DNA of 64,000 nucleotides. Origin: Phycisphaera sp. (GTDB lineage Bacteria; Planctomycetota; Phycisphaerae; Phycisphaerales; Zrk34). The notes below the pieces were generated by a model that made no database searches, was not told the origin of the DNA, and worked only from the letters and a program-made list of their open reading frames with translations. The DNA lies in assembly GCA_016125285.1 (NCBI GenBank), contig WGMA01000002.1, positions 62,001 through 126,000 of the forward strand, written 5' to 3'. The translations under genes were made by a program, and so were the position numbers. Below, one piece after another: positions 1 through 64,000 of the stretch. Every line of letters begins with the position of its first letter. The first letter of the stretch is position 1.

Positions 1-2291
1 AGGTCCGACTCCTTCAGCGACGCGCCGTCGAGCGACACGTCGATCGCGTAACGCAGCGCCGCGTCGGGGCGAGGGCTGCTTGCGTCGTGGCGCACGTCGA
101 ACGTCGCGGCGAGCGTCGCGGCGTGCGCCGTGACGCTGTCGGCGGTCACGTCGATCGCGTTCGTCGTGGTCACGCTCGCGCCCACGCTCGTCACGCCCGC
201 GGCGTAACGCAACACCGGCCCGGCGCGATCGGCGAGCGGCGCGACACGCAACGCGATCGGCCCGGCGGTCAGGCCACGCAGGCCCGGCATCGCCGCGAGA
301 TCGGCGTGGATGTCGAACGGCTCGGCGGGCGATACGTCAACCGCGCTCGGCCGGGCGGTCATGCCGAGCAGCATGTCCGTGCGGAACGCATCGATCGCGA
401 TGTCGCCGCCGTCGGCGTTGACATCCGTGGGGTTCACCCGCACGCGGAACCGCGCCATCGCCAGCGTCCAGTCGCCGGACGCGATCGTCAGCGACGCGTC
501 GCGTTCGACGAGATCGAGGCTGGCGAACGCGCCGGGGGGAGCGGGGTGATCGGCGGGGGCGTTGGCGTGCGCCGGCGGGCTGAGCTTCACGCCGCCGGGC
601 AGGCGTCGCCCTTCGTTGATCGTGAACGCCGCACCGGCCATCGCGTTGACGACGACCCGCTTCGCGTCGATCTGCGCCGCGAGCGACGTCGTGCCGTGTA
701 CGCCGCGCACGTCGAGGCCGATGTCGGGCATCACCACGTCGCAGTCGCCGACCGTCACGTCCGCGGCGGGTGACGCGATCGACCACGCGCCTTCCGTCGG
801 CAGGGTCACAACGGTTGGCGTCGCGCCGATCACGCAGCGCAGCCACGGCGTGTCGGCGTTCGCGTCGGCTGCGACGCCTGCGTCGCCTGCAGCAGCGGCG
901 TGCTGGTCGCGACGCGGCGAGGTGATGCCGCCGGCCAGTCGCTGCGCGGCGTCGACGGTGATCGTGCCGCCGGGCATCGCACGCAGCGTCGCGGCGGTGG
1001 CGTCGATGTGTGCGGTGACGGGCAGCGCCGCCTCGATGCCGCGCAGGTCCAGCGCGATGTCGGGCATCACCACGTCGCTCTCGGCCAGCGTGACGGTCGC
1101 CGCGGGCGCATCCACCGACCAAGTCTTGCCGTCGGCCGGCAGCGTGAGCACCGCGGGCGTGTCGCCGACAAGGAACGTCAGCCACGCCGTGTCGCCGCGC
1201 CGCGCCGCCGGGCCGACGAACGACGCCTGCAGCGGCAGGCGCAGGTCGGCCAGGCTCAGCGTCGAGCCCGCCGCCGCCTTGACGCGTGCGCCCTTCGCGT
1301 CGACATCCACGTCGACCGACATCTGCCCGCGCATGCCGCGCAGCACCACGCCCTGGTCGGGCAGGCTCATCAGCGTCGAGTTCATGGCGAGGCCGATGCC
1401 GTGCGCCGCGACCGTCCACGCGCCCGAGCCGTTGGTCACACAGATCGGGTCCTTGCCGACGCTCAGCCGCAGCCAGCGCTGGTCGGGGTTCGACGACTGC
1501 ATGCGCAGCTGGTGCAGCGGGGCGAACGCGGTCTGCAGCTCGACCTCGGAGCCGGGGCGGACGTTGACGGTTACCGCCGACGCACCGATCACGCCGTCGA
1601 GCTGTACGTCGACGCGCGCGCCGCCGAGGACGATGTCGGTTGACGGCACGGTCAGGTCCGCGCCGTGCAGCACGAGCCGTACGTCGTCGAGCGCGACGGA
1701 CTGATCGCCGAGCGTGCAGCCGCCGCTGAGCGTCGCGCCGCGGCCGAACAGGTGTGACGCCAGGTCGAACGTGAACGCGCCGTCGTCCGTGCGATCGATG
1801 ACGCCGGCGAGCGGCACGCGCAGGTCGCGACCCGGCGTGTCGAACAGGATCGACGACGACCGCAGCACCACGCGGTCGAACGGCAGCTTCGTCGCGCCGC
1901 CGCTCGACGTGCCGCTCTTGAGGCGGCCGAGCGCGCCGATATCGACGTTGCCCTCGTTGTCGATCGCCACCGTCATCTGCACGCCCGACAGCGTCAGCGT
2001 GCGGATGCGACCGGCCTGGAGTTCGCCGATGGTGTACGAGACTTCCGCGGAGTCGATCTTCAGGTGTTCGTCGGAGCCGATCTGCAGGTCGGTCAGCGCC
2101 GCGGAGTTGAGGCCGACGCTCGTGACGCGGACGGACGAGCCGCCGAGGCCGAGCTCCGCGAGCTGGGCGTCGATCTGGCCCTGCACGATGCCGGGCAGCA
2201 TCGCCAGCAGGGCCAGCGCGGCGATGATCAGCACCACCGTCAGCACGCCTGTGACGATCGCCGTCCATTTCAGCACGCGTCGGACACGCAT
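1..2291 (-). CDS. AsmA/YdbH-like envelope protein, N-terminal part (runs off left edge)
   Basis: An uninterrupted minus-strand frame opens with ATG at 2291 and continues past position 1, giving 763 visible residues without a stop. It starts MRVRRVLKWTAIVTGVLTVV, a single N-terminal membrane anchor (about residues 8-33), and continues as repetitive beta-rich sequence. Modules containing VDVDAKGARV-like and ITVDAAQRLAGG-like stretches recur at roughly 150-residue intervals. This is the look of AsmA/TamB/YdbH proteins, which bridge inner and outer membranes and carry phospholipids. The codons keep G/C at third positions throughout, which supports this frame over the arginine-rich overlapping frame. 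GGGAG lies about 9 bases before the ATG. Family assignment is by overall look only; the C-terminus is missing. Confidence 0.65.
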   Translation of the reverse strand, partial: MRVRRVLKWTAIVTGVLTVVLIIAALALLAMLPGIVQGQIDAQLAELGLGGSSVRVTSVGLNSAALTDLQIGSDEHLKIDSAEVSYTIGELQAGRIRTLTLSGVQMTVAIDNEGNVDIGALGRLKSGTSSGGATKLPFDRVVLRSSSILFDTPGRDLRVPLAGVIDRTDDGAFTFDLASHLFGRGATLSGGCTLGDQSVALDDVRLVLHGADLTVPSTDIVLGGARVDVQLDGVIGASAVTVNVRPGSEVELQTAFAPLHQLRMQSSNPDQRWLRLSVGKDPICVTNGSGAWTVAAHGIGLAMNSTLMSLPDQGVVLRGMRGQMSVDVDVDAKGARVKAAAGSTLSLADLRLPLQASFVGPAARRGDTAWLTFLVGDTPAVLTLPADGKTWSVDAPAATVTLAESDVVMPDIALDLRGIEAALPVTAHIDATAATLRAMPGGTITVDAAQRLAGGITSPRRDQHAAAAGDAGVAADANADTPWLRCVIGATPTVVTLPTEGAWSIASPAADVTVGDCDVVMPDIGLDVRGVHGTTSLAAQIDAKRVVVNAMAGAAFTINEGRRLPGGVKLSPPAHANAPADHPAPPGAFASLDLVERDASLTIASGDWTLAMARFRVRVNPTDVNADGGDIAIDAFRTDMLLGMTARPSAVDVSPAEPFDIHADLAAMPGLRGLTAGPIALRVAPLADRAGPVLRYAAGVTSVGASVTTTNAIDVTADSVTAHAATLAATFDVRHDASSPRPDAALRYAIDVSLDGASLKESD

Positions 2292-2444
2292 CTCGGGTCT
2301 CCCGACCGATTTCTCGCAACTCCTGACCTGCCATGATACAACGGATTTGCCGCCTCGACGCGGCCCTGGCGAGACCGGCCGGGCCGTGGCGAATATCGTA
2401 AGCTGCTGTAATACGAAGCCCCGCAGTGCTATGTGCTTAACGAG

Positions 2445-2984
2445 ATGATCTCCGACCGCCACATCGAGTTCTTCCGTCAGCTGACCGACAGCCAGAGCCG
2501 GCTGTACGCGTACATCCTGTCGCTGGTGTCGAACCCGGAGGTGGCGCGTGACGTGCTGCAGGAGACGAACCTCGTGCTGATCCGCAAGGCGGCGGAGTTC
2601 GAGCCGGGCAGCAACTTCATCGCGTGGAGCTTCGCGGTGTCGCGGTACCAGGTCATGGCGTCGCGGACGCGCTCGTCGCGCGATCGGCTGGTGTTCTGCG
2701 ACGAGGTGCTCGACGCGATCAGCGGCGCGTTCGACGAAGACAACGAGCAGTTCGAGGACCAGCTCGACGCGCTGTCGAACTGCATGGCCAAGCTGCCCGA
2801 CAGCCACCGCGAGCTGATCCGCCAGCGGTACCAGGATGCGCGCCCGGTCAAGGCGATCGCCGAAGAACTCGGCCAGTCGGCCAACTCGGTCGCGGTCATG
2901 CTGCACCGCATCCGCAAGACGCTGATGGAGTGCATCGAGGGAGCGGCCGGTCCATCGCAGGCGCACGAGGGAGGCGCGGCGTGA
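2445..2984 (+). CDS. ECF-type RNA polymerase sigma factor, Rhodopirellula/Verrucomicrobium type
   Basis: The 179-residue product has a sigma-70 region 2 near residues 5-75 (RLYAYILSLVSNPEVARDVL, then an aromatic W-S-F helix) and a region 4 helix-turn-helix near residues 110-165 (LIRQRYQDARPVKAIAEELG). It would direct RNA polymerase to a small regulon. It overlaps the next gene by four bases (GTGA), the usual arrangement for a sigma factor with its FecR-like partner. An in-frame GTG at 2433 would add four residues; ATG at 2445 is preferred, although neither has a good ribosome site. TAATAC at 2409-2414 could be a -10 element, but no -35 was found. Confidence 0.88.
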   Translation: MISDRHIEFFRQLTDSQSRLYAYILSLVSNPEVARDVLQETNLVLIRKAAEFEPGSNFIAWSFAVSRYQVMASRTRSSRDRLVFCDEVLDAISGAFDEDNEQFEDQLDALSNCMAKLPDSHRELIRQRYQDARPVKAIAEELGQSANSVAVMLHRIRKTLMECIEGAAGPSQAHEGGAA

Positions 2985-4624
2985 GCGACAAGCAAGACAA
3001 CACGACGCCGGTGTGCGACGAGCTCGAACTGCTTGTGGTCGATGCGGTCGAGCGACGGCTCGACGACGCGTCGCACGCGCGGCTGGAGCAACTGCTGCTC
3101 AACAACCCCGACAACCAACGCCGCTACGTCGCGCTGATGCGCGTGCACGCGATGCTCGAGTGGCATCACGGCTCCGTCGTCGGCCTCCGCGAAGCGAAGC
3201 TGACGGACGACTCGGCGAAGACGAAGGACGCGCCGCTGGCGTGCGGTGTCGATCAGGCGTCGGGCGTCGCCGGTCGCGTCGGACGGTTCGGCACGGCGTG
3301 GCGCGTCGCGGCGATGATCGCACTGGTGGCGCTGATCGGCATCGGGGCGTGGTTCGCTCGCGACACCGGCAGCGGCGCGGGCCAGCAGGTCGCGGCGATC
3401 GATCGACCGGTGGTGACCGTCACCGACGCCTCCAACGCCGAGTGGTTCACCGACAGCCTGGAACAGCTCGAGATCGGCCAGGAGATCGCGGTGCACGACC
3501 GCGTGCGGCTGGCCGGCGGACGCATGCAGATGATGTTCAACAGCGGGGCCGTGGTTGACGTGTACGGGCCCGCGGAGTTCGAGGTGCTCGGCGACAACGC
3601 GGGGCGGCTGGTCAGCGGGAAGCTGTCGGCGTGGGTGCCGGCCCGCGCGGCGGGGTTCGCGGTCGACGCGCCCGGCGTGACCGTCACGGACCTCGGCACG
3701 GAGTTCGGCGTCGTGGCCGAGGGCGGCTTCGCCACGCAGGTGCACGTGTTCCGCGGCAACGTCCGCGCGTCGGTCAAGGCGCTGGGCAACCGCGCGGCCA
3801 GGGACTACCCGCTCGCGGCTGACCAGGGACTCGCGATCCCGATCGGTGACCCGACTTCGACCGACAAGCCCGATACCGACTACGCCGTGCGCGTGCTGCC
3901 GACAGATATGGAGCTGTTCCCGCGCGTGCAGCCGATCAGCCGCATCGTCGATCTCGCCGACATCGTCGGTGGTGGCGACGGCAGCGGCACCGGCACCGTG
4001 CGCGGCATCCGCCTCAACGACGGTCAGCCCGCGATCCAGCACGCCGAAGGCATCCAGGGCCTGCCGCCGAACCGGTTCGTCCCGGTGGCGGACAACCCGT
4101 ACGTCGACGGTGTGTTCATCCCCGACGGCGGGGCCGACGGCATGACCGGCGTGCCCGTCACGTCGACCGGCCAGACGGTCATCGGCCTGCCCGACACCGG
4201 CGGCGGCTCGTGGGACCACATCTGGAACCGGCCGAACCTCCGCGTGACCGACACGGTGCTCGACGGCGTCGACTACAGCGCCGAGGGCCGTTCGCTGCTC
4301 GGCTTCCACGCCAACAAGGGCATCACGTTCGACCTCGCCGCGATCCGTGCCGAGTACCCGGAGTGGAACATCCAGCGTTTCACCGCGATCGCCGGCAACA
4401 ACCACGGCTCGGTCGATTACCTCGTGCTGATCGACGGGCGTGTCGCGTATCGCCTGCTGCGTCATCTCGGTTCGCCGCGCGGCATCGACGTTGACGTACC
4501 GCTGACCGACGACGACCGCTTCCTGACGCTGGTGGCCTGCGACGGCGGTGACAACCTCGGCTACGACTGGTCGATCTGGGCCCAGCCGGTGCTTCAGCTC
4601 CGCGCGATCGGCGCCAAGCGCTGA
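2981..4624 (+). CDS. FecR-like transmembrane regulator with C-terminal NPCBM-like domain
   Basis: A GTG start inside the stop of the sigma gene gives 547 residues. The cytoplasmic N-terminus (residues 8-60) has the look of a planctomycete anti-sigma domain. One membrane segment sits near residues 108-125 (VAAMIALVALIGIGAWF). A FecR domain follows near 175-270 (GAVVDVYGPAEFEVL, TVTDLGTEFGVVAEGGFATQ). The last 140 residues (YSAEGRSLLGFHANKGITFD to DNLGYDWSIWAQPVLQL) match an NPCBM/NEW2 carbohydrate-binding fold. Inference: a periplasmic glycan-binding domain transmits a signal to the coupled sigma factor. The next gene begins 151 bases downstream. Confidence 0.85.
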   Translation: MSDKQDNTTPVCDELELLVVDAVERRLDDASHARLEQLLLNNPDNQRRYVALMRVHAMLEWHHGSVVGLREAKLTDDSAKTKDAPLACGVDQASGVAGRVGRFGTAWRVAAMIALVALIGIGAWFARDTGSGAGQQVAAIDRPVVTVTDASNAEWFTDSLEQLEIGQEIAVHDRVRLAGGRMQMMFNSGAVVDVYGPAEFEVLGDNAGRLVSGKLSAWVPARAAGFAVDAPGVTVTDLGTEFGVVAEGGFATQVHVFRGNVRASVKALGNRAARDYPLAADQGLAIPIGDPTSTDKPDTDYAVRVLPTDMELFPRVQPISRIVDLADIVGGGDGSGTGTVRGIRLNDGQPAIQHAEGIQGLPPNRFVPVADNPYVDGVFIPDGGADGMTGVPVTSTGQTVIGLPDTGGGSWDHIWNRPNLRVTDTVLDGVDYSAEGRSLLGFHANKGITFDLAAIRAEYPEWNIQRFTAIAGNNHGSVDYLVLIDGRVAYRLLRHLGSPRGIDVDVPLTDDDRFLTLVACDGGDNLGYDWSIWAQPVLQLRAIGAKR

Positions 4625-4775
4625 CCCGACGCCACGCACCTCGACGCGGTCCCGCGTGTAACAACTCTGTAAACCCGGTGAACAGACTGCCTTCTCGCTC
4701 GTCTTCAGGATAGAGTAATGGGTGCCGAACGCGCCCATGTTTCCATGACGCGCGACCTTTCAATCGCAGGGGCCG

Positions 4776-7700
4776 ATGATGAAAACCAACGTGATCGCGA
4801 TCCGCAGCCTTCGCAGCCTGTTCCTAATCACTCTTGTCGCGGCGGTGACGCTGCCCGCCGTGGCGCAGGACACCGCGTCGGTGTCGGGCATCCGCGCGGC
4901 GCTGAAGGCCGGCCAATACGACGAGGCGATCTCCGCCGCCGACGCCGCGCTGAAGGCCAAGGTGAAGGCCGCCGACGAGGCGCTGTACCTCAAGGCGCTG
5001 GCGCAGTTCCAGAAGCGTGACTTCGACGGCGCGGTCGCCACGGCCGACCAGCTGCTCAAGGATCACCCGCAGTCGGCGTGGCGGTACAAGGCCGCCTTCC
5101 TGAAGGCGCGATCGCTCGTGTCGCAGCGGCAGTGGGAGCCCGCGGAGAAGATCTACGAGGCCGAGGCGCACCGGCTGCTGTCGAACGATCGCAAGAAGGA
5201 CATCGCCGGCGTGCTGATCCGATTCGCCGACGACCTGGCGACCGAGCCCGGCCGCAACGACGTGGGAGCGCCGCCGGCCGACTACGGCAAGGCGTACCGG
5301 CTGTATCACCAGGCGCTGGACATGCAGATCGGGCGCGACCTGCGCGACGACGTGCTGTTCAAGCTCGGCCGCGCCGCGATGAAGGCGAACAACCTCGGCC
5401 AGGCCATCAACGATTTCCGCCAGTACCTCAGCGAGTTCGACCCCGACTGGATGGGCCCCGTCGGCAGCGCCGAGCGCACGCGGCAGCAGAAGCGTGAGCA
5501 CCCGCCGAAGCCCGGCATCCACATCCTCGACGCGCGGTTCCTGCTCGGCGAGTCGCAGCTGCTCGCCAATCAGCACCAGATCGCCCGCATCAACTTCGAG
5601 GACCTGCTCGGGTTGATCGACCGCGTGGCGAACCCCGACGCGACGACCGCGCAGCTCAAGGCCGACACGTCGCTGCAGATCGTCCGCACGTACAACCTGC
5701 CGAACCCCGGCAACCTGCTCGAGCAGGGCGTCAAGGCCGCGCGTGACTTCCTCGCCAGGCACCCGGCGCACCCCGAGGCCGTCGACGTGTCGTGGCAGAT
5801 CGGTCAGACGTATCACCAGGCCGGTCGCGCCGACGACGCGATCGCCGCGTACGAGGACTTCATCAACGGCAAGAACTACGACCTGCCCGACGGCGACGCG
5901 GCGACGGTGAAGATCGAGCGGCTGAACCAGAGCCCCGCCGAGCTGAAGGACACGCTGCAGAAGGTCGCGTTGTTCCAGATCGGTCAGATCCGCTACCAGC
6001 AGAAGCAGTACGACAAGGCGATCGCCGCGTGGCAGGGCTACATCAACCGCTACCCCAACGGGTCGCAGTGGGCCGACGCGCAGCGGATGATCATCGACGC
6101 CGAGTACGCGGTGGCGATCGACGCGGTCGCGGACGAGCAGTACGGCGCGGCGACGAACCTGTTCACGCAGTTCCTCGCCAAGCACCCGCTGGACGATCGC
6201 GCCCGTCAGGTGCTGTTCATCCTCGGCCAGATGCACGTGGCGACGGTCGAGATCGCCGAGCGCGACGCCGCGGCGAACGGCGGGGTCAACCGCGCGCCGG
6301 TCGCCGACGAAGCGTACCGCCGCGCGATCGCCGAGTGGGACAAGCTCGTCAGCAAGTACCCCAACACCGAGGAGTCGAGCCTGGCGTTGTTCCGCACGGG
6401 CGTGCTCTACGAAGAGAAGCTCGGCGACCTCGACAAGGCGCTCGACGCGTACCGCCGCCTCACGTGGGGCTCGTGGGCAGGCCAGGCCCAGCAGCGCATC
6501 GCGCAGATGACCAACAAGCAGCTCACGCTGAAGACCGAGCGTAAGTTCCGCACGAACGAGACGGCGCAGATCCACGTCGACACCCGCAACATCGAGAAGC
6601 TGACCGTGCGGCAGTACTTCCTCGACCCCGAGGCGTACTTCCGCAAGACGCACACGACGCGCGGCGTCGAGGACCTCGACATCTCGCTGATCGAGCCGGA
6701 CAAGACGTGGGAGGTGACGATCGACAAGTACGCGAAGTACAAGCCGCTGAGCCAGTCGATCGACATCCCGTTCGACGGCGACAAGCCCGGCGTGTGCATC
6801 GTCAACGTCGCGGAGGAAGACCTCGAAGCCACGACGCTCGTGGTGCGTTCGAACATCGACGTGGTGATGCGGTCGAGCCGACGCGAGCTGCTGGTGTACG
6901 CGGTGGACATGGTCGCGCAGAAGCCCGCGGCGGGCGTCGACGTGCTCGTCTCCGACGGCTCGGAGGTTTTTGCGACCGGCAAGACAGGCGACGACGGCGT
7001 GTTCCGCAAGGCCTATGACCAGCTCAAGAGCTGCAACGATCTCCGCGTATTCGCGTCGACGGGCAAGCACATCGCGTCGAACGCGCTCGGCCTCAACGGC
7101 CTGCAGGTTTCGCAGGGGCTGTCACGCAAGGGTTACATCTACACCGATCGCCCGGCGTATCAGCCGGGCCAGGTCGTGCACGCACGCGGCGTGATCCGCG
7201 ACGTGAAGGACGGCTCGTACGACGCCCCGGCGGGCGCGACGTGGATCGTCGACGTCAAGGACCCCAGCGGACGCCTGCTCCGCGAGGAGGAGGTCGAGCT
7301 GTCGAAGTTCGGCACGTTCGCGATCGACTTCGACCTCGACGCCGCGGCGCCGGTCGGGCAGTACGCCGTCAGCGCCCGGCCGAAGGACAAGGGCCAGGCC
7401 GTGGTGCACACCGGCAACTTCCTGGTGCAGCAGTTCCAGCTCCAGAAGATGAAGCTCGCGATCGACCTGCCGCAGTCGGTTTATTTCCGCGGCGAGGTGA
7501 TCAAGGCGAAGCTCAGCGCCGAGTACTACTGGGGCGAGCCGGTGGCCGGCAAGCCCGTGCGTTACAACCTGCCGGACGGCCGCAGCATCGTCGACAAGAC
7601 CGACGAGAAGGGCGAGCTGAAGTTCGAGTTCGACACCGCGGGCATGACGCCGGGCTCGACGCTGCAGTTCAGCGCGCAGATCGAGGGCGAGAACGTGTGG

Positions 7701-10700
7701 GCGCAGGCGACGGCGTCGCTGCCGCGTGTCGGGTTCAACATGAGCGTCAAGGCGTCGCAGGACCTGGTGCTGTCCGGCGAGCCGTTCGACGTGACGGTGA
7801 GCACGACCGCGCCGGACGGCAAGCCCGTCGGCCGCGACCTGACGCTCGTGGTGCTGCGTCGGCAGGTCGCCAATCCCGACCCGGTGCTCACGCAGGTGCC
7901 GTGGGTGCAGCGGCCTAAGCGTCCGTCGCTCGAGGTCACCGTTGAAACAAAGAAGGTCAAGACGGACGAGAAGACCGGCACGGCGAACGTGGCGTTGAAG
8001 CTCGAGAAGGGCGGCAGCTACATCCTGCGTGCGACGGGCGACGACCGCTTCAATCAGCCGGTGACCGCGCAGGGTCGTGTGACGATCTCCGACGAGAACG
8101 ACGCGACGAAGCTGCGGTTCTTCGCGGACAGCAACACGCTGAAGGTGGGCGGCGAGGCGACCGTGCGTCTGCACTCGCGTGTGAACAGCGGGCTGGCGCT
8201 GCTGACGTGGGAGGGCGAGTCGATCATCGAGCACCGCGTGGTGCCGATCAAGAAGGGCTACAACGCGCTGAAACTCGCGATCGGCCATGAGCACTTCCCC
8301 AACTTCCGGCTGGCGGTCACCGTGATGGACGGCAAGGACCTGCGCACGGCGGACAAGCCGTTCAAGGTGGAGCGTGAGCTGAAGGTCGCGATCAGGCCGG
8401 TCAAGGGCGTGTACGCGCCGGGCGGCAAGGGGCAGATCGAGATCGTGGTGACGGACCAGTTGGGCAACCCCGTCGAGGCGGAGCTGAGCCTGGCGCTGAT
8501 CGACGAGGCGCTGTACGCGATCTACGCCGACGGCACGCCGGACATCCTGTCGTTTTTCCAGCACGCGGCGCACCGTCACGCGGAGTTCCGCGTGACGTCG
8601 ACGAACGGCTTTACTTATACGGCCGAGACGCGTCACGTGATCAAGGCGATCCAGGACGAGGCGAACCGGCTCGTGGAGGTCGCGGAGAACGCGGCGCAGC
8701 TGCAGGACGCGCGCGCAGACTTGAAGGAGATGGCGAAGCTGGAGATGCGTCGCGCGTCGGCGCGCGACCGAGGCGGGTTCGCGCTCGGCGGGGCGATCGC
8801 GGAGAAGGCGATGGCCGAGCCGATGGCCGACGCGTTGTCGAACGCGCCGGGCGCGCCGCCTGCCCCGAAGCCGACCGCGGCCTCCGGGTTCGCCATGCGT
8901 CAGCTGGAAGCCGCGGACAAGAAGCGCAAGGACGACGCCGACGGCGTATTTTTCGGCGGCAAGGGCGGTGAGGGCGGCGGCGGATCGATGTCGCCGCGCC
9001 GCGAGCTGCCGGAGGCGGGCGTGTGGCTGCCGTCGGTCGTTACCGATAAGCAGGGCAAGGCGACCGTGACCGTCACGCTGCCGGAGAAGACGACGCAGTG
9101 GCGGATCACCGGTCGCGGCGTGAGCGTCGAGACGCTGGTCGGACAGGCCACGAGTGACGTGGTGACACGCAAGGACTTCTTCGTCGAGATCAAGTCGCCG
9201 CGCGCCGTGACGGAGGGCGACACGCTGCGTCTGCTGGCGCGCGTGCACAACCTGACGGACTACGCCGGGCCGGTCGACCTGACGCTCGTGGTCAACAGCG
9301 GCGGCAAGCGGCTGAACCAGATCCGTCAGTCGGTGCGCGTCAAGGCGAACGACACGACGGAGGTGCTGCTGGAGTCGTTCAAGGCGCCGGCGGCGGGCGA
9401 GATCGAGACGGTGCTCAGCGCCGAGGCGGGCGAGCTGCGTGACGCGCTGAGCCGGACGATGCCCGTCCACCCGTGGGGCATGGAGTACGCGGACCACGGC
9501 GGCGGCACGAGCACGGGCGTGGCGGGTGTGAGCCTGACGCTGCCCGGCGGCATCGAGTACACGTCGCGCTGGCTGACGGTGACCGTCGGGCCGAGCGTCG
9601 AGCAGTCGGTGATCAACATGGCGCTGAACGGCGGGGTGATCATGCCGATGCCGCTGGCGGATAACGGCGCGGTGTCGTCGCCGCGGATCATGCCGCCGGT
9701 CGGCGGGTTCGACGGCTCGGAGCTGCTGGCGAGCGTCAGCGGGCTGAGCTACGCCCAGGCGGTGGGGGCGACGGAGACCGACAAGCGTCGCCTCGGCGAC
9801 AAGGTCCGCTCGCTGGTCAGCGCACTGGTCGTGACGCAGATGCCCGACGGCGGGTGGGGCTGGTACGGCAACAACCAGACCGACTGGGGCGTGACGTCGA
9901 CGAGCTACTGGGCGCTGGCCCGCGCGCAGCAGCTGGGCGTGACGGTGAACCCCGACACGCTGAAGCGCGCCGAGCAGTACCTCAACAACATGATCGCCCG
10001 CGTCGCGGCGTCGGACAACGACGCCAAGGCCGTGATCCTCCACGCGCTGTCCGTCGGCAAGGCCGCGGACTTCAAGCTGGTCAACCCGCTGTACCGCGAG
10101 CGGAACGGGCTCAGCGAGATCGCGCTGGCGTACGCGGCGCTGACGCTGGCGAACCTCGACCGGGCGCAGCAGGCCGTCGAACTGCTGGACATCCTCGAAG
10201 CGAAGGCGAAGCCCACGCAGGTCGGCGGGCGGCAGCTGCGCAACTGGGACAGCAAGACGCGCTACCCGTGGCTCAACGACGAGATCGAGAGCACGGCGGT
10301 GGCGGTGCTGGCGATGATGAAGGTCAAGCCGACGAGCAAGGCGATCGAGCCGGCCATCCAGTTCCTGCTGAACCGTCGCGGCTGCATCGGCTGGAACCCG
10401 GCCAAGTCGCGCGGCCCGGCCGTCGCGGCGCTGGCCGGCTACTACGCGTCGGGCAAGTTCGCCGACGCCGATTACGAGCTGACCGTGTCGGTCAACGGCA
10501 AGCCGGTCAAGACGATCAAGCGTGAGCACAGCGGCGAGCCGGTCGCGATCCAGGTGCCGGTCGGGCTGATCGGTCAGGGCGCCAACAGCGTGCGGTTCGA
10601 GATGAACGGCCGCGGCGCCTACACCTACGCCGCGACCCTCCGCGGGTTCAGCCCCGAGTTCAAGGACCCCAAGAGCTTCAGCTACCCGTACGTGCATCAC

Positions 10701-12893
10701 CGCTACTTCTACCACGCGCCGCTGACGTACCGCGATCACCCGATCAACGCCTCGAGCTCATCGACGGTGTCGAACCTCGAGATCGGCCAGCACACGCGCG
10801 TCCGCGTCGACATGTACAACACCGGCTACAACGGCTACCTCGTCGTCGAGGAGCCGCTGCCCGCGGGCGCGACGCTTGTCGACGGCTCGCTGTCCGGCGG
10901 GTTCACCCACTACGACGTCCGCGACGGGCGCATCTTCATGTACTACCCGCCCGGTCGCTCGGTTGGCGACGTGACCTACGAGCTCGTGGGCTACTCGACC
11001 GGTGCGTACCGCGTGCTGCCGACTGTGATCCGCGACGTGCTGAACCCCGGCCGGATGCGCATCGGTCACGTCGACACGCTCAACGTGCTCGGCCCCGATG
11101 AGAAGTCCAAGGATCCCTACAACATCAACGACGCCGAGCGCTACGCGCTGGGCAAGCTGAACTTCGACGACGGGCTGTACAAGCAGGCGCTGGAGTACCT
11201 GTGGCCGCTGTTCGACCGCGAGAGCAAGTACAACGAGCGCGATGTGGCGCGGATGCTGCTGTGGATCCACACGACGGACGATCTGTACGACGCCCGCCGC
11301 GTGGTGGCGACCTTCGAGGTGCTCAGCGTGCGTCACCCCGAGCTGACGATCCCGTTCGATCGCATCCTCGTGGTCGGCAAGGCGTACCGCGACCTCGGCG
11401 AGTTCGAGCGGGCGTACCTCGTGTTCCGCGCGACGATCGACTCCAGCTTCCTGGCGGACTCGAACATCTCGGCGGTGCTGCAGGACGAGGGCCAGCTGCT
11501 CGGGTCGATCGACTACCAGGAGGACCTGTGGTGGCATTACCCCGACACGGCGGAGGTGGCGTCGAGCTACTTCGCGCTGTCGCAGCTGATGTACGAGAAC
11601 GCCAGCCGCGCCGCGGAGCTGGCGCGTAACCAGCGTCAGGTGCGCATCCGCGTGCAGGTGCCCGGGCAGGACGACAAGGGCCCCGCGGCCGTCGACAAGC
11701 CGACGCGCCCGGCGATGCTCGCGGCGACGATCCGCATGATCGACAACTTCATGGTGCTGTACCCCGACAGCCCGCTGGCCGACGACGCGGCATTCAGCGT
11801 GTCCAACGCCTTCCTCGACCTGCAGAACTACGACGCCGTGGTCAACCTCTCGCAGGCCTACCGCAAGCGGTTCGACAAGAGCGAGTTCGTCAGCAGCTTC
11901 CAGTACATGACGGCGCTCGGTTACTTCTGGCAGCGCAAGTACGACCCGGCTCTCGACGCGGCGAAGGTCGTGGCGGACGGCAAGAGCAAGGACCGCGACT
12001 TCGCCCGCTACATCCTCGGACAGATCTATCACGCGCAGGGCGAGCCGGCCAAGGCGATCGACTGGTACCGCAAGGTCGCAGGCAAGTACCCCGACGCCAA
12101 GCAGTCGATCGATTACTTCGAGAAGAAGCAGGTCGCGATCGACGAGGTGTCGGTGTTCAAGCCGGGCGAGGCGGTGAAGCTGGAGCTGCGTTACCGCAAC
12201 ATCCCCACGGCGAACCTGCAGGTCTACAAGGTGGACCTGATGAAGCTGTACCTGCGTGAGAAGAACCTGAGCAACATCACGTCGGTGAACCTCGCGGGCA
12301 TCGAGCCGCAGGTCGTCAAGGACGTGAAGCTCGGCGACGGGCACGACTACGTCGATAAGACGACCGCCGCCGAGCTGCCGCTCAAGGACGAGGGGGCGTA
12401 CCTGGTCATCTGCCGCGGCGACAACCTGTTCACCAGCGGGCTGGTGCTGATCACGCCGCTGAAGATCGAGGTGCAGGAAGACGCCGTGAGTGGCCGCGTG
12501 CGCGCCAACGTGATCGACGCGGTCAAGAACCAGCGGCCGGCGCAGGTGCACGTCAAGGCGATCGGCAGCGACCAGTCCGAGTTCCGCAGCGGCGACACGG
12601 ACCTGCGTGGCCTGTTCATCGCCGACGGCATCCGCGGCAAGGTCACCGTCATCGCACGCGACGCCGACGCACGCTACGCCTTCTACCGCGGCGACACGTG
12701 GCTCGGCGCGCCGGCGAACCGTCCGCAGGGCCAGCAGGGCGCCAAGCAGGCCGAATTCGAGTCCAACAACGACTTCGACTACCAGGGGAACCTGCGGTCG
12801 ACGAATCAGCTGCTGCAGAAGTCGTATAACTCAAATTGGGACCAGCTGCGTCGCTCGGGCGGCAACGGCGTGCAGGTGCAGCAGGCGAAGTGA
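4776..12893 (+). CDS. Giant secreted alpha-2-macroglobulin-like protein with N- and C-terminal TPR blocks
   Basis: The 2705-residue protein has a signal peptide (residues 1-31, ending AVAQ). TPR-like helices fill about residues 35-590. Macroglobulin domains begin near 590, with the MG2 signature YIYTDRPAYQPGQVVHARG near 788. A flexible Ala/Gly-rich stretch at about 1285-1410 sits where a bait region would be. The A2M core (GVWLPSVVTDKQGKATVTVT) is near 1414, and an alpha/alpha-toroid like a thioester domain lies at 1650-1890. No CGEQ or similar thioester motif is present, so covalent trapping is unlikely. A second TPR block (about 2110-2440) and another macroglobulin-like module (2450-2640) follow. 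The likely role is envelope protection or scaffolding. An AGGGG ribosome site precedes the tandem ATGATG start. Confidence 0.85.
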   Translation: MMKTNVIAIRSLRSLFLITLVAAVTLPAVAQDTASVSGIRAALKAGQYDEAISAADAALKAKVKAADEALYLKALAQFQKRDFDGAVATADQLLKDHPQSAWRYKAAFLKARSLVSQRQWEPAEKIYEAEAHRLLSNDRKKDIAGVLIRFADDLATEPGRNDVGAPPADYGKAYRLYHQALDMQIGRDLRDDVLFKLGRAAMKANNLGQAINDFRQYLSEFDPDWMGPVGSAERTRQQKREHPPKPGIHILDARFLLGESQLLANQHQIARINFEDLLGLIDRVANPDATTAQLKADTSLQIVRTYNLPNPGNLLEQGVKAARDFLARHPAHPEAVDVSWQIGQTYHQAGRADDAIAAYEDFINGKNYDLPDGDAATVKIERLNQSPAELKDTLQKVALFQIGQIRYQQKQYDKAIAAWQGYINRYPNGSQWADAQRMIIDAEYAVAIDAVADEQYGAATNLFTQFLAKHPLDDRARQVLFILGQMHVATVEIAERDAAANGGVNRAPVADEAYRRAIAEWDKLVSKYPNTEESSLALFRTGVLYEEKLGDLDKALDAYRRLTWGSWAGQAQQRIAQMTNKQLTLKTERKFRTNETAQIHVDTRNIEKLTVRQYFLDPEAYFRKTHTTRGVEDLDISLIEPDKTWEVTIDKYAKYKPLSQSIDIPFDGDKPGVCIVNVAEEDLEATTLVVRSNIDVVMRSSRRELLVYAVDMVAQKPAAGVDVLVSDGSEVFATGKTGDDGVFRKAYDQLKSCNDLRVFASTGKHIASNALGLNGLQVSQGLSRKGYIYTDRPAYQPGQVVHARGVIRDVKDGSYDAPAGATWIVDVKDPSGRLLREEEVELSKFGTFAIDFDLDAAAPVGQYAVSARPKDKGQAVVHTGNFLVQQFQLQKMKLAIDLPQSVYFRGEVIKAKLSAEYYWGEPVAGKPVRYNLPDGRSIVDKTDEKGELKFEFDTAGMTPGSTLQFSAQIEGENVWAQATASLPRVGFNMSVKASQDLVLSGEPFDVTVSTTAPDGKPVGRDLTLVVLRRQVANPDPVLTQVPWVQRPKRPSLEVTVETKKVKTDEKTGTANVALKLEKGGSYILRATGDDRFNQPVTAQGRVTISDENDATKLRFFADSNTLKVGGEATVRLHSRVNSGLALLTWEGESIIEHRVVPIKKGYNALKLAIGHEHFPNFRLAVTVMDGKDLRTADKPFKVERELKVAIRPVKGVYAPGGKGQIEIVVTDQLGNPVEAELSLALIDEALYAIYADGTPDILSFFQHAAHRHAEFRVTSTNGFTYTAETRHVIKAIQDEANRLVEVAENAAQLQDARADLKEMAKLEMRRASARDRGGFALGGAIAEKAMAEPMADALSNAPGAPPAPKPTAASGFAMRQLEAADKKRKDDADGVFFGGKGGEGGGGSMSPRRELPEAGVWLPSVVTDKQGKATVTVTLPEKTTQWRITGRGVSVETLVGQATSDVVTRKDFFVEIKSPRAVTEGDTLRLLARVHNLTDYAGPVDLTLVVNSGGKRLNQIRQSVRVKANDTTEVLLESFKAPAAGEIETVLSAEAGELRDALSRTMPVHPWGMEYADHGGGTSTGVAGVSLTLPGGIEYTSRWLTVTVGPSVEQSVINMALNGGVIMPMPLADNGAVSSPRIMPPVGGFDGSELLASVSGLSYAQAVGATETDKRRLGDKVRSLVSALVVTQMPDGGWGWYGNNQTDWGVTSTSYWALARAQQLGVTVNPDTLKRAEQYLNNMIARVAASDNDAKAVILHALSVGKAADFKLVNPLYRERNGLSEIALAYAALTLANLDRAQQAVELLDILEAKAKPTQVGGRQLRNWDSKTRYPWLNDEIESTAVAVLAMMKVKPTSKAIEPAIQFLLNRRGCIGWNPAKSRGPAVAALAGYYASGKFADADYELTVSVNGKPVKTIKREHSGEPVAIQVPVGLIGQGANSVRFEMNGRGAYTYAATLRGFSPEFKDPKSFSYPYVHHRYFYHAPLTYRDHPINASSSSTVSNLEIGQHTRVRVDMYNTGYNGYLVVEEPLPAGATLVDGSLSGGFTHYDVRDGRIFMYYPPGRSVGDVTYELVGYSTGAYRVLPTVIRDVLNPGRMRIGHVDTLNVLGPDEKSKDPYNINDAERYALGKLNFDDGLYKQALEYLWPLFDRESKYNERDVARMLLWIHTTDDLYDARRVVATFEVLSVRHPELTIPFDRILVVGKAYRDLGEFERAYLVFRATIDSSFLADSNISAVLQDEGQLLGSIDYQEDLWWHYPDTAEVASSYFALSQLMYENASRAAELARNQRQVRIRVQVPGQDDKGPAAVDKPTRPAMLAATIRMIDNFMVLYPDSPLADDAAFSVSNAFLDLQNYDAVVNLSQAYRKRFDKSEFVSSFQYMTALGYFWQRKYDPALDAAKVVADGKSKDRDFARYILGQIYHAQGEPAKAIDWYRKVAGKYPDAKQSIDYFEKKQVAIDEVSVFKPGEAVKLELRYRNIPTANLQVYKVDLMKLYLREKNLSNITSVNLAGIEPQVVKDVKLGDGHDYVDKTTAAELPLKDEGAYLVICRGDNLFTSGLVLITPLKIEVQEDAVSGRVRANVIDAVKNQRPAQVHVKAIGSDQSEFRSGDTDLRGLFIADGIRGKVTVIARDADARYAFYRGDTWLGAPANRPQGQQGAKQAEFESNNDFDYQGNLRSTNQLLQKSYNSNWDQLRRSGGNGVQVQQAK

Positions 12894-12940
12894 CGCGCGG
12901 CGCGCGGTTGGCGACGCCACGGACGAGGGCCTATCATCGT

Positions 12941-14308
12941 ATGTCGATGCACCCCACGATCCGGAAACAATGCGCCATCGTGACGGCCGCCGTGCTGACG
13001 CTGACGATCCTGCTCGTCGCCCGTGCTCGCGCCGCGGACGACGGCACGCCGCCGCCGGTCGAACGCGCCACCGCGCCGGACGAGCCGCTGGTTCGTCCGC
13101 TGACGGACGACCGCTGGGAGGATCACGCGTACGGCATGTCGTTCCGCCTGCCGGCGATGGCCCGCACGTCGCGAGCCGAGGGATCGCTCGTCGAGATCAT
13201 CGACGAGCAGAAGCTGTACACGCTGACCGTCAAGAACAAGCGTCCGCCGAAGCTGCTGACGCTCGACGCCGCGATCCTCTCGGGCATCGACGAGATGGCG
13301 CATCAGCAGAACACCAACCAACTCGTCGAAGCGGCGCACAAGGTCGCGCTGTCGGACCGGCAGGCGGGCGTGCTGAAGTTTCACTCGCCGCAGGCGCTGG
13401 GCGGGCCGGTCTTCGTCGCGTTCGGCATCGTGCCGATCGACATGGCGAGCTTCGTCGTGCTGGAGATACGCTGCGACTACGACAACCGCGAGAAGGTCGA
13501 ACCGATCTTCGACGCGGTGCTGGCGTCCGTCGAGTTCGGCGACCTCAAGGAGCTGCAGGAGGTCCGGCGCAAGCAGCTGGATATGACACGCTCCTGGCGA
13601 CAGGCGATGGCCGACGGCGGCATCAACGCAACGATCGAGGCCGCGCTGATCCCCGAGCAGTGGTACCGCATCATCGAGAAGAACAAGGACGTCGGCTACG
13701 TCAACATCGTCCAGAAGCACGGCGAGCGCGAGCTGCGGAAGGGCACGATCGTGACCGTCCGATCGCGCGTCGCGGTGAAGGGCAAGTACGTCGACTCGCT
13801 CGACCAGTACTTCCTGAGTGACGACGACGAGATGGAGGCCTGGTCGCAGCGGGCGACCGAGCGGCCGGAGATCGCGGTCCTCGCGCCGCGTGGCAAGGCG
13901 GCGCCGCAGAACCCCACGATCGTCAAGACCGGCATCCGCACCGGCCCGCACCTGACGATCACCATCGACGACCCCACCGGCAAGCACGCCACCGAATACG
14001 TCCGCCCCGACGTCGGCTACCTCTCGCAGGTCGAGTCGTGGCTGCTGCCGCAGATCCTGCCGATCAATCGCCCGGGGACCTACGGGTTCTACTACTACAA
14101 CCCCGAAGAGCGTAAGATCACGTTCCGTACCGACAAGGTCATCCCGGCGTTGACCGGCTACACGGTGATCACCCGCCTGACGCCCAACGCCCCGGAGATC
14201 CACGCGAACTTCGATCGGCAGCGGCAGCTTATCGAGAAGCGGGCGGGTGCCACGCGCGTGATCAGCGCGACGCGTGAGCAGATCGAAGGGCTGTGGCGCG
14301 GACGCTGA
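12941..14308 (+). CDS. Secreted protein of unknown function
   Basis: The 455-residue product has a signal peptide (hydrophobic core AIVTAAVLTLTILLVA, cleavage near ARA-AD) and no recognised domain. Residues 30-200 contain a soluble alpha/beta region (SFRLPAMARTSRAEGSLVEI). The remainder has several beta-strand-rich segments (NKDVGYVNIVQKHGERELRK, GFYYYNPEERKITFRTDK). It lies 47 bases after the giant macroglobulin-like gene on the same strand, so the two may be co-transcribed. ATG at 12941 was chosen because it immediately precedes the signal peptide and GAGGG lies about 12 bases upstream; an ATG two codons later is also possible. The longer upstream frame is arginine-rich and was discarded. 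Confidence 0.75.
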   Translation: MSMHPTIRKQCAIVTAAVLTLTILLVARARAADDGTPPPVERATAPDEPLVRPLTDDRWEDHAYGMSFRLPAMARTSRAEGSLVEIIDEQKLYTLTVKNKRPPKLLTLDAAILSGIDEMAHQQNTNQLVEAAHKVALSDRQAGVLKFHSPQALGGPVFVAFGIVPIDMASFVVLEIRCDYDNREKVEPIFDAVLASVEFGDLKELQEVRRKQLDMTRSWRQAMADGGINATIEAALIPEQWYRIIEKNKDVGYVNIVQKHGERELRKGTIVTVRSRVAVKGKYVDSLDQYFLSDDDEMEAWSQRATERPEIAVLAPRGKAAPQNPTIVKTGIRTGPHLTITIDDPTGKHATEYVRPDVGYLSQVESWLLPQILPINRPGTYGFYYYNPEERKITFRTDKVIPALTGYTVITRLTPNAPEIHANFDRQRQLIEKRAGATRVISATREQIEGLWRGR

Positions 14309-14320
14309 CTCGTTGCCCCG

Positions 14321-14350
14321 TTGAGGTCCCCGCGCGATGCGGCGTATACT
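14321..14350 (+). promoter_or_regulatory. Sigma-70-like promoter for the small membrane protein / metalloprotease pair
   Basis: TTGAGG (14321-14326), an 18-base spacer and TATACT (14345-14350) form a good housekeeping promoter just after the preceding stop. It would start transcription near 14357, which argues for the TTG start at 14389 over the GTG at 14353. Confidence 0.55.
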
Positions 14351-14388
14351 GAGTGCGGGTCACAGGGGAGCGGAAGGGGTGCTGCGCC

Positions 14389-14730
14389 TTGGGGCTTGAG
14401 CACGTAGAAGCCGATACTGACGAAGAACGTCCACAGGGCAAGCCGCACAGCGCCGGCGCAGCGGTTTGCCTGGGAGTCGTCGTGCCGGGACTCGGGCAGG
14501 CGTACAACGGCTGCCCCTGGCGTGCGTTGTTCTACCTGCTGACCACGCCGCTGGTGCTGCCGTGGCTGCTGAGCCTCGTCGACGCCTACGTCTGCGGTCG
14601 CCGCATCGAGCGCGAGGGGGGGCGGCTGTACCGCGGCGGGTGCCTGTGGGTGTTCCTCCACTTCTGGCTCGTGGCCAACGTGCTGCTGCTGACGCTCGTG
14701 GGCCTGTCCGTGGCGGGGGTGATCCAGTGA
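14389..14730 (+). CDS. Small two-helix membrane protein with a PGLGQ motif
   Basis: The product is about 113 residues. It begins with a short hydrophilic stretch and then has VVVPGLGQAYNGCPWRALFY, a motif seen in small TM2/DUF5683-like membrane proteins. Two hydrophobic hairpins follow (LLTTPLVLPWLLSLVDAYV and LWVFLHFWLVANVLLLTLVG). The start is uncertain: TTG at 14389 follows a purine-rich GGGGAGCGGAAGGGG stretch, while GTG at 14353 overlaps the predicted transcription start. The stop overlaps the next gene by four bases (GTGA), so the two proteins are probably made together. No function is assigned; an accessory to the downstream protease is an inference. Confidence 0.65.
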   Translation: MGLEHVEADTDEERPQGKPHSAGAAVCLGVVVPGLGQAYNGCPWRALFYLLTTPLVLPWLLSLVDAYVCGRRIEREGGRLYRGGCLWVFLHFWLVANVLLLTLVGLSVAGVIQ

Positions 14731-17582
14731 GCAAGGCCTCCGCACCGCCGCCGCTGCCGAGCGAGACGCCGCCGGACGAACCGGCGCCGACCCAGCCGCG
14801 CAAGCCGCGCCCGAACTTCGGCTGCCTCGGCTGCTTCTGGACCTTCAGCCTCTTCGTCTTTACCGCCGTGGCCGCGGGCGCGCTGTGGTGGCTCAACCCG
14901 ATGTGGTTCGACCGCATGGCGATGTGGCGCGGCCCGGTGCTGTCTGAGCAGACGGTGTTCATCGCGGCCGACGACACGCGGTCGGATATCGACGTCGAGA
15001 TGCAGCGGCAGAAGCGCATCGAGAGCGGCATCGAACGCTGGCCCGGCGCGGCGGTCAACACCGGCTACTCGCCGCAGTCCGGCGCCACGCTGCAGACCAT
15101 CGAAGGCACGATGCTCCAGTTCCCGCCCGGCGCGATGACCGGTCAGGCGCGCATCGAAGCCGTGCCGGTCGTCGGGCTGCCCGAAGAGATCATCGACACC
15201 AGCGGAGGCCCGTTGCCGGTCGGCCCGCTGCACGACGTGCGCGTCGACGGGCGAGCGCACACGGTATTCAGCACGCCGGTGCGCGTCCGCGTGCCGATCG
15301 ACGCCAAGAGCCTGCCGGCGGGCGTCGACGTCAAGAACCTGCGCGTCGGCAGCTACGCCGAGGGCAAGTGGGAGGCCGTGCCGTCGCGGCTGGACCCGGG
15401 CGGCAAGTTCGTCGAGGGCGAGGTGCAGCACGCGAGCCTGATCGGCGCGGTGGCGATCGGCACGGGCGCCGTCGCGCTGGTAGGGAAGTTCACCGAGACC
15501 GGCCGGACGCTCCGCCGCATCATCGCCCAGCGCAACACCTACGCGAAGAACGTCTACGACACCGACAACTTCAGCATCTACTACGGCGACGGCACCGACA
15601 TCCTGCAGGACGGCGCGTACCCGTTGACCGCGGGGCGGGCGTCGGACGGCGTGCCGTGCTACGTCAAGGACGTGGGCAGGTGGATCGAGGACGCACGCGA
15701 GCACCTCGACGTGGTCGGCATGAGCGTGGGGCGCGGCGTGCCGCACCGGTGGGGCGTGTTCCTCGCGCCGCTCGACAACTTCGGCTCGACGGCTCTCGGC
15801 GGCCCGGTGATCATCGACAACGACATGCTGGGGCGCAACGAGACGTCGTACCCGCCCGACCTGGAGTACCGCATCCACAACACCGTCGTCCACGAGCTGA
15901 TCCACGTCGCGCAGGACGACTTCTTCAACGCCTCCAACGCCACCGGGCAGGAGTGGTGGATCGAGTCGACCGCCGAGTACCTGGGCAACAAGTATCTCGC
16001 CCTGCGCGGCGGGCCGAAGGGCGACAAGCGGTACTACGTCCGCAACGACTTCCGCATGCTCGAGACGCCGCTCGACGAGGCGACCGCCGAACGCCCGTAC
16101 GCCTACGCGTCGTTCTATGAGTTCCTCGACGAGCAGCGGGGGATGGACGTCGTGGCCGCGATCAAGCGCACCAACGAGATGGGCGCGCCGAAACTGCTCA
16201 ACGTGTCACGCGGCTTCGGCGAAGACTTCGGCGACGGGTTCATCAAGTTCGCCAAGGCGTTCTACCACGACAACCTCTGGCAGGACCGCTTCGCCTCGCC
16301 GCAGACCGTCGCCGCGGACCTCAACACGGTCGAGGTCTTCACGCACCTCTCGGCGACCGGCGGGCAGCAGGGCGCGGTGCGGTTGTACACGTACGTCGAG
16401 CGGCAGCTGCCGATGAAGCACCTCACGGCCCAGTACTTCAACTTCCACGCGCCGCGGCTGCCCGCGGACATCGACGCGAAGCTGGTGATCCACTTCCCCA
16501 ACGCCGCGGGCAACCCGGCGGGGCACGACGCGTTCGTCTCGGCGATCCGCGAGCCGCGCACGTTCCCCCTGCGCGGCTCGCCCACCGAGCTCGAGTGGAT
16601 CAACATCTCCGCCGCCAATCAGTCCGCCGTGTTCGACATCACCGAGTCGTCGCACGCCGACGCGAAGAAGGCGAGCCAGGTGTCGCTGCTGGTGATCAAC
16701 CACTCGGCGTTGTCCGACGGCCCGGAGCTGACCGTGCGGCGGTGGCTGCTGCTGCCGCCCGACAGCGGGTCGTTCAAACGCCTCGACAACGGCCACTACG
16801 CGCTGACCTGGCAGACCGCGATCCTCCGCCAGCAGGACCGCGGCGGCAAGGCGTTCAAAGGCTACAACGTCTACCGCCGCAAGTCAGGCGACAAGGAGTT
16901 CCCCGCCACGCCGCTGAACACCGACGGCCCGCTGACCGTCGAGACGTGGACCGACGAGCACGTGCCGAACGACGGCGCGAACTACACCTACGGCGTGACG
17001 GTCGTCGACCAGCTCGACAACGAGTCCGACCACCGCGTGCTCGACAACGAGGACCCGTTCGAGGGCGTCTGGACCGGCAAGGTGATCCTCGTCAAGGGCA
17101 GCATCACCGACCCGGTCGAGCGTTGGGCCAAGCAGGATCACGAGAAGGACCGCAAGGACTACCAGCAACGCATCGCCAGCGAGCAGGACGCCGACGCTCG
17201 GGCGCGTCTGCAGCGTCAGTGGGACGACAAAGATCAGGAGTTCGAGAAGGACCTTAAGACGGTGCTGGAAGCGTTGGACAAGTTCGAGGAGGTCGCACGC
17301 TTCGGTATACCCGCGACGTTCCGCGTGAAGCTGGAGGACGGCAAGTACTACCTGAAGTTCGAGAAGTTCCTCGGCATTGAGACGAAGGCCGACGACAAGG
17401 ACGCCGTGGAGATGCGCCGCAACACCAACGCGCTGATGACCGTCGAGCAACTCGACAACGTCTCGCCGCTGATCCTCCGGCTGCACCGCGCCGATGAGAT
17501 CAACTCGACGTGGGAGTGGTCCGGCGACACCGAGGTGGGCAACCTCAGCTACGGCATCCGCTTCGATTTCAAACGCGAGTGA
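14727..17582 (+). CDS. Membrane-anchored HExxH zinc metalloprotease-like protein
   Basis: The GTG start overlaps the preceding stop; the product is 951 residues. A proline-rich N-terminus is followed by one membrane segment near residues 36-57 (CFWTFSLFVFTAVAAGALWW). Residues 110-245 are beta-rich. The zincin motif VVHELIHVAQ has H389, E390 and H393, and EWWIESTAEYLG supplies the expected downstream glutamate (E413), which is gluzincin-like. Later segments resemble an Ig/lectin-like region (about 550-670) and a fibronectin type III-like module (YALTWQTAILRQQDRGGKAF, about 690-770). The last 180 residues are charged and partly coiled-coil. The catalytic domain probably faces the periplasm. Substrate unknown. 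Confidence 0.8.
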   Translation: MSKASAPPPLPSETPPDEPAPTQPRKPRPNFGCLGCFWTFSLFVFTAVAAGALWWLNPMWFDRMAMWRGPVLSEQTVFIAADDTRSDIDVEMQRQKRIESGIERWPGAAVNTGYSPQSGATLQTIEGTMLQFPPGAMTGQARIEAVPVVGLPEEIIDTSGGPLPVGPLHDVRVDGRAHTVFSTPVRVRVPIDAKSLPAGVDVKNLRVGSYAEGKWEAVPSRLDPGGKFVEGEVQHASLIGAVAIGTGAVALVGKFTETGRTLRRIIAQRNTYAKNVYDTDNFSIYYGDGTDILQDGAYPLTAGRASDGVPCYVKDVGRWIEDAREHLDVVGMSVGRGVPHRWGVFLAPLDNFGSTALGGPVIIDNDMLGRNETSYPPDLEYRIHNTVVHELIHVAQDDFFNASNATGQEWWIESTAEYLGNKYLALRGGPKGDKRYYVRNDFRMLETPLDEATAERPYAYASFYEFLDEQRGMDVVAAIKRTNEMGAPKLLNVSRGFGEDFGDGFIKFAKAFYHDNLWQDRFASPQTVAADLNTVEVFTHLSATGGQQGAVRLYTYVERQLPMKHLTAQYFNFHAPRLPADIDAKLVIHFPNAAGNPAGHDAFVSAIREPRTFPLRGSPTELEWINISAANQSAVFDITESSHADAKKASQVSLLVINHSALSDGPELTVRRWLLLPPDSGSFKRLDNGHYALTWQTAILRQQDRGGKAFKGYNVYRRKSGDKEFPATPLNTDGPLTVETWTDEHVPNDGANYTYGVTVVDQLDNESDHRVLDNEDPFEGVWTGKVILVKGSITDPVERWAKQDHEKDRKDYQQRIASEQDADARARLQRQWDDKDQEFEKDLKTVLEALDKFEEVARFGIPATFRVKLEDGKYYLKFEKFLGIETKADDKDAVEMRRNTNALMTVEQLDNVSPLILRLHRADEINSTWEWSGDTEVGNLSYGIRFDFKRE

Positions 17583-17621
17583 GCGCGGCGGCGAAGTTGT
17601 ATTGCATTCCGATCATCGGTC

Positions 17622-17651
17622 AAAAGAAAAACGCGACACGGGTGTGTCGCG
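17622..17651 (-). terminator. Rho-independent terminator of the PEP-CTERM gene
   Basis: An 8-bp GC-rich stem (CGCGACAC at 17632-17639, GTGTCGCG at 17644-17651) with a four-base loop is followed on the minus strand by TTTTTCTTTT. It lies 34 bases past the stop of the minus-strand gene. Confidence 0.8.
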
Positions 17652-17684
17652 CTTTGTGTGTAGTGTGATGGTCGCGCGATCGCG

Positions 17685-18404
17685 TTACGCCTCGACGGGA
17701 ACCGGCCGACGCCGCGTGTTGACGAACCAGTATCCAGAACCGGCGGCGAGGGCGATCAGCGTCATCGCGATGCCCGGCGGCTCGGGCACGGCGGCGGCTT
17801 GTGCGCTGAACGAGGCGGCGATGTTTCCGTCGCTGCCAGCCGCCGCGGTCACAATGCCGTTGTAGACATATGTGCCGTTTCCACTGCTGCCGATTGTGTA
17901 GGTATTGTTCGAAACAATCTGGATGTCGGTCTTGGGATTCGTATTGTCGTCGGCGTAGCCGGAAAACTGAACGGTCCAGACGACGTTGTTCGGGAGCGTC
18001 AGATTTCCAACCGCGACGGTCACCGTCGTGTTGGTGTTTTTCGGAACAGCACCAGTGACGAAGTTGATGTCAGAGCCAATCTGACTACCGATGGCGCCCG
18101 CGTTGTCCTGGTAGAATCGCAAGGTACCGGCCAAGCCTGTGATGGTGTTCTTGTTCTGAATCTGTCGGATTTGAAACTGAAACTGGTCAACCTGTCGCAA
18201 CGTGCCGCCAAGGGTGGCAAAATCGCCGAACTGCCCGTTGTTCAGATCGATTGCAAAAGTCCCGCCGCTCGCCGATGCAAGGTTGCTGTAAACGATGTCT
18301 GCTTGGGCGGTGTTCGCGCTGCACGCGATTATCGCGCATGCTACCAACGACAGCGCAACGATAGACGCCTTTAACCGATCCCCAAGAATCCCGTGACGCT
18401 TCAT
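17685..18404 (-). CDS. PEP-CTERM sorting-domain protein
   Basis: The 239-residue product has an N-terminal signal peptide (hydrophobic core IVALSLVACAIIACSA, then NTAQA) and a beta-rich body of about 160 residues with no recognised domain. The C-terminal tripartite sorting signal is clear: VPEPPGIAMTLIALAAGSGY, then a tail ending NTRRRPVPVEA. PEP-CTERM signals are cut and processed by exosortases, and an exosortase gene lies 2.1 kb upstream on the same strand. Base composition is visibly more AT-rich than its neighbours and rich in Asn/Thr codons, as is common for secreted or recently acquired genes. ATG at 18404 was chosen; an in-frame start seven codons earlier is possible. Confidence 0.9.
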   Translation of the reverse strand: MKRHGILGDRLKASIVALSLVACAIIACSANTAQADIVYSNLASASGGTFAIDLNNGQFGDFATLGGTLRQVDQFQFQIRQIQNKNTITGLAGTLRFYQDNAGAIGSQIGSDINFVTGAVPKNTNTTVTVAVGNLTLPNNVVWTVQFSGYADDNTNPKTDIQIVSNNTYTIGSSGNGTYVYNGIVTAAAGSDGNIAASFSAQAAAVPEPPGIAMTLIALAAGSGYWFVNTRRRPVPVEA

Positions 18405-18507
18405 GGTCTTGCTTGCCTTCCCCATCCACCGTCGCTCACTGCGTTCTCCGCTCCGTCCTCAATGCGGGATTGTACCAGACTTATCGGTAATTCAATATCG
18501 CAATGTG

Positions 18508-20511
18508 TTAATTCGCATTCTCATTTTGAGAGCCTGGCGGGGCGGTCTCGGCCAGCTTCTGGTGCTGCGCGGCGAGGGCGTCCTGGCCGACGTGTCGGTA
18601 AGCCTCCGCAAGTGCCTTGTGCAGCTGGGGTTGGCCACGCATTGCGACGAGAGCGGCTTCGAGGTCCGGGATGGCGTTCTCCCAGCGTTCCATGGTCACG
18701 AGCACCTGTCCGCGGGTCTCGCGGTAGCGGGGGTTGCCGGGGTCCATCTTCAGGGCGTCGTCGATGGCCTTGAGGGCGCGTGTCATGTCGGGCGGGCTGG
18801 CTCGCATCTCCGCCCAGGCGAGGTTGTTGGCGATGAGAGCGGATCGCGGCTCGAGGTCGCGCGCGGCGCGGAGGTGGAGGCGGGCTTCTTCGTCCGACCC
18901 GCGGAGGATCGCGTCGGTGCCGATCATGAAGTGCGCCGCGGCGGTCGCTTCGCCGCGTGCGAGCATCTCGTTGAGCAGGGCGGCGACGTCCGGGCCGAGA
19001 TCCTTCGACGTGCGGCGCAGTTCGAGCAGCCGCTCGATGGCCACGGCGTCCCACGGCGAATAGGTCAGGGCCGATCGCAGCAGCGTGAGTCGGCCGCGCC
19101 GTTGCTCAGCGGTCTGTGCGGTCTTGATCACGTCGTCCCACCAGTTGGTGTAGGTGCGCGCCAGGGCGTTGGCGAGCAGCGGCGCGGGTGATTTCTTCCA
19201 CTCGCTTTCGAGCATCGCCACGGCGTGCTCGTGATCGCCGAGCGCCGACGACGCGTCGGCGGCGAGCAGCCGCCACTTCAGCGTGGTCGTGTCCTGCGCG
19301 AGCCGCGCTTCGTAGTCATCCGCCGCGGCCTGGGCGACGCGCCGCGCGCCCTCTTCGTCACCCGCGGCGCGGTACACGCGCGCCAACTCGCTGCGTATCT
19401 CCGGTCGCTGTTCGGCGACGGTCGCCAGGTGCGGCACGGCTTCGGCCGGTTGACCCAGCGCGCGGTACGCGTTGCCGAGCACGAAGTGGTCGTCTGTCGT
19501 GAGGTTCTTCTTGGTCTTGAGCACCTCGATGGCCTGACGCAGCCACCGCGCGGCGATCGCCTGGCCGAGCCCCTCGGTGGTCGCACGCTGGTACTGCAGC
19601 AACGCCAGCGCCGACTTGAACGGCCCGGCCGGCTGCAGCACCACGCCGTCGTGCAGCACCTGCTCGGCGCGGCCGCGATCGCCGATGAGGTTCAGCGCGT
19701 CTGCGTACTGCAGCCGCGCGTCGCGCTGGTTGGGGTGAGCGGCGACGCGTCGCCCCAACGCCTCGGCGGCCGATCGCGCGAACGGCAACGCCGCGTCACG
19801 CTGCCCGCGCCCGTTCAGCAGGCTCGCCAGCTCCAGCGCCGCCACCGGGCTGCCGCTCGCGGCGCGCCGCCAGTGCTGCTCGGCACGCTCGGGACGCTCG
19901 GTCGCCATGCAGATGCGCCCCATCAGCAGGTGCGCGTCCGCGTTGTCCGGCTCGTCCCTGAGGCAACGCAGCAGGTGCGCCTCGGCACGCTGCATCGCGT
20001 CGGTGTCACCGGGCGCCGCGGCCCGGAGGATGTTCTGCGCCACCAACGCGTGCGCCGCGGCATACCCGCTGTCGTCGTCCGGCGCCAGCGACCGAAGCAG
20101 CGCCGCGGCGTGCGCGCGCTGGTCGAGGTTCTGCAGCGTCACCGCCAGACCGTATCGATAGCGTTGGCTGGCAACGTCATCGGCGACCAGCCGCCGGTAG
20201 CACACGCGGGCCGTCTCGTAGTTGCCCTCCGACAGCGCCAGCGCGCCGACCTGTTCGTAGCGGTTGCGCAGCGACGGGTTGTTCCACGCCACGGCGGAGA
20301 CCCACATCGCCGCGCCGAGCGCCGCCAGCATCGGGAACGCCTGCATCAGGTAGAGCGGCTGGGCGGGCAGCAGACGGCGCAACCGCTTGTACGCGCCGTA
20401 AAACCGGGCGGGGCTGATCCGCACACGCGACAACGGTTCGAGCCGGGTCTTCAGCCAGCTGGCCGCCCGCTTCGTAGGGCCGCGTCGGTTTTTGCGGTTG
20501 CGCTTCGCCAT
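18508..20511 (-). CDS. Membrane-anchored TPR-repeat protein of the exosortase cluster
   Basis: The 667-residue product has a very basic N-terminus, one membrane segment near residues 55-76 (YLMQAFPMLAALGAAMWVSA), and then TPR repeats over almost its whole length. Examples are YEQVGALALSEGNYETARVC, ADAHLLMGRICMATERPERA, and near the C-terminus NPRYRETRGQVLVTMERWEN. Its start lies three bases after the exosortase stop, so the two are almost certainly translationally coupled. Large TPR proteins accompany exosortases in several EPS/PEP-CTERM loci and probably act as periplasmic scaffolds. Exact function unknown. Confidence 0.85.
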   Translation of the reverse strand: MAKRNRKNRRGPTKRAASWLKTRLEPLSRVRISPARFYGAYKRLRRLLPAQPLYLMQAFPMLAALGAAMWVSAVAWNNPSLRNRYEQVGALALSEGNYETARVCYRRLVADDVASQRYRYGLAVTLQNLDQRAHAAALLRSLAPDDDSGYAAAHALVAQNILRAAAPGDTDAMQRAEAHLLRCLRDEPDNADAHLLMGRICMATERPERAEQHWRRAASGSPVAALELASLLNGRGQRDAALPFARSAAEALGRRVAAHPNQRDARLQYADALNLIGDRGRAEQVLHDGVVLQPAGPFKSALALLQYQRATTEGLGQAIAARWLRQAIEVLKTKKNLTTDDHFVLGNAYRALGQPAEAVPHLATVAEQRPEIRSELARVYRAAGDEEGARRVAQAAADDYEARLAQDTTTLKWRLLAADASSALGDHEHAVAMLESEWKKSPAPLLANALARTYTNWWDDVIKTAQTAEQRRGRLTLLRSALTYSPWDAVAIERLLELRRTSKDLGPDVAALLNEMLARGEATAAAHFMIGTDAILRGSDEEARLHLRAARDLEPRSALIANNLAWAEMRASPPDMTRALKAIDDALKMDPGNPRYRETRGQVLVTMERWENAIPDLEAALVAMRGQPQLHKALAEAYRHVGQDALAAQHQKLAETAPPGSQNENAN

Positions 20512-20514
20512 CGG

Positions 20515-22158
20515 TTACCGCGTGCCCTCCGTACCCGTGGCGCCGCCGTTCTTCTCACGCCACCGGCGCGACCCGACATTCACCGCCTGCTCGAACAGCG
20601 GCTTGGCCTGATTGATCATCTCCGGCGACAGCGGCGCGAACGACTCGACCATCACCTGGATCTGCACGTACACGCCCGACTCGACCAGCCCCGCGCGCTT
20701 CAGCCGGTGCTCGAGCATCGTGACCGGCGCGTCGGCCAGCTGCGTCGGGGCGGTCGACTCGCCGCCGCGATCCACCAGCGTGAACAGCACCGCGGCGTGC
20801 TGCTGAAGCTCGGGCTTGGCGAGGTCCGCCACGATCATCGACGCCGACGCGCCCGTCGCGCCATCGCTCGTGTCGAACGTTCGCCCGCCCTGCGTCCAGC
20901 CCTCGAGGCGGTAGCAGTTGATCACGTCGTGCCACCGGTCGAACGGGTAGTCGAACGACACCGTCGCCTGCATCAGGTCGCTCTGGTAGACCCACTGCTG
21001 CGAGTGTTGGCCGAACGCCGAGTCCGGCGCGCGATCCACCGTCTTGAACTTCACGCGGCGCCACGGCCCGACCGTTTCCGGCAACGCGTCCTCGCCGAGT
21101 GTCGGCAGCACCGGTGCGTTGCGGGTCGACGGCGCCGACGCGTGCGTCAGCGAGATCGCCGCAAGCTGAACGACCGCCAGCAGCGCGAACGCGGCGGTCC
21201 ACGCCGTGGCGGCGCGTCCGCCGATCGGCCACGTGTGAGCGATCCGCGCCTCGCGTCGGCCGTGACGCGAAGTGGCGTAGATGTCCGTCGTCCACGCGCC
21301 GAAGTAGCAAACCAGCCGGTCCGTGCTCCACGTCAGGATCATCGCCAGCGCGAAACACGCCAGCCCCAGCATCGCGTGACGCACCGCGTGATCCTCCGCC
21401 GAAGCGAACGACGGGTACACCGTCGAGACCGTGATCCGCACGACGTTGGCCATGATCACGACCACCGGCGTCAGCGCCATCACCGCCACGGCGTGCCACC
21501 ACGGCCGGCGCGTCCACAGCACGAAGAACAACGCGACCGCCAGCAGGCTGAACAGCGAGTTGATCCCGCTGCACGCCTCCTCAACGGTCACGCTTCGATT
21601 GGGCAGCTCGATCGTGATGCCCTCGAGGCCGTGGATCACGCCCATCGCGTCGAGCGTCCGGCTCGCCAGCACGCTGGACGCCTGTTGCAGGTGCAGCGTC
21701 ACCGGTTCGTCGAGCGACAGCGGCAGCCGGAGGAACGTGGCGAGCATCAGCCACGCGGGCAGCATCGCGATCAGCAACGCGCGTCCGCCGAGGTGGTGCG
21801 CCGCCGTGGCCAGCGCGATCAGCAACGCCGCCATGCCCAGCCAGGGCGAGTGCATCAACGCGCCGGTCAGCAGCAGCGTCATCGCCGCCGCGTAACCCAC
21901 GACGTTCCACACGGGCGACCCCGGCTGCACGATCGCGGTCCGCGCCCACGCGCGACGCGCCAGCAGAAACGCGCCGAGGATCGACAGCGGAAAGAACTGG
22001 TAGTAGGGCGAACGCCACAGCCCCATGAGGTACAGCGCGATCAGCGGCGCGTGCGCCAGCAGCACCATACCGAACACCCCGACCCACGCGCCGCGCGTAC
22101 CGGCCGCCGGTGCGTTCATCCCCTGGTTGTCATCGCTGTCGCGTGACGTCGTATCCAA
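20515..22158 (-). CDS. xrtU: Exosortase (planctomycete XrtU-like) with C-terminal EpsI-like domain
   Basis: The 547-residue integral membrane transpeptidase would process PEP-CTERM proteins. Residues 25-280 hold about eight membrane helices. The catalytic set is visible: C196 in VEEACSGINSL, R241 in ANVVRITV, and a histidine in DHAVRHAMLG (H261 best placed). Residues 330-530 form a soluble EpsI-type domain (LPETVGPWRRVKF, FDYPFDRWHDVINCY), giving the fused architecture known from planctomycete exosortases. The TTG start at 22158 has GGGGAG nine bases upstream; ATG at 22119 is the alternative. The XrtU subtype is inferred from length and likely phylum. It heads the cluster with the TPR and PEP-CTERM genes. 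Confidence 0.88.
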   Translation of the reverse strand: MDTTSRDSDDNQGMNAPAAGTRGAWVGVFGMVLLAHAPLIALYLMGLWRSPYYQFFPLSILGAFLLARRAWARTAIVQPGSPVWNVVGYAAAMTLLLTGALMHSPWLGMAALLIALATAAHHLGGRALLIAMLPAWLMLATFLRLPLSLDEPVTLHLQQASSVLASRTLDAMGVIHGLEGITIELPNRSVTVEEACSGINSLFSLLAVALFFVLWTRRPWWHAVAVMALTPVVVIMANVVRITVSTVYPSFASAEDHAVRHAMLGLACFALAMILTWSTDRLVCYFGAWTTDIYATSRHGRREARIAHTWPIGGRAATAWTAAFALLAVVQLAAISLTHASAPSTRNAPVLPTLGEDALPETVGPWRRVKFKTVDRAPDSAFGQHSQQWVYQSDLMQATVSFDYPFDRWHDVINCYRLEGWTQGGRTFDTSDGATGASASMIVADLAKPELQQHAAVLFTLVDRGGESTAPTQLADAPVTMLEHRLKRAGLVESGVYVQIQVMVESFAPLSPEMINQAKPLFEQAVNVGSRRWREKNGGATGTEGTR

Positions 22159-22200
22159 TTCTGAGTTCTCCCCCCAAATGGGATCACTACAAGCTTATCC

Positions 22201-22229
22201 AAATTATGACTGCACCCGCAGCGAGTCAA
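22201..22229 (-). promoter_or_regulatory. Candidate promoter of the exosortase operon
   Basis: On the minus strand TTGACT (22224-22229) is followed by CATAAT at 15 bases or TAATTT at 17 bases. The site lies in a locally AT-rich stretch about 40 bases before the exosortase start. Confidence 0.5.
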
Positions 22230-22323
22230 TGGCTTTAGCGCATCATATTGATAGTCATCGGATTATGCTGACGGCGAACGCCGCCGGAGGCTCCGGCGAT
22301 GCCCCGACGGCGTCGAACTGCAA

Positions 22324-22396
22324 TAGCCCCGGCAGGATTTGAACCTGCGACCAAGCGATTATGAGTCGCGTGCTCTGACCGCTGAGCTACGGGGCC
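22324..22396 (-). tRNA. tRNA-Ile (anticodon CAT, lysidine type)
   Basis: A 73-nt cloverleaf was read by eye: acceptor GGCCCCG/CGGGGCT, D-loop, an anticodon loop CTCATAA and a T-arm GGTTCAAATCC. The anticodon is CAT. The anticodon arm and variable region are virtually identical to E. coli ileX, so this is read as the minor isoleucine tRNA whose C34 becomes lysidine to decode AUA, rather than methionine tRNA. No CCA is encoded. Confidence 0.88.
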
Positions 22397-22479
22397 GGTC
22401 GTGTCTCTGTGTGATTATGGCCGCTCGGCGACGCTCCCGCCACAAGCGGCGGATCATTCCGTGACCACGTGTTGCCGCG

Positions 22480-23169
22480 TCACCCGCCGCGCGACCCGTC
22501 GCGGTGCAGCATCGCCGGTCGCCACGTCCGCCCCGACCGACGCAGCAACGCCAGCACCACCCACGCCACCGTCAGGCAGCTGAACGTCACCAACGCCCCG
22601 AAGTCCGCCTCGACCGTCACGTCCGGCCCGTGGTTCACGCCGAAGTCCGTCCCCACCAGCACCGCGTGCGCCAGCACCACGAACAGCATCACGTACACCA
22701 GGCTGTGCACCCGTTTCCACTTCCGCCCGCCCATCTTCTTCACCGACGCGTCGCGGCTCGTGAACCCCAGCACCAGCATGATCGCCATCGCCGCCGTGCC
22801 CAGCACCAGGCCGATCACCCACATCGCGCCCGGCGTGTAGAACTCATGCCAGTCCCGCCGCAGCACCGACCAGTCATAACACGTCACGTGCGCCAGCGCG
22901 TTGAGCAACGCCATCACGCCCACCGCACGACGCCCGTACATCAGCGTCGGCCGCAGCGGCAGCCCCGGCACCACCATCGTCAGCGGCCCGATCAGCATCG
23001 CCGCGATCAGCCACCCCAGCGCCCACAGCCCGTACAACTGCCGCGCCGTCACCAACTGCACGCCGCGATTGTCGCTGTCCATCAGCGCCACGATCGCCAC
23101 CGCCGCCATCGCGACGAGCCCCGCCGCGTAAACAATCCCGCGCGCCGATCGCATGTGCCAGGGTTTCAT
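22480..23169 (-). CDS. MsrQ/YedZ-like ferric-reductase transmembrane protein
   Basis: The 229-residue product has about six membrane helices. The core (YGRRAVGVMALLNALAHVTC, then KWKRVHSLVYVMLFVVLAHA) carries paired histidines placed like the heme ligands of the ferric-reductase-like domain. MsrQ is the heme b membrane partner of the periplasmic methionine sulfoxide reductase MsrP; no msrP gene is present in this window. The fit is by motif and topology, so it might be another cytochrome b561-like protein. The closest neighbours are a tRNA gene and a toxin-antitoxin pair, neither of which suggests an operon. Confidence 0.7.
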   Translation of the reverse strand: MKPWHMRSARGIVYAAGLVAMAAVAIVALMDSDNRGVQLVTARQLYGLWALGWLIAAMLIGPLTMVVPGLPLRPTLMYGRRAVGVMALLNALAHVTCYDWSVLRRDWHEFYTPGAMWVIGLVLGTAAMAIMLVLGFTSRDASVKKMGGRKWKRVHSLVYVMLFVVLAHAVLVGTDFGVNHGPDVTVEADFGALVTFSCLTVAWVVLALLRRSGRTWRPAMLHRDGSRGG

Positions 23170-23223
23170 GGCTCGATCATCCGGTGTGTGGTGTGAGATT
23201 GGTGCGACGTCGCACGGAATTCG

Positions 23224-23643
23224 TCAGAGGAACAGCGATGGCTCAACACGAAAACGATCGGCGAGCACCTTGATGTGCGCCTTGCTCAGCTCACGCTCGC
23301 CGCGGAGGATTTTGGAGCCCAGCGAGCGATTGCCCAGCAGTTCACCGAGGTCGGAGCGGTTCATGCCATTCTCCTCCATGAGGAACGCCAACGCGTCCAC
23401 GGGCGTCATCTTCTCGAACGCGTCGACGTGGTGCTTCGCCTCGTAGTCGCGGATGAGCACCGACCACGTGCGACGGTACGTCTTCTGCCCGACGGACGGC
23501 TTGGGGATCGACGTCAGCGCGTTCATCAACTCCATCGCGTTGTCGTACGCCACCCGATCGGTAATGACCATTGGCGGCCGATAAGCGACGAGGTCGTGGT
23601 ACGATCGGGGCAGCTTCTTTGCAGTGTTCAGCGTGGTTGCCAT
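23224..23643 (-). CDS. higA: HigA-type antitoxin with helix-turn-helix
   Basis: The 139-residue product has a C-terminal Xre-type helix-turn-helix (GMNRSDLGELLGNRSLGSKI, about residues 94-114, then LRGERELSKAHIKVLADRF). Its N-terminal 80 residues are probably the toxin-binding part. It starts 11 bases after the toxin stop, with GGGAGAG as ribosome site, so ATG at 23643 is preferred over the longer overlapping frame. In HigBA systems the toxin gene comes first, as here. The antitoxin would neutralise HigB and repress the operon through the palindrome next to higB. Confidence 0.87.
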   Translation of the reverse strand: MATTLNTAKKLPRSYHDLVAYRPPMVITDRVAYDNAMELMNALTSIPKPSVGQKTYRRTWSVLIRDYEAKHHVDAFEKMTPVDALAFLMEENGMNRSDLGELLGNRSLGSKILRGERELSKAHIKVLADRFRVEPSLFL

Positions 23644-23654
23644 CGTCTCTCCCG

Positions 23655-23963
23655 TCAGAGGGCGTCTTTCCATGTGTCCTTGTCGTACTCGGCGTGAGTC
23701 ATGATCGCCTTGACGATCAGCTCTTGCTCTTCGTAATCAATCAACGCGACGAGCCGGTGATTGTTCCCGCCGATGTTGAACACCGTCACGGTCACGCCGC
23801 TGGCGACCCGCACGGCATCGGCGCTCCTGAACGTGTTGCGGACGTCCATCATGCTGGACCACGCGGCCGCCTCCGCCACCTGGAGCCAGCGGGCCATCGG
23901 CGATCGAGCGTTGGCGTGTTCGTCGGCGTAGTCGCTCAAGATGCCCCGGCCAATGACTTCCAC
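23655..23963 (-). CDS. higB: HigB-type mRNA interferase toxin
   Basis: The 102-residue protein fits the HigB/RelE-like fold used for ribosome-dependent mRNA cleavage. Visible features are an N-terminal MEVIGRGILSDYADEHANAR helix, a central TVTVFNIGGNNHRLVALIDY strand pair with conserved basic residues, and a C-terminal IMTHAEYDKDTWK motif characteristic of the HigB_toxin family. The first possible codon is GTG at 23963, which abuts the operator palindrome; the nearest upstream ATGs are out of frame or run into stops. It forms a two-gene operon with higA. Confidence 0.87.
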   Translation of the reverse strand: MEVIGRGILSDYADEHANARSPMARWLQVAEAAAWSSMMDVRNTFRSADAVRVASGVTVTVFNIGGNNHRLVALIDYEEQELIVKAIMTHAEYDKDTWKDAL

Positions 23964-23986
23964 GATGAGTACATTATGTACTCATC
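23964..23986. promoter_or_regulatory. Perfect palindrome, probable HigA operator
   Basis: GATGAGTACA (23964-23973) and TGTACTCATC (23977-23986) form a perfect 10-bp inverted repeat with a TTA spacer. It directly abuts the higB start codon in a locally AT-rich patch. Its position and symmetry fit autorepression by a dimeric HTH antitoxin. Confidence 0.7.
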
Positions 23987-24029
23987 GCCGGCGATTGTCA
24001 AACGCCAAAGTGCTGGATGTGTCTGGTTG

Positions 24030-24803
24030 TCAGGCGTCCGACGGTTCGCCGAACGCCGCGTCAACCAGCCGCTGAAGAACCGACGCCGAGGCGCGCAGCG
24101 CGTGGTCGACGCGTGACGACGCCGGGGTTGCGTCGGGATTCACCTCGACGGTCATCGGTTTGCCCGCGATCGCCGCGTCGATCAGACCCGCGGCGGGGTA
24201 TACCACCGCGCTGGTGCCCACCGTGAAGAACAGGTCGCACGACCCGGCCTCGTTGCGGCCCTGCGACAGCTGCACCATCGGCAGCGACTCGCCGAACCAC
24301 ACGACGCCCGGCCGCCGCGCGCCGCCGCAGTCGCACAGAGGCGGGTACGACGCGAACGGCTCGCCGCCGACGTCCTGCGACTTGCTGCAAGACACGCAAC
24401 GCCACTCGAACAGCGTGCCGTGCAACTCGAGCACGCGTTGGCTGCCGGCACGTTGATGCAGCCGGTCGACGTTCTGCGTCACGAGCGTGAACTTCCCGCC
24501 GCGCGCCAGCACGTGCTTCTCCATCTCGACGAGCGCGACGTGTCCGGCGTTGGGCTGACAGCTCCAACACTTCTCCCGTCGCCAGTCGTACCAGCGTGTG
24601 ACGAGTTCCGGGTCGGCGGCGAACGCCTCGGGCGTGGCCAGTTGCATCGGGTCGAACTTCGCCCACAGCCCGGTCATCGCGTCGCGAAACGTGGGGATGC
24701 CACTCTCCGCCGACGTGCCGGCCCCGCTGAGGACCACGACGTGATTCGCGGCGCGCAGGCGCTCGACAATCGGCCACTTGATGTCGGGTTCGCGGTCGTT
24801 CAC
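24030..24803 (-). CDS. cobB: Sir2-family NAD-dependent protein deacylase
   Basis: The 257-residue product carries the sirtuin signature set: VVVLSGAGTSAESGIPTFRD (NAD-binding GAGxS), VTQNVDRLHQRAG, the catalytic histidine in LELHGTLFEWRC, four zinc cysteines (RCVSC and LCDCGG), and PGVVWFGESLP. It removes acyl groups from lysines using NAD+. GTG at 24803 with AGAGGA about seven bases upstream is preferred as start. A longer frame from 24896 would add residues encoded by the neighbouring palindromic repeat (PHPNPLPSRERE) and was rejected. It is followed, after a 43-base gap, by higB on the same strand, with no functional link evident. Confidence 0.9.
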   Translation of the reverse strand: MNDREPDIKWPIVERLRAANHVVVLSGAGTSAESGIPTFRDAMTGLWAKFDPMQLATPEAFAADPELVTRWYDWRREKCWSCQPNAGHVALVEMEKHVLARGGKFTLVTQNVDRLHQRAGSQRVLELHGTLFEWRCVSCSKSQDVGGEPFASYPPLCDCGGARRPGVVWFGESLPMVQLSQGRNEAGSCDLFFTVGTSAVVYPAAGLIDAAIAGKPMTVEVNPDATPASSRVDHALRASASVLQRLVDAAFGEPSDA

Positions 24804-24823
24804 GCGAAATCCTCTGTTGCACT

Positions 24824-24959
24824 CCCTCTCCCTGGAAGGGAGAGGGTTGGGGTGAGGGTCGAGCCATCGAACACGGCGCCTGCTTTGCAAATCCATGCCG
24901 TGTTCGATGATCCATCCCCCTCACCCAGCCTCTCCCCCACTTGGGGGAGAGGGGTTTTT
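24824..24959. repeat. Composite palindromic intergenic repeat
   Basis: Two copies of a CCCTCTCCC..GGGAGAGGG hairpin (24824-24846 and 24929-24952) with GGTGAGGG/CCCTCACCC-type extensions face each other. They enclose a second inverted repeat, ATCGAACACGGC at 24866-24877 and GCCGTGTTCGAT at 24897-24908. The whole is about 136 bases. Translations such as PHPNPLPSRERE and SPPSGGEAG are typical of dispersed intergenic palindromes found in many bacteria. It separates truB from the sirtuin gene, overlaps the 3' end of truB, and may act as a transcription terminator. Confidence 0.75.
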
Positions 24960-25667
24960 CGTCCCCGGCGTCGGCACGACGTCATTATCCGTGATTGGCT
25001 CGGCGATGTCGTCCAGCGGCGTGGCCATGTCGATCGTGTATTCGCCGATCGCCGTGCGGCGCAGCGCGGTCAGGTAGCCGCCCGTGCCGAGCGCCTCGCC
25101 GATCTGGCGCGCCAGCGAGCGGATGTACGTGCCCTTGCCGCAGGTGATGCGCAGGTCGAGCATCGGCCAGTCGTAGCGCAGCAGGTCGATGCGGTCGATG
25201 CGGACGGGGCGCTTGGGCAGCTCGATGTCGGAGCCCTGACGCGCGAGCTTGTAGGCGCGCTGGCCGTTGACCTTGATCGCCGAGTACAGCGGCGGCGCCT
25301 GCTGGATGTCGCCGGTGAGGTCGTCGAGCGCGGCGCGCACGTCGGCCTCGCTCGGCGGGGCGGCGATGTCAACCGGCTCGCGCTCGCCCTCGGCGTCGTC
25401 GGTGTTCGTGAACGCCGAGAGATCCACCGTCGTCTCGTACACCTTCGTCTGCCCCATCAACTGATCGACGGCCTTGGTCGCGTTGCCGAGACAGACGATC
25501 AGCACGCCGGTCGCCAGCGGGTCGAGCGTGCCCGCGTGACCGGTTTTGCAGTTGCCGGCCCGACGTCGCACGACGCGGCAGACGTCCATGGACGTGACGC
25601 CGAGCGGCTTGTCGACGATGAGCAGACCGTGGAGCGTGGTGTTGTCGTAGCGGACGCGTCGTCCCAT
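24921..25667 (-). CDS. truB: tRNA pseudouridine-55 synthase
   Basis: The 248-residue enzyme converts U55 of the tRNA T-loop to pseudouridine. LHGLLIVDKPLGVTSMDVCR opens the fold, and the catalytic aspartate lies in GHAGTLDPLATGVLIV (about residue 48). Further family motifs are PPLYSAIKVNGQRAYKLAR and CGKGTYIRSLARQIGEALG. ATG at 25667 (MGRRVRYDN) begins just before the conserved core; upstream residues in the frame are not TruB-like. The last dozen residues (ending SPPSGGEAG) are encoded by the palindromic repeat, which also supplies the stop codon. Confidence 0.93.
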   Translation of the reverse strand: MGRRVRYDNTTLHGLLIVDKPLGVTSMDVCRVVRRRAGNCKTGHAGTLDPLATGVLIVCLGNATKAVDQLMGQTKVYETTVDLSAFTNTDDAEGEREPVDIAAPPSEADVRAALDDLTGDIQQAPPLYSAIKVNGQRAYKLARQGSDIELPKRPVRIDRIDLLRYDWPMLDLRITCGKGTYIRSLARQIGEALGTGGYLTALRRTAIGEYTIDMATPLDDIAEPITDNDVVPTPGTKNPSPPSGGEAG

Positions 25668-25727
25668 GCGTATCGCCTTCGCGCGTGTGTGACATCCGTG
25701 CCGCGCGGCGGGCGCAGCGGGGGTCGC

Positions 25728-25755
25728 TTTACATCCGGACATTATGGCATAGGAT
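25728..25755 (+). promoter_or_regulatory. Possible promoter of tRNA-Ser
   Basis: TTTACA (25728-25733), a 16-base spacer and TAGGAT (25750-25755) lie about 50 bases before the tRNA in a locally AT-rich stretch. The match is moderate. The same gap must also hold the truB promoter on the other strand. Confidence 0.35.
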
Positions 25756-25806
25756 ATGGCGGCGCGGGACGGCCCGCGGGCCGCCTCGGCGAAGGCCGAA
25801 GGTATT

Positions 25807-25893
25807 GGAGCGGTGTCCGAGCGGCTGAAGGAACACGACTGGAAATCGTGTGTACGGGCAACCGTACCGAGGGTTCGAATCCCTCCCGCTCCG
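25807..25893 (+). tRNA. tRNA-Ser (anticodon GGA)
   Basis: An 87-nt type II cloverleaf with acceptor GGAGCGG/CCGCTCC, anticodon GGA at 25841-25843 in loop CTGGAAA, a long variable arm (GTACGGGCAACCGTAC) and T-arm GGGTTCGAATCCC. Discriminator G, no encoded CCA. It reads UCC and UCU serine codons. Confidence 0.95.
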
Positions 25894-26070
25894 TTTTGCT
25901 TCCCAGCAGGGCGAAGCGTGATGCATGGCGGTCGGCTAATCCAGAGTCGACCGCCGTTTGTGTCACGCGGAGGCGCACGCCTGCTGGGGGGTGTTTCCGG
26001 CGAGAGTCAGCGTGCGACAGGGCGGCGACACGCCGCGTTTGGTGTCCGCTGGTTTTTTCGCCCGACGTGG

Positions 26071-26079
26071 TGCTATACT
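26071..26079 (+). promoter_or_regulatory. Extended -10 promoter element
   Basis: TGCTATACT is an extended -10 box (TGn-TATACT) about 100 bases upstream of the discoidin-like gene and the most promoter-like sequence between the tRNA and that gene. No clear -35 element was found. Confidence 0.4.
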
Positions 26080-26181
26080 TTTACCCCGATTTCGGACGGC
26101 GAGGGACTCGCAAGCGGTGTGGTCCCACGCATTCCCCCACCGAACCCGACCGCACGACTTTTATTCGCAAGGAGTAGACCG

Positions 26182-27057
26182 ATTAACGAGCAGAATACGA
26201 ATACCGAGGAGCAGGGCGGCGGCGCCGGCTCAGTCTTTGTTGTGATCCTGGGCATAGTGGTGATCCTCGCCGCGGTGATGCTCTTCATGAACGTCGACTC
26301 GAAGGGCACCGACGAAGGCGCCAAGCCCGAGGGCGGCACGACCGTCGCCGCCACCGCGCCCGCGTCCACCGAGCCGGCCACGACCGAGCCCGCGACGACG
26401 GAGCCGGCCGCGACCGAGCCCGCCGCGACCGGTGGCGACTCCAAGGAAGAGATGGAAGTCCTCGAGCTCGACCTGCCGAACCCCGTCTTCGCCGGCACGC
26501 CGCAGAAGATCCCCGCGGGTGTCCGCATCGACAAGAAGCGCCACGGCAAGGAGCGCCCGCCGTACTTCGTGCCCAAGGGCCTGAACCTCAAGAACGTCGC
26601 CGACGGCAAGGCGGTCACCTCCTCCGACGCCAACCCGATCATCGGCTCGCTCGACCTGGTCACCGACGGCGACAAGGAAGCACTCGACGGTCGCTACGTC
26701 GAGCTCGCCCCCGGCAAGCAGTGGCTTCAGATCGACCTCGGCAAGGAGCAGGAGATCTGGGTCATCATGCTCTGGCACAACCACCTCGACCCCCGCGTCT
26801 ACAAGGACGTCGTGGTGCAGATCTCCAACGATCCCGAGTTCAAGGACGGCGTGACCACCGTCTTCAACAACGACCACGACAACAGCTCCGGCTTCGGCGT
26901 CGGCGAGGACTACGAGTACTTCGAGCACGCCGAGGGCGAGCTCATCCCCGTCAAGGGCAAGATGGCCCGCTACGTGCGTTGCTGGTCGAACGGCTCCACC
27001 GCCGACGATCAGAACCACTACACCGAGGTCGAGGTCTTCGCGAAGACCGGCGGCTGA
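26182..27057 (+). CDS. Membrane-anchored protein with F5/8 type C (discoidin)-like domain; apparent ATT start
   Basis: The 291-residue frame begins (M)NEQNTNTEEQGGGAG, followed by a membrane segment (VFVVILGIVVILAAVMLFM, about residues 17-36). A Thr/Glu/Pro/Ala-rich linker with repeated TEPAT units follows (about 55-90). A C-terminal beta-sandwich resembles F5/8 type C domains (AVTSSDANPIIGSLDLVTDG, KQWLQIDLGKEQEIWVIMLW, ARYVRCWSNG) and probably binds glycans or surfaces. A strong AAGGAG (26169-26174) sits seven bases before ATT at 26182, while the nearest canonical in-frame start (GTG at 26119) lies upstream of that site and has none of its own. Either ATT is used or a base differs from ATG. 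A terminator follows the stop. Confidence 0.72.
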   Translation: MNEQNTNTEEQGGGAGSVFVVILGIVVILAAVMLFMNVDSKGTDEGAKPEGGTTVAATAPASTEPATTEPATTEPAATEPAATGGDSKEEMEVLELDLPNPVFAGTPQKIPAGVRIDKKRHGKERPPYFVPKGLNLKNVADGKAVTSSDANPIIGSLDLVTDGDKEALDGRYVELAPGKQWLQIDLGKEQEIWVIMLWHNHLDPRVYKDVVVQISNDPEFKDGVTTVFNNDHDNSSGFGVGEDYEYFEHAEGELIPVKGKMARYVRCWSNGSTADDQNHYTEVEVFAKTGG

Positions 27058-27087
27058 TCGACGCGGACTGCGCTTGAACGCACCAAG

Positions 27088-27116
27088 GCTCGGGGACGCA
27101 AGTCCCCGAGCTTTTT
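27088..27116 (+). terminator. Rho-independent terminator
   Basis: A perfect 10-bp stem (GCTCGGGGAC at 27088-27097, GTCCCCGAGC at 27102-27111) with a GCAA tetraloop precedes TTTTTC. It lies 30 bases after the discoidin-like gene. Confidence 0.92.
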
Positions 27117-27165
27117 CGTGCGCGGATGACGTGTCGGCGGTGCGTGTCGAGTCGACGTGTCGGGC

Positions 27166-28248
27166 TTACGTGAGCGGCATCGCGCTGGCGCGAAGCAGCG
27201 TTTCGTGCACCGCTATGTCGTGATCGTGCGACCACGCGTAGTCCTTCTCGCCGCGCAGCACCGCCGCGAGGTCGGTGAAGTCGCCGTCGTAACGGCCGCC
27301 CGTCTTGAACTTCACTTCCTGGTAACCCTTCTTGTAGTCGCCGCGCGGCTTGTCCAGCGCCAGCTGCACCACGCCGGACTCCAGCGGGCGGACGTCGATC
27401 GTGCCGTGGTCGCCGCAGATCGTGAACTGCCGCCGCTTGAACCCCTCGACCTCCACCAGCGACGAGCGGATCGTCGCCGACGCCTTCGCGTAATCGAACA
27501 CCGCCAGGCAGTTGTCCGCCAGCGTGTCTTTCTGCGGCTGGGTGTTGTGCACGTAAGGCGTCACCGCGTCCGGCTTGCCCATCGCGTACACCGCCGAGTC
27601 GATCAGGTGGCAGCCCAGTTCGAACATCGATCCGCCGGGGAACGCCGCGAGTTCCTTACGCGACCCGTCGCCGACCGCCTTGCTCATCACCGCGTGCAGC
27701 TCGAACGGCTCGCCGATCCACCCGTCGCGCAGCGCCTGCATCATGAACGTGAACGCCGGGTTGTAGCGCAGCATGTATCCCATCTGGATGATCAGCTTGC
27801 GATGTTGGGCCGACTCGTGCAGCGCGACGGTCGGCGGCAGCGTCGACCCCGCCGGCTTGTCGAGGTGGATGGGGAAGCCCGCGTCGATGCACCGCTGCGC
27901 CGTCGGCACGAGCTGCGCCACGTCGGTCTCCACCGCCACGGCCTGAAGGCCCTTCGTGTTGAACAGCTGTTCCTCGGTGATGAACGGCACGCCGTCGTAG
28001 GGCTTACGCGTGCTCATCGCCGCGGCGCGGCCCGCGTCGGGCTCGACGACGCCGACCAGCTCGTAGTCGTCGGCGAACTTGCGGATGGTCGACAGCTTGC
28101 CCGCCGCGTGCGCGTGTCCGGTGCCGATCTGACCGATCCTGATCCGCGGCTTGTCGGCGCGGGCGCGGCGCGCCGTCAGCGCCGCCGCGGTCAGCCCCAG
28201 CGTGCCGACGACAAACCGGCGACGCGACGGGTGCGATGCGATGTCCAT
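27166..28248 (-). CDS. Gfo/Idh/MocA-family oxidoreductase with Tat-type signal
   Basis: The 360-residue product has a twin-arginine-like leader (SRRRFVVGTLGLTAAALTAR), then an NAD(P)-binding Rossmann fold (IRIGQIGTGHAHAAG) and the family's lysine motif in FPIHLDKPAG. The C-terminal oxidoreductase domain includes GSMFELGCHLIDSAVYAMGK. Family members oxidise or epimerise sugars and related polyols; exported planctomycete versions usually sit among glycan-degradation genes. ATG at 28248 has GGAGG about nine bases before it. The long arginine-rich extension of this frame upstream is not coding. Confidence 0.87.
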   Translation of the reverse strand: MDIASHPSRRRFVVGTLGLTAAALTARRARADKPRIRIGQIGTGHAHAAGKLSTIRKFADDYELVGVVEPDAGRAAAMSTRKPYDGVPFITEEQLFNTKGLQAVAVETDVAQLVPTAQRCIDAGFPIHLDKPAGSTLPPTVALHESAQHRKLIIQMGYMLRYNPAFTFMMQALRDGWIGEPFELHAVMSKAVGDGSRKELAAFPGGSMFELGCHLIDSAVYAMGKPDAVTPYVHNTQPQKDTLADNCLAVFDYAKASATIRSSLVEVEGFKRRQFTICGDHGTIDVRPLESGVVQLALDKPRGDYKKGYQEVKFKTGGRYDGDFTDLAAVLRGEKDYAWSHDHDIAVHETLLRASAMPLT

Positions 28249-28652
28249 GCGTGTGCCTCCGAGAGTTGGCTTGCGATGCCGTAGTTTACGGTGCCGACAC
28301 GCGTGGGGCGCGCACGTCGTTGGCGCACGGCGGGGCGCGACGGAAAACCGGCATCGCGGCGATCGACCGATTTCACGTCGGGGCGATCTCCGCGGCGGGA
28401 CGGTCGGTGCGGCACTTACGACGGTCGCCGCGATAATTCGCGTTATTCGGCGTGAAATACGGGGATTCGATGGTCGATTTGCGGGTCCGCAATGGGAGCG
28501 GGCGGGTGTCGGAGGGGGCGAAACAGGGGCCGGGAGGGGCGCGAAAGGGGCGCTCGAGGGGCGCGATGGGGCGCTGAAATGTGACGGGAAACCGGCATCG
28601 AACGCCCGCGCGCGCACGGCGTGACACGCCGTGCGCGGCGGCGCGATCCCGC
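28249..28652. other. 404-base gene-free gap with G-tract run and palindromes
   Basis: No coding frame was found. It holds a short palindrome CCGTAGTTTACGG (28279-28291) near the oxidoreductase start. A run of seven G-tracts of three to five G on the plus strand (28514-28564) could form a G-quadruplex. A near-perfect 13+13 palindrome (28611-28623 and 28625-28637) lies just past the stop of the minus-strand membrane protein and may terminate it, although no U tract follows. The sequence between is ordinary high-GC DNA. Confidence 0.5.
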
Positions 28653-29579
28653 TCAGCCGGCGCGTTGATGCTTGAGGCGGTCGCGGAGGTCGTTGTTCAT
28701 CTGTCGTATCTCGGTGTAGGCGCGGGAGTGGTCGAGGAGCAGTCCGCCGAGGCGCGTCATGTAGGCGACGAAGATCAGCACGTGGGCGAGGTAGAAGTTG
28801 CGGTCGAAGATCGCCGTCGAGCCGAAGGCCATGTGCGCGTGGGCGAAGATCGCGGGCAGCGTGGCGACCCACAGGGCCAGCACGAACTGCGTGCGTCCGC
28901 GGCGGTAGACCGCGGGGAACACCCACGCGCCCCCCACGGTGTAGACCGCCAGCGGCAGCAGGTCCCACGGACGCTGGAGCTGACCGGTGGTCGGGGCGTA
29001 GTCCATCACGAGCGAGGTCGTCGCGCCGAAGTACGCCACGACGATGCCGACGAGGAACAACGCGGGGCCGATGATGTTGATCAGGGACAGGTCCTTGATG
29101 CGCGTGTCGTCGTGAAGCAGGAGGACGGCTGCGCCGGCGACGAGGATGAGGCCGCTGGTCGCGCGGCAGATGGCCCACACGAATGCGATGACGTTGGCCT
29201 TGGCGCCGGAGTCGACCATGTTGTCGATCAGGCTGTCGGCCAGGAAGAAGTAGCACACGTCGATCGCCGCGCCCCAGCAGACGGCCACGCCGAAGACCGG
29301 CGCCGCGGTGTGTAGCTTCTGACGCACCTGCTCGAACGTGGACATCGCGGTGAAGCACGCCATGAACAGGATGCCGGTCGACACGACGGTGAGGATGTAG
29401 CTGCCGGCGAGTCGGTGGTAGAGGAACATCGGGCCGGTCGCGCGGCCGACGTCGGGCATGCCGAACAGAAGAAAAGCCAGTTCCACAAGGGCGGTGAGCA
29501 GGATGCATCCCGCCACGATTGATCGCCACGCGCGGCCCGTGCCGCGGTGATGCGCGAATGTATTGCTGATAGTGTTCAT
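28653..29579 (-). CDS. Polytopic membrane protein resembling a sensor (MASE-like) domain without output domain
   Basis: The 308-residue product has seven or eight hydrophobic helices from about residue 18 to 280 (IVAGCILLTALVELAFLLF, LILVAGAAVLLL, FYLAHVLIFVAYMTRLGGLL), with charged and aromatic residues clustered at helix ends. It ends in a short coiled-coil (YTEIRQMNNDLRDRLKHQ), the kind of linker that normally joins a membrane sensor to a histidine kinase or cyclase, but no output domain follows. It lies 45 bases after the pilin-like gene and may be co-transcribed with it. The start ATG 29579 is preferred to one 12 codons upstream. Function unknown; MASE likeness is tentative. Confidence 0.6.
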   Translation of the reverse strand: MNTISNTFAHHRGTGRAWRSIVAGCILLTALVELAFLLFGMPDVGRATGPMFLYHRLAGSYILTVVSTGILFMACFTAMSTFEQVRQKLHTAAPVFGVAVCWGAAIDVCYFFLADSLIDNMVDSGAKANVIAFVWAICRATSGLILVAGAAVLLLHDDTRIKDLSLINIIGPALFLVGIVVAYFGATTSLVMDYAPTTGQLQRPWDLLPLAVYTVGGAWVFPAVYRRGRTQFVLALWVATLPAIFAHAHMAFGSTAIFDRNFYLAHVLIFVAYMTRLGGLLLDHSRAYTEIRQMNNDLRDRLKHQRAG

Positions 29580-29624
29580 GGTGAATCCGAGCCTTACGGA
29601 AGCACACGCTTCCATTGAATTGCG

Positions 29625-30725
29625 TTACTTGGACTTGCCGTTGGCGTTGCCGTTGGAGGTGCCGCCGGTGTTGCCGTTGGAGGTGCCGCCGGTGGTGCCG
29701 TTGGCGTTGCCGTTGGAGGTGCCGCCGGTGGTGCCGTTGGCGTTGCCGTTGGAGGTGCCGCCGGTCGTGCCGTTGGCGTTGCCGTTGCCGGTGCCGTTGG
29801 CGTTGCCGTTGGCATTGCCATTGGCGTTGCCGTTGGCGCCGCCTGAGCCACCACCGGGGGTGTCCGGCGGGGTCGGAGCGGCGGGGCCGTCGGGACCGTA
29901 GGGGTACATGAACATCCAGAGTTCGACGTTGTCGAAGGATTCGACATGCCAGTCGGCGAACAGGACGTTGCCGAGGCCGCCGCGGATCTGGTGCCGCGGC
30001 ACGAACGCGCTGAGGCCGTAATTGATGGGCGCGAAGCCGCTGCCGGCGCCGGTGTTGGCGCCGTTATCGGCGCCGTTGTCGTTGCTGCCACTGCCCAGGC
30101 ACGGGCCGAGGTAGTCGCCGTGCGCCAGGTGAGCCTTGACCGCGGCGGGGGCGATGTAGAGGGTGTGGGCGTTCTCCGGGTTGCCCGGCGGGATGTGACA
30201 GAGCGCCACCTTGCCGCCTGACGTACCGCCGGACCCGCCGCCGGACGATCCGCCCGACGAACCACCGGACGATCCAACGCCGGAGCCCGAGGTATCCACC
30301 ACGGGGATGCGGCCGTCGAACGCGACGGCCTTACGCGAAGGCGGCAGGATGCGGGTGTAGGTCAGCCCGTACACGCTGTATTCGGGGTTGAAGGCGTAGC
30401 TGATCGACAGCGGCGCCTTGCCGCCGACCGCGGCCGGGTCGGCGACGTAGGGGTTGTCGTCCTTGGGGCAGACCAGCGTGCCCTTGGGGTAGAGCGTGCC
30501 GAGCTGCGCCTGCGAGGGCATGGCGGTGTAGTTGTCGGTGATGTAGCCGTGCACCGCCAGGCCGTCCTGGTGGAGGTTGCTCATGCAGACGGCGAGCTTG
30601 GTGACCTCTCGAGCGCGGCGCATCCACGGAATCAGCAACGCGATCAGGATGACGATGATGGCGAGTGTGACCAGGATCTCGGTCAGGGTGAACGCCGCGC
30701 GACGCGGGCGAACAGAGCGGAACAT
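29625..30725 (-). CDS. Type II/IV pseudopilin-like protein with inserted domain and Asn/Gly/Thr repeat tail
   Basis: The 366-residue product starts with a class III signal (RRAAFTLTEILVTLAIIVIL), the substrate of prepilin peptidase, and resembles planctomycete DUF1559-like pseudopilins (LPPSRKAVAFDGR, FADWHVESFDN). A Gly/Ser-rich linker (about residues 150-172) leads into an inserted module, CHIPPGNPENAHTLYIAPAA followed by KAHLAHGDYLGPC. That module occurs by itself in many secreted proteins and its function is unknown to me. The last 70 residues are tandem repeats of GNANGTTGGTSN. ATG at 30725 has GGAG before it. The tail may be an exposed flexible surface extension. Confidence 0.82.
   Translation of the reverse strand: MFRSVRPRRAAFTLTEILVTLAIIVILIALLIPWMRRAREVTKLAVCMSNLHQDGLAVHGYITDNYTAMPSQAQLGTLYPKGTLVCPKDDNPYVADPAAVGGKAPLSISYAFNPEYSVYGLTYTRILPPSRKAVAFDGRIPVVDTSGSGVGSSGGSSGGSSGGGSGGTSGGKVALCHIPPGNPENAHTLYIAPAAVKAHLAHGDYLGPCLGSGSNDNGADNGANTGAGSGFAPINYGLSAFVPRHQIRGGLGNVLFADWHVESFDNVELWMFMYPYGPDGPAAPTPPDTPGGGSGGANGNANGNANGNANGTGNGNANGTTGGTSNGNANGTTGGTSNGNANGTTGGTSNGNTGGTSNGNANGKSK
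29632..29845 (-). repeat. In-frame tandem repeat encoding the pilin-like tail
   Basis: A 36-bp unit (12 residues, GNANGTTGGTSN) is repeated about three times with partial copies, then grades into 6- and 12-bp Asn-Gly/Asn-Ala units towards 29845. All unit lengths are multiples of three, so changes in copy number would keep the frame. Confidence 0.9.
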
Positions 30726-30992
30726 TTTTTTCTCCGCCCGACTCCGAGCGTCGGGCTGCATGCAACCGCAACTTGCTGCCGCGATATGCCGCGGCCGTGT
30801 TGCGTGATTACACCCATCATTCTACGAAGCGCCCTCCGCACATCAACAGAATTCCGCGCGGCGGATTCAAAACCCGGTAAACACCGGGTGCGGAGGTCTT
30901 CCGCGCGGCGGCAAAGGCGTTGCGGGTGGGGATGCGACGCTGGCGGAACCATCTGTGACCCTCCCGCGTCGAAACGGATCGGCAAAACCCCG

Positions 30993-31289
30993 ATGGTTGC
31001 GATGCAGAAAGTCTTATTCAAGCGTGTCTCGGTCGCCGCCACGGCGGTGTGGATCGCGATGGCCGCGGTCGGGTACGACGACGGCCGGCTGCTCGACGTG
31101 AGTCACGACGCGGCGTTCTGCGCGTGGATCGCCTCCGTGTTCTTCTGCATCGTCACCGTCCAGTTCGGCGCCCTGTCCGACCGCAGCGAACTGCCGAACT
31201 TCTGCATGGCGATCGCCATCACGCACCTGTCGTTCATCGTCGCGTGGATCATCAGCGTCGAGTATCTGGGCGCGTGCTGTTGCCGGTAA
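30993..31289 (+). CDS. Small membrane protein of unknown function
   Basis: The 98-residue product has three hydrophobic segments (VSVAATAVWIAMAAVGY, FCAWIASVFFCIVTVQFGAL and CMAIAITHLSFIVAWIISV). It is cysteine-rich at the end (YLGACCCR). There is no recognised family. It is convergent with the next minus-strand gene. ATG at 30993 is the first start in the hydrophobic frame; another lies at 31002. The upstream part of the longer frame is not protein-like. The 267 bases between it and the pilin-like gene contain no gene and must hold the divergent promoters. Confidence 0.5.
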   Translation: MVAMQKVLFKRVSVAATAVWIAMAAVGYDDGRLLDVSHDAAFCAWIASVFFCIVTVQFGALSDRSELPNFCMAIAITHLSFIVAWIISVEYLGACCCR

Positions 31290-31321
31290 CCCCGGCGGAA
31301 TGCGACCGCCACACGCCGGCG

Positions 31322-31888
31322 CTACGGCGTTGGCGGGGTCGGGGATCGCGTTTGGATCAATTCCGGCGAAGGGCGCGTGCCGAAGACGCGCTCGGTGACA
31401 TCCATCAACGCGTCGTAGGCGGGGTCGAACAGGCCGTCCGCGATGACTTCGCCGTCCCTGTAGACCAGTGCGTGCCGGCACGGGAAGAAGAGGACGACCG
31501 ATCGTGTTTCCGAGCCGGCGGTAAAGTCGAAGCGATGGCCGTAGTCGTAATTGCAATCAATCGTTACGCCCCAGAGGTACGAATCGGTGTCTGTCAGGAT
31601 CGTTCTAAGCTCGTCACGATCTGTCGCAGCGACGGGGATCGCGGAACCCACGACGTGGCAGTCGGCGAGGTGAGGTGTCGGGCTGCCGTCGTCTGTCGCA
31701 CTCAGCACGCGATAGGCGACGACGTTGTCCGCCTCTCGGATGCATCGCAGGCCGTCGGGACCGCCGAAAACGTCGGCGACGTCGCGCATGGGCGCGGGCT
31801 CGGTGAAGGGCCCGTATTTCAACCGGTACGCGCCGGTAAGGATCACCGCGCCGAGCGTGATGAGGATGGGGAGTCTGTATTTCGCCAT
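31322..31888 (-). CDS. Hypothetical protein with N-terminal membrane anchor
   Basis: The 188-residue product has one N-terminal hydrophobic segment (LPILITLGAVILTGAY, residues 6-21). A soluble alpha/beta domain of about 150 residues contains WGVTIDCNYDYGHRFDF and VVLFFPCRHALVYRDGEVIA. Two cysteines could form a disulfide in the periplasm. I recognise no family. It is convergent with the small membrane protein gene and separated from the sulfatase on the same strand by 78 bases, so read-through from its promoter into the sulfatase is possible. Confidence 0.65.
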   Translation of the reverse strand: MAKYRLPILITLGAVILTGAYRLKYGPFTEPAPMRDVADVFGGPDGLRCIREADNVVAYRVLSATDDGSPTPHLADCHVVGSAIPVAATDRDELRTILTDTDSYLWGVTIDCNYDYGHRFDFTAGSETRSVVLFFPCRHALVYRDGEVIADGLFDPAYDALMDVTERVFGTRPSPELIQTRSPTPPTP

Positions 31889-31966
31889 ACGCGTGGCCCC
31901 GAAAAACGACGTGCGACTACTCCCCGAAGTGTAGCACGCGGATTCGATCGTGTGCGGTCCGGCGTG

Positions 31967-33352
31967 CTACTTCGGCGTGACGTCCTTCGCCCACTTGTCG
32001 TGCATGGCCCGGAGGCGGTCGACGATGTCGGGGTGTTCGGCGGCGTGGTTGGCGCGTTCGGGTTCGGCGTCGGCGAGGCTGAACAGCGCCGGCGGGGCCT
32101 TGCCTCCGTCGTTGCCGATGAGTTTCCAGTCGCCCTCGCGGGTCATCCACTGTTTGCCCCACGCGAAGTTCAGCACGTTGCCGTAGGGCGACGGGGCGTC
32201 GGGGGATTGGATGACGGGCAGGAGGCTGTGTCCGTCGAGCGGCGGGGCGTCGGCGGGGCGGGTGACGCCGCACAGATCGAGCACGGTGGGGTACCAGTCC
32301 ATCGCGGTGATGATCTGGTCGCGGACCTGACCCTGCGGGAGCTTGGCGGGGTAGGAGATGATCGCGGGCACGCGGATGCCGCCCTCGAGGAAATCGCCCT
32401 TGGAGCCGATCCACTTACCCGTGTTGCCGCCGCCGCTGGCGCCGTAGAACGTGCCCTTGGGCAGGCCAGATTTGTGATCATCGAACTTGATGTGGTTGTC
32501 GGTTTCATCCGAGTATCCGTTGTCGCTCATGAAGACGACGACGGTGTGGTCGCGTAGGCCGAGGGCTTCGAGCTTGTCGACGACGAGGCCGATGTAGTGA
32601 TCGGTGGTGGAGACGATCGCGCCGTAGGATCGCCGGGCGGGGTCCTTCATGTCGGCGTAGCGATCGGTGAACTGCTGGAGGGCCTGCTCGGGGTAGTGCG
32701 GGATGTTGAACGGCACGTAGAGGAAGAACGGATCGTCGCCGACGCCGTCGAGGAACTTGAGGGCGCGCTGGACCATCATCTCGGGGAAGTACTGTCCGGG
32801 CGCGTGGACCTCGGTGGTGCCTTCGTAGAGGTCGTGGAATCCGTGGCCGTGGAGGAAGTAGTGGTTGTAGTTGTCGATGAAGCCGTCGCGGATGCCGAAG
32901 AACTCGTCGAAGCCCTGTTTTTTGGGGCCGAAGTCGGGGTGGGCGCCGAGGTGCCACTTGCCGAACATCGCGGTGCGGTATCCCGCGGCCTTGAACGCCT
33001 CGGCGAGGGTGACCTCTTCAAGGGCCATGTTGATGCCCTTGGTCGCGGCGTTCATGTTGCCCTGCGTCCAGAACCACACGCCGGAGCGCTGCGGGTGTCG
33101 GCCGGTCATGAGCATGGCGCGTGACGGGCAGCAGACGGTGTGGGCGTAGGCCTGCGTGAAGCGGACGCCGGTGGCGGCGAGCTTGTCGATGTTGGGGGTG
33201 TAGAGATCGGTCGAGCCGTAGCAGTTGGCGTCGAGCGTGCCCTGGTCGTCGGTGAAGAGGATCACGACGTTGGTCCGCGGCGGGGCGGCGAACGCGGCGT
33301 GGGTCAGCGTGATGAGCAGCGCGGCGGTCAGCAGGCAGGCGAGTCGGTGCAT
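31967..33352 (-). CDS. Arylsulfatase-type sulfatase
   Basis: The 461-residue product has a signal peptide (LACLLTAALLITLTHAAFA) and the full sulfatase signature: metal-binding DD in VVILFTDDQG, and CCPSRAMLMTGR (C74-x-P-S-R), where C74 would be converted to formylglycine by an anaerobic or FGE-type modifying enzyme. GKWHLGAHPDFGPKKQGFDE, DNGYSDETDN and KGDFLEGGIRVPAI complete the active site. It hydrolyses sulfate esters in the periplasm or outside the cell; sulfated polysaccharides are the usual targets in this phylum. The ATG at 33352 has AAGGATG upstream. Substrate not predictable from sequence. Confidence 0.93.
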   Translation of the reverse strand: MHRLACLLTAALLITLTHAAFAAPPRTNVVILFTDDQGTLDANCYGSTDLYTPNIDKLAATGVRFTQAYAHTVCCPSRAMLMTGRHPQRSGVWFWTQGNMNAATKGINMALEEVTLAEAFKAAGYRTAMFGKWHLGAHPDFGPKKQGFDEFFGIRDGFIDNYNHYFLHGHGFHDLYEGTTEVHAPGQYFPEMMVQRALKFLDGVGDDPFFLYVPFNIPHYPEQALQQFTDRYADMKDPARRSYGAIVSTTDHYIGLVVDKLEALGLRDHTVVVFMSDNGYSDETDNHIKFDDHKSGLPKGTFYGASGGGNTGKWIGSKGDFLEGGIRVPAIISYPAKLPQGQVRDQIITAMDWYPTVLDLCGVTRPADAPPLDGHSLLPVIQSPDAPSPYGNVLNFAWGKQWMTREGDWKLIGNDGGKAPPALFSLADAEPERANHAAEHPDIVDRLRAMHDKWAKDVTPK

Positions 33353-33642
33353 GTCACATCCTTCGAGTCGGAGTCGACGGCCCACCGCTATCGCGGGTCG
33401 ACAGGCCGCTACATGGTACCGGGTTAACGAAATGGAGCACGCGATGCTTGCGTGGCGGGGCGTGCGTGCGGGAATCGCGAATGGCGATGACGGAAAGGCA
33501 CGCAAAAAATGAGTGTCGAGACGGAATTGTGTGGGTCCGGGGTGAATCTTTTGTAGCAGTGGTCTGATCCTGCGTGGGCAGGTATTATGAGGCCGACGTC
33601 GGGCGTCGGGCACACGCGGCGACTCAGACGGATACAAGTTAG

Positions 33643-35001
33643 TTGAAGAAACGAAGCGACCTAACCCGAAGGGCATTACTCGGCGCCGCGGCAACCGCAT
33701 CGGTTGCGCCGCTGTTTATCCCCGCGTCGGCGCTGGGCAAGGCGGGGCGGCCGGCGCCGTCGGAGCGGATCACGCTGGCGTCGATCGGCGTGGGGGCGAT
33801 GGGTCGCGGGAACACGATGAGCTTTTTGAATAACGCGGACTGCCAGGTGGTGGCGGTGTGCGACGTGGACCGGGCGCACGCGCGTGACGTGCGTGACGGG
33901 AAGGCGACGTACGGCCGGGAGCCGGTGCGTGCGGAGATCGACGCGCACTATGCGCAGGACAAGGCGGACGGAAGGTACAAGGGGTGCGACGTCTACGCGG
34001 ACTTTCGCGAGGTGATCGCGCGGGATGATATCGACGCGATCCTGGTGGCGACGCCGGACCACTGGCACGCGCTGATCACGATCGCGGCGCTGGACGCGGG
34101 CAAGGACGTGTACTGCCAGAAGCCGCTGACGCACACGTTCGCCGAGGGGCGCGAGGTCGTCGCGGCGGCGAAGCGGAACGACGCGATCTTTCAGACCGGC
34201 TCGCAGCAGCGTTCGACGTTCAACTTCCGCTGGGCGGTGGAGCTGGTGCTCAACGGTCACATCGGCGCGGTCAGGCGGGTGGAGGTCGGGCTGCCGACGG
34301 GCCACGGCGAGCCGCCGCACGCCGAGGAGCAGGACGTGCCGGATCGGCTGGACTACGACATGTGGTGCGGGCCGTCGAAGAAGCTGCCTTACATGTTCGA
34401 GCGGCTGCACCGGAACTGGCGCTGGCGGCTCGACTACGGCGGCGGTCAGCTGATGGACTGGATCGGCCATCACAACGACATCGCGCACTGGGGCCTGGGG
34501 ATGGATAAGTCGGGCCCGGTCGAGGTGAAGGCGGTCGGGTTCGAGTATCCGCTGGACACGAGTGTGTGGAACGCGGCGTACAACTACGAGGTGAAGTGTC
34601 GCTACGCGAGCGGCGTGACGTCGAGCATCTCGAACAAGAACCGCCAGGGCTGCAAGTGGATCGGCGATGACGGGTGGGTGTTCGTGGACCGCGGGAAGTA
34701 CGAGGCGTCGAACCCCGAGTGGACGAAGAACAGGTTCGACCGCGGGCCGATCAAGGCGTACGAGTCGAAGGAGCATCACCGCAATTTCCTCGACGGCGTC
34801 AAGACGCGGACGGCGTGCATCTGCCCGGCGGAGACGGGGCATCGGTCGGTGACGCCCGGTCACCTGGGCCTGCTGAGCGCGGCGCTGGACGGGCGGACGC
34901 TGAAGTGGGACCCGAAGGACGAACAGATTGTCGGCGACGACGCGGCGAACAAGATGCTGCAGAACACGCCGATGCGCGAGCCGTGGAAGCTGCCGGCGTA
35001 G
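33643..35001 (+). CDS. Gfo/Idh/MocA-family oxidoreductase, first of three tandem copies
   Basis: The 452-residue product begins with a Tat leader (KKRSDLTRRALLGAAATASV), then a Rossmann nucleotide-binding site (ASIGVGAMGRGNTMSFLNNA), DVYCQKPLTHTFAEGREVV with the conserved lysine, and the C-terminal domain with YGGGQLMDWIGHHNDIAHWG and AETGHRSVTPGHLGLL. It is predicted to be a periplasmic sugar or polyol dehydrogenase. The start is TTG at 33643 with no good ribosome site. TATTAT at 33583-33588 may be its -10. It is clearly homologous to the next two genes. Confidence 0.87.
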   Translation: MKKRSDLTRRALLGAAATASVAPLFIPASALGKAGRPAPSERITLASIGVGAMGRGNTMSFLNNADCQVVAVCDVDRAHARDVRDGKATYGREPVRAEIDAHYAQDKADGRYKGCDVYADFREVIARDDIDAILVATPDHWHALITIAALDAGKDVYCQKPLTHTFAEGREVVAAAKRNDAIFQTGSQQRSTFNFRWAVELVLNGHIGAVRRVEVGLPTGHGEPPHAEEQDVPDRLDYDMWCGPSKKLPYMFERLHRNWRWRLDYGGGQLMDWIGHHNDIAHWGLGMDKSGPVEVKAVGFEYPLDTSVWNAAYNYEVKCRYASGVTSSISNKNRQGCKWIGDDGWVFVDRGKYEASNPEWTKNRFDRGPIKAYESKEHHRNFLDGVKTRTACICPAETGHRSVTPGHLGLLSAALDGRTLKWDPKDEQIVGDDAANKMLQNTPMREPWKLPA

Positions 35002-35005
35002 CCGG

Positions 35006-35031
35006 GACAGGAGTCAGGAGACAGGAGTCAG
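35006..35031. repeat. Short direct repeat between oxidoreductase genes
   Basis: The 12-mer GACAGGAGTCAG occurs at 35006-35017 and 35020-35031 in a 132-base spacer of lower GC content. The rest of the spacer holds a second weak repeat of CAACCCG-A-ACTAC type and the ribosome site of the next gene. Confidence 0.6.
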
Positions 35032-35133
35032 TATCGATTATCCGATCACGAGCGAAGCGAGCTATCCAGCAACCCGCAACGAGCAACTACCTACTAACAA
35101 CCCGAAACTACCCCTTAGGTGAGGATCGATTTC

Positions 35134-36444
35134 ATGAGTGTTTTCCGTCGTATTTCCCGTCGTCGCGCCCTGCAGGCGCTGGGTGCCGCAGCGTCGGCGC
35201 CGATGTTTGTTCCCGGTCACGTGCTCGGCGCGAACGGCGCGACGCCGCCGTCGGAGAAGATCGTGATGGCGACGATCGGCAGCGGCGGCATGGGTCGCGG
35301 CAACACGGGCGGGATGATGCGTTACGACGACTGCCAGTACGTGGCGATCTGTGACGTGGACGACGGCATGCGCGCCAAGGGCGTGGAGCTGGTCAACAAG
35401 CGGTACAACAACTCCGATTGCAAGGAATACAAGGACTTCCGCGAGGTGCTGGGTCGTGACGACATCGACGCGGTGGTGATCGCGACGCCGGACCACTGGC
35501 ACGCGCTGATCACGATCGCCGCGGCGCAGGCGAAGAAGGCGATCTACTGCCAGAAGCCGATCACGCACACGTTCGCCGAGGGCATCGCGATGACGAAGGC
35601 CGTGAAGGACAGCGGCGTGATCTTCCAGGTCGGCTCGCAGCAGCGCTCGAGCTATCAGTTCCGCGCCGCGGCGGAGCTGGTGCGCAACGGCGTGCTGGGC
35701 AAGATCAAGATGGTGGAGATCGGCCTGCCGACGGGTCACAAGAAGCTCAACGGCAGCGGCGAGGCGACGGACCCGCCGGCCAACACGGACTACGACTTCT
35801 GGGTGGGGCCGGCGCCGAAGCTGCCGTTCGTTCCCGCGCGTTATCACTTCCACTGGCGGTGGAGCCTGGCGTTCGGCGGCGGTCAGCTGATGGACTGGAT
35901 CGGGCACCACAACGACTGCACGCACTGGGCGCTGGACCGCGACAACAGCGGGCCGATCGAGGTCAAGGCGCAGGGCTTCGACTACGCGCCCGACGACGTC
36001 CGCGCGATCTACAACTCGGCGGTGAACTACGACGTGCGCTGCAAGTACGACGACGGTGTGGAGACCAGCATCTCCAACGCGTACCCCAACGGCATCAAGT
36101 TCATCGGCGAGAACGGCTGGGTATTCGTCTCGCGCAGCAAGTACGAGGCGTCGGAAAAGGCGTGGGTCGACAAGAAGTTCGACGCCGGCCCGATCAAGGT
36201 CTACAACTCGCCGGAGCATCACCGCAACTTCCTCGACGGCGTGAAGACCGGCAAGGCGCCGATCTGTCCGGCGGAGACGGGCCACCGCTCGGTCACGCCG
36301 GGCCACCTCGGTCTGCTCAGCGAGTCGCTCGGCGGGCGCACGCTGAAGTGGGACCCGGTGAACCAGCAGGTCGTCGGCGACGACGAGGCCAACCGCCTGC
36401 TGCACACCGCGGAACTGCGTGCGCCGTGGTCGCTGCCGGCGTGA
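35134..36444 (+). CDS. Gfo/Idh/MocA-family oxidoreductase, second tandem copy
   Basis: The 436-residue product has a Tat leader (RRISRRRALQALGAAASAPM), Rossmann motif IGSGGMGRGNTGGMMR, the family lysine in IYCQKPITHTFAEG, and GGGQLMDWIGHHNDCTHWAL near residue 250. It ends RAPWSLPA, almost as in the third copy. GAGGAT lies about ten bases before ATG 35134; GTG at 35119 would add five residues. Leader and N-terminus are closer to the third copy than to the first, which suggests a recent duplication of copies two and three. Confidence 0.88.
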   Translation: MSVFRRISRRRALQALGAAASAPMFVPGHVLGANGATPPSEKIVMATIGSGGMGRGNTGGMMRYDDCQYVAICDVDDGMRAKGVELVNKRYNNSDCKEYKDFREVLGRDDIDAVVIATPDHWHALITIAAAQAKKAIYCQKPITHTFAEGIAMTKAVKDSGVIFQVGSQQRSSYQFRAAAELVRNGVLGKIKMVEIGLPTGHKKLNGSGEATDPPANTDYDFWVGPAPKLPFVPARYHFHWRWSLAFGGGQLMDWIGHHNDCTHWALDRDNSGPIEVKAQGFDYAPDDVRAIYNSAVNYDVRCKYDDGVETSISNAYPNGIKFIGENGWVFVSRSKYEASEKAWVDKKFDAGPIKVYNSPEHHRNFLDGVKTGKAPICPAETGHRSVTPGHLGLLSESLGGRTLKWDPVNQQVVGDDEANRLLHTAELRAPWSLPA

Positions 36445-36534
36445 GTCGGTCGATATCGAATGTTCCTATGACGCTGTGACTGGGCATCCAGCGCAACTTG
36501 TGTCACCTTTGCATATGGAAAAAGAGTCAAAGAG

Positions 36535-37887
36535 ATGAGGTTAAACCAACGTATCTCCCGTCGTCGGGCGTTGAAGGCGCTGAGCGCCGCGGCGGCCGCT
36601 CCCATGTTCATCCCCAGCCACGTGCTCGGCGCGAACGGCGCGACGCCGCCGTCCGAGAAGGTCGTCATGGCGTGCATCGGTGTCGGCTGGCAGGGCGGCA
36701 GCAACATGGGCAAGTTCCTCAACGAGGACCTGGCGCAGGTCGTGGCCGTGTGCGACGTCGACGCCGAGCACCTCGAGGGCGCGGCGAACACCGTCAACAA
36801 GAAGTACGGCAACAAGGACTGCAAGACGTATCACGACTTCCGCGAGGTGCTGGGCCGCAAGGATATCGACGCCGTGTCGATCGCGCTGCCGGACCACTGG
36901 CACTCGATCCCGGCGATCATGGCGGCCAACGCCGGCAAGGACATCTACGGCGAGAAGCCGATCTCGCACACGCTCACCGAGGGCCGCGCGATGGCCGACG
37001 CCGTGGCGCGCAACAAGCGCATCTGGCAGACCGGCTCGTGGCAGCGCTCCACGTTCAACTTCCGCCAGGGCGTCGAGCTGGTGCGCAACGGCCTGATCGG
37101 CAAGGTCACGCGCGTCGAGGTCGGCCTGCCGTCGGGCCACAAGGACTTCGCCGGGACGGGCCAGTTCACCGACGTCTCCGACCCGCCGAAGGAACTGGAC
37201 TACGAGTTCTGGGTCGGGCCGTCGGACATGATCCCGTACATCAAGGCGCGGCTCCACAAGAACTGGCGATGGCATTACAACTTCGGCGGCGGTCAGCTGA
37301 TGGACTGGATCGGCCACCACTGCGACATCGCGCACTGGGGCCTGGGCAACGACGACAAGATCGGCCCGCTGACGGTCGAGGCGACGGGCGAGATCCCGCC
37401 GGCCGACGCCGTGTGGAACACCGCCACGTCGTTCCGCTCGGTCTGCCAGTACCCCGACGACATCGAGCTGATCATCGCCGACGCGCCGAGCAAGGACCCC
37501 AAGAAGGACCGCGACGCGCCGGCGGACAAGATGTTCCGCGGGACGAAGTGGATCGGCGACAAGGGCTGGGTGTTCGTTGACCGCGGCAAGTTCGAGGCGT
37601 CGAACATGGACTGGACGAAGAACAAGTTCGATCCGGGCCCGATCCGCATGGAGGCGCCGAAGAACCACTGGAACAACTTTTTGGAGTGCTGCAAGAGCCG
37701 CAAGCCCGCGATCGCCCCGGCGGAGAACGCGCACCGCTCGGCGTCGCCGGGCCACCTGACGCACATCTCGATGACGGTCGGGCGCAAGCTCACGTGGGAC
37801 GCGGCGACGGAGACGATCAAGGGCGACGCCGAGGCGTCGGCGATGCTCGGACGCTCGATGCGCTCGCCGTGGTCGCTGCCCGGCTGA
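36535..37887 (+). CDS. Gfo/Idh/MocA-family oxidoreductase, third tandem copy
   Basis: The 450-residue product has a Tat leader (QRISRRRALKALSAAAAAPM), the Rossmann site ACIGVGWQGGSNMG (the second glycine pair differs from copy two), the lysine in IYGEKPISHTLTEG, and GGGQLMDWIGHHCDIAHWG. An insertion around residues 300-330 (DAPSKDPKKDRDAPADKMFR) is absent from the other copies, suggesting different substrate specificity. It lies 90 bases after copy two and is followed by a strong terminator, so it ends the transcription unit. Confidence 0.88.
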   Translation: MRLNQRISRRRALKALSAAAAAPMFIPSHVLGANGATPPSEKVVMACIGVGWQGGSNMGKFLNEDLAQVVAVCDVDAEHLEGAANTVNKKYGNKDCKTYHDFREVLGRKDIDAVSIALPDHWHSIPAIMAANAGKDIYGEKPISHTLTEGRAMADAVARNKRIWQTGSWQRSTFNFRQGVELVRNGLIGKVTRVEVGLPSGHKDFAGTGQFTDVSDPPKELDYEFWVGPSDMIPYIKARLHKNWRWHYNFGGGQLMDWIGHHCDIAHWGLGNDDKIGPLTVEATGEIPPADAVWNTATSFRSVCQYPDDIELIIADAPSKDPKKDRDAPADKMFRGTKWIGDKGWVFVDRGKFEASNMDWTKNKFDPGPIRMEAPKNHWNNFLECCKSRKPAIAPAENAHRSASPGHLTHISMTVGRKLTWDAATETIKGDAEASAMLGRSMRSPWSLPG

Positions 37888-37924
37888 GGCGCGACGCGGC
37901 GTCGAATTCAATCGGTATGAACCC

Positions 37925-37960
37925 ACGCCGCGCGGTGTTCAACCATCGCGCGGCGTTTTT
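37925..37960 (+). terminator. Rho-independent terminator of the oxidoreductase cluster
   Basis: A perfect 10-bp stem (ACGCCGCGCG at 37925-37934, CGCGCGGCGT at 37947-37956) with a 12-base loop is followed by TTTTC. It lies 38 bases after the third oxidoreductase stop and touches the end of the convergent hydrolase gene. Confidence 0.88.
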
Positions 37961-39231
37961 CATTGCGCCACGGGTTCGTGGGCGTGCAGGTCGCTGATGA
38001 TCCACTTCAGCGCCGCGTCGGAGATCTGATGCTCGGCGTGGGTGTCGTCGATCCAGACGTTGAACGCGCCGGGACCGATCGCGTCCACACGCCGCGTCAC
38101 CTCGCCGGCGTACGTCTGGTAGCCCACGCCGCCGAAGCAGCACGCGTCGTACTGGTTGAGCACCTGCATCTGCGCCCGCCGCAGGCCGTGCGATCCGAGC
38201 ACGTGCATCTCCATCGTGTTCGCGGCGCGGTAGAGCGGCGGCCACGACTGCTCGAAGTCCGCCCACGGCTTGTCGCCGCGGAGGTAGATCGGCTGCGTGC
38301 CCGCGACCGGATAGCTGCGCACCACACGCGTGTCGATCGCCGCGACGACGGTCGTCGTCCACCCGCCGCCCGACAGCCCCATCATCGCCACGGGGCGGTC
38401 CGGCTCGGTGCGCTGCAGGTAATCCAGCACCGCGACGACCGGGTCGATGAAGTAGTGCAGCGGATGGTCGAGCCAGATGAGCTTGTCGTGCTCGTTGAGC
38501 TTGATCGGCCCGACCGCGGGCACGCGTACGGTCGGTCGCGGGTTCATCCCCATCAGCGGCATCGACATGCCGATCACCGGGTAGCCCTGTGCGACGAGCC
38601 GCTCGATCATCGCCTGGCGATCTTCGAAGCCCGCGCCGTGTCCCTCGTGATAGATGATCGTCCACGGCTGCGTCACACGGTGAGGGCGGAAGTGGTACGC
38701 GATCGATCGCAGGTCGGAATCCAGATCGACGGTCAGGCGATCGATCGTCGCCATCTTCGCCAGGCCGGGCATGTCCGGTGTGGCGATGTTGTGCTCGACA
38801 CGCAGCGGCAGCGTGCCGGCGGGGCTGCCGGCGTCGCCCCAGATGGCGCGGACCATTTCGACGCGGCGGGCGACAACGTCATCGGAGGAGTGGATGCGGA
38901 TAAGCGACCCGACGTCGACGTTCTCGACGCGCGGGTCGACGCGGGTATACCCCGTGCTCTGGCGGACGAACTGCGGCACGTCGGTGTATTGCTTGTACGA
39001 AGCCTCGGTGATGCGACCGACGCCGTCGGCGTCCGCGGTCGGTGTCGGCGCCGGATCGCCAAAGGGGTGGGTGATGCGCCACCACGTCGCCTCGTCGTTC
39101 TGCCCGGCGTAGAAGCCCGCGGCGAGTCCAAGGGACAACCACAGCACCGTACGCGCGAACGGCCACCGCCGCGATGGCTTCACTCCAGGCGCCTCGTCCG
39201 TAACGGAACGACTCCGATTGTCGTCACGCAT
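37960..39231 (-). CDS. Membrane-anchored alpha/beta-hydrolase
   Basis: The product is about 423 residues with one N-terminal anchor (FARTVLWLSLGLAAGFYAG, about residues 25-43) and a periplasmic alpha/beta-hydrolase fold. IIYHEGHGAGFEDRQAMIER resembles the region before the oxyanion hole, and MMGLSGGGWTTTVVAA holds the nucleophile serine in GLSGG. A histidine that could complete the triad lies in WIDDTHAEHQISD. The substrate is unknown; acetyl-xylan-type or other carbohydrate esters would suit the neighbourhood. ATG 39231 is used; GTG at 39243 would add four residues. It is convergent with the oxidoreductases. Confidence 0.78.
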   Translation of the reverse strand: MRDDNRSRSVTDEAPGVKPSRRWPFARTVLWLSLGLAAGFYAGQNDEATWWRITHPFGDPAPTPTADADGVGRITEASYKQYTDVPQFVRQSTGYTRVDPRVENVDVGSLIRIHSSDDVVARRVEMVRAIWGDAGSPAGTLPLRVEHNIATPDMPGLAKMATIDRLTVDLDSDLRSIAYHFRPHRVTQPWTIIYHEGHGAGFEDRQAMIERLVAQGYPVIGMSMPLMGMNPRPTVRVPAVGPIKLNEHDKLIWLDHPLHYFIDPVVAVLDYLQRTEPDRPVAMMGLSGGGWTTTVVAAIDTRVVRSYPVAGTQPIYLRGDKPWADFEQSWPPLYRAANTMEMHVLGSHGLRRAQMQVLNQYDACCFGGVGYQTYAGEVTRRVDAIGPGAFNVWIDDTHAEHQISDAALKWIISDLHAHEPVAQ

Positions 39232-39363
39232 GCCCTGCGTCACACGTCGCCTACGGTTAAACGATCTAGCTCCGACCGTTGCGGGTCAGCCGTCGTAGCG
39301 GCCATCCGCGCGAGGCAACGCCGTCATCATAGCCACAAGGGTCAACAGGTGAAGAGTTTTTTG

Positions 39364-39393
39364 TGAAAATCGCCCCCCCGATCGGGGGAGGCG
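39364..39393 (-). terminator. Probable terminator of the DUF1501 operon
   Basis: A GC-rich hairpin (CGCCCCCCC at 39371-39379 against GGGGGAGGCG at 39384-39393) around GATC is followed on the minus strand by ATTTTC. It lies 14 bases past the DUF1501 stop. The stem contains one mismatch. Confidence 0.65.
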
Positions 39394-39406
39394 GGCGACC
39401 GGGGCG

Positions 39407-40831
39407 TCAGGCGATCAGCTCGTTGATCACCTCGCCGCCGGTCTGCGACAGCTGCTTGAACCGCCCGCCGTGGAAGAACGTCAGCTTGTTGTCGTCCAGG
39501 CCGAGCAGGTGGAGAAGGGTCACGTGCAGGTCCTTGATGGGGTGGACGACGTCGACGGCGTTCATGCCGATCTCGTCGGTGGCGCCCACGACGTGCCCGG
39601 CGTTGACGCCGCCGCCCGCCAGCAGGATGTTCATCGCCTTGGCGTTGTGGTCGCGGCCCAACTTCTCGCCGCCGCTGCGTTTGCCGTTGTCGGGCGTTCG
39701 GCCGAACTCGCCGCACCAGACGATCAGCGTCGAGTCCAGCAGCCCGCGCTGCTTGAGGTCGGCGATGAGCCCGGCGATCGGCTTGTCGACCGCCCGGATC
39801 CGCTCGCCGTGCGCCCGCTCGATGTAGTCGTGGCTGTCCCACCCGGCGGTGTACGCCTGCACGAACCGCACGCCGCGCTCCACCAGACGCCGGGCCAACA
39901 GGCAGCTACGCCCGAACATCTGCGTGTGCTCCTCGTCGAGGCCGTACATCTGCTTGATGTGCTCCGGCTCGGAGTCGATGTCGATGATGCCCGGCACCTG
40001 CATCTGCATGCGGAATGCCAGCTCGTAGTTGTTCATACGCGCGGCGAGGTCGGCGTGACCGGGGTGGGCCGCGGCGTGGCGGCCGTTGAGCTCGGCGAGC
40101 AGGTCGAGGTTGGCGCGCTGGTTCTCGCGTGTGACGCCGTAGGGCGGGTTGAGGTCGAGGATGGGCGAGCCGTGCGAGCGGAGCGGCGTGCCTTGGTAGT
40201 AGGGCGGCAGGAAACCGTTGGACCAGTTCGCCGCGCCGCCCTGCGGGTAGGCCGACTCCGGCAGCACGACGAAGCCCGGCAGGTCGCGGTTCACGCTGCC
40301 CAGGCCGTACGTCGTCCACGCGCCGATCGCCGGGTCGCCGCCGAACCGGTTGCCGGTGTTCATGTGGTAGCAGGCGGTGGGGTGGTTGATCGACTCGCCG
40401 ACGCAGCCCTTGTACACGCACAACTCGTCGGCCACGCCCGCCAGGTGCCGCCAGTGCTCGCACATGTCGATGCCCGCCCGGCCGTGCTTGGCGAACGTGA
40501 ACGGGCTCTGCACGTAGTACCGCTCGCCCGACGCCATCGCCGACGCGAACTTGTCCTTGCGGACGAACTTCTGCATGTGCAGCTCGCGGAGCTTGGGCTT
40601 GGGGTCGAAGGTATCGAGGTGCGACGGGCCGCCCTCCATGTAGAGGAAGATGCACGCCTTGGCCTTCGCGTCGGGCAGCATCGCCGGGAGCGGCGCGAGC
40701 GGGTCAGCGGCGGGGTCGCGCACGGGCTTCGGGGCGCCCGGCTTCGTCTCGCCGCGCAGCATCGCGTTGAAGGCGACCGTGCCGAGCGTCGCGCCCAGGC
40801 CGTACATGAAATCGCGTCTGTCGGTGTTCAT
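39407..40831 (-). CDS. DUF1501-family (sulfatase-like fold) secreted protein
   Basis: The 474-residue product has a Tat-like leader (DRRDFMYGLGATLG) and the conserved DUF1501 blocks: ACIFLYMEGGPSHLDTFDPK, YYVQSPFTFAKHGRAGIDMC, TGNRFGGDPAIGAWTTYGLG, RFVQAYTAGWDSHDYIERAH and WCGEFGRTPDNGK. DUF1501 proteins share an alkaline-phosphatase/sulfatase-like fold and in planctomycetes nearly always pair with a DUF1549/DUF1553 cytochrome, as here. Biochemical activity is not established. It is the last gene of the AraC-PSD1-DUF1501 operon, 51 bases after its partner. Confidence 0.93.
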   Translation of the reverse strand: MNTDRRDFMYGLGATLGTVAFNAMLRGETKPGAPKPVRDPAADPLAPLPAMLPDAKAKACIFLYMEGGPSHLDTFDPKPKLRELHMQKFVRKDKFASAMASGERYYVQSPFTFAKHGRAGIDMCEHWRHLAGVADELCVYKGCVGESINHPTACYHMNTGNRFGGDPAIGAWTTYGLGSVNRDLPGFVVLPESAYPQGGAANWSNGFLPPYYQGTPLRSHGSPILDLNPPYGVTRENQRANLDLLAELNGRHAAAHPGHADLAARMNNYELAFRMQMQVPGIIDIDSEPEHIKQMYGLDEEHTQMFGRSCLLARRLVERGVRFVQAYTAGWDSHDYIERAHGERIRAVDKPIAGLIADLKQRGLLDSTLIVWCGEFGRTPDNGKRSGGEKLGRDHNAKAMNILLAGGGVNAGHVVGATDEIGMNAVDVVHPIKDLHVTLLHLLGLDDNKLTFFHGGRFKQLSQTGGEVINELIA

Positions 40832-40882
40832 GATGATGCTCCCGTCGTGCGCGACCCGCTCAAGCGGATCGCACCCGCGGAT

Positions 40883-43633
40883 TCAGTACACGTAGATGAA
40901 CTCGTTGGTGTTGAACAGCACGAGGCACAGGTCCGCCAGCGCCCGCGTCGGGGCGTCGACGTCCCACGGCTTGACGTCCGGCACGTAGTCCTTGCTCGCG
41001 TAGACGTCCAGGTCCTCGACCCAGAAGAAGTTCAGCCCGGTCATCTCCTCGACCATCTCGCGGATCACGTATTTCGGCGGGTCATGCCTGGCCGGCGGGT
41101 GCGCCGCGTGCTGCGCCGTGAGACGCTCCACGTGCGCGATCGCCTTGTCGCGCTCGTCGGCGGACGGGGCGCGGCCGAGCGTCAGGCGGAACGCCGCGTC
41201 GACCTGCGCGTCGAGCGTGTCCGCCGACTTCTCCACCCGCAGCGCCATCGCGATCGCCCGGTCATAGCTGTTGACGGAATTGAACAGCGTGAACACCTGC
41301 GGCGTGACCGTCGACGCGTCGCGCCGCTCGCACGAGATGTCGAACGTCGGCTGGTTGAACACCTCCAGCATCGGGTTGCCCAGCGTGCGGATCCGCTCGG
41401 CGTAGATCGTGCGGCGGTTGCGCTGCGCGGGCGTGAGGTCCGGCTGGTACGCCGAGCCGACCGAGCCCATGATGTGCCGCGGCTGCATCGCGACCTCCAT
41501 GTTCAACGCCGGGTGCGCCGGCAGCCCGCCCATCTCCGTGTTCAGCTCGCCGGTCGTCAGCAGCATCGCGTCGCGCAGCTCCTCGGCGGTCAGCCGGCGC
41601 GGCGTGAAGTACGACAGCAGCTCGTTGTTGGCGTCGGCCGTCGCGATCGCGTCGAGGTCGTCGTGCGTGCTCGCACGCTGGTACGCCTCCGACGTCATGA
41701 TCAGCTTGTGCATCTTCTTGAACGACCAGCCTTCGGCGACGAACCGCGACGCCAGCCAGTCGAGCAGCTCGGGGTGCGTGGGCTTGGCGCCCATCTTGCC
41801 GAAGTTGTTGGGGTTCGCGGCGATCGCCCGGCCGAAGTGCCACAGCCAGATGCGGTTGACGATCACACGCGTCGTCAGCGGGTTGTCGGGCGACGCGATC
41901 CAGTCCGCCAGCTGTGCGCGCCGGCCCTGCATGGCGGTCGTGACCGACGCCGCGGCGCCGGGGTCCTTCTCGCCGCGCATCGACTCGACAATGCTCAGCA
42001 CGCCCGGCGTCACCGCCTCGCCCGGCGCCTCGATCGAACCGCCCTTGAGGATGTTGATCTGCTGCGGCTCGCCGGCCAGTTCCTTCGCGTCCGGCACCGA
42101 CATCTTCATGCCCGACTTCGGCGTGCGCTCCGGGCCGTCGTATACGCTGAACGCCCACGGCTCGTAACGCAGCCGCTCGGCGTTGAGCAGCTGCCGCTGC
42201 TTCTTATTGACCTTGTCGTGGCCCTTCTTCTCGGTGTCCTCGTCGAACGTTTCGACCGGCCACTCGCTCTTGTCGATCGTCCGCAGGCTGCGGATCTGTG
42301 TGTTGAGCAGACGCTGGACCCGCTCGCGTCCGGCCTCCATGCCCGCGGTGTTCTCGACGTCGAGGAACGGCGCGTTGCGGTCGGCGAACTGCACCGGCGC
42401 GAACACCGACTGCATGCGGTAGTAGTCACGCGTGGGGATCGGATCGAACTTGTGGTCGTGGCACTTGCAGCAGCGCAGCTCGTTGCCGAGGAACGTCACG
42501 CCGATCTCGTTGGTCACGTCGTCGAGGAACAGCTGGCGTGTCACCGCCGCGACGCTCATGCCCGTGTGCTCCCACGGCCCGGCGCGGAGGAAGCCGACGG
42601 CGATCAGGTTCTCGGGGTTGCTCGGGTCGATCTCGTCGCCGGCGATCTGTTCGCGGACGAAACGGTCGTAGGGCTTGTCGTCGTTGAACGAGCGGATGAC
42701 GTAGTCGCGGTACCGCCAGGCGTTGGGGCGGACGTAGTCGTTGGCGAAGCCGTTCGTGTCGGCGTAGCGCGCCACGTCGAGCCAGTGCTGCGCCATCCGC
42801 TCGCCGTAGCGCGGGCTGGCCAGCAGGCGGTCGACGAGCTTCTCCCACGCCTCGGGCGACTTGTCGCTGACGAACGCGTCGACCTCGGCGGGCGTCGGCG
42901 GCAGGCCGGTCAGGTCATAAGTCGCGCGGCGGATGAGTGTCCGCTTGTCGGCGCGCGGCGCGGGTTGGAGCTTCGCTTCGGCGAGCTTGTGGTTGATAAA
43001 CGCGTCGATCGGATTCGTCGCGGCGCGACCGGGCGTCGTCGGTACGGCGGGCTGCACGACCGGACGATACGCCCACAGGTCGGCCGGGTCGTAACGCCGG
43101 TAGGTCCAGTCGTCGGTGAGCCCGCCGCTGGTCCTGACGGTGATCGCGCCCTTGGCGTCGGGCAGCGCCCACGACGCCTTCTTGAGTTCGGTGATCCGCG
43201 CCTCGCCCGGCCACGGCGCGCCGTCCTCGATCCACTTGCGAAGCAACGCCACCTGCTCGTCGCTCAGGCGGTCGTTCATCTTCGGCGGCATCTCGAGGTC
43301 TTCGTCCTTCCACGTGACCGCGATGTACATCAGGCTCTTGTCGGGCTCACCCGGCACGAGCATCGGGTCGCCCGACTCGCCGCCTTTCAGCAGCCCGTCG
43401 CGCGACATCATGTTGAGCTTGGCCTTGATCTTCTTCGGGTCTTCGCCGTGACACGCGAAGCACTTGCTCTGCAGCAGCGGCAGCACCTGCGTAGCGAACA
43501 GCTTCTCGCCCTCGGCGAGTTGTGCGGCGTCCGGCTCGGTGGCGGCCCGCAGGAACGGGATCGCCGTCAGCGCCATCAGCGTGACCATCCACGCGATGCG
43601 CGTCCGTTGTTTCCTGGCTGTGCGACTGGTCAT
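40883..43633 (-). CDS. PSD1-type protein: planctomycete cytochrome c, DUF1549 and DUF1553 domains
   Basis: The 916-residue product has a signal segment (WMVTLMALTAIPFLRA), a heme c-binding module with CFACH (C58, C61, H62) in LLQSKCFACHGEDPKKI, then DUF1549 (about residues 240-445; FINHKLAEAKLQPAPRADKR, WLDVARYADTNGFANDYVRP) and DUF1553 (about 620-870; WIASPDNPLTTRVIVNRIWL, RRLTAEELRDAMLLTTGELN). Such proteins are hallmarks of Planctomycetes and are thought to work at the cell surface with DUF1501 partners, possibly in electron transfer tied to polysaccharide use. Its ATG overlaps the araC-family stop by three bases within ATGA, so it is translationally coupled to that regulator. Confidence 0.93.
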   Translation of the reverse strand: MTSRTARKQRTRIAWMVTLMALTAIPFLRAATEPDAAQLAEGEKLFATQVLPLLQSKCFACHGEDPKKIKAKLNMMSRDGLLKGGESGDPMLVPGEPDKSLMYIAVTWKDEDLEMPPKMNDRLSDEQVALLRKWIEDGAPWPGEARITELKKASWALPDAKGAITVRTSGGLTDDWTYRRYDPADLWAYRPVVQPAVPTTPGRAATNPIDAFINHKLAEAKLQPAPRADKRTLIRRATYDLTGLPPTPAEVDAFVSDKSPEAWEKLVDRLLASPRYGERMAQHWLDVARYADTNGFANDYVRPNAWRYRDYVIRSFNDDKPYDRFVREQIAGDEIDPSNPENLIAVGFLRAGPWEHTGMSVAAVTRQLFLDDVTNEIGVTFLGNELRCCKCHDHKFDPIPTRDYYRMQSVFAPVQFADRNAPFLDVENTAGMEAGRERVQRLLNTQIRSLRTIDKSEWPVETFDEDTEKKGHDKVNKKQRQLLNAERLRYEPWAFSVYDGPERTPKSGMKMSVPDAKELAGEPQQINILKGGSIEAPGEAVTPGVLSIVESMRGEKDPGAAASVTTAMQGRRAQLADWIASPDNPLTTRVIVNRIWLWHFGRAIAANPNNFGKMGAKPTHPELLDWLASRFVAEGWSFKKMHKLIMTSEAYQRASTHDDLDAIATADANNELLSYFTPRRLTAEELRDAMLLTTGELNTEMGGLPAHPALNMEVAMQPRHIMGSVGSAYQPDLTPAQRNRRTIYAERIRTLGNPMLEVFNQPTFDISCERRDASTVTPQVFTLFNSVNSYDRAIAMALRVEKSADTLDAQVDAAFRLTLGRAPSADERDKAIAHVERLTAQHAAHPPARHDPPKYVIREMVEEMTGLNFFWVEDLDVYASKDYVPDVKPWDVDAPTRALADLCLVLFNTNEFIYVY

Positions 43634-44703
43634 GAAGCGTGCCTCGCCGCGCTCCGGGGGTGATCGTTGTCGTGATGCCCGTTGCCACCGTGCCTGTGGC
43701 CGTTCCCGTTGCCGTTGCCACCCGCGTGCCCACGCAGGGCGGTGTCGATGCTCCAACTCGCCGCGCCGTCGCGTGCGATCGCTTTGCGATACTCCGTCGG
43801 GCTCACGCCCGTGGCCCGCTTGAACTGCGTCGAGAAGAACGCGCCCGTGCAGTAGCCGACCTCCGCGCCGATCTCCGCGACGTCGCGCGTCGGATCCCTC
43901 AGCAGTTCGCACGCCTCCTCGATCCGCAGCTGACCGATCAGCTTCAGCGGCGGCGTGCCGTACACCTTCTTGAACGTCCGCTGGAACTGGCTCGGCGACA
44001 GGTGCGCGATCGCCGCGAGGTCGTCGATCCGCAACTGCGTGCGGAAGTGCTTGCGGATGTGCGCCACGACGCTCGCCATCCGCACCACCGGCGTCGGCTT
44101 GTCACGCTTCGCGTCGTCGTACGCCCGCGCCAGGTACGTCACCAGCAGCATGAACGTGCTGCGGATCACCGTCTGCCGACCGTCCGCCGATCCGGCGAAC
44201 TCCTCACGCAGCATCTCCAGCAGCGAACGCACGTGCGCCAGCTGCGACCGGCTCAGGCACAGCCGCTGGCGGAACGTCTGCCCGGCGGCGTCCGGCGTGC
44301 GGGTCTCCAGGTCGAACAACGCGTGGAACCCCATCAACTGCTCCAGCTCACGCTGCCCGGCGAAGAACTGCTCGGGGTCGTACTGGATGTTGCACAGCGA
44401 CAGTTCCTCGACGTCGTCGAACCCGTGGCGGTGGTCGCCGTTGATCACGAACACATCGCCCTCGGCGATGGGGTAGTCCTCGAAATCGGTCCGGTGCGTC
44501 GCTCGTCCGCCGAGCACGATGACCAGCTCCGAATACTCGTGCCCGTGCATCGGGAACGGCTCGCTGTGCTCGCACTTGAGGATGTTGAACCGGAACCGCT
44601 TGTCGGGGATGTCACCGCCATAGGTGCCGGTGCAGACGTGCACGCGGCGGTTATCGCCGACGGTCTGGATCGCGGTGCCGATGGTCTGCTGGGCGGTGCT
44701 CAT
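43630..44703 (-). CDS. AraC-family transcriptional regulator with His/Gly/Asn-rich C-terminal tail
   Basis: The 357-residue regulator has an N-terminal cupin sensor (MHGHEYSELVIVLGGRATHR and INGDHRHGFDDVEELSLCNI), a linker, and two C-terminal helix-turn-helix units (IDDLAAIAHLSPSQFQRTFK, VAEIGAEVGYCTGAFFSTQF, ending RATGVSPTEYRK at about residue 314). The last 40 residues are an unusual tail rich in Gly, Asn and His (GNGNGNGHRHGGNGHHDNDH) that could bind metal. The cupin probably senses a sugar or sugar acid. The gene heads the operon with PSD1 and DUF1501 and likely regulates it from the 342-base AT-rich gap upstream. Confidence 0.9.
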   Translation of the reverse strand: MSTAQQTIGTAIQTVGDNRRVHVCTGTYGGDIPDKRFRFNILKCEHSEPFPMHGHEYSELVIVLGGRATHRTDFEDYPIAEGDVFVINGDHRHGFDDVEELSLCNIQYDPEQFFAGQRELEQLMGFHALFDLETRTPDAAGQTFRQRLCLSRSQLAHVRSLLEMLREEFAGSADGRQTVIRSTFMLLVTYLARAYDDAKRDKPTPVVRMASVVAHIRKHFRTQLRIDDLAAIAHLSPSQFQRTFKKVYGTPPLKLIGQLRIEEACELLRDPTRDVAEIGAEVGYCTGAFFSTQFKRATGVSPTEYRKAIARDGAASWSIDTALRGHAGGNGNGNGHRHGGNGHHDNDHPRSAARHAS

Positions 44704-45045
44704 GCGGTTCTCGTCGGCGGAAAAGGTGGCGTGTGAATAACGAAAGAACGTTAGGCCGCATTGCATCGTCGGACAAGTCGGATTTCGCGCATCTTGCTTG
44801 CAAGGACGTGTGCGACCGGGGCGAAACCGGTTGTCCACACCGCTGTGGATATCGATGTGGGTAACTTGTCAAAGAGTCAGTAAAGCCATATCAAATAGAT
44901 TGATGTGTTGAATGACGTGTGTTGATAATCATGTTCGGCATGACCTGCGGCTATACAATTTGGTAGGCTTGGTCCGTGCGCGGATGTTGCAAGCAATTGC
45001 AACGATGGCGATAGCAGGAATCTGAAAAGACAGTGAGGATATGCG
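44704..45045. promoter_or_regulatory. 342-base AT-rich gap with DnaA-box-like cluster and AraC promoter region
   Basis: No gene. TTGTCCACA (44831-44839), TGTGGATAT (44844-44852, reverse ATATCCACA) and TGTGGGTAA (44856-44864, reverse TTACCCACA) lie within 34 bases and each resembles a DnaA box. TGTTGATAA (44920-44928, reverse TTATCAACA) is a fourth. The DNA from 44870 to 44970 is unusually AT-rich. On the minus strand TTGACA (44866-44871) could be a -35 for araC, and TGTGTTGA is repeated in tandem near 44905 and 44919. Inverted repeat GTTGCA/TGCAAC sits near 44985-45003. Confidence 0.45.
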
Positions 45046-47484
45046 TCAGATGGATGCGTGTCTCAGCCGCAGGGCGTTGCCGATGACCGAGACCGAACTG
45101 AGGCTCATCGCCGCGGCGGCGAGCATGGGGCTGAGCATCATGCCGGTGATCGGGTAGAGCACGCCGGCGGCGATCGGCACGGCCAGGGCGTTGTAGCCGA
45201 ACGCCAGCCAGAGGTTCTGGCGGATGTTCCGCATCACCGCCCGGCTCAGCAGGCGCGCCCGGGCGACGCCGCGCAGGTCACCCTTCACGAGTGTGACGCC
45301 TGCCGACTGCATGGCGACGTCGGTCCCGCCGCCCATCGCCACGCCGACGTCCGCCGCGGCCAGCGCCGGCGCGTCGTTGATACCGTCACCCGCCATCGCG
45401 ACCTTGCGGCCGTCCGCCTGCAGGCTCTTGACCTGCTCGTGTTTCTGCTCCGGCAGCACGTCCGCTTCGACCTTGTCGATGTCGAGCTTCTTCGCGACGG
45501 TCGCGGCGGTGGTGGCGTTGTCACCGGTGACCATGACGATGTCGACCCCCGCGTCGTGCAGCATGTCGATCGCCTCGCGGGTGGTCTGCTTGATGGGATC
45601 GGTGACGCCGAGCAGGCCGGCGATCGACCCGTCGATCACCACGTACATCACGGTCTGCCCGTCACGCCGCATCTCGTCGGCGCGTTCGCCCGCATCGTTC
45701 GCGTCGATGCCGATCGCGTCAAGCAGCTTGCCGTTGCCCAGCGCCACGTCGTGTCCGTCGACCCGGCCGCGCACGCCCTTGCCGGTGATCGACTCGAACG
45801 ACTCGGCCTCGGGCGCCTCGACGTCGCGCTCGCGGGCGCCCTCGACGATCGCTTCGGCCAGCGGGTGCTCGCTGCCGCGCTCGAGGCCCGCGGCCAGACG
45901 CAGCAGTTCGTCCGCGTTGATGTCGCCGACGGTCTCGACGGTCACCAGCTTCGGTCGACCTTCCGTCAGCGTGCCCGTCTTATCGACGATCAGCGTGTCG
46001 ATGCGCTCGAGCAGCTGCAGGGCAGTGGCGTCGCGGAACAGCACGCCGGCGTGCGCGCCGCGGCCCATGCCGACCATGATCGACATCGGTGTCGCCAGCC
46101 CCAGCGCGCACGGGCACGCGATGATCAGTACGGACACCGCCGCGACCACCGCGTACGCGAGCGCCGGCTCGGGGCCGACGGCGAGCCACACGCCGAACGC
46201 GATCGCCGCCGCGCCGACGACGGCCGGCACGAAGAACGTCGCGACGCGGTCGGCCAGGTCCTGCACCGGCGCGCGGCTCCGCTGCGCCTCGGCCACGAGC
46301 CGCACGATCTGTGACAGCACCGTGTCGTCGCCCACGTGATCGGCGCGCATGACGAAGCTGCCCGATCGATTGACCGTGCCGCCGGTCACCGTGTCGTCCT
46401 TCTGCTTGGTCACCGGATTGGGCTCGCCGGTGATCATCGACTCGTCGATCGTGCTGCCGCCTTCGACGATCGTGCCGTCGACCGGCACCTTCTCGCCGGG
46501 GCGCACGCGGAGCCGGTCTCCCTCGCGAACGTCATCGAGCGAGACCTCGTCGTCGTCGCCGCCGTCGGTGAGGCGCCGCGCGGTGGGGGGCGTAAGGTCG
46601 AGCAACTCGCGTAGCGCGCCGCCGGTGCGGAGCCGTGCGCGCGCTTCGAGCATCTGCCCGAGCAGCACGAGCGTGATGATCACCGCGGCGGACTCGAAAT
46701 ACAGGGCGATGCGGCCGTCGTCGCCGCGAATCGACGCCGGAAACACGTCCGGGGCAACGAGCGCCACGACGCTGTAGACCCACGCGACGCCCGTGCCCAT
46801 GGCGATCAGCGTGAACATGTTCGGCGACACGTTGAGCACCGACCGCCACGCCCGCACGAGGAAGATCCATCCGCAGCCGAATACCACCGGCGTGCACAAC
46901 GCCAACTGGATCCAGCCCCACACCTTGTGCGACGCGATCGTCGTGAGGTCGACGCCGGGGATCATGTCGGACATCGCGATGCCGAACACCGGCGCGGCGA
47001 GCGCGAGGCTGATCCAGAACCGACGTGTCATCGCGCGGGCCTCGCTGTCGTCGACCTCGCCGCCGCCGCTGCCGCCCATCGGCTCCAGCGCCATGCCGCA
47101 CTTCGGGCAGTCGCCCGGCCCGTCCTGCACGATCTCGGGGTGCATCGGGCACGTGTATTTCGTCCCCGGCGGCGCGGGCTTTGACGGCTTGCCTGCATGG
47201 CCGTGCTTGTCGTGCCCGCCGTGGCCTTGCTTGTCGTGACAGCACGAGCCGGTGGGCTGTGTGTCTTCGCCGGACTCGGGTTTGTTGAGGTATTTCTGCG
47301 GGTTGTCGAGGAACCTGCCGCGGCAGCCGTTGCAGCAGAAGTAGTACGTCTGGCCGTCGTGCTCGGCGGAGGACGTGCCGTCCTTGATCTGCACGGTCAT
47401 GCCGCAGACCGGATCGACGGCGGTTGCGCCGCCGTCGTGCTGTTCGCACGCGGCGTGGTCTGCGTTGTATTGGTGATGATCCAT
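45046..47484 (-). CDS. copA: Copper-translocating P1B-type ATPase with YHS and heavy-metal-binding domains
   Basis: The 812-residue protein exports copper at the cost of ATP. The N-terminus has a YHS domain ([33 protein letters not shown]) and a heavy-metal-binding segment ([20 protein letters not shown]) separated by a His/Lys-rich linker. The ATPase core has TGE ([10 protein letters not shown]), ion-binding CPC at residues 457-459, phosphorylation D501 in [10 protein letters not shown], the HP motif in SEHPLAEAI and [11 protein letters not shown]-terminal [19 protein letters not shown] and [15 protein letters not shown] indicate Cu+ selectivity. It has no classic N-terminal HMA domain. The start has a weak GGA site. 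Confidence 0.93.
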
Positions 47485-47552
47485 GTCAGTTCCATCCTAT
47501 GCGATGCGTGTCGACCGACGGACGTTGCACGGTAGGGGCGCTGCCGATCGGT

Positions 47553-48983
47553 TCACACCAACGGGCTGACGAGGCGGGCGAACGATTCGGCGATGCGGCG
47601 GCTCAGCGGGCGCTGGCTCCATTCCTCGGCGGTCAGCTGCGTGGACTGTTCGATGTACTGCTCCTGCTGGCGTCGGATCGCGGCGGTGATCGCCGGGCCG
47701 TACAGCAGCATGCTCAGCTCGAAGTTGAGGTAGAACGATCGGATGTCGAAGTTGCCGGAGCCGAGCATGCTGAAGGATTCGTCGACGCTGATGATCTTCG
47801 CGTGCAGCAGGCCGTCGCGGTGGAGGTAGACGTTGACGCCGGCGCTGAGCATGTCGTCGTAGTAGGCGCGTCCGACGGTGCCGGCGATACGCTGGTCGGA
47901 TCGGCGGGGCACGATCAGGTCGACACGCACGCCGCGGAGCACCGCGACCTGCAGCGCGACGAGCAGGGATTCGTCTGGCGCGACGTACGGCGAGGTGATG
48001 ATCACGCGGTCGGTCGCGTTGTGCAGCGCCGCGACGATCAGGCGTTGGTACGAGGTCTGCGAGTAGCTCGGCCCGCTCGGCAGGCACTGCACGGGTGTCC
48101 GGCCCGTCGCGGTCGCGTCGACGAATACCTGGGCCGGGTCGAGCGGCTTGCCGGTCTCGTAGTACCAGTCCTCGACGAACACCATCTGCACGTCGGGGAC
48201 GATCGGGCCGGTCATGCGCAGCGTCGCGTCGTGCCACACCAGGTCGCGCGAGCCGTAGGTGGGGTCGACGATGTTCTGCGAGCCGGTGTAGGCGATGCGG
48301 CCGTCGATGACGACGAGCTTGCGGTGGTTGCGGAGGTCGATGCGTGCGAGCTTCCGGCGGAACGGGTGCACGGGCAGGGCGGCGACGACGTCGACGCCCT
48401 CGCTGCGCAGCTGCTGGAACAGCGAGGGGAACGTGTGCCAGGAGCCGACGGCGTCGGCGATCACGCGGCAGGCGACGCCGCGCTGAACCGCGCGGATCAG
48501 CGCCGCGCCGACCGCCTCGCCCGTGCGGTCGTTCTCGAAGATGTACATCAGGATGTGGACGTGGCGCTCGGCGGCGTCGATGTCGGCGATCATCGCGTCG
48601 ATCACGTTCTGCGTGTCGGTCAGCAGCGTCACGTCGTTGCCGCCGTGGACGTGCATCTCGCCGAGCTGTTCGGCGAGCCGGACGACGCCGAGCTGCGCGG
48701 TATCGAGTTCGGGCGGTGTGTCGTTGCTCGCGGCGTCGCGGCTCTGGTGCGCCTCGCGGAGGTCCTCGAGTGCCTGGATGTGGCGCTGCACGCGGCGGCG
48801 CGGCAGGCCGTGTCGCCCGACGAGCATGAACAGGGCGAGTCCGACGAACGGCTCGAAGTAGATCACCAGCAGCCACGCCATCGCCGTCGTCGGGCTGCGC
48901 CGCCGCATGACCACCGGCAGCATCACCAGGCGGATGATCCATTCGCTGGCGATGAACAGCAGCGTCAGGTTCAGGTGCGTCAT
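47553..48983 (-). CDS. cls: Cardiolipin synthase (phospholipase D superfamily)
   Basis: The 476-residue membrane enzyme joins two phosphatidylglycerol molecules into cardiolipin. It has two N-terminal membrane helices (residues 5-27 and 34-55) and the two HKD motifs, NHRKLVVIDGRIAYTGSQN (about residues 216-234) and LHAKIISVDESFSMLGSGNF (about 396-415). The length matches bacterial ClsA. It lies between the queuosine-precursor transporter (18 bases upstream) and copA (68 bases downstream) on one strand and is probably co-transcribed with the former. Confidence 0.93.
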   Translation of the reverse strand: MTHLNLTLLFIASEWIIRLVMLPVVMRRRSPTTAMAWLLVIYFEPFVGLALFMLVGRHGLPRRRVQRHIQALEDLREAHQSRDAASNDTPPELDTAQLGVVRLAEQLGEMHVHGGNDVTLLTDTQNVIDAMIADIDAAERHVHILMYIFENDRTGEAVGAALIRAVQRGVACRVIADAVGSWHTFPSLFQQLRSEGVDVVAALPVHPFRRKLARIDLRNHRKLVVIDGRIAYTGSQNIVDPTYGSRDLVWHDATLRMTGPIVPDVQMVFVEDWYYETGKPLDPAQVFVDATATGRTPVQCLPSGPSYSQTSYQRLIVAALHNATDRVIITSPYVAPDESLLVALQVAVLRGVRVDLIVPRRSDQRIAGTVGRAYYDDMLSAGVNVYLHRDGLLHAKIISVDESFSMLGSGNFDIRSFYLNFELSMLLYGPAITAAIRRQQEQYIEQSTQLTAEEWSQRPLSRRIAESFARLVSPLV

Positions 48984-49001
48984 GAGACATTCCGTCGGAG
49001 G

Positions 49002-49847
49002 TCAGTCGGCGTGGGTGGCTTCCTCGGCGTCGATGTCGTGCTCGGCGTGGGGATCGATCTGGAGGTACTTCGATAGCCAGTGCACGCCGATGTAGAACGG
49101 GATCGTGTCGAGGGCGGCAATGACGAACTTGAAGGCGTAGCCGGTGCTGATGAACACCAGCAGCTGCACCCACACCGGCACGTCGTCGCGCAGCGGCAGG
49201 GCGTGGGCGTAGAAGTGCGTGATGAGGATGACCGCGACGGTGTCGACCATCTGGCTGACCATCGTCGAGCCGTTGTTGCGCAGCCAGAGGTGCTTGCCCT
49301 TGGTCAGGTTCTTCCAGAAGTGGAAGAGGAACACGTCGCAGAACTGCGCGGCCATGTAGGCGCACATCGACGCCATGACGGCGCCGAACGTCAGGGCGCG
49401 GATCTGGTAGAAGGTCCAGCCGGTCTCGAGGAACGCGTGCTTGGTCGCGTCGTAGGCCGGCTGCGGCGGGAAGCCGGTCGCCGGGTCGTTGGGCATGAAG
49501 CCCGGCAGCGCGCCGCCGAGCCAGAGGATGAACACCACCCACACGTTGAGCACCAGGCCGACCCACACGACGTAGTTCGCCCGCCGTCGGCCGTAGAACT
49601 CGCTGATGAAGTCCGTGCAGAGGAAGGTCAGCGGGTACGGCAGCACGCCCACCGCCACCGCCAGCGCGATCTCCCACGTCGTGCCGGGCGACGGGTGGAC
49701 CGTGAACGACGTGAACTTGATGAACCGGCTGATGCCCAGGATGTTGAGCATCGTCATCGTGCCGAGGAACAGTCCGGCCAGCAGGATGAACACGCGCTCG
49801 CGTCGCTCGTGCAGCTCGGCGTTGACGTAGGCGTAGGGTAGAGTCAT
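49002..49847 (-). CDS. yhhQ: Queuosine-precursor (preQ0/preQ1) transporter, VUT/YhhQ family
   Basis: The 281-residue product has six or more membrane helices (FILLAGLFLGTMTMLNIL, WEIALAVAVGVLPYPLTFL). The YhhQ family signature is FLCTDFISEFYGRRRANYVV, followed by AQFCDVFLFHFWKNLTKGKH, LRNNGSTMVSQMVDTVAVI and IPFYIGVHWL. It imports 7-deazaguanine precursors for queuosine in tRNA. No preQ1 riboswitch was recognised in its short leader. ATG 49847 is the only reasonable start. Confidence 0.9.
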   Translation of the reverse strand: MTLPYAYVNAELHERRERVFILLAGLFLGTMTMLNILGISRFIKFTSFTVHPSPGTTWEIALAVAVGVLPYPLTFLCTDFISEFYGRRRANYVVWVGLVLNVWVVFILWLGGALPGFMPNDPATGFPPQPAYDATKHAFLETGWTFYQIRALTFGAVMASMCAYMAAQFCDVFLFHFWKNLTKGKHLWLRNNGSTMVSQMVDTVAVILITHFYAHALPLRDDVPVWVQLLVFISTGYAFKFVIAALDTIPFYIGVHWLSKYLQIDPHAEHDIDAEEATHAD

Positions 49848-49853
49848 GCGGAG

Positions 49854-49922
49854 AGTTTCAAGTCTCGGGTTTCAGGTTTCAAGTCGCCTCGCCGTGAGAC
49901 GTGAAACTTGAGACTTGAAACT
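49854..49922. repeat. Inverted repeat with internal TTTCAAG-type repeats
   Basis: Arms AGTTTCAAGTCTC (49854-49866) and GAGACTTGAAACT (49910-49922) are perfect complements over 13 bases. The 43 bases between contain further TTTCAAGTC and GTGAAACTTG fragments of the same motif. The element fills the space between the transporter start and tRNA-Leu and is AT-richer than its surroundings. Confidence 0.7.
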
Positions 49923-49931
49923 GCAGGGAAA

Positions 49932-50015
49932 TGCGGGCGAGAGGACTTGAACCTCCACGGGTGTTACCCCACCAGAACCTAAATCTGGCGCGTCTGCCAA
50001 TTTCGCCACGCCCGC
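49932..50015 (-). tRNA. tRNA-Leu (anticodon TAG)
   Basis: An 84-nt type II tRNA with acceptor GCGGGCG/CGCCCGC, anticodon TAG in loop TTTAGGT, a long variable arm (TGGGGTAACACCCG-like) and T-arm GGTTCAAGTCC. Discriminator A, no encoded CCA. It reads CUA and probably other CUN codons. Confidence 0.93.
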
Positions 50016-50055
50016 GAGTTGGCGTCCGGTACATCTTACGGAGCGCCGGTGCAAA

Positions 50056-50083
50056 GAAAAACCGCCGGCCTGTCGACCGGCGG
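50056..50083 (-). terminator. Terminator between tRNA-Lys and tRNA-Leu
   Basis: A 7-bp GC-only stem (CCGCCGG at 50062-50068, CCGGCGG at 50077-50083) with an eight-base loop is followed on the minus strand by TTTTTC. It would end the tRNA-Lys transcript and implies that tRNA-Leu has its own promoter. Confidence 0.78.
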
Positions 50084-50092
50084 CTTCGTATG

Positions 50093-50165
50093 TGCCCCCC
50101 CTAGGACTCGAACCTAGAACCTAGCGGTTAAGAGCCGCTTGCTCTACCAATTGAGCTAGGGAGGC
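50093..50165 (-). tRNA. tRNA-Lys (anticodon CTT)
   Basis: A 73-nt cloverleaf with acceptor GCCTCCC/GGGGGGC (one G-U pair), D-arm GCTCAATTGGTAGAGC, anticodon CTT in loop CTCTTAA and T-arm CTAGGTTCGAGTCCTAG. Discriminator A. It reads AAG lysine codons. Confidence 0.95.
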
Positions 50166-50232
50166 AAGGACGGGGAATTGTATTCGGATCGCGCACGGGG
50201 TCAAGGGCCGGGTGTCCGTAAATGACAGCGTG

Positions 50233-51705
50233 TCACTCGCCGGACCCGGCCGCGGCCTTCGCCATCGCGTCGCGGATCGCCGGTTCTGCGGCGCGCGGAT
50301 CGCCCGTGCGCTGGCCGTACGCGATCAGTTTCTGCGTCAGCGTGCGGACGACATCGGCGTACGCCGGGTCGGCGAACACGTTGTTCAGCTCGTCGGGGTC
50401 CTTTTCCATGTCAGCCAGCCACGGCTTGTCCTTCAGGTCGTAGACGAGCTTGTAGCGGTCGGTCAGGACGCACAGCCAGGTCGTGCCGCTGGTGCCGCGC
50501 ATGAACGTCACGTCGTCCCACTGGTCGGCGGGGGTCTTGCCGGTGAACAGGCCGGACGCGTCGCGGCCGTCGATCTGCAGCCCCGTCAACGCGTCGGCGT
50601 GTCCCATCAGCGTCAGCGTCGTCGGCATGAAATCGCAGCTGGACAGCGCCTGGTTGATGACGGTGCCGGGCTTGACGACGCCGGGCGCGTACATGAGGAA
50701 CGCCACGCGTGCCGAGCCCTCGTAGGGCACGCCCTTGTTGAGCCGGCAGTGCTCGCCGCAGAGGTCGCCGTGGTCGGAGGTGAACACGACGATGGTGTGA
50801 TCGATCAGGCCGTCGCGGCGGAGGGTGTCGAGGATGCGGCCGACGTTGTCGTCGACGCACTTCACCATGCCGTAGTACTCGGGCATGATCTTGCGGAGCG
50901 ACGCCGCGGACACGCCTTGTTCCTTCGGCGCCCACTTCATGTAGCTGGACGCCGGCTTGTTGAGTGTCGAGGGGATCGGCACCGCCACGTCCTTGTACAT
51001 CGTGTCGTAAGGTGCGCGCACGGAGTTGGGGCCGTGCGGATCGGGGAACGAGACCATGTAGCAGAACGGCTTGTCCTTGTGCGTGTCGATGAAGTCGATG
51101 GCCTTGTCGGCGAGCCAGTCGGTGCTGAAGGACTTGTCGTCTGCGCCGTCGACGGCGTAGGTGGGCTTGCCCTTCGCGTCGGTCGCGCCGACGGCGGGGC
51201 CGTCCGGCGTGTCGGCGAACTTCTTCCAGTGCCCACGGTTGAACATGAAGCGGTTGTCTTCGAAGCCGAACTTACGCGGCGGGGCCCACTGCGGCTTGCC
51301 GGGGCCTTCGAGGTGCCACTTGCCGGCGTACCCCGTGGCGTAGCCCTTGCGCTTCAACGCCTCGGCGAACGTCACCACGTCGTCGCGCATCGGGATGTCG
51401 TTGGTGACCACGTCGGTGTTCTGCGGAAATCGGCCGGACACGAACGACGAGCGCGACGGCGAGCAGACCGGCGTGGTGCCGTAGAAACTCGTGCAGCGGG
51501 CGCCCTGTTCGGCGAGCCAGTCGATGTGCGGGGTTTGAACGATTTGGCCGCCGTAGCAGCCCAGCGTCTTGGGGTGGTGCTCGTCGGTATAAAGGATGAG
51601 CAGGTTCAGCGGCCTTTCGGCGGCGCGGGCGACCGCGGCGCAGGCGGTGAGCAGGGCGGCGCAGCAGACAAGCAGCGTGACGGGGCGGGGGTTGCTGGCA
51701 AACAT
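50233..51705 (-). CDS. Sulfatase, second copy type
   Basis: The 490-residue product has a signal peptide (VTLLVCCAALLTACAAVARA), metal-binding YTDEHHPKTLGCYGG, and active-site CSPSRSSFVSGR with C81 as the predicted formylglycine. GYAGKWHLEGPGKPQ, FPDPHGPNSVRAPYDT, FTSDHGDLCGEHCRLNKG and a C-terminal YKLVYDLKDKPWLADMEKD complete the family pattern. It differs clearly from the sulfatase at 32 kb (DEHH instead of DDQG and a longer insert), so the two probably cleave different sulfated substrates. ATG 51705 directly precedes the signal peptide and has GGAG upstream. The stop lies 67 bases from the tRNA-Lys gene. Confidence 0.92.
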   Translation of the reverse strand: MFASNPRPVTLLVCCAALLTACAAVARAAERPLNLLILYTDEHHPKTLGCYGGQIVQTPHIDWLAEQGARCTSFYGTTPVCSPSRSSFVSGRFPQNTDVVTNDIPMRDDVVTFAEALKRKGYATGYAGKWHLEGPGKPQWAPPRKFGFEDNRFMFNRGHWKKFADTPDGPAVGATDAKGKPTYAVDGADDKSFSTDWLADKAIDFIDTHKDKPFCYMVSFPDPHGPNSVRAPYDTMYKDVAVPIPSTLNKPASSYMKWAPKEQGVSAASLRKIMPEYYGMVKCVDDNVGRILDTLRRDGLIDHTIVVFTSDHGDLCGEHCRLNKGVPYEGSARVAFLMYAPGVVKPGTVINQALSSCDFMPTTLTLMGHADALTGLQIDGRDASGLFTGKTPADQWDDVTFMRGTSGTTWLCVLTDRYKLVYDLKDKPWLADMEKDPDELNNVFADPAYADVVRTLTQKLIAYGQRTGDPRAAEPAIRDAMAKAAAGSGE

Positions 51706-51911
51706 GCGGAGGGTCTCCGTGGTTGGGCGGCTGTGCTCAAACCGCGGCTGTCTAGACGGTAAGATTAACGTCGGGGGTGTAGGCGTATTGCAGTTTCTGG
51801 TATGTCGACGCATTGCCACATTCGCACGGCGCGATCGCGCAATTTGCCGTTTACGCGAAACCGCCCGCCCGTATCATTCGTATAACACGTTGCCACAAGG
51901 AGGCACACACG

Positions 51912-52628
51912 ATGGAAAACGGAATGGACCTGCTGTTCAGCCTGTGCATCGGCGTCGGACTGGCCGCGGCCTGCGGGTTCCGCGTGTTCGTCCCGCTGCT
52001 GGTCATGGCCACCGCGGCGAATACCGGACACCTCGAACTCAGCGAGTCGTTCCAGTGGATCGGTTCGCCGGGGGCGATCGCGGCGTTCGGCGCCGCCACC
52101 GTGCTGGAGATCGGCGGTTACTACGTGCCCTGGATCGACCACCTGCTCGACACGATCGCGACCCCCGCGGCCGTGATCGCCGGCACGCTGGCGACCGGCG
52201 CGATGGTCCACGACATGGACCCGCTGCTGAAGTGGGCCGTGGCGATCATCGCCGGCGGCGGCGTGGCGGGCACCGTGCAGGCCGGTTCGGTCGTCGTGCG
52301 TGGCGCATCCACGATGTTCACCGGCGGACTCGGCAACCCGGTCGTGTCCACCGTCGAGGCGGGCGGCTCGATCCTTCTGGCGATCATGGCTGTCGTCGTG
52401 CCCGTGCTCGCCGTCGCGGTGCTGTTCACGGTGATGATCTTCGGTGTGCGGAAGATTAATCAGATCCGCCGACGTCGCGCCGCCGCGGCGGCCGCTACGG
52501 TCGAGGCCGACGCCGCCCGGTCGACGCTCAACGCGTCCGCCACGGACGAACCGGGAAACGCTGACGCCCGACACGTCGCGGGCCCGGTGCGCATCCTCGA
52601 CGTGAAGGTCAATCGCGTCGGCGCGTGA
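51912..52628 (+). CDS. DUF4126-family membrane protein
   Basis: The 238-residue product has four or five hydrophobic segments (LLFSLCIGVGLAAACGFRVF, ATPAAVIAGTLATGAMV, LLAIMAVVVPVLAVAVLFTV) and the pattern FVPLLVMATAANTGHLELSE followed by WIGSPGAIAAFGAATVLEIG, typical of DUF4126. The C-terminal 60 residues are basic, then acidic and probably disordered. The family has no assigned function. An ideal AAGGAGG ribosome site lies eight bases before ATG 51912. The gene is divergent from the sulfatase; its promoter is likely the AT-rich TATCATTCGTATAAC stretch near 51875. Confidence 0.82.
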   Translation: MENGMDLLFSLCIGVGLAAACGFRVFVPLLVMATAANTGHLELSESFQWIGSPGAIAAFGAATVLEIGGYYVPWIDHLLDTIATPAAVIAGTLATGAMVHDMDPLLKWAVAIIAGGGVAGTVQAGSVVVRGASTMFTGGLGNPVVSTVEAGGSILLAIMAVVVPVLAVAVLFTVMIFGVRKINQIRRRRAAAAAATVEADAARSTLNASATDEPGNADARHVAGPVRILDVKVNRVGA

Positions 52629-52745
52629 CCCGATCGAACAGCTGAACCACCGCGGGCCTGTCCCGCGGGGCTGGCCGTGCGACATTCACAAGATCGTCGC
52701 CACCCTCAACGCACGGTCCGCCTCGCCGGGTAGGCCGTTGCGCGT

Positions 52746-55700
52746 TCACTTCAACGTCGACAGATACTCGATCACGTCCCGCAGCTCGCGCGGCTTGAGG
52801 ATCGCGCCCATCGGCGGCATCGACGACACCGGCGGCGTCTTGCTCTTCACCTTCGACGCTTCGACGAACTGCGTCTTGCCGTCCGGCTTGAGCACCTCGA
52901 TCTTGCCATCCTTCTCGCCGCGGATCGCGCCCGAGACCACCGAGCCATCGTTGAGGATCAGCGCGACCGTGCCGTACCCCTCGACGACGACCGCCTGCGG
53001 CGTGATCAGCGATTCGAGGAAGTAGTGGCGATCTTTGTTGGGCTGTGCGGCGACCTTCGCCAGGTCCGGCGCGACGTTGCCGCCCTTGCCGGCGACCGAG
53101 TGGCAGCGGATGCACTGCGCGGCGATGTGCGTCTCGAAGATCACCTTGCCGTTGGCCGCGTCGCCGCCCTGCATCGCGATGCGGAACGCCGCGAGCGGGT
53201 CGTCCTTCTCCAGCGACTCCTCGTACTTCGTGACCTTCTCGGCGAGCGTCGGCGCGTGCTCCCCGGCTGACCGCGCCGCGTCGAGCAGGTCGAGCTGCAG
53301 CGCGGGGTCGACGTTGCCTTCGAGCAGGCGGTCCATCCACGTCGCCAGCACCGCGTCGGCCTTGGCGTCACCGATCGACGCGAGCGTCGTGAACGCGCCC
53401 TGGCGTTCCTCCATCGAACCCTTGTCGAGCACCTTGCTCAAAGTCGCTACCGCGTCGCCGCCCTTGCCCGCGGACTTCAGCAGTGACTGGGCCGTTTTGC
53501 GGACATTCTTGTCCTTGTCGTTCATCGCGACCTCAACCGCGTCGCCGGCGTGGGCGTGGTGCATCGCCGCCAGCGCCCGCAGCGACTCCATGCGCGTCGT
53601 CGGTGACGCCTTGCCGTCCTTGACCCAGGCGAACAGCGCGTCGCCGAGGCCGTGGTACGCCACCGCGCCGGCCAGCCTCGCGACCTCGGTGCGGAGCTTG
53701 TCGTCGGTGACCTTCGCCAGATCACCGGCGACCTTGTTCAGCGCCTTGTGCACCGCCGCCGGGGCACGCGCCGGGCGCGGGCGGTAGCGGCGGTCGACGC
53801 GATCGATGGGATAGTCGTCGACCCACGCCGCGACGGTCGCCAGCGCCTCGCCGCGCATCGCCGACGGCGCCTCGGTCCGCAGCGCGTAACGCAGCAGACG
53901 CTCGAGTTCTGCGTCGCCGCCGACACGCAGATTTGCGTTGATCGCACGCCGCAGCAGCGCCTCGTCCTTGCGCCCTGGCTGGTCCACCACCGCCGCGAGC
54001 GCCGGCAGGGCCGCGGGGATCGACCAGTCATCGTGAATCGCCCGCGCAGCCTCGGCCGCGACCAGCTCGTCCTTGTCGTCGAGATACGCCGCGACGCCCG
54101 GCTCGGCCAGCCGCCGCAACGCCACGACCGCCGCCAGACGCACCGCACGCGACGCGTGATCCTTCAACGCCACCAGCGCGGCCTTATCGCCTGTACCCAC
54201 CAAACCCATCACGCCCGCGTGTCGCAGCTGCGTGTCCTTGTCGTCGTTGTCGGCGAGCATCTTCACCAGCGCGTCGACGTCCGACTTCGCGCCGAGCTTG
54301 CCCGCGGTCAAAGCCGCGAAGAAGCGCACGCGCGGGTCGCCGTCGTTGATCTGCGCCGCGATGTCACCGGCCGCCGCGTCGTAATGGGCGTCGCCGGCCA
54401 CCTTCATCACCTGCACGCGCAACGCGCGGTCGGTGTCCTTCAACAGCGGCGCGACCTTCGCGATCGCCTTCGCGTCACGCCGCCCGATCTGCCCGACGCC
54501 CCAGATCGCGTGCACCCGCGCCAGCTGCGGCGCCTTGGCGTCGTTGGCGACGCGCGCCAGCGTGTCCAGGTCGCCGCGCCGCGCCAGCTCAAACTGCGCC
54601 TTCAGCCGCACGCGCTGATCCGTGTGTCCCAGCAGCGTGGCCAGTTCATCGGCCGGCTTCTTCGAAGGGTCCGCACCGAGCAGGCCCGCGATCGACTTCC
54701 GTTCCGCCGAGCCCGCGACCGACCAGTCGTCCAGTCGCCACACGCGGCCCTTGTCCGACGGGTCCCAGCCACCGCCCGACCAGTCCGCCAGCCACAGCGC
54801 GCCGTCCGGTCCCCACGACACGCCCACAAAGTTCTGCCCCTTCGCCACGGTCCGGCTGTCCACCATCTTGAAGCTCGAGCCGTCAGGCTCCGTGCGGAAT
54901 GCGCTGAGCGTCTTGCCGGGGAACTCGGTCAGGAAGAACGTCCGCTGGTACTTGTCGTTGAGCGCGCCGCCGGGGTTGTACGCGAACCCGCACGGGCCGT
55001 TGTTGTAGTTGCAGATCGCCGGCGTGATGTACGCCGCCTGGCCCTCGAAGTGGGGCACCCAGAGCTTCTCGTCCATCCACGGGTTGTAGTCGGTCTTGAC
55101 GTTGAACTGCCAGTTGATGCGCCACCCCGTGTCGCTGCCCTCGGTGATGTACACGAAGCGTTCCTTGTCGCCCTTGTCCGAGTCGTTGTCGACGCTGAAC
55201 AGGTTGCCGTACTCGTCGAACGCCAGTTCCTGCGGGTTGCGCAGGCCGTGCGCGAACACCTCGACGTTCGAGCCGTCCGGCTCGCAGCGCATCACGAGTC
55301 CCTGATTGGGGTACTTCAGCGATCGGCCATCGGGCAGCTTGACGTGCGCGCCGGTGTCGCCGAGCGACCAGTAGATGCGTCCGTCGGGCCCGACCGTCAG
55401 GCCGTGGATGTCGTGCCCGCCGTAGGCGACGTGCACGCCGACGCCGTAGACGAGCTCGTTGCGTTCGTCGGCCATGCCGTCGTCGTTGGTGTCGCGCAGC
55501 TTCCACAGGCGCGGCATGCACGTGACGTACACATTGCCGTCGTGCCAGAGCACGCCCGCGCACGTGCCGGTCATCTCGTCTTCCTTGCCGAACCGCGCAT
55601 AGTCCGTGACCTTGTCCGCCACGCCATCGCCGTTGGTGTCGACGAGTCGGATGATCCGTTCCTCCTGCACCTTCAGGTCGGTCCAGTCACGCTTGCCGTC

Positions 55701-56021
55701 CTTGTTGAAATCTTCGAGCCACTTGTTCTGGTCGCTGTTGGCTGGGTCGAGCACGCGGTGGAGGAACGCGCGGTGCTCGTCGGTGTGCGTGAACGACAGC
55801 TCGTCGGTGACCCAGTTGCCGTGCTTGCGGATGTCGAGGTCCGACGACTTGCGCCGCGTCGTCTGCGTGACGTAAGCCCGGCCCTGGTCATCGACGCTGA
55901 TCGCGACGGGGCTGGCCATCAGGTTTTCGTCGGCCCAGAGCTTGAGCTCGAGGTCGCCGGCGCGGGCGACGGGCGTGAGCAGGGCGGCGGTCAACAGCGA
56001 GAGGATGGTGATGCGATTCAT
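52746..56021 (-). CDS. PVC-type heme-binding dehydrogenase with HEAT repeats and cytochrome c domain
   Basis: The protein is about 1091 residues with a signal peptide (ITILSLLTAALLTPVARA). A six-bladed beta-propeller of the PVC dehydrogenase type covers about residues 30-440 (MASPVAISVDDQGRAYVTQT, HDIHGLTVGPDGRIYWSLGD, GVSWGPDGALWLADWSGGGW). HEAT repeats follow (about 460-920). A C-terminal cytochrome c carries CIRCH in HIAAQCIRCHSVAGKGGNVA, with a distal Met candidate in VSSMPPMG. Such proteins are planctomycete-typical periplasmic oxidoreductases whose sugar substrate is unknown. ATG 56021 is preferred for the signal peptide; ATG 56036 would add five residues. Confidence 0.92.
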   Translation of the reverse strand: MNRITILSLLTAALLTPVARAGDLELKLWADENLMASPVAISVDDQGRAYVTQTTRRKSSDLDIRKHGNWVTDELSFTHTDEHRAFLHRVLDPANSDQNKWLEDFNKDGKRDWTDLKVQEERIIRLVDTNGDGVADKVTDYARFGKEDEMTGTCAGVLWHDGNVYVTCMPRLWKLRDTNDDGMADERNELVYGVGVHVAYGGHDIHGLTVGPDGRIYWSLGDTGAHVKLPDGRSLKYPNQGLVMRCEPDGSNVEVFAHGLRNPQELAFDEYGNLFSVDNDSDKGDKERFVYITEGSDTGWRINWQFNVKTDYNPWMDEKLWVPHFEGQAAYITPAICNYNNGPCGFAYNPGGALNDKYQRTFFLTEFPGKTLSAFRTEPDGSSFKMVDSRTVAKGQNFVGVSWGPDGALWLADWSGGGWDPSDKGRVWRLDDWSVAGSAERKSIAGLLGADPSKKPADELATLLGHTDQRVRLKAQFELARRGDLDTLARVANDAKAPQLARVHAIWGVGQIGRRDAKAIAKVAPLLKDTDRALRVQVMKVAGDAHYDAAAGDIAAQINDGDPRVRFFAALTAGKLGAKSDVDALVKMLADNDDKDTQLRHAGVMGLVGTGDKAALVALKDHASRAVRLAAVVALRRLAEPGVAAYLDDKDELVAAEAARAIHDDWSIPAALPALAAVVDQPGRKDEALLRRAINANLRVGGDAELERLLRYALRTEAPSAMRGEALATVAAWVDDYPIDRVDRRYRPRPARAPAAVHKALNKVAGDLAKVTDDKLRTEVARLAGAVAYHGLGDALFAWVKDGKASPTTRMESLRALAAMHHAHAGDAVEVAMNDKDKNVRKTAQSLLKSAGKGGDAVATLSKVLDKGSMEERQGAFTTLASIGDAKADAVLATWMDRLLEGNVDPALQLDLLDAARSAGEHAPTLAEKVTKYEESLEKDDPLAAFRIAMQGGDAANGKVIFETHIAAQCIRCHSVAGKGGNVAPDLAKVAAQPNKDRHYFLESLITPQAVVVEGYGTVALILNDGSVVSGAIRGEKDGKIEVLKPDGKTQFVEASKVKSKTPPVSSMPPMGAILKPRELRDVIEYLSTLK

Positions 56022-56191
56022 AGATGTACGTGCCATAAGGAGGATCGGACGTCGTCGACAAGCGGTACGACGTGGAGCTTGTCAGCGGCGGTGGTTTTCG
56101 CGGTCGGCGGACACGGAGAGTGTACGCCGTGAAAGGTGTGCTTTCGACTCGTTTGCAATAGTTGGTGGCGCGCCGTCCGACCGCGGGCGAG

Positions 56192-56662
56192 TTACTCGCC
56201 GAGCCGATCGAGGTAATCCGTAACGATGCGCTGCTGGTGGGTGTTGAGCGTCACGAGCAGGTGGTCGATGCGTTCGCGTGGCCACTCGGCGATCTGCGGC
56301 AGGTGCTCGCGCAGCGAGTCGGTGTCGGCCCGCGTCCACCGCTGGAACATGCCGTGAGCCCAGCGTGTGTACAACTCGCCGTAGATCATCGCCGCGGTCA
56401 GGCCCACGACGCCCACGGCCACGATCGCCGCGACGCCCGCGCCGATCCCGTACGCCAGCGACACCCATCCGCCGACGTACGCCATCACCAGCACCGCCGC
56501 CGCGCCGATCAGCGTCACCCCCACGAACAGGATCACCGGCATCAACGCCACCCAGAACGGCCGGTGCGCCAGCACGTGATCGTGATCGGCGTCGTACGCG
56601 TCGGGCCCGAGCAGCGTTGTCGGCGTGTCGGGCGATACGGATTGGGCTTCGTTGCTGGACAT
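56192..56662 (-). CDS. Small membrane protein of unknown function
   Basis: The 156-residue product has two membrane helices (FWVALMPVILFVGVTLIGAA, about residues 36-60, and YGIGAGVAAIVAVGVVGLTA, about 70-92) between an acidic N-terminus and a charged C-terminal half (YTRWAHGMFQRWTRADTDSL, ending NTHQQRIVTDYLDRLGE). I recognise no family. It lies between the ThuA and PVC dehydrogenase genes on the same strand with gaps of 104 and 170 bases; co-transcription is possible. Confidence 0.65.
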   Translation of the reverse strand: MSSNEAQSVSPDTPTTLLGPDAYDADHDHVLAHRPFWVALMPVILFVGVTLIGAAAVLVMAYVGGWVSLAYGIGAGVAAIVAVGVVGLTAAMIYGELYTRWAHGMFQRWTRADTDSLREHLPQIAEWPRERIDHLLVTLNTHQQRIVTDYLDRLGE

Positions 56663-56766
56663 CGGCGCCAGACATTGTACGGCTCCGCGTGCGCGCCTTC
56701 GCGGCGTGCGTCGTTTCTAACATTCGCCTTGCGCAGCGGTCGGGTAGCGGCGTGCGGACCGAGCGG

Positions 56767-57585
56767 CTATTCCGCCGCGGTCTTCGGCCCGTAGCCCGGC
56801 AGCGGCTGGCCCTTGTCGTCGAGCTTGTCGCACGCCCAGAGCACGCCGCGGGCCACCATGTCCAACCACTTGGCCTGCTGCATCGTCGAGTTGTCGTGGC
56901 CGACCGTCGTGCCGAACACGCGTGTCTTGTTCGGGCCGAACACGTTGACCCAGACGCACACGTGGTCCTTCTTCGTGTCCTTCCCGTACGCCTGGGCGAG
57001 CGGCGTGCACGTGTCGTACACCTTCTCGATCTTGTAGAGCTCGCCCTTCTCGACGTCGAACGATTCGCCGAAGCCGGTCATGATCGGGTGAGTGGGGTTG
57101 ACGTTCTTGACCTCGACGGGGTGGTGCGACTCATGGCTCGTTGTCTTGACGCCGAGGAACTCCCGCCAGATGTCGGCGTTGGGCGCGGCGCGGTAGCTGT
57201 GCATCGAGCAGTGGATCACCACGGCGGGCACGCCGGCTTTGTGCGGCGCAACGATGCCCTCGAGGAACTTCGGGTCGTCGACCGCGCCGAAGCACTCGTT
57301 GTGCACCACGATGTCGTAGCCCTTCGCCCAGTCGGGGTCCGAGTAGATGCTGACCTTGTAGTTCTTCGTGTTGCCGCCCTCGTGCACGATTGTCCAGGTG
57401 ACGTTCGCCCGCGCGCTGACGCCCTCGGAGATGATCTTCTTCTGGTTCTCGTAGTCGTGGCAGCACCCGCCGGTGATCATCAATGCGCGGATGGGCTTGA
57501 CGTCGTCCGCGGCGTGCAGCGGGGCGGCGTGGAAGACGATCGTTGCCAGCAGTACGAAGAGAAACAGCGCGGCGTGCCTGGTCAT
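56767..57585 (-). CDS. ThuA-like domain protein (class I glutamine amidotransferase-like fold)
   Basis: The 272-residue secreted protein has a signal peptide (HAALFLFVLLATIVFHAAPL) and the ThuA pattern RALMITGGCCHDYENQKKII, DIVVHNECFGAV, GVPAVVIHCSMHSYR and the HPI motif in NPTHPIMTGF, followed by PLAQAYGKDTKKDHVCVWVN and RVFGTTVGHDNSTM. ThuA proteins are linked to trehalose or other sugar use in Rhizobia and accompany carbohydrate loci in planctomycetes; the reaction is not known. It starts 119 bases after the hisD stop. Confidence 0.9.
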   Translation of the reverse strand: MTRHAALFLFVLLATIVFHAAPLHAADDVKPIRALMITGGCCHDYENQKKIISEGVSARANVTWTIVHEGGNTKNYKVSIYSDPDWAKGYDIVVHNECFGAVDDPKFLEGIVAPHKAGVPAVVIHCSMHSYRAAPNADIWREFLGVKTTSHESHHPVEVKNVNPTHPIMTGFGESFDVEKGELYKIEKVYDTCTPLAQAYGKDTKKDHVCVWVNVFGPNKTRVFGTTVGHDNSTMQQAKWLDMVARGVLWACDKLDDKGQPLPGYGPKTAAE

Positions 57586-57704
57586 CGGTGGTTACTCCAA
57601 AGTTGAATCGTGCCGGTGGGTGGGTCGGGCAATGATACGCACGCCGCGATCGCGCCGGCAATGCCGGGAATGCGTCTCGTGGTGCTGTGAATTCGTCGTG
57701 CGGA

Positions 57705-59063
57705 TTACGGCTGCTGGCGCATGCGGACGGAGTCGGCGTGGGCGTCGAGGCCCTCGGCTTCGGCGAGCACGGCGATGTCGTTGATCGCCTGGTCGCTGGG
57801 GCGCGCGGGGTAGTGCTCGACGCTGGAGCGCTTGAGGAACGTGTAGGCGCTGAGGCCTGAGTTGTAGCGCGCGGTGGTGCCGGTAGGCAGGCAGTGTGAC
57901 GGGCCGGCGTAGTAGTCGCCGGAGGCCACGGGCGTGCCGTCGCCGAGGAACCAGGCGCCGCCGTGATTGACGCGAGCGAGCGTGGCGTAGGGGTCTTCGA
58001 CGGCGAGCGTGACGTGCTCGGCGGCGATGGTGTCGACGAACGCCGCGGCCGCGTCGGCGTCGGGCACGCACACCGCCATCGACCAGTCGCGCAGCGCCTG
58101 CTCGATCGCCTCACGCCGCTTGCGCTTCGGCAGCTGCGCCTCGACCTGCGCAATGATCGCGTCGAGGACGTTGCGGTCGGTCGACACGAGGAAGCACGAG
58201 CCGGGGTCGTGCTCGGCCTGGGCGAGCAGATCGGACGCCACCCACGCGGGGTTCGCCGACGCGTCGGCCAGCACGACGATCTCACTGGGGCCGAAGAACC
58301 CGTCGATGCCGATCCGGCCGAACAGCTGCCGCTTGGCCTGCTGCGTGTACGCGTTGCCTGGGCCGGCGATGAAGTCGACGGCGTCGACGCTGTCGGTGCC
58401 GAACACGAGCGCCGCGATCGCCTGGGCGCCGCCGATGCGGTAGACGCGCCCGAGGCCGAGCATGTGACACACGCCGAGCACGAGCGGCGAGACGTCTGCG
58501 GACGGATCGTCGCCGGTCGGCGGGGGACTGACGACCGCGAGCTGCTCAACGCCCGCGACCTGCGCCGGTACCGCGAGCATGATCACGCTGGAGGGATACG
58601 CGGCTTTGCCGCCGGGCACGTGCAGCCCGACGCGCTGGATCGGCGTGAACCGCAGGCCGAGCCGGGCGCCGTCGATCTCGACGGTTGGCGGGTCGGCGGG
58701 CTTGATGTGCTGCTGATAGGCGCGGACGTGCTCGATGGAGCGGCTCAGCGCGGTGCGGACCGCGTCGTCGAGGCCGCGCTCCGCGGCGGCCATCTCGTCG
58801 TCGGTCACGCGGATGCGGTCGGCGGCGAAGGTGGGGTTTGTCCACTTGCGCATATAGCGGACAACGGCGTCGTCACCGTTCTGGCGGACGTCGTCCACGA
58901 TGGCGGCCACGGCGTCGGCGACCTGCCCGTCGCCGCGCACCTGACTGCGCAGGCGATCGACAAGGGCCTCGACGGTCTGACGATCGTCGTCACGGGTGTA
59001 ATCGAGCACGCGCAGGGGCACCGCAATCTCCGATAAAAGTTGAATCCGAAGTAGGGGCAGCAT
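57705..59063 (-). CDS. hisD: Histidinol dehydrogenase
   Basis: The 452-residue enzyme oxidises histidinol to histidine with NAD+ and Zn2+ (last two steps of histidine synthesis). Motifs include HVPGGKAAYPSSVIMLAVPA, IGGAQAIAALVFGTDSVDAV, FIAGPGNAYTQQAKRQLFG, GFFGPSEIVVLADASANPAW, DLLAQAEHDPGS and SGDYYAGPSHCLPTG. ATG 59063 (MLPLLRIQLL) opens the normal N-terminus; the longer frame upstream is not conserved-looking. No other his genes are adjacent. Confidence 0.93.
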   Translation of the reverse strand: MLPLLRIQLLSEIAVPLRVLDYTRDDDRQTVEALVDRLRSQVRGDGQVADAVAAIVDDVRQNGDDAVVRYMRKWTNPTFAADRIRVTDDEMAAAERGLDDAVRTALSRSIEHVRAYQQHIKPADPPTVEIDGARLGLRFTPIQRVGLHVPGGKAAYPSSVIMLAVPAQVAGVEQLAVVSPPPTGDDPSADVSPLVLGVCHMLGLGRVYRIGGAQAIAALVFGTDSVDAVDFIAGPGNAYTQQAKRQLFGRIGIDGFFGPSEIVVLADASANPAWVASDLLAQAEHDPGSCFLVSTDRNVLDAIIAQVEAQLPKRKRREAIEQALRDWSMAVCVPDADAAAAFVDTIAAEHVTLAVEDPYATLARVNHGGAWFLGDGTPVASGDYYAGPSHCLPTGTTARYNSGLSAYTFLKRSSVEHYPARPSDQAINDIAVLAEAEGLDAHADSVRMRQQP

Positions 59064-59327
59064 GTTAGACGCCGATGCGTGAAAGCTCAAACCAACCCGG
59101 TCGACTACGATTCGTCGCAACGCCTTGTCTCGGCGCTGTAAGCTGCGTAGCATCAAGCGATTGAGCCGAAAGGTATCGTGGTGAGGATCCGATGCCGGCG
59201 TAAATCAATAGCGGACGCACCAACAAGCTGGGCGCTATGGGCCCGGCTGGTCGGGTCGGCGGGTGTAACCCGCTACGTAACCAACGCAACAAAGCTGTAG
59301 TTGAACGCGTTTAGTTTCCCTATTAGC
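59064..59327. other. Gene-free stretch between hisD and the HU promoter
   Basis: These 264 bases hold no credible gene. They contain a small inverted repeat GCGGGT-GTA-ACCCGC (59259-59273) and must include the hisD promoter, for which no convincing -35/-10 pair was found. GC content drops towards 59300 near the HU promoter. Confidence 0.6.
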
Positions 59328-59356
59328 TTGACCTTACGGACGCGGAATGGCATACT
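59328..59356 (+). promoter_or_regulatory. Sigma-70 promoter of the HU-family gene
   Basis: TTGACC (59328-59333), exactly 17 bases, then CATACT (59351-59356) is the best housekeeping promoter seen in the window. It gives a leader of about 115 bases before the HU start codon. Confidence 0.7.
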
Positions 59357-59476
59357 GGTTTATCGACTTAGAGGGTGAGTGTGGCCGTATCCAGGCGTTT
59401 GCGGATGCGGGGGACAATTCCGAGAACGACTGCTCAGGACGTACCAAGCGAAGCGTATAACGCACAAGGGGTACCG

Positions 59477-59830
59477 ATGGCGACTATCACCAAAAAAGAC
59501 CTGGTTGATCGCATTGCCGACGCCACTGGCGAAACGCGTGTGACGGTCAAGAAGACCATCCAAAGTTTCCTTGACAACATCATTATCGAGTTGGGCAAAG
59601 GCAACAGGTTGGAATTCCGTGACTTCGGCGTGTTCGAGGTCAAGCACCGCGCCCCGCGTATCGCGCAGAACCCCAAGACGCTGGAAAGGGTTCACGTGCC
59701 GGCCAAGCGTACCGTCAAGTTCAAGGTTGGCCGCATGATGCAGCAGGCCTTGACCGAGATGGGCGACGACGTGGTCGTTGACGACGGTGCGACGAGCCCT
59801 CAGGCCACGTCCGCCGGCGACGACGATTGA
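59477..59830 (+). CDS. HU/IHF-family DNA-binding protein with acidic C-terminal tail
   Basis: The 117-residue product has the HU fold (ATITKKDLVDRIADATGETR, the arm region LEFRDFGVFEVKHRAPRIAQ, and NPKTLERVHVPAKRTVKFKV). The RN-P-KT sequence in the arm (RIAQNPKT) carries the proline that kinks DNA. An extra 20-residue acidic tail (DDVVVDDGATSPQATSAGDD) follows the core. It organises and bends the nucleoid. AAGGGG precedes ATG 59477 by five bases; the longer upstream frame is spurious. Codon use is less GC-rich than in neighbours, typical for a highly expressed gene. Confidence 0.93.
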   Translation: MATITKKDLVDRIADATGETRVTVKKTIQSFLDNIIIELGKGNRLEFRDFGVFEVKHRAPRIAQNPKTLERVHVPAKRTVKFKVGRMMQQALTEMGDDVVVDDGATSPQATSAGDDD

Positions 59831-59875
59831 TCCGCATCGCCCGCCTCAGACGTTCACCTCCCGGCCCGATGCAGG

Positions 59876-61042
59876 ATGCACTGGCTCGACCAACTCCGTG
59901 ACGAACTCAATCACCGCCAGCAGCAAACGCTGCGGCGGTCGCTGCGCCCGCTCGACCGCTGCGCCCGCATCGTCAGGCACGGCGGCTCGGTACTGCTCAA
60001 CCTGGCCGGCAATGACTATCTCGCGCTCGCCTCGCACCCGCACCTCCGCGACGCCGTGATCGAAGCGGCGCAACGCTACGGCGTGGGCAGCGGCGCCAGT
60101 CGACTGGTCACCGGTCACCTCGACATCCACGCCGCGCTCGAGCAACGCTTCGCCGCGTTCAAGCACGCCGGCGCCGCGCTGCTCACGCCGACCGGCTACA
60201 TGGCGAACCTCGCCGTGCTCACCGCGCTCGCCGCGCCGGGCGATCTGATCTGCCTCGACAAGCTCAACCACGCTTCGCTGATCGACGCGGCGCGCGCCGC
60301 CGGCGCCGACGTCCGCGTGTACCCGCACGGCAACCTCGACAAGCTCGTGCGTCTGCTCGAGCGACACGGCCGAGCGGCGCGCCGACGCTTCATCGTCACC
60401 GATGCGGTGTTCTCGATGGACGGCGACCTCGCGGACCTGCCGGCGTTGTGCGAGCTGCGCGACGACTTCGACGCGGTGCTCGTTGTCGACGAGGCGCACG
60501 CGACCGGCGTGCTCGGTGACAGCGGCGCGGGCCTCGCCGAGCATCAGGGCGTGGCGGGGCGCGTCGACGTGACGGTCAGCACGGCGTCGAAGGCGCTGGG
60601 TTCGCTCGGCGGCGTCGTCACCGCGGACCCCGTCGTGATCGACACGCTGGTCAACCACGCCCGCAGCTTTATCTACACCACGGCGGTTCCGCCGACGCAG
60701 GTCGCCGCGCTCGACGCCGCGCTCGACATCGTGCGCGACGAGCCGCACCGTCGCGTCCGACTCGCGGCGCTGACGCGTCGGCTGCGCGTCGGCCTGCAGC
60801 AGCGAGGCTGGCCCGTGCCGGACGACCCTACGCCGATTGTCCCGCTGGTCGTGGGCGACGCCGCGGCGACCGTCCAGCTGTCCGAGCGGCTCCAGGCGTC
60901 GGGTTACCTCGTCCCCGCGATCCGCCCGCCGACGGTCGCACCGGGCGCCAGCCGCCTGCGGATCACCCTCCGCTGCGACCTGACCGACGAGGATGTCGAC
61001 CGCCTCGTCGACGCGATCGGCGCGCCGGCGAAGCCGAAGTAG
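59876..61042 (+). CDS. bioF: 8-amino-7-oxononanoate synthase-like alpha-oxoamine synthase
   Basis: The 388-residue PLP enzyme matches the BioF/alpha-oxoamine synthase fold: NLAGNDYLALASHPHLRDAV, GVGSGASRLVTGHLDIHAAL, LDKLNHASLIDAARAAGADV, VLVVDEAHATGVLGDSGAGL (PLP-ring aspartate) and the lysine for PLP in STASKALGSLGG. BioF condenses pimeloyl-ACP with alanine in biotin synthesis. AKB ligase and serine palmitoyltransferase are close relatives, so the exact substrate rests on overall similarity. No other biotin genes are present. ATG 59876 lies 45 bases after HU. Confidence 0.88.
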   Translation: MHWLDQLRDELNHRQQQTLRRSLRPLDRCARIVRHGGSVLLNLAGNDYLALASHPHLRDAVIEAAQRYGVGSGASRLVTGHLDIHAALEQRFAAFKHAGAALLTPTGYMANLAVLTALAAPGDLICLDKLNHASLIDAARAAGADVRVYPHGNLDKLVRLLERHGRAARRRFIVTDAVFSMDGDLADLPALCELRDDFDAVLVVDEAHATGVLGDSGAGLAEHQGVAGRVDVTVSTASKALGSLGGVVTADPVVIDTLVNHARSFIYTTAVPPTQVAALDAALDIVRDEPHRRVRLAALTRRLRVGLQQRGWPVPDDPTPIVPLVVGDAAATVQLSERLQASGYLVPAIRPPTVAPGASRLRITLRCDLTDEDVDRLVDAIGAPAKPK

Positions 61043-61105
61043 ACGCGTGTCGATCACCCCGTCGGTCGGCTGTGCGGCTCGACGTCATCGGTTACACTAC
61101 GCCGC

Positions 61106-61381
61106 ATGAACGACCGATCCGAAGCCGACACCGCCGACGCCGCCGCGCTACGATTTGATCAGGCGATCGAGAAACTCCAGGACATCATCGACCGGATCGA
61201 ATCGGGACAGGTGCCGCTGGAGGACAGCCTCGAGCAGTACGCGCAGGGGATGCAACTCGTGCACCGCTGCCGCACGATTCTCAACTCGGCCGAGCAGCGT
61301 ATCGCGACGCTCACCGAGCAGTACGACGGGAAGCTGAAGGCGACCGACGGCGGCGCCGACGATGACGAAGCCGACGCGTAA
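61106..61381 (+). CDS. xseB: Exodeoxyribonuclease VII small subunit
   Basis: The 91-residue protein has the XseB signature RFDQAIEKLQDIIDRIESGQ, followed by VPLEDSLEQYAQGMQLVHRC and helical sequence to the acidic C-terminus. It stabilises the XseA nuclease that degrades single-stranded DNA. The large subunit gene is not in this window. It is followed 24 bases later by the prepilin peptidase gene. Confidence 0.93.
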   Translation: MNDRSEADTADAAALRFDQAIEKLQDIIDRIESGQVPLEDSLEQYAQGMQLVHRCRTILNSAEQRIATLTEQYDGKLKATDGGADDDEADA

Positions 61382-61405
61382 CCGACCGCGCGTGAGATTG
61401 GATCG

Positions 61406-62815
61406 ATGATCGTTTACAGCCCACTAACCGCGATGCTCGGGACCCTGTCGGCGACGCTCGCCGCCGTCACCCCGATCAACGAGAACGCGCAGTTCCTCAT
61501 CCCGGACTGGGCGTGGGTGATGTTCTGCTTCGTGCTCGGAGCGAGCGTCGGCAGCTTCCTGACGGTGGTGATCTCGCGCATGCCGCTGGGCCTGAGCCTC
61601 GTGCGGCCGCGCTCACGCTGCCCCGGCTGCATGCACCGCCTGACCTGGTACGACAACCTGCCGATCATCACGTGGCTCCTGCTCGGCGGCAAGTGTCGCT
61701 ACTGTAAGTCGAAGATCGGGTTCATCTACCCGATGATCGAGCTGTGCACGGCCGGCCTCTTCGCCGCGTGGTTCATCGTCTGCTACATGACGGACCTGCG
61801 CCCGGGCTTCAGCGGACCGGGCATCCAGTACTCCGGCATCCTGTTCATCCCCGGCCTGTTCCTGCTGGCGATCCTCGTCGCGTGCACGTTCATCGACGCC
61901 GAGCACTGGATCATCCCGATCGGCCTGCCGCACGTCGCGGCGGTCGCGGCTTTGATCCTCATGCCGACGGGCGTGTGGGTGACCGAGGCGTACACGGGTC
62001 CCGGCGTCGGCGCGGTACGCACGATGTCGCTGCCGCAGCTGAGGCCGGGCGGCGTACGCTCGATGCCGAGTCAGCGTGAGAAGTACATGCAGGCGATGAC
62101 GCCGTACAACCGCAGCGCGGAGGTGCGAGCGGCGATCGCGACCGATCAGGAGGGCGAGGTCCGCGTCTCCGCGGCGCCGCTGGTCGACACCCGCCAGGCC
62201 GCGGCCGGCATCGGCGGCTTCGTCGGCCTGATCATCGCGAACCTGCTGCTGTACCTCGGCGTGCTGCCGCAGTCGTTCGATCACGTGGACGAAGACGAGG
62301 CGGGCGGCCCCGAGAACTGGACGCCGCACCCGCACCCGCGCCGCGAGGTGCTCAAGGAAGTGATGTTCATCACGCCGGCGATCATCGGCGGGCTGATCGG
62401 TTACCTCGTCACGTCGGCCGACGCCGAGCCGTGGTCGAACACCATGCTGACGTTCTGCGGCGTGCTGCTGGGCTACCTGGCCGGCGGGGCGGTCGTGTGG
62501 ATCCTGCGCATCCTCGGCACGCTGGGGTTCGGCAAGGAGGCGATGGGTCTCGGCGACGTGCACCTGATGGCGGGTGTCGGGGCGGTGATCGGCTGGCAGG
62601 GCGCGATCGCGGCGTTCTTCATCGCGCCGTTCTTCGGCATCGCCTACGTGCTGGTCACGCTCGGCCTGTCGGTGCTCGCCAAGTGGGAGATGAAGGAGAT
62701 CCCGTTCGGCCCGCACCTGGCGCTGGCGACGGTCGTGGTGATGTTCTTCCGCGAGCCGATCGTCGGCAACTTCCTGATCTACTGGCACACGATCACTGGG
62801 CTGATCGGCGTGTGA
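61406..62815 (+). CDS. pilD: Prepilin peptidase (A24 family) with large insertion
   Basis: The 469-residue membrane aspartic protease trims and methylates prepilins. It has the N-terminal disulfide-type domain with C72/C75 and C97/C100 (RCPGCMHRLTWYDNLPIITW, GGKCRYCKSKIGFIYPMIE), catalytic D164 in TFIDAEHWIIP and D384 in GLGDVHLMAG. Typical enzymes are 250-290 residues; here about 120 extra residues lie between the two catalytic aspartates (roughly 195-315), mostly soluble and charged. It could process the pilin-like protein at 30 kb. ATG 61406 has a weak ribosome site. Confidence 0.9.
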   Translation: MIVYSPLTAMLGTLSATLAAVTPINENAQFLIPDWAWVMFCFVLGASVGSFLTVVISRMPLGLSLVRPRSRCPGCMHRLTWYDNLPIITWLLLGGKCRYCKSKIGFIYPMIELCTAGLFAAWFIVCYMTDLRPGFSGPGIQYSGILFIPGLFLLAILVACTFIDAEHWIIPIGLPHVAAVAALILMPTGVWVTEAYTGPGVGAVRTMSLPQLRPGGVRSMPSQREKYMQAMTPYNRSAEVRAAIATDQEGEVRVSAAPLVDTRQAAAGIGGFVGLIIANLLLYLGVLPQSFDHVDEDEAGGPENWTPHPHPRREVLKEVMFITPAIIGGLIGYLVTSADAEPWSNTMLTFCGVLLGYLAGGAVVWILRILGTLGFGKEAMGLGDVHLMAGVGAVIGWQGAIAAFFIAPFFGIAYVLVTLGLSVLAKWEMKEIPFGPHLALATVVVMFFREPIVGNFLIYWHTITGLIGV

Positions 62816-62980
62816 CCAATGCCGCCCACGTGTCGCAAATCCGTATGATTATGCTGGACGTTGCGTCGCGCGGGGGTTAGAATGCTCGACGATGGTGCGA
62901 GTGCCGGTCGGCCCCGGCGAAGCACAACGAATCGACCATGGATCAGGATGATCCGACCCGCTAGCTGAAAGGAGTCAGCC

Positions 62981-63658
62981 ATGATGCATATCCTACGAGG
63001 CCGAACCATCTGGACATTGGCGTTGTTGTGTGTGAGCCTGGCGAGTGTCGGCTGCGACAGTTCGCAGAAGACGACGCAGCTCGACGCGTACGCCACCGAG
63101 AATCAGGAGCTGCGCAACGAGCTGACCTCGACGCAGCAGGCGCTGGAGGCGTCCGAGCAGGACCGCGCCCGCCTGGTCTCCGAGGTCGCCACGCTGCAGC
63201 AGCAGGCCGCCTCGCCGGCGCCCGCGCCCGCTCCGATCGCCGCGGGCAAGACCGCGCCGGTAGATGACGGCTTCGGCGGCATCGGTGGCGGCGTCAGCGT
63301 CGAGCACCGCGCCGGCGAGATCGCCGTCAACGTGCCCGGCGACGTGCTGTTTGATCCCGGCAAGGCCGAACTCAAGATGTCGGCCAAGTCGACGCTCGCC
63401 AAGATCGCCAGCGTGATCAAGGCCAAGCACCCCGGCAAGACGCTGCGTATCGAGGGCTACACCGACTCCGACCCGATCCGCAAGAGCAAGTGGACCGACA
63501 ACCTCGAGCTGTCCGCGCACCGCGCCATGGCCGTCCATCGCTACCTGCAGCAGCAGGGCCTGTCGGACGACAACATGTACATCGCGGGCGCCGGCGACAA
63601 CAAGCCCCGCGCCACCAAGGCGCAGAGCCGTCGCGTCGAGATCGTCGTCCTCAACTGA
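62981..63658 (+). CDS. OmpA-family peptidoglycan-binding lipoprotein
   Basis: The 225-residue lipoprotein has a type II signal with lipobox LASVGC (lipidated Cys about residue 25), a short coiled-coil (ENQELRNELTSTQQALEASE), a Pro/Ala linker, and a C-terminal OmpA domain (VLFDPGKAELKMSAKSTLAK, LRIEGYTDSDPIRKSKWTDN, NLELSAHRAMAVHRYL, SRRVEIVVLN) that binds peptidoglycan. It anchors the outer membrane to the wall in a Pal-like way. AAAGGAG lies eight bases before the ATG. The 165 bases upstream include a GTATGATTATGCT stretch that may hold its -10. Confidence 0.93.
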   Translation: MMHILRGRTIWTLALLCVSLASVGCDSSQKTTQLDAYATENQELRNELTSTQQALEASEQDRARLVSEVATLQQQAASPAPAPAPIAAGKTAPVDDGFGGIGGGVSVEHRAGEIAVNVPGDVLFDPGKAELKMSAKSTLAKIASVIKAKHPGKTLRIEGYTDSDPIRKSKWTDNLELSAHRAMAVHRYLQQQGLSDDNMYIAGAGDNKPRATKAQSRRVEIVVLN

Positions 63659-63766
63659 CCCGCACGACCCCATCCGTGTGCGCCACGCAGGTGACGCACA
63701 CGCCGCACCGCACCGTCGGTCGCGCCCGCCCGGTGATCCGGGCGTCGCGGCCAGCGCAGTGAGTGA

Positions 63767-63817
63767 AGCGTGCGGAGTCGACGGGTCGCCAACAGCCCGT
63801 CGACTCCGCCGCACGCT
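63767..63817 (+). terminator. Strong hairpin downstream of the OmpA-family gene
   Basis: AGCGTGCGGAGTCGACGGG (63767-63785) pairs with the complementary sequence at 63796-63817 apart from a three-base bulge, giving a stem near 19 bp. No U tract follows, so it may be a processing or weak termination structure. Confidence 0.45.
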
Positions 63818-64000
63818 CCACCACACTCCGCCGGCCGCGACGCACGCCCATCCTCCGTCGCTCGCCTCCGACTTGCGATCCCGCTATATTGGCCCGCTTG
63901 TGCAAGCAGGGTGCGCCCCGACTACGGTGCGCACCCTCGTGCGTTTGATAGACCGGCCGCGTCGCCTCACCGCACCGGCCCCGACCCGGTTGGACCGTCA
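63818..64000. other. Right-edge gene-free stretch with TATATT and a 9-bp hairpin
   Basis: No coding frame is convincing. TATATT (63885-63890) is followed about 18 bases later by a perfect 9-bp stem, AGGGTGCGC (63908-63916) and GCGCACCCT (63929-63937). This looks like a promoter with a structured leader for a gene beyond the right edge, but the rest is unseen. Confidence 0.35.

What the first reader, a model, noticed from the sequence alone, without database searches (positions are those of the whole stretch)
4776..12893. Very large macroglobulin-like protein framed by two TPR blocks and lacking the thioester
The 2705-residue frame has the A2M core and an alpha/alpha-toroid but no CGEQ-type thioester, and TPR blocks precede and follow the macroglobulin part. 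A second macroglobulin-like module sits after the C-terminal TPRs. This is far larger than E. coli-type bacterial A2M (about 1650 residues) and suggests a scaffold or non-covalent protease trap rather than a covalent one.
Basis: partly seen in the sequence, partly recalled or inferred. Interest (0 to 1): 0.6.

Follow-up and report, generated by a model that had tools for sequence, protein, structure and literature searches.

The report
Thioester-free macroglobulin with twin TPR ends
This gene encodes an exported 2,705-residue relative of the alpha-2-macroglobulin/complement proteins that has lost their covalent hook and carries a matching helical-repeat module at each end; the design is shared by a family found mainly in Planctomycetota and Verrucomicrobiota, and it probably forms a non-covalent protein cage.

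Summary
Window 4776-12893 (+) is one intact, exported 2705-aa protein: TPR, macroglobulin (MG) ring, bait-position loop, CUB/TED without CxEQ, MG8, TPR, two more MG domains. It is not an assembly artefact: 56 full-length single-ORF homologues were recovered, mostly from Planctomycetota and Verrucomicrobiota. None of 80 homologous loci has a thioester motif, whereas all 16 other readable A2M genes in 11 of the same genomes keep it. The segment that should hold the motif has decayed into a variable linker. The C-terminal TPR-MG-MG block is a divergent copy of the N-terminal one and includes the best conserved part. A 2025 preprint describes CAGE, a hollow ~1 MDa homotetramer of unknown function, whose bacterial homologues are mostly from the same phyla and carry signal peptides. 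Its published domain order (alpha, beta, alpha, beta, alpha, beta, with split beta domains around inserts) resembles this protein's. I propose this family is, or is sister to, bacterial CAGE; no CAGE sequence was available to test that.

The parts
4776..12893 (+). whole gene, 2705 aa, TPR - macroglobulin - TPR - MG-MG
   Evidence: 56 full-length homologues
4776..4865 (+). Sec-type signal peptide, residues about 1-30, no lipobox; most homologues also have a clear one
   Evidence: sequence read directly; survey of 64 sequences
4887..6500 (+). N-terminal TPR block (residues about 38-575)
   Evidence: Pfam TPR_6/TPR_16/YfiO, CpoB- and BamD-type; not modelled
6519..7091 (+). two MG domains after the N-terminal TPRs (MGa 582-679, MGb/bMG3-like 683-772)
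   Evidence: model; bMG3 hit below cut-off; homologous to residues 2452-2643
7128..8372 (+). MG2 to A2M_BRD: four MG domains (785-884, 892-981, 988-1105, 1113-1199)
   Evidence: Pfam MG2/MG4/BRD; model; VIA Z 32.5 over 735 residues to A2ML1
8382..9167 (+). split MG6 domain (1203-1287 and 1416-1464) enclosing the bait-position loop
   Evidence: model strands; A2M Pfam 1416-1501
8706..8984 (+). bait-position loop (residues 1311-1403): disordered, hypervariable; the wider segment 1296-1410 is 69-268 aa across homologues
   Evidence: pLDDT under 50; 64-sequence comparison
9177..9470 (+). MG7 domain (1468-1565)
   Evidence: model
9480..10652 (+). CUB (1569-1605 and 1899-1959) with the alpha/alpha-toroid TED (1608-1891) inserted
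   Evidence: model; VIA Z 31.6 to TEP1r 2pn5 over 535 residues
9627..9710 (+). degenerate segment where the CxEQ thioester should be (residues about 1618-1645)
   Evidence: hhalign against thioester paralogues puts YPYGCVEQ here; no CxEQ in 64 of 64 sequences
10689..11087 (+). MG8/bMG10 domain (1972-2104)
   Evidence: Pfam bMG10 (E 4e-4, below its cut-off); model
11130..12122 (+). C-terminal TPR block (2119-2449)
   Evidence: Pfam TPR; model; homologous to the N-terminal block
12129..12704 (+). two C-terminal MG domains (2452-2548, 2551-2643), among the most conserved parts of the protein
   Evidence: hhalign 98.5%, E 2e-15 to the MG pair at 567-768; conservation about 0.6-0.76
12777..12890 (+). 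conserved C-terminal tail helix and final residues, motif NLxxxNxxIQ...RR....GVxVxxA
   Evidence: pLDDT 77-92

Best explanation
The protein is an exported member of the alpha-2-macroglobulin superfamily that has lost the covalent thioester for good. It keeps the MG ring, the bait-position loop, the CUB/TED pair and MG8, and has a TPR-MG-MG module at both ends. Most likely it acts outside the cytoplasm (periplasm or paryphoplasm) as a non-covalent cage: the twin TPR-MG-MG ends hold subunits together in a homo-oligomer, as in the CAGE tetramer, and cleavage or rearrangement at the bait loop lets the cage close on a client, most plausibly a protease. Shown by computation: export signal, domain anatomy, end duplication, family-wide thioester loss, fold. 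Inferred: oligomerisation, bait function, client identity, cellular location.
For: Intact gene and domains. Models superpose on the macroglobulin core: Z 32.5 over 735 residues and Z 31.6 over 535 residues. The family aligns over 1475 columns with thioester-bearing A2Ms, E 2e-128. Thioester motif absent in all 80 loci but present in 16 of 16 other readable A2M genes in 11 of the same genomes. In the tree the sampled family is one side of a 100/99 branch. The bait-position loop is kept, disordered and hypervariable. N- and C-terminal TPR-MG-MG blocks are homologous, E 4e-27 over 465 columns, and the C-terminal one is the most conserved region. Signal peptides, with a lipobox-like match in only one of 64. 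Precedent: the thioester-free Type II A2M MagD traps TEV protease non-covalently (PMC5764988). CAGE (PMC12485934): hollow homotetramer, similar alpha/beta order, prevalence in Planctomycetota and Verrucomicrobiota, bacterial signal peptides.
Against: No direct evidence of protease binding, bait cleavage or oligomerisation. The hypervariable loop may only be an unconstrained linker. The family has no conserved operon partner, unlike the mag operon. Published CAGE1 has fewer MG-like domains than this protein, and its authors found no PDB match for helical domains 1 and 13, whereas these helices score as TPR. The CAGE link rests on published domain boundaries, not on a sequence or structure comparison.
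Confidence: 0.5

Rival explanations
1. A constitutive container or chaperone, CAGE-like, that encloses client proteins but is not triggered by proteolysis; the bait-position loop is a passive remnant.
For: Thioester site decayed and loop hypervariable with no conserved site; the ends are conserved most; the CAGE authors suggest chaperone or container and saw no bound substrate.
Against: BRD-to-A2M spacing is close to that of thioester-bearing paralogues (168 aa here against 158 in two paralogues), consistent with a retained bait function though not proof of it.
Confidence: 0.3
2. A structural scaffold or adhesin of the cell envelope, with TPRs binding envelope partners and the MG domains serving as stiff spacers.
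For: TPRs are of the CpoB/BamD envelope type; exported and very large; loss of thioester chemistry is tolerated.
Against: The whole macroglobulin topology, including split MG6, bait-position loop and CUB/TED, is kept across phyla, which a simple spacer would not need; no conserved envelope gene next to it.
Confidence: 0.15
3. Assembly artefact or chance fusion of separate TPR and A2M genes.
For: A few homologues are split into two or three frames (L106, L117, L139).
Against: 56 full-length single-ORF homologues in many genera and at least two phyla, including cultured strains.
Confidence: 0.01

Closest known systems
Type II bacterial A2M (MagD of Pseudomonas aeruginosa, PMC5764988)
   Same: no CxEQ, bait region kept, exported, MG/TED core; MagD traps a protease non-covalently
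   Different: here TPR-MG-MG modules at both ends, about 2700 aa, no mag-type operon; no sequence or tree comparison with MagD itself was made
CAGE complex (Tetrahymena CAGE1, Dictyostelium AbpF, PMC12485934)
   Same: order alpha / beta domains / alpha inside a split beta domain / beta / alpha / beta; about 200-aa C-terminal beta block; two alpha blocks alike; prevalence in Planctomycetota and Verrucomicrobiota; bacterial members with signal peptides
Type I bacterial A2M (E. coli YfhM/ECAM, Salmonella A2M)
   Same: MG2-BRD-A2M-TED-MG10 core, bait-position loop
   Different: YfhM has CLEQ, is a lipoprotein (general knowledge), has no TPR and lies next to pbpC
Thioester-bearing 2000-2160-aa A2Ms of related bacteria (e.g. 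L038, L043)
   Same: align from the end of the N-terminal helices through MG10; MGa-MGb head present
   Different: keep YPYGC(V/T)EQ and lack the C-terminal TPR-MG-MG block
Complement C5, A2ML1, CD109, TEP1
   Same: fold of the MG ring, CUB/TED and MG8; C5 also lacks a thioester (general knowledge)
   Different: no TPR; animal proteins

Membership tests
alpha-2-macroglobulin superfamily | MG2, bait-region domain, A2M domain and TED/MG8 in order | tested here: met
   Pfam above cut-off for MG2, BRD, A2M; whole-core superposition
alpha-2-macroglobulin superfamily, thioester (Type I) class | CxEQ internal thioester | tested here: not met
   absent in the window protein and all 80 homologous loci
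Type II bacterial A2M | no CxEQ but bait region kept | tested here: met
   position, length and disorder of the loop only; cleavage not tested
Type II bacterial A2M | encoded in a six-gene mag-type operon (often, per PMC5764988) | tested here: not met
   no mag-type DUF among ten neighbouring ORFs; no conserved neighbour in the family; the only DUF2135 gene in the genome is on another contig and not A2M-like
Type II bacterial A2M | non-covalent protease capture after bait cleavage | not testable with these tools
   needs biochemistry
CAGE | alpha-beta-alpha-beta-alpha-beta domain order with split domains flanking the inserts | tested here: inconclusive
   own domain map against published boundaries: order agrees, number of beta domains does not
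CAGE | bacterial members exported, mostly Planctomycetota and Verrucomicrobiota | tested here: met
CAGE | sequence homology to CAGE1/AbpF | not testable with these tools
   no CAGE sequence held; profile searches of the PDB copy showed no CAGE chain
CAGE | hollow homotetramer | not testable with these tools
   needs native mass, SEC or cryo-EM

The most novel reading that the evidence does not exclude
This family is the bacterial form of the CAGE complex. CAGE would then be a macroglobulin-superfamily protein that gave up the covalent thioester and has duplicated TPR-MG-MG ends, linking an orphan megadalton cage of eukaryotic microbes to the complement/macroglobulin fold and giving it a testable function as a non-covalent trap.
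Probability: 0.5. Interest if true: 0.75.

Novelty: new variant of a known kind. Interest (0 to 1): 0.6.

Why it matters
It defines a large bacterial family of giant, thioester-free macroglobulins with a fixed, duplicated end module, and shows that thioester loss is a stable feature rather than decay of one gene. If the CAGE link holds, the function of a widely conserved hollow protein assembly, which its discoverers left open, becomes directly testable from the well-studied macroglobulin mechanism, and in bacteria.

Tried and rejected
Assembly artefact: rejected. Conserved operon partner: all-against-all comparison of the flanks of 80 loci gave only families spread over varied positions and no conserved partner; only one downstream gene recurs, in one relative. 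CAGE chain in the PDB copy: not found by profile nor in the displayed Foldseek/VIA rows, so the cage link stays untested. A 2580-aa TPR protein on contig C9 was checked as a possible paralogue and matches only through TPRs. The window-genome DUF2135 gene is not related to this protein.

Full report
WHAT IS THERE. Window 4776-12893 (+) encodes one uninterrupted 2705-residue protein. Third-position G+C (0.95) marks it as the coding frame against the long antisense frames. It begins with a Sec-type signal peptide without lipobox, as do most of its homologues (simple rule-based reading, start codons not verified). Pfam finds TPRs at both ends and MG2, A2M_BRD, A2M and (weakly) bMG10 between them; the TPRs resemble CpoB/YbgF and BamD.

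FOLD. Two AlphaFold models on 60-row alignments cover residues 560-2705 (mean pLDDT 83 and 86). They give, in order: two MG domains (582-772), four more (785-1199), a split MG6 (1203-1287 and 1416-1464) around a disordered loop (1311-1403), MG7 (1468-1565), a CUB domain (1569-1605 and 1899-1959) around an alpha/alpha toroid (1608-1891), MG8 (1972-2104), a second TPR block (2119-2449), two further MG domains (2452-2643) and a short C-terminal helix. Domain names and borders are my reading of the strands and helices, guided by the macroglobulin matches. The N-terminal TPR block was not modelled. The first fragment matches activated macroglobulins (Z about 25-32) better than native ones (about 21-22 for the animal proteins); since it was folded without most of the TED this may be an artefact and is not used as evidence.

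THIOESTER. The protein has four cysteines, none in a CxEQ context. Profile alignment with thioester-bearing paralogues places their YPYGCVEQ opposite residues around 1620-1640, which in 64 sequences is a linker of variable length without the motif. No CxEQ was found in any of 80 homologous loci, some of them partial. In 11 genomes that carry the family, the 11 members found in the A2M search lack the motif, while all 16 other readable A2M genes have it; one further locus could not be read. One protein of the thioester clade outside the family, L046, has lost the motif independently, so loss can recur.

FAMILY. Full-length members are about 2540-3060 aa. They were found in 11 of 397 genomes of the window's class and in 19 of 190 genomes of the order of a verrucomicrobial genome. 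The species-representative collection gave 130 loci with only two short conserved peptides as bait, so this is a lower bound. Record titles name Planctomycetota and Verrucomicrobiota most, with some Poribacteria, Lentisphaerae, Sumerlaeia, Spirochaetales and Deltaproteobacteria bins; some titles may be misassigned bins. Blastopirellula marina DSM 3645 and Tautonia sociabilis are cultured. In a tree of the A2M-to-TED region the sampled members form one side of a branch with 100/99 support, thioester A2Ms the other. The root is by midpoint, so direction of change is inferred, not shown.

DUPLICATED ENDS. Profile comparison aligns the C-terminal TPR-MG-MG block with the N-terminal one over 465 columns (E 4e-27), and the MG pair alone at E 2e-15. 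Part of the first score comes from TPR likeness; the MG pair has no such excuse. The thioester paralogues have the N-terminal MG head, to which the C-terminal block also aligns (97%), and end at MG10 with no C-terminal block. The simplest history is that the head was copied to the C-terminus in the ancestor of this family, whose thioester was also lost; the order of the two events is not known. The C-terminal block is the most conserved region (windows of 0.6-0.76 in the MG pair, against 0.2-0.33 at the old thioester segment), so current function depends on the ends more than on the thioester part of the TED.

MECHANISM. Covalent trapping by a CxEQ thioester is excluded. Type II MagD shows that a thioester-free bacterial A2M can hold a protease after bait cleavage (PMC5764988). 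The bait-position loop here has a spacing similar to that of thioester paralogues, is predicted disordered, and is hypervariable. This fits a bait but would also fit a free linker.

CAGE. A preprint (PMC12485934) describes a hollow homotetramer of about 1 MDa in Tetrahymena and Dictyostelium, with bacterial homologues mostly in Planctomycetota and Verrucomicrobiota and carrying signal peptides. Its CAGE1 boundaries read: alpha 1-443; beta 444-1195, with domain 8 split (963-1021, 1151-1195); domain 10 split (1215-1244, 1565-1598) around alpha domain 11; beta 1606-1738; alpha 1751-2011; beta 2014-2215. Read against macroglobulin topology, the split domains would correspond to MG6 around a bait insert and CUB around a TED, and the tail to MG8, alpha block, MG pair: the layout of the window protein. 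This reading is mine. The authors report domains 4 and 6 as A2M-like and alpha domains 1 and 13 as alike, in line with the duplicated ends seen here, but do not describe CAGE as an A2M-superfamily protein. CAGE1 seems to lack one MG and MG7, and its helical domains 1 and 13 were reported without PDB match. I could not compare sequences: profile searches of the PDB copy showed no CAGE chain. I rate the identity at about 0.5.

NEIGHBOURHOOD. No neighbour is conserved across the family. Upstream lie an ECF-type sigma factor and a FecR-like membrane protein by sequence inspection; downstream a secreted protein with a relative near the homologue in one relative genome (L037/L102), then a protein with an HExxH motif.

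Noticed in passing
window 14466-17582 (+): Probable membrane-anchored protein with an HELIHVAQ (HExxH) metallopeptidase-like motif, about 1.6 kb downstream of the macroglobulin gene; no Pfam hit; not found next to other family members.
   Followed up: partly
window 12836-14308 (+): Secreted protein of unknown family directly downstream, with a 32% identical relative about 1.6 kb downstream of the homologue in L037/L102.
   Followed up: partly
window 2433-4624 (+): ECF-type sigma factor followed by a FecR-like membrane protein (by sequence inspection), upstream of the gene.
   Followed up: no
window 18508-22158 (-): TPR protein next to an exosortase/EpsI-like membrane protein (by sequence inspection).
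   Followed up: no
L046 6450-12920 (+): A 2157-aa protein inside the thioester clade whose motif has become YPYRSTDAT: an independent loss of the thioester.
   Followed up: partly
L193 922-8661 (+): 2580-aa exported TPR protein in the window's own genome; related to the finding only through TPRs.
   Followed up: partly
L047 7337-12121 (+): Second A2M gene of the same genome, 1595 aa, with thioester PSGCFEQ.
   Followed up: partly
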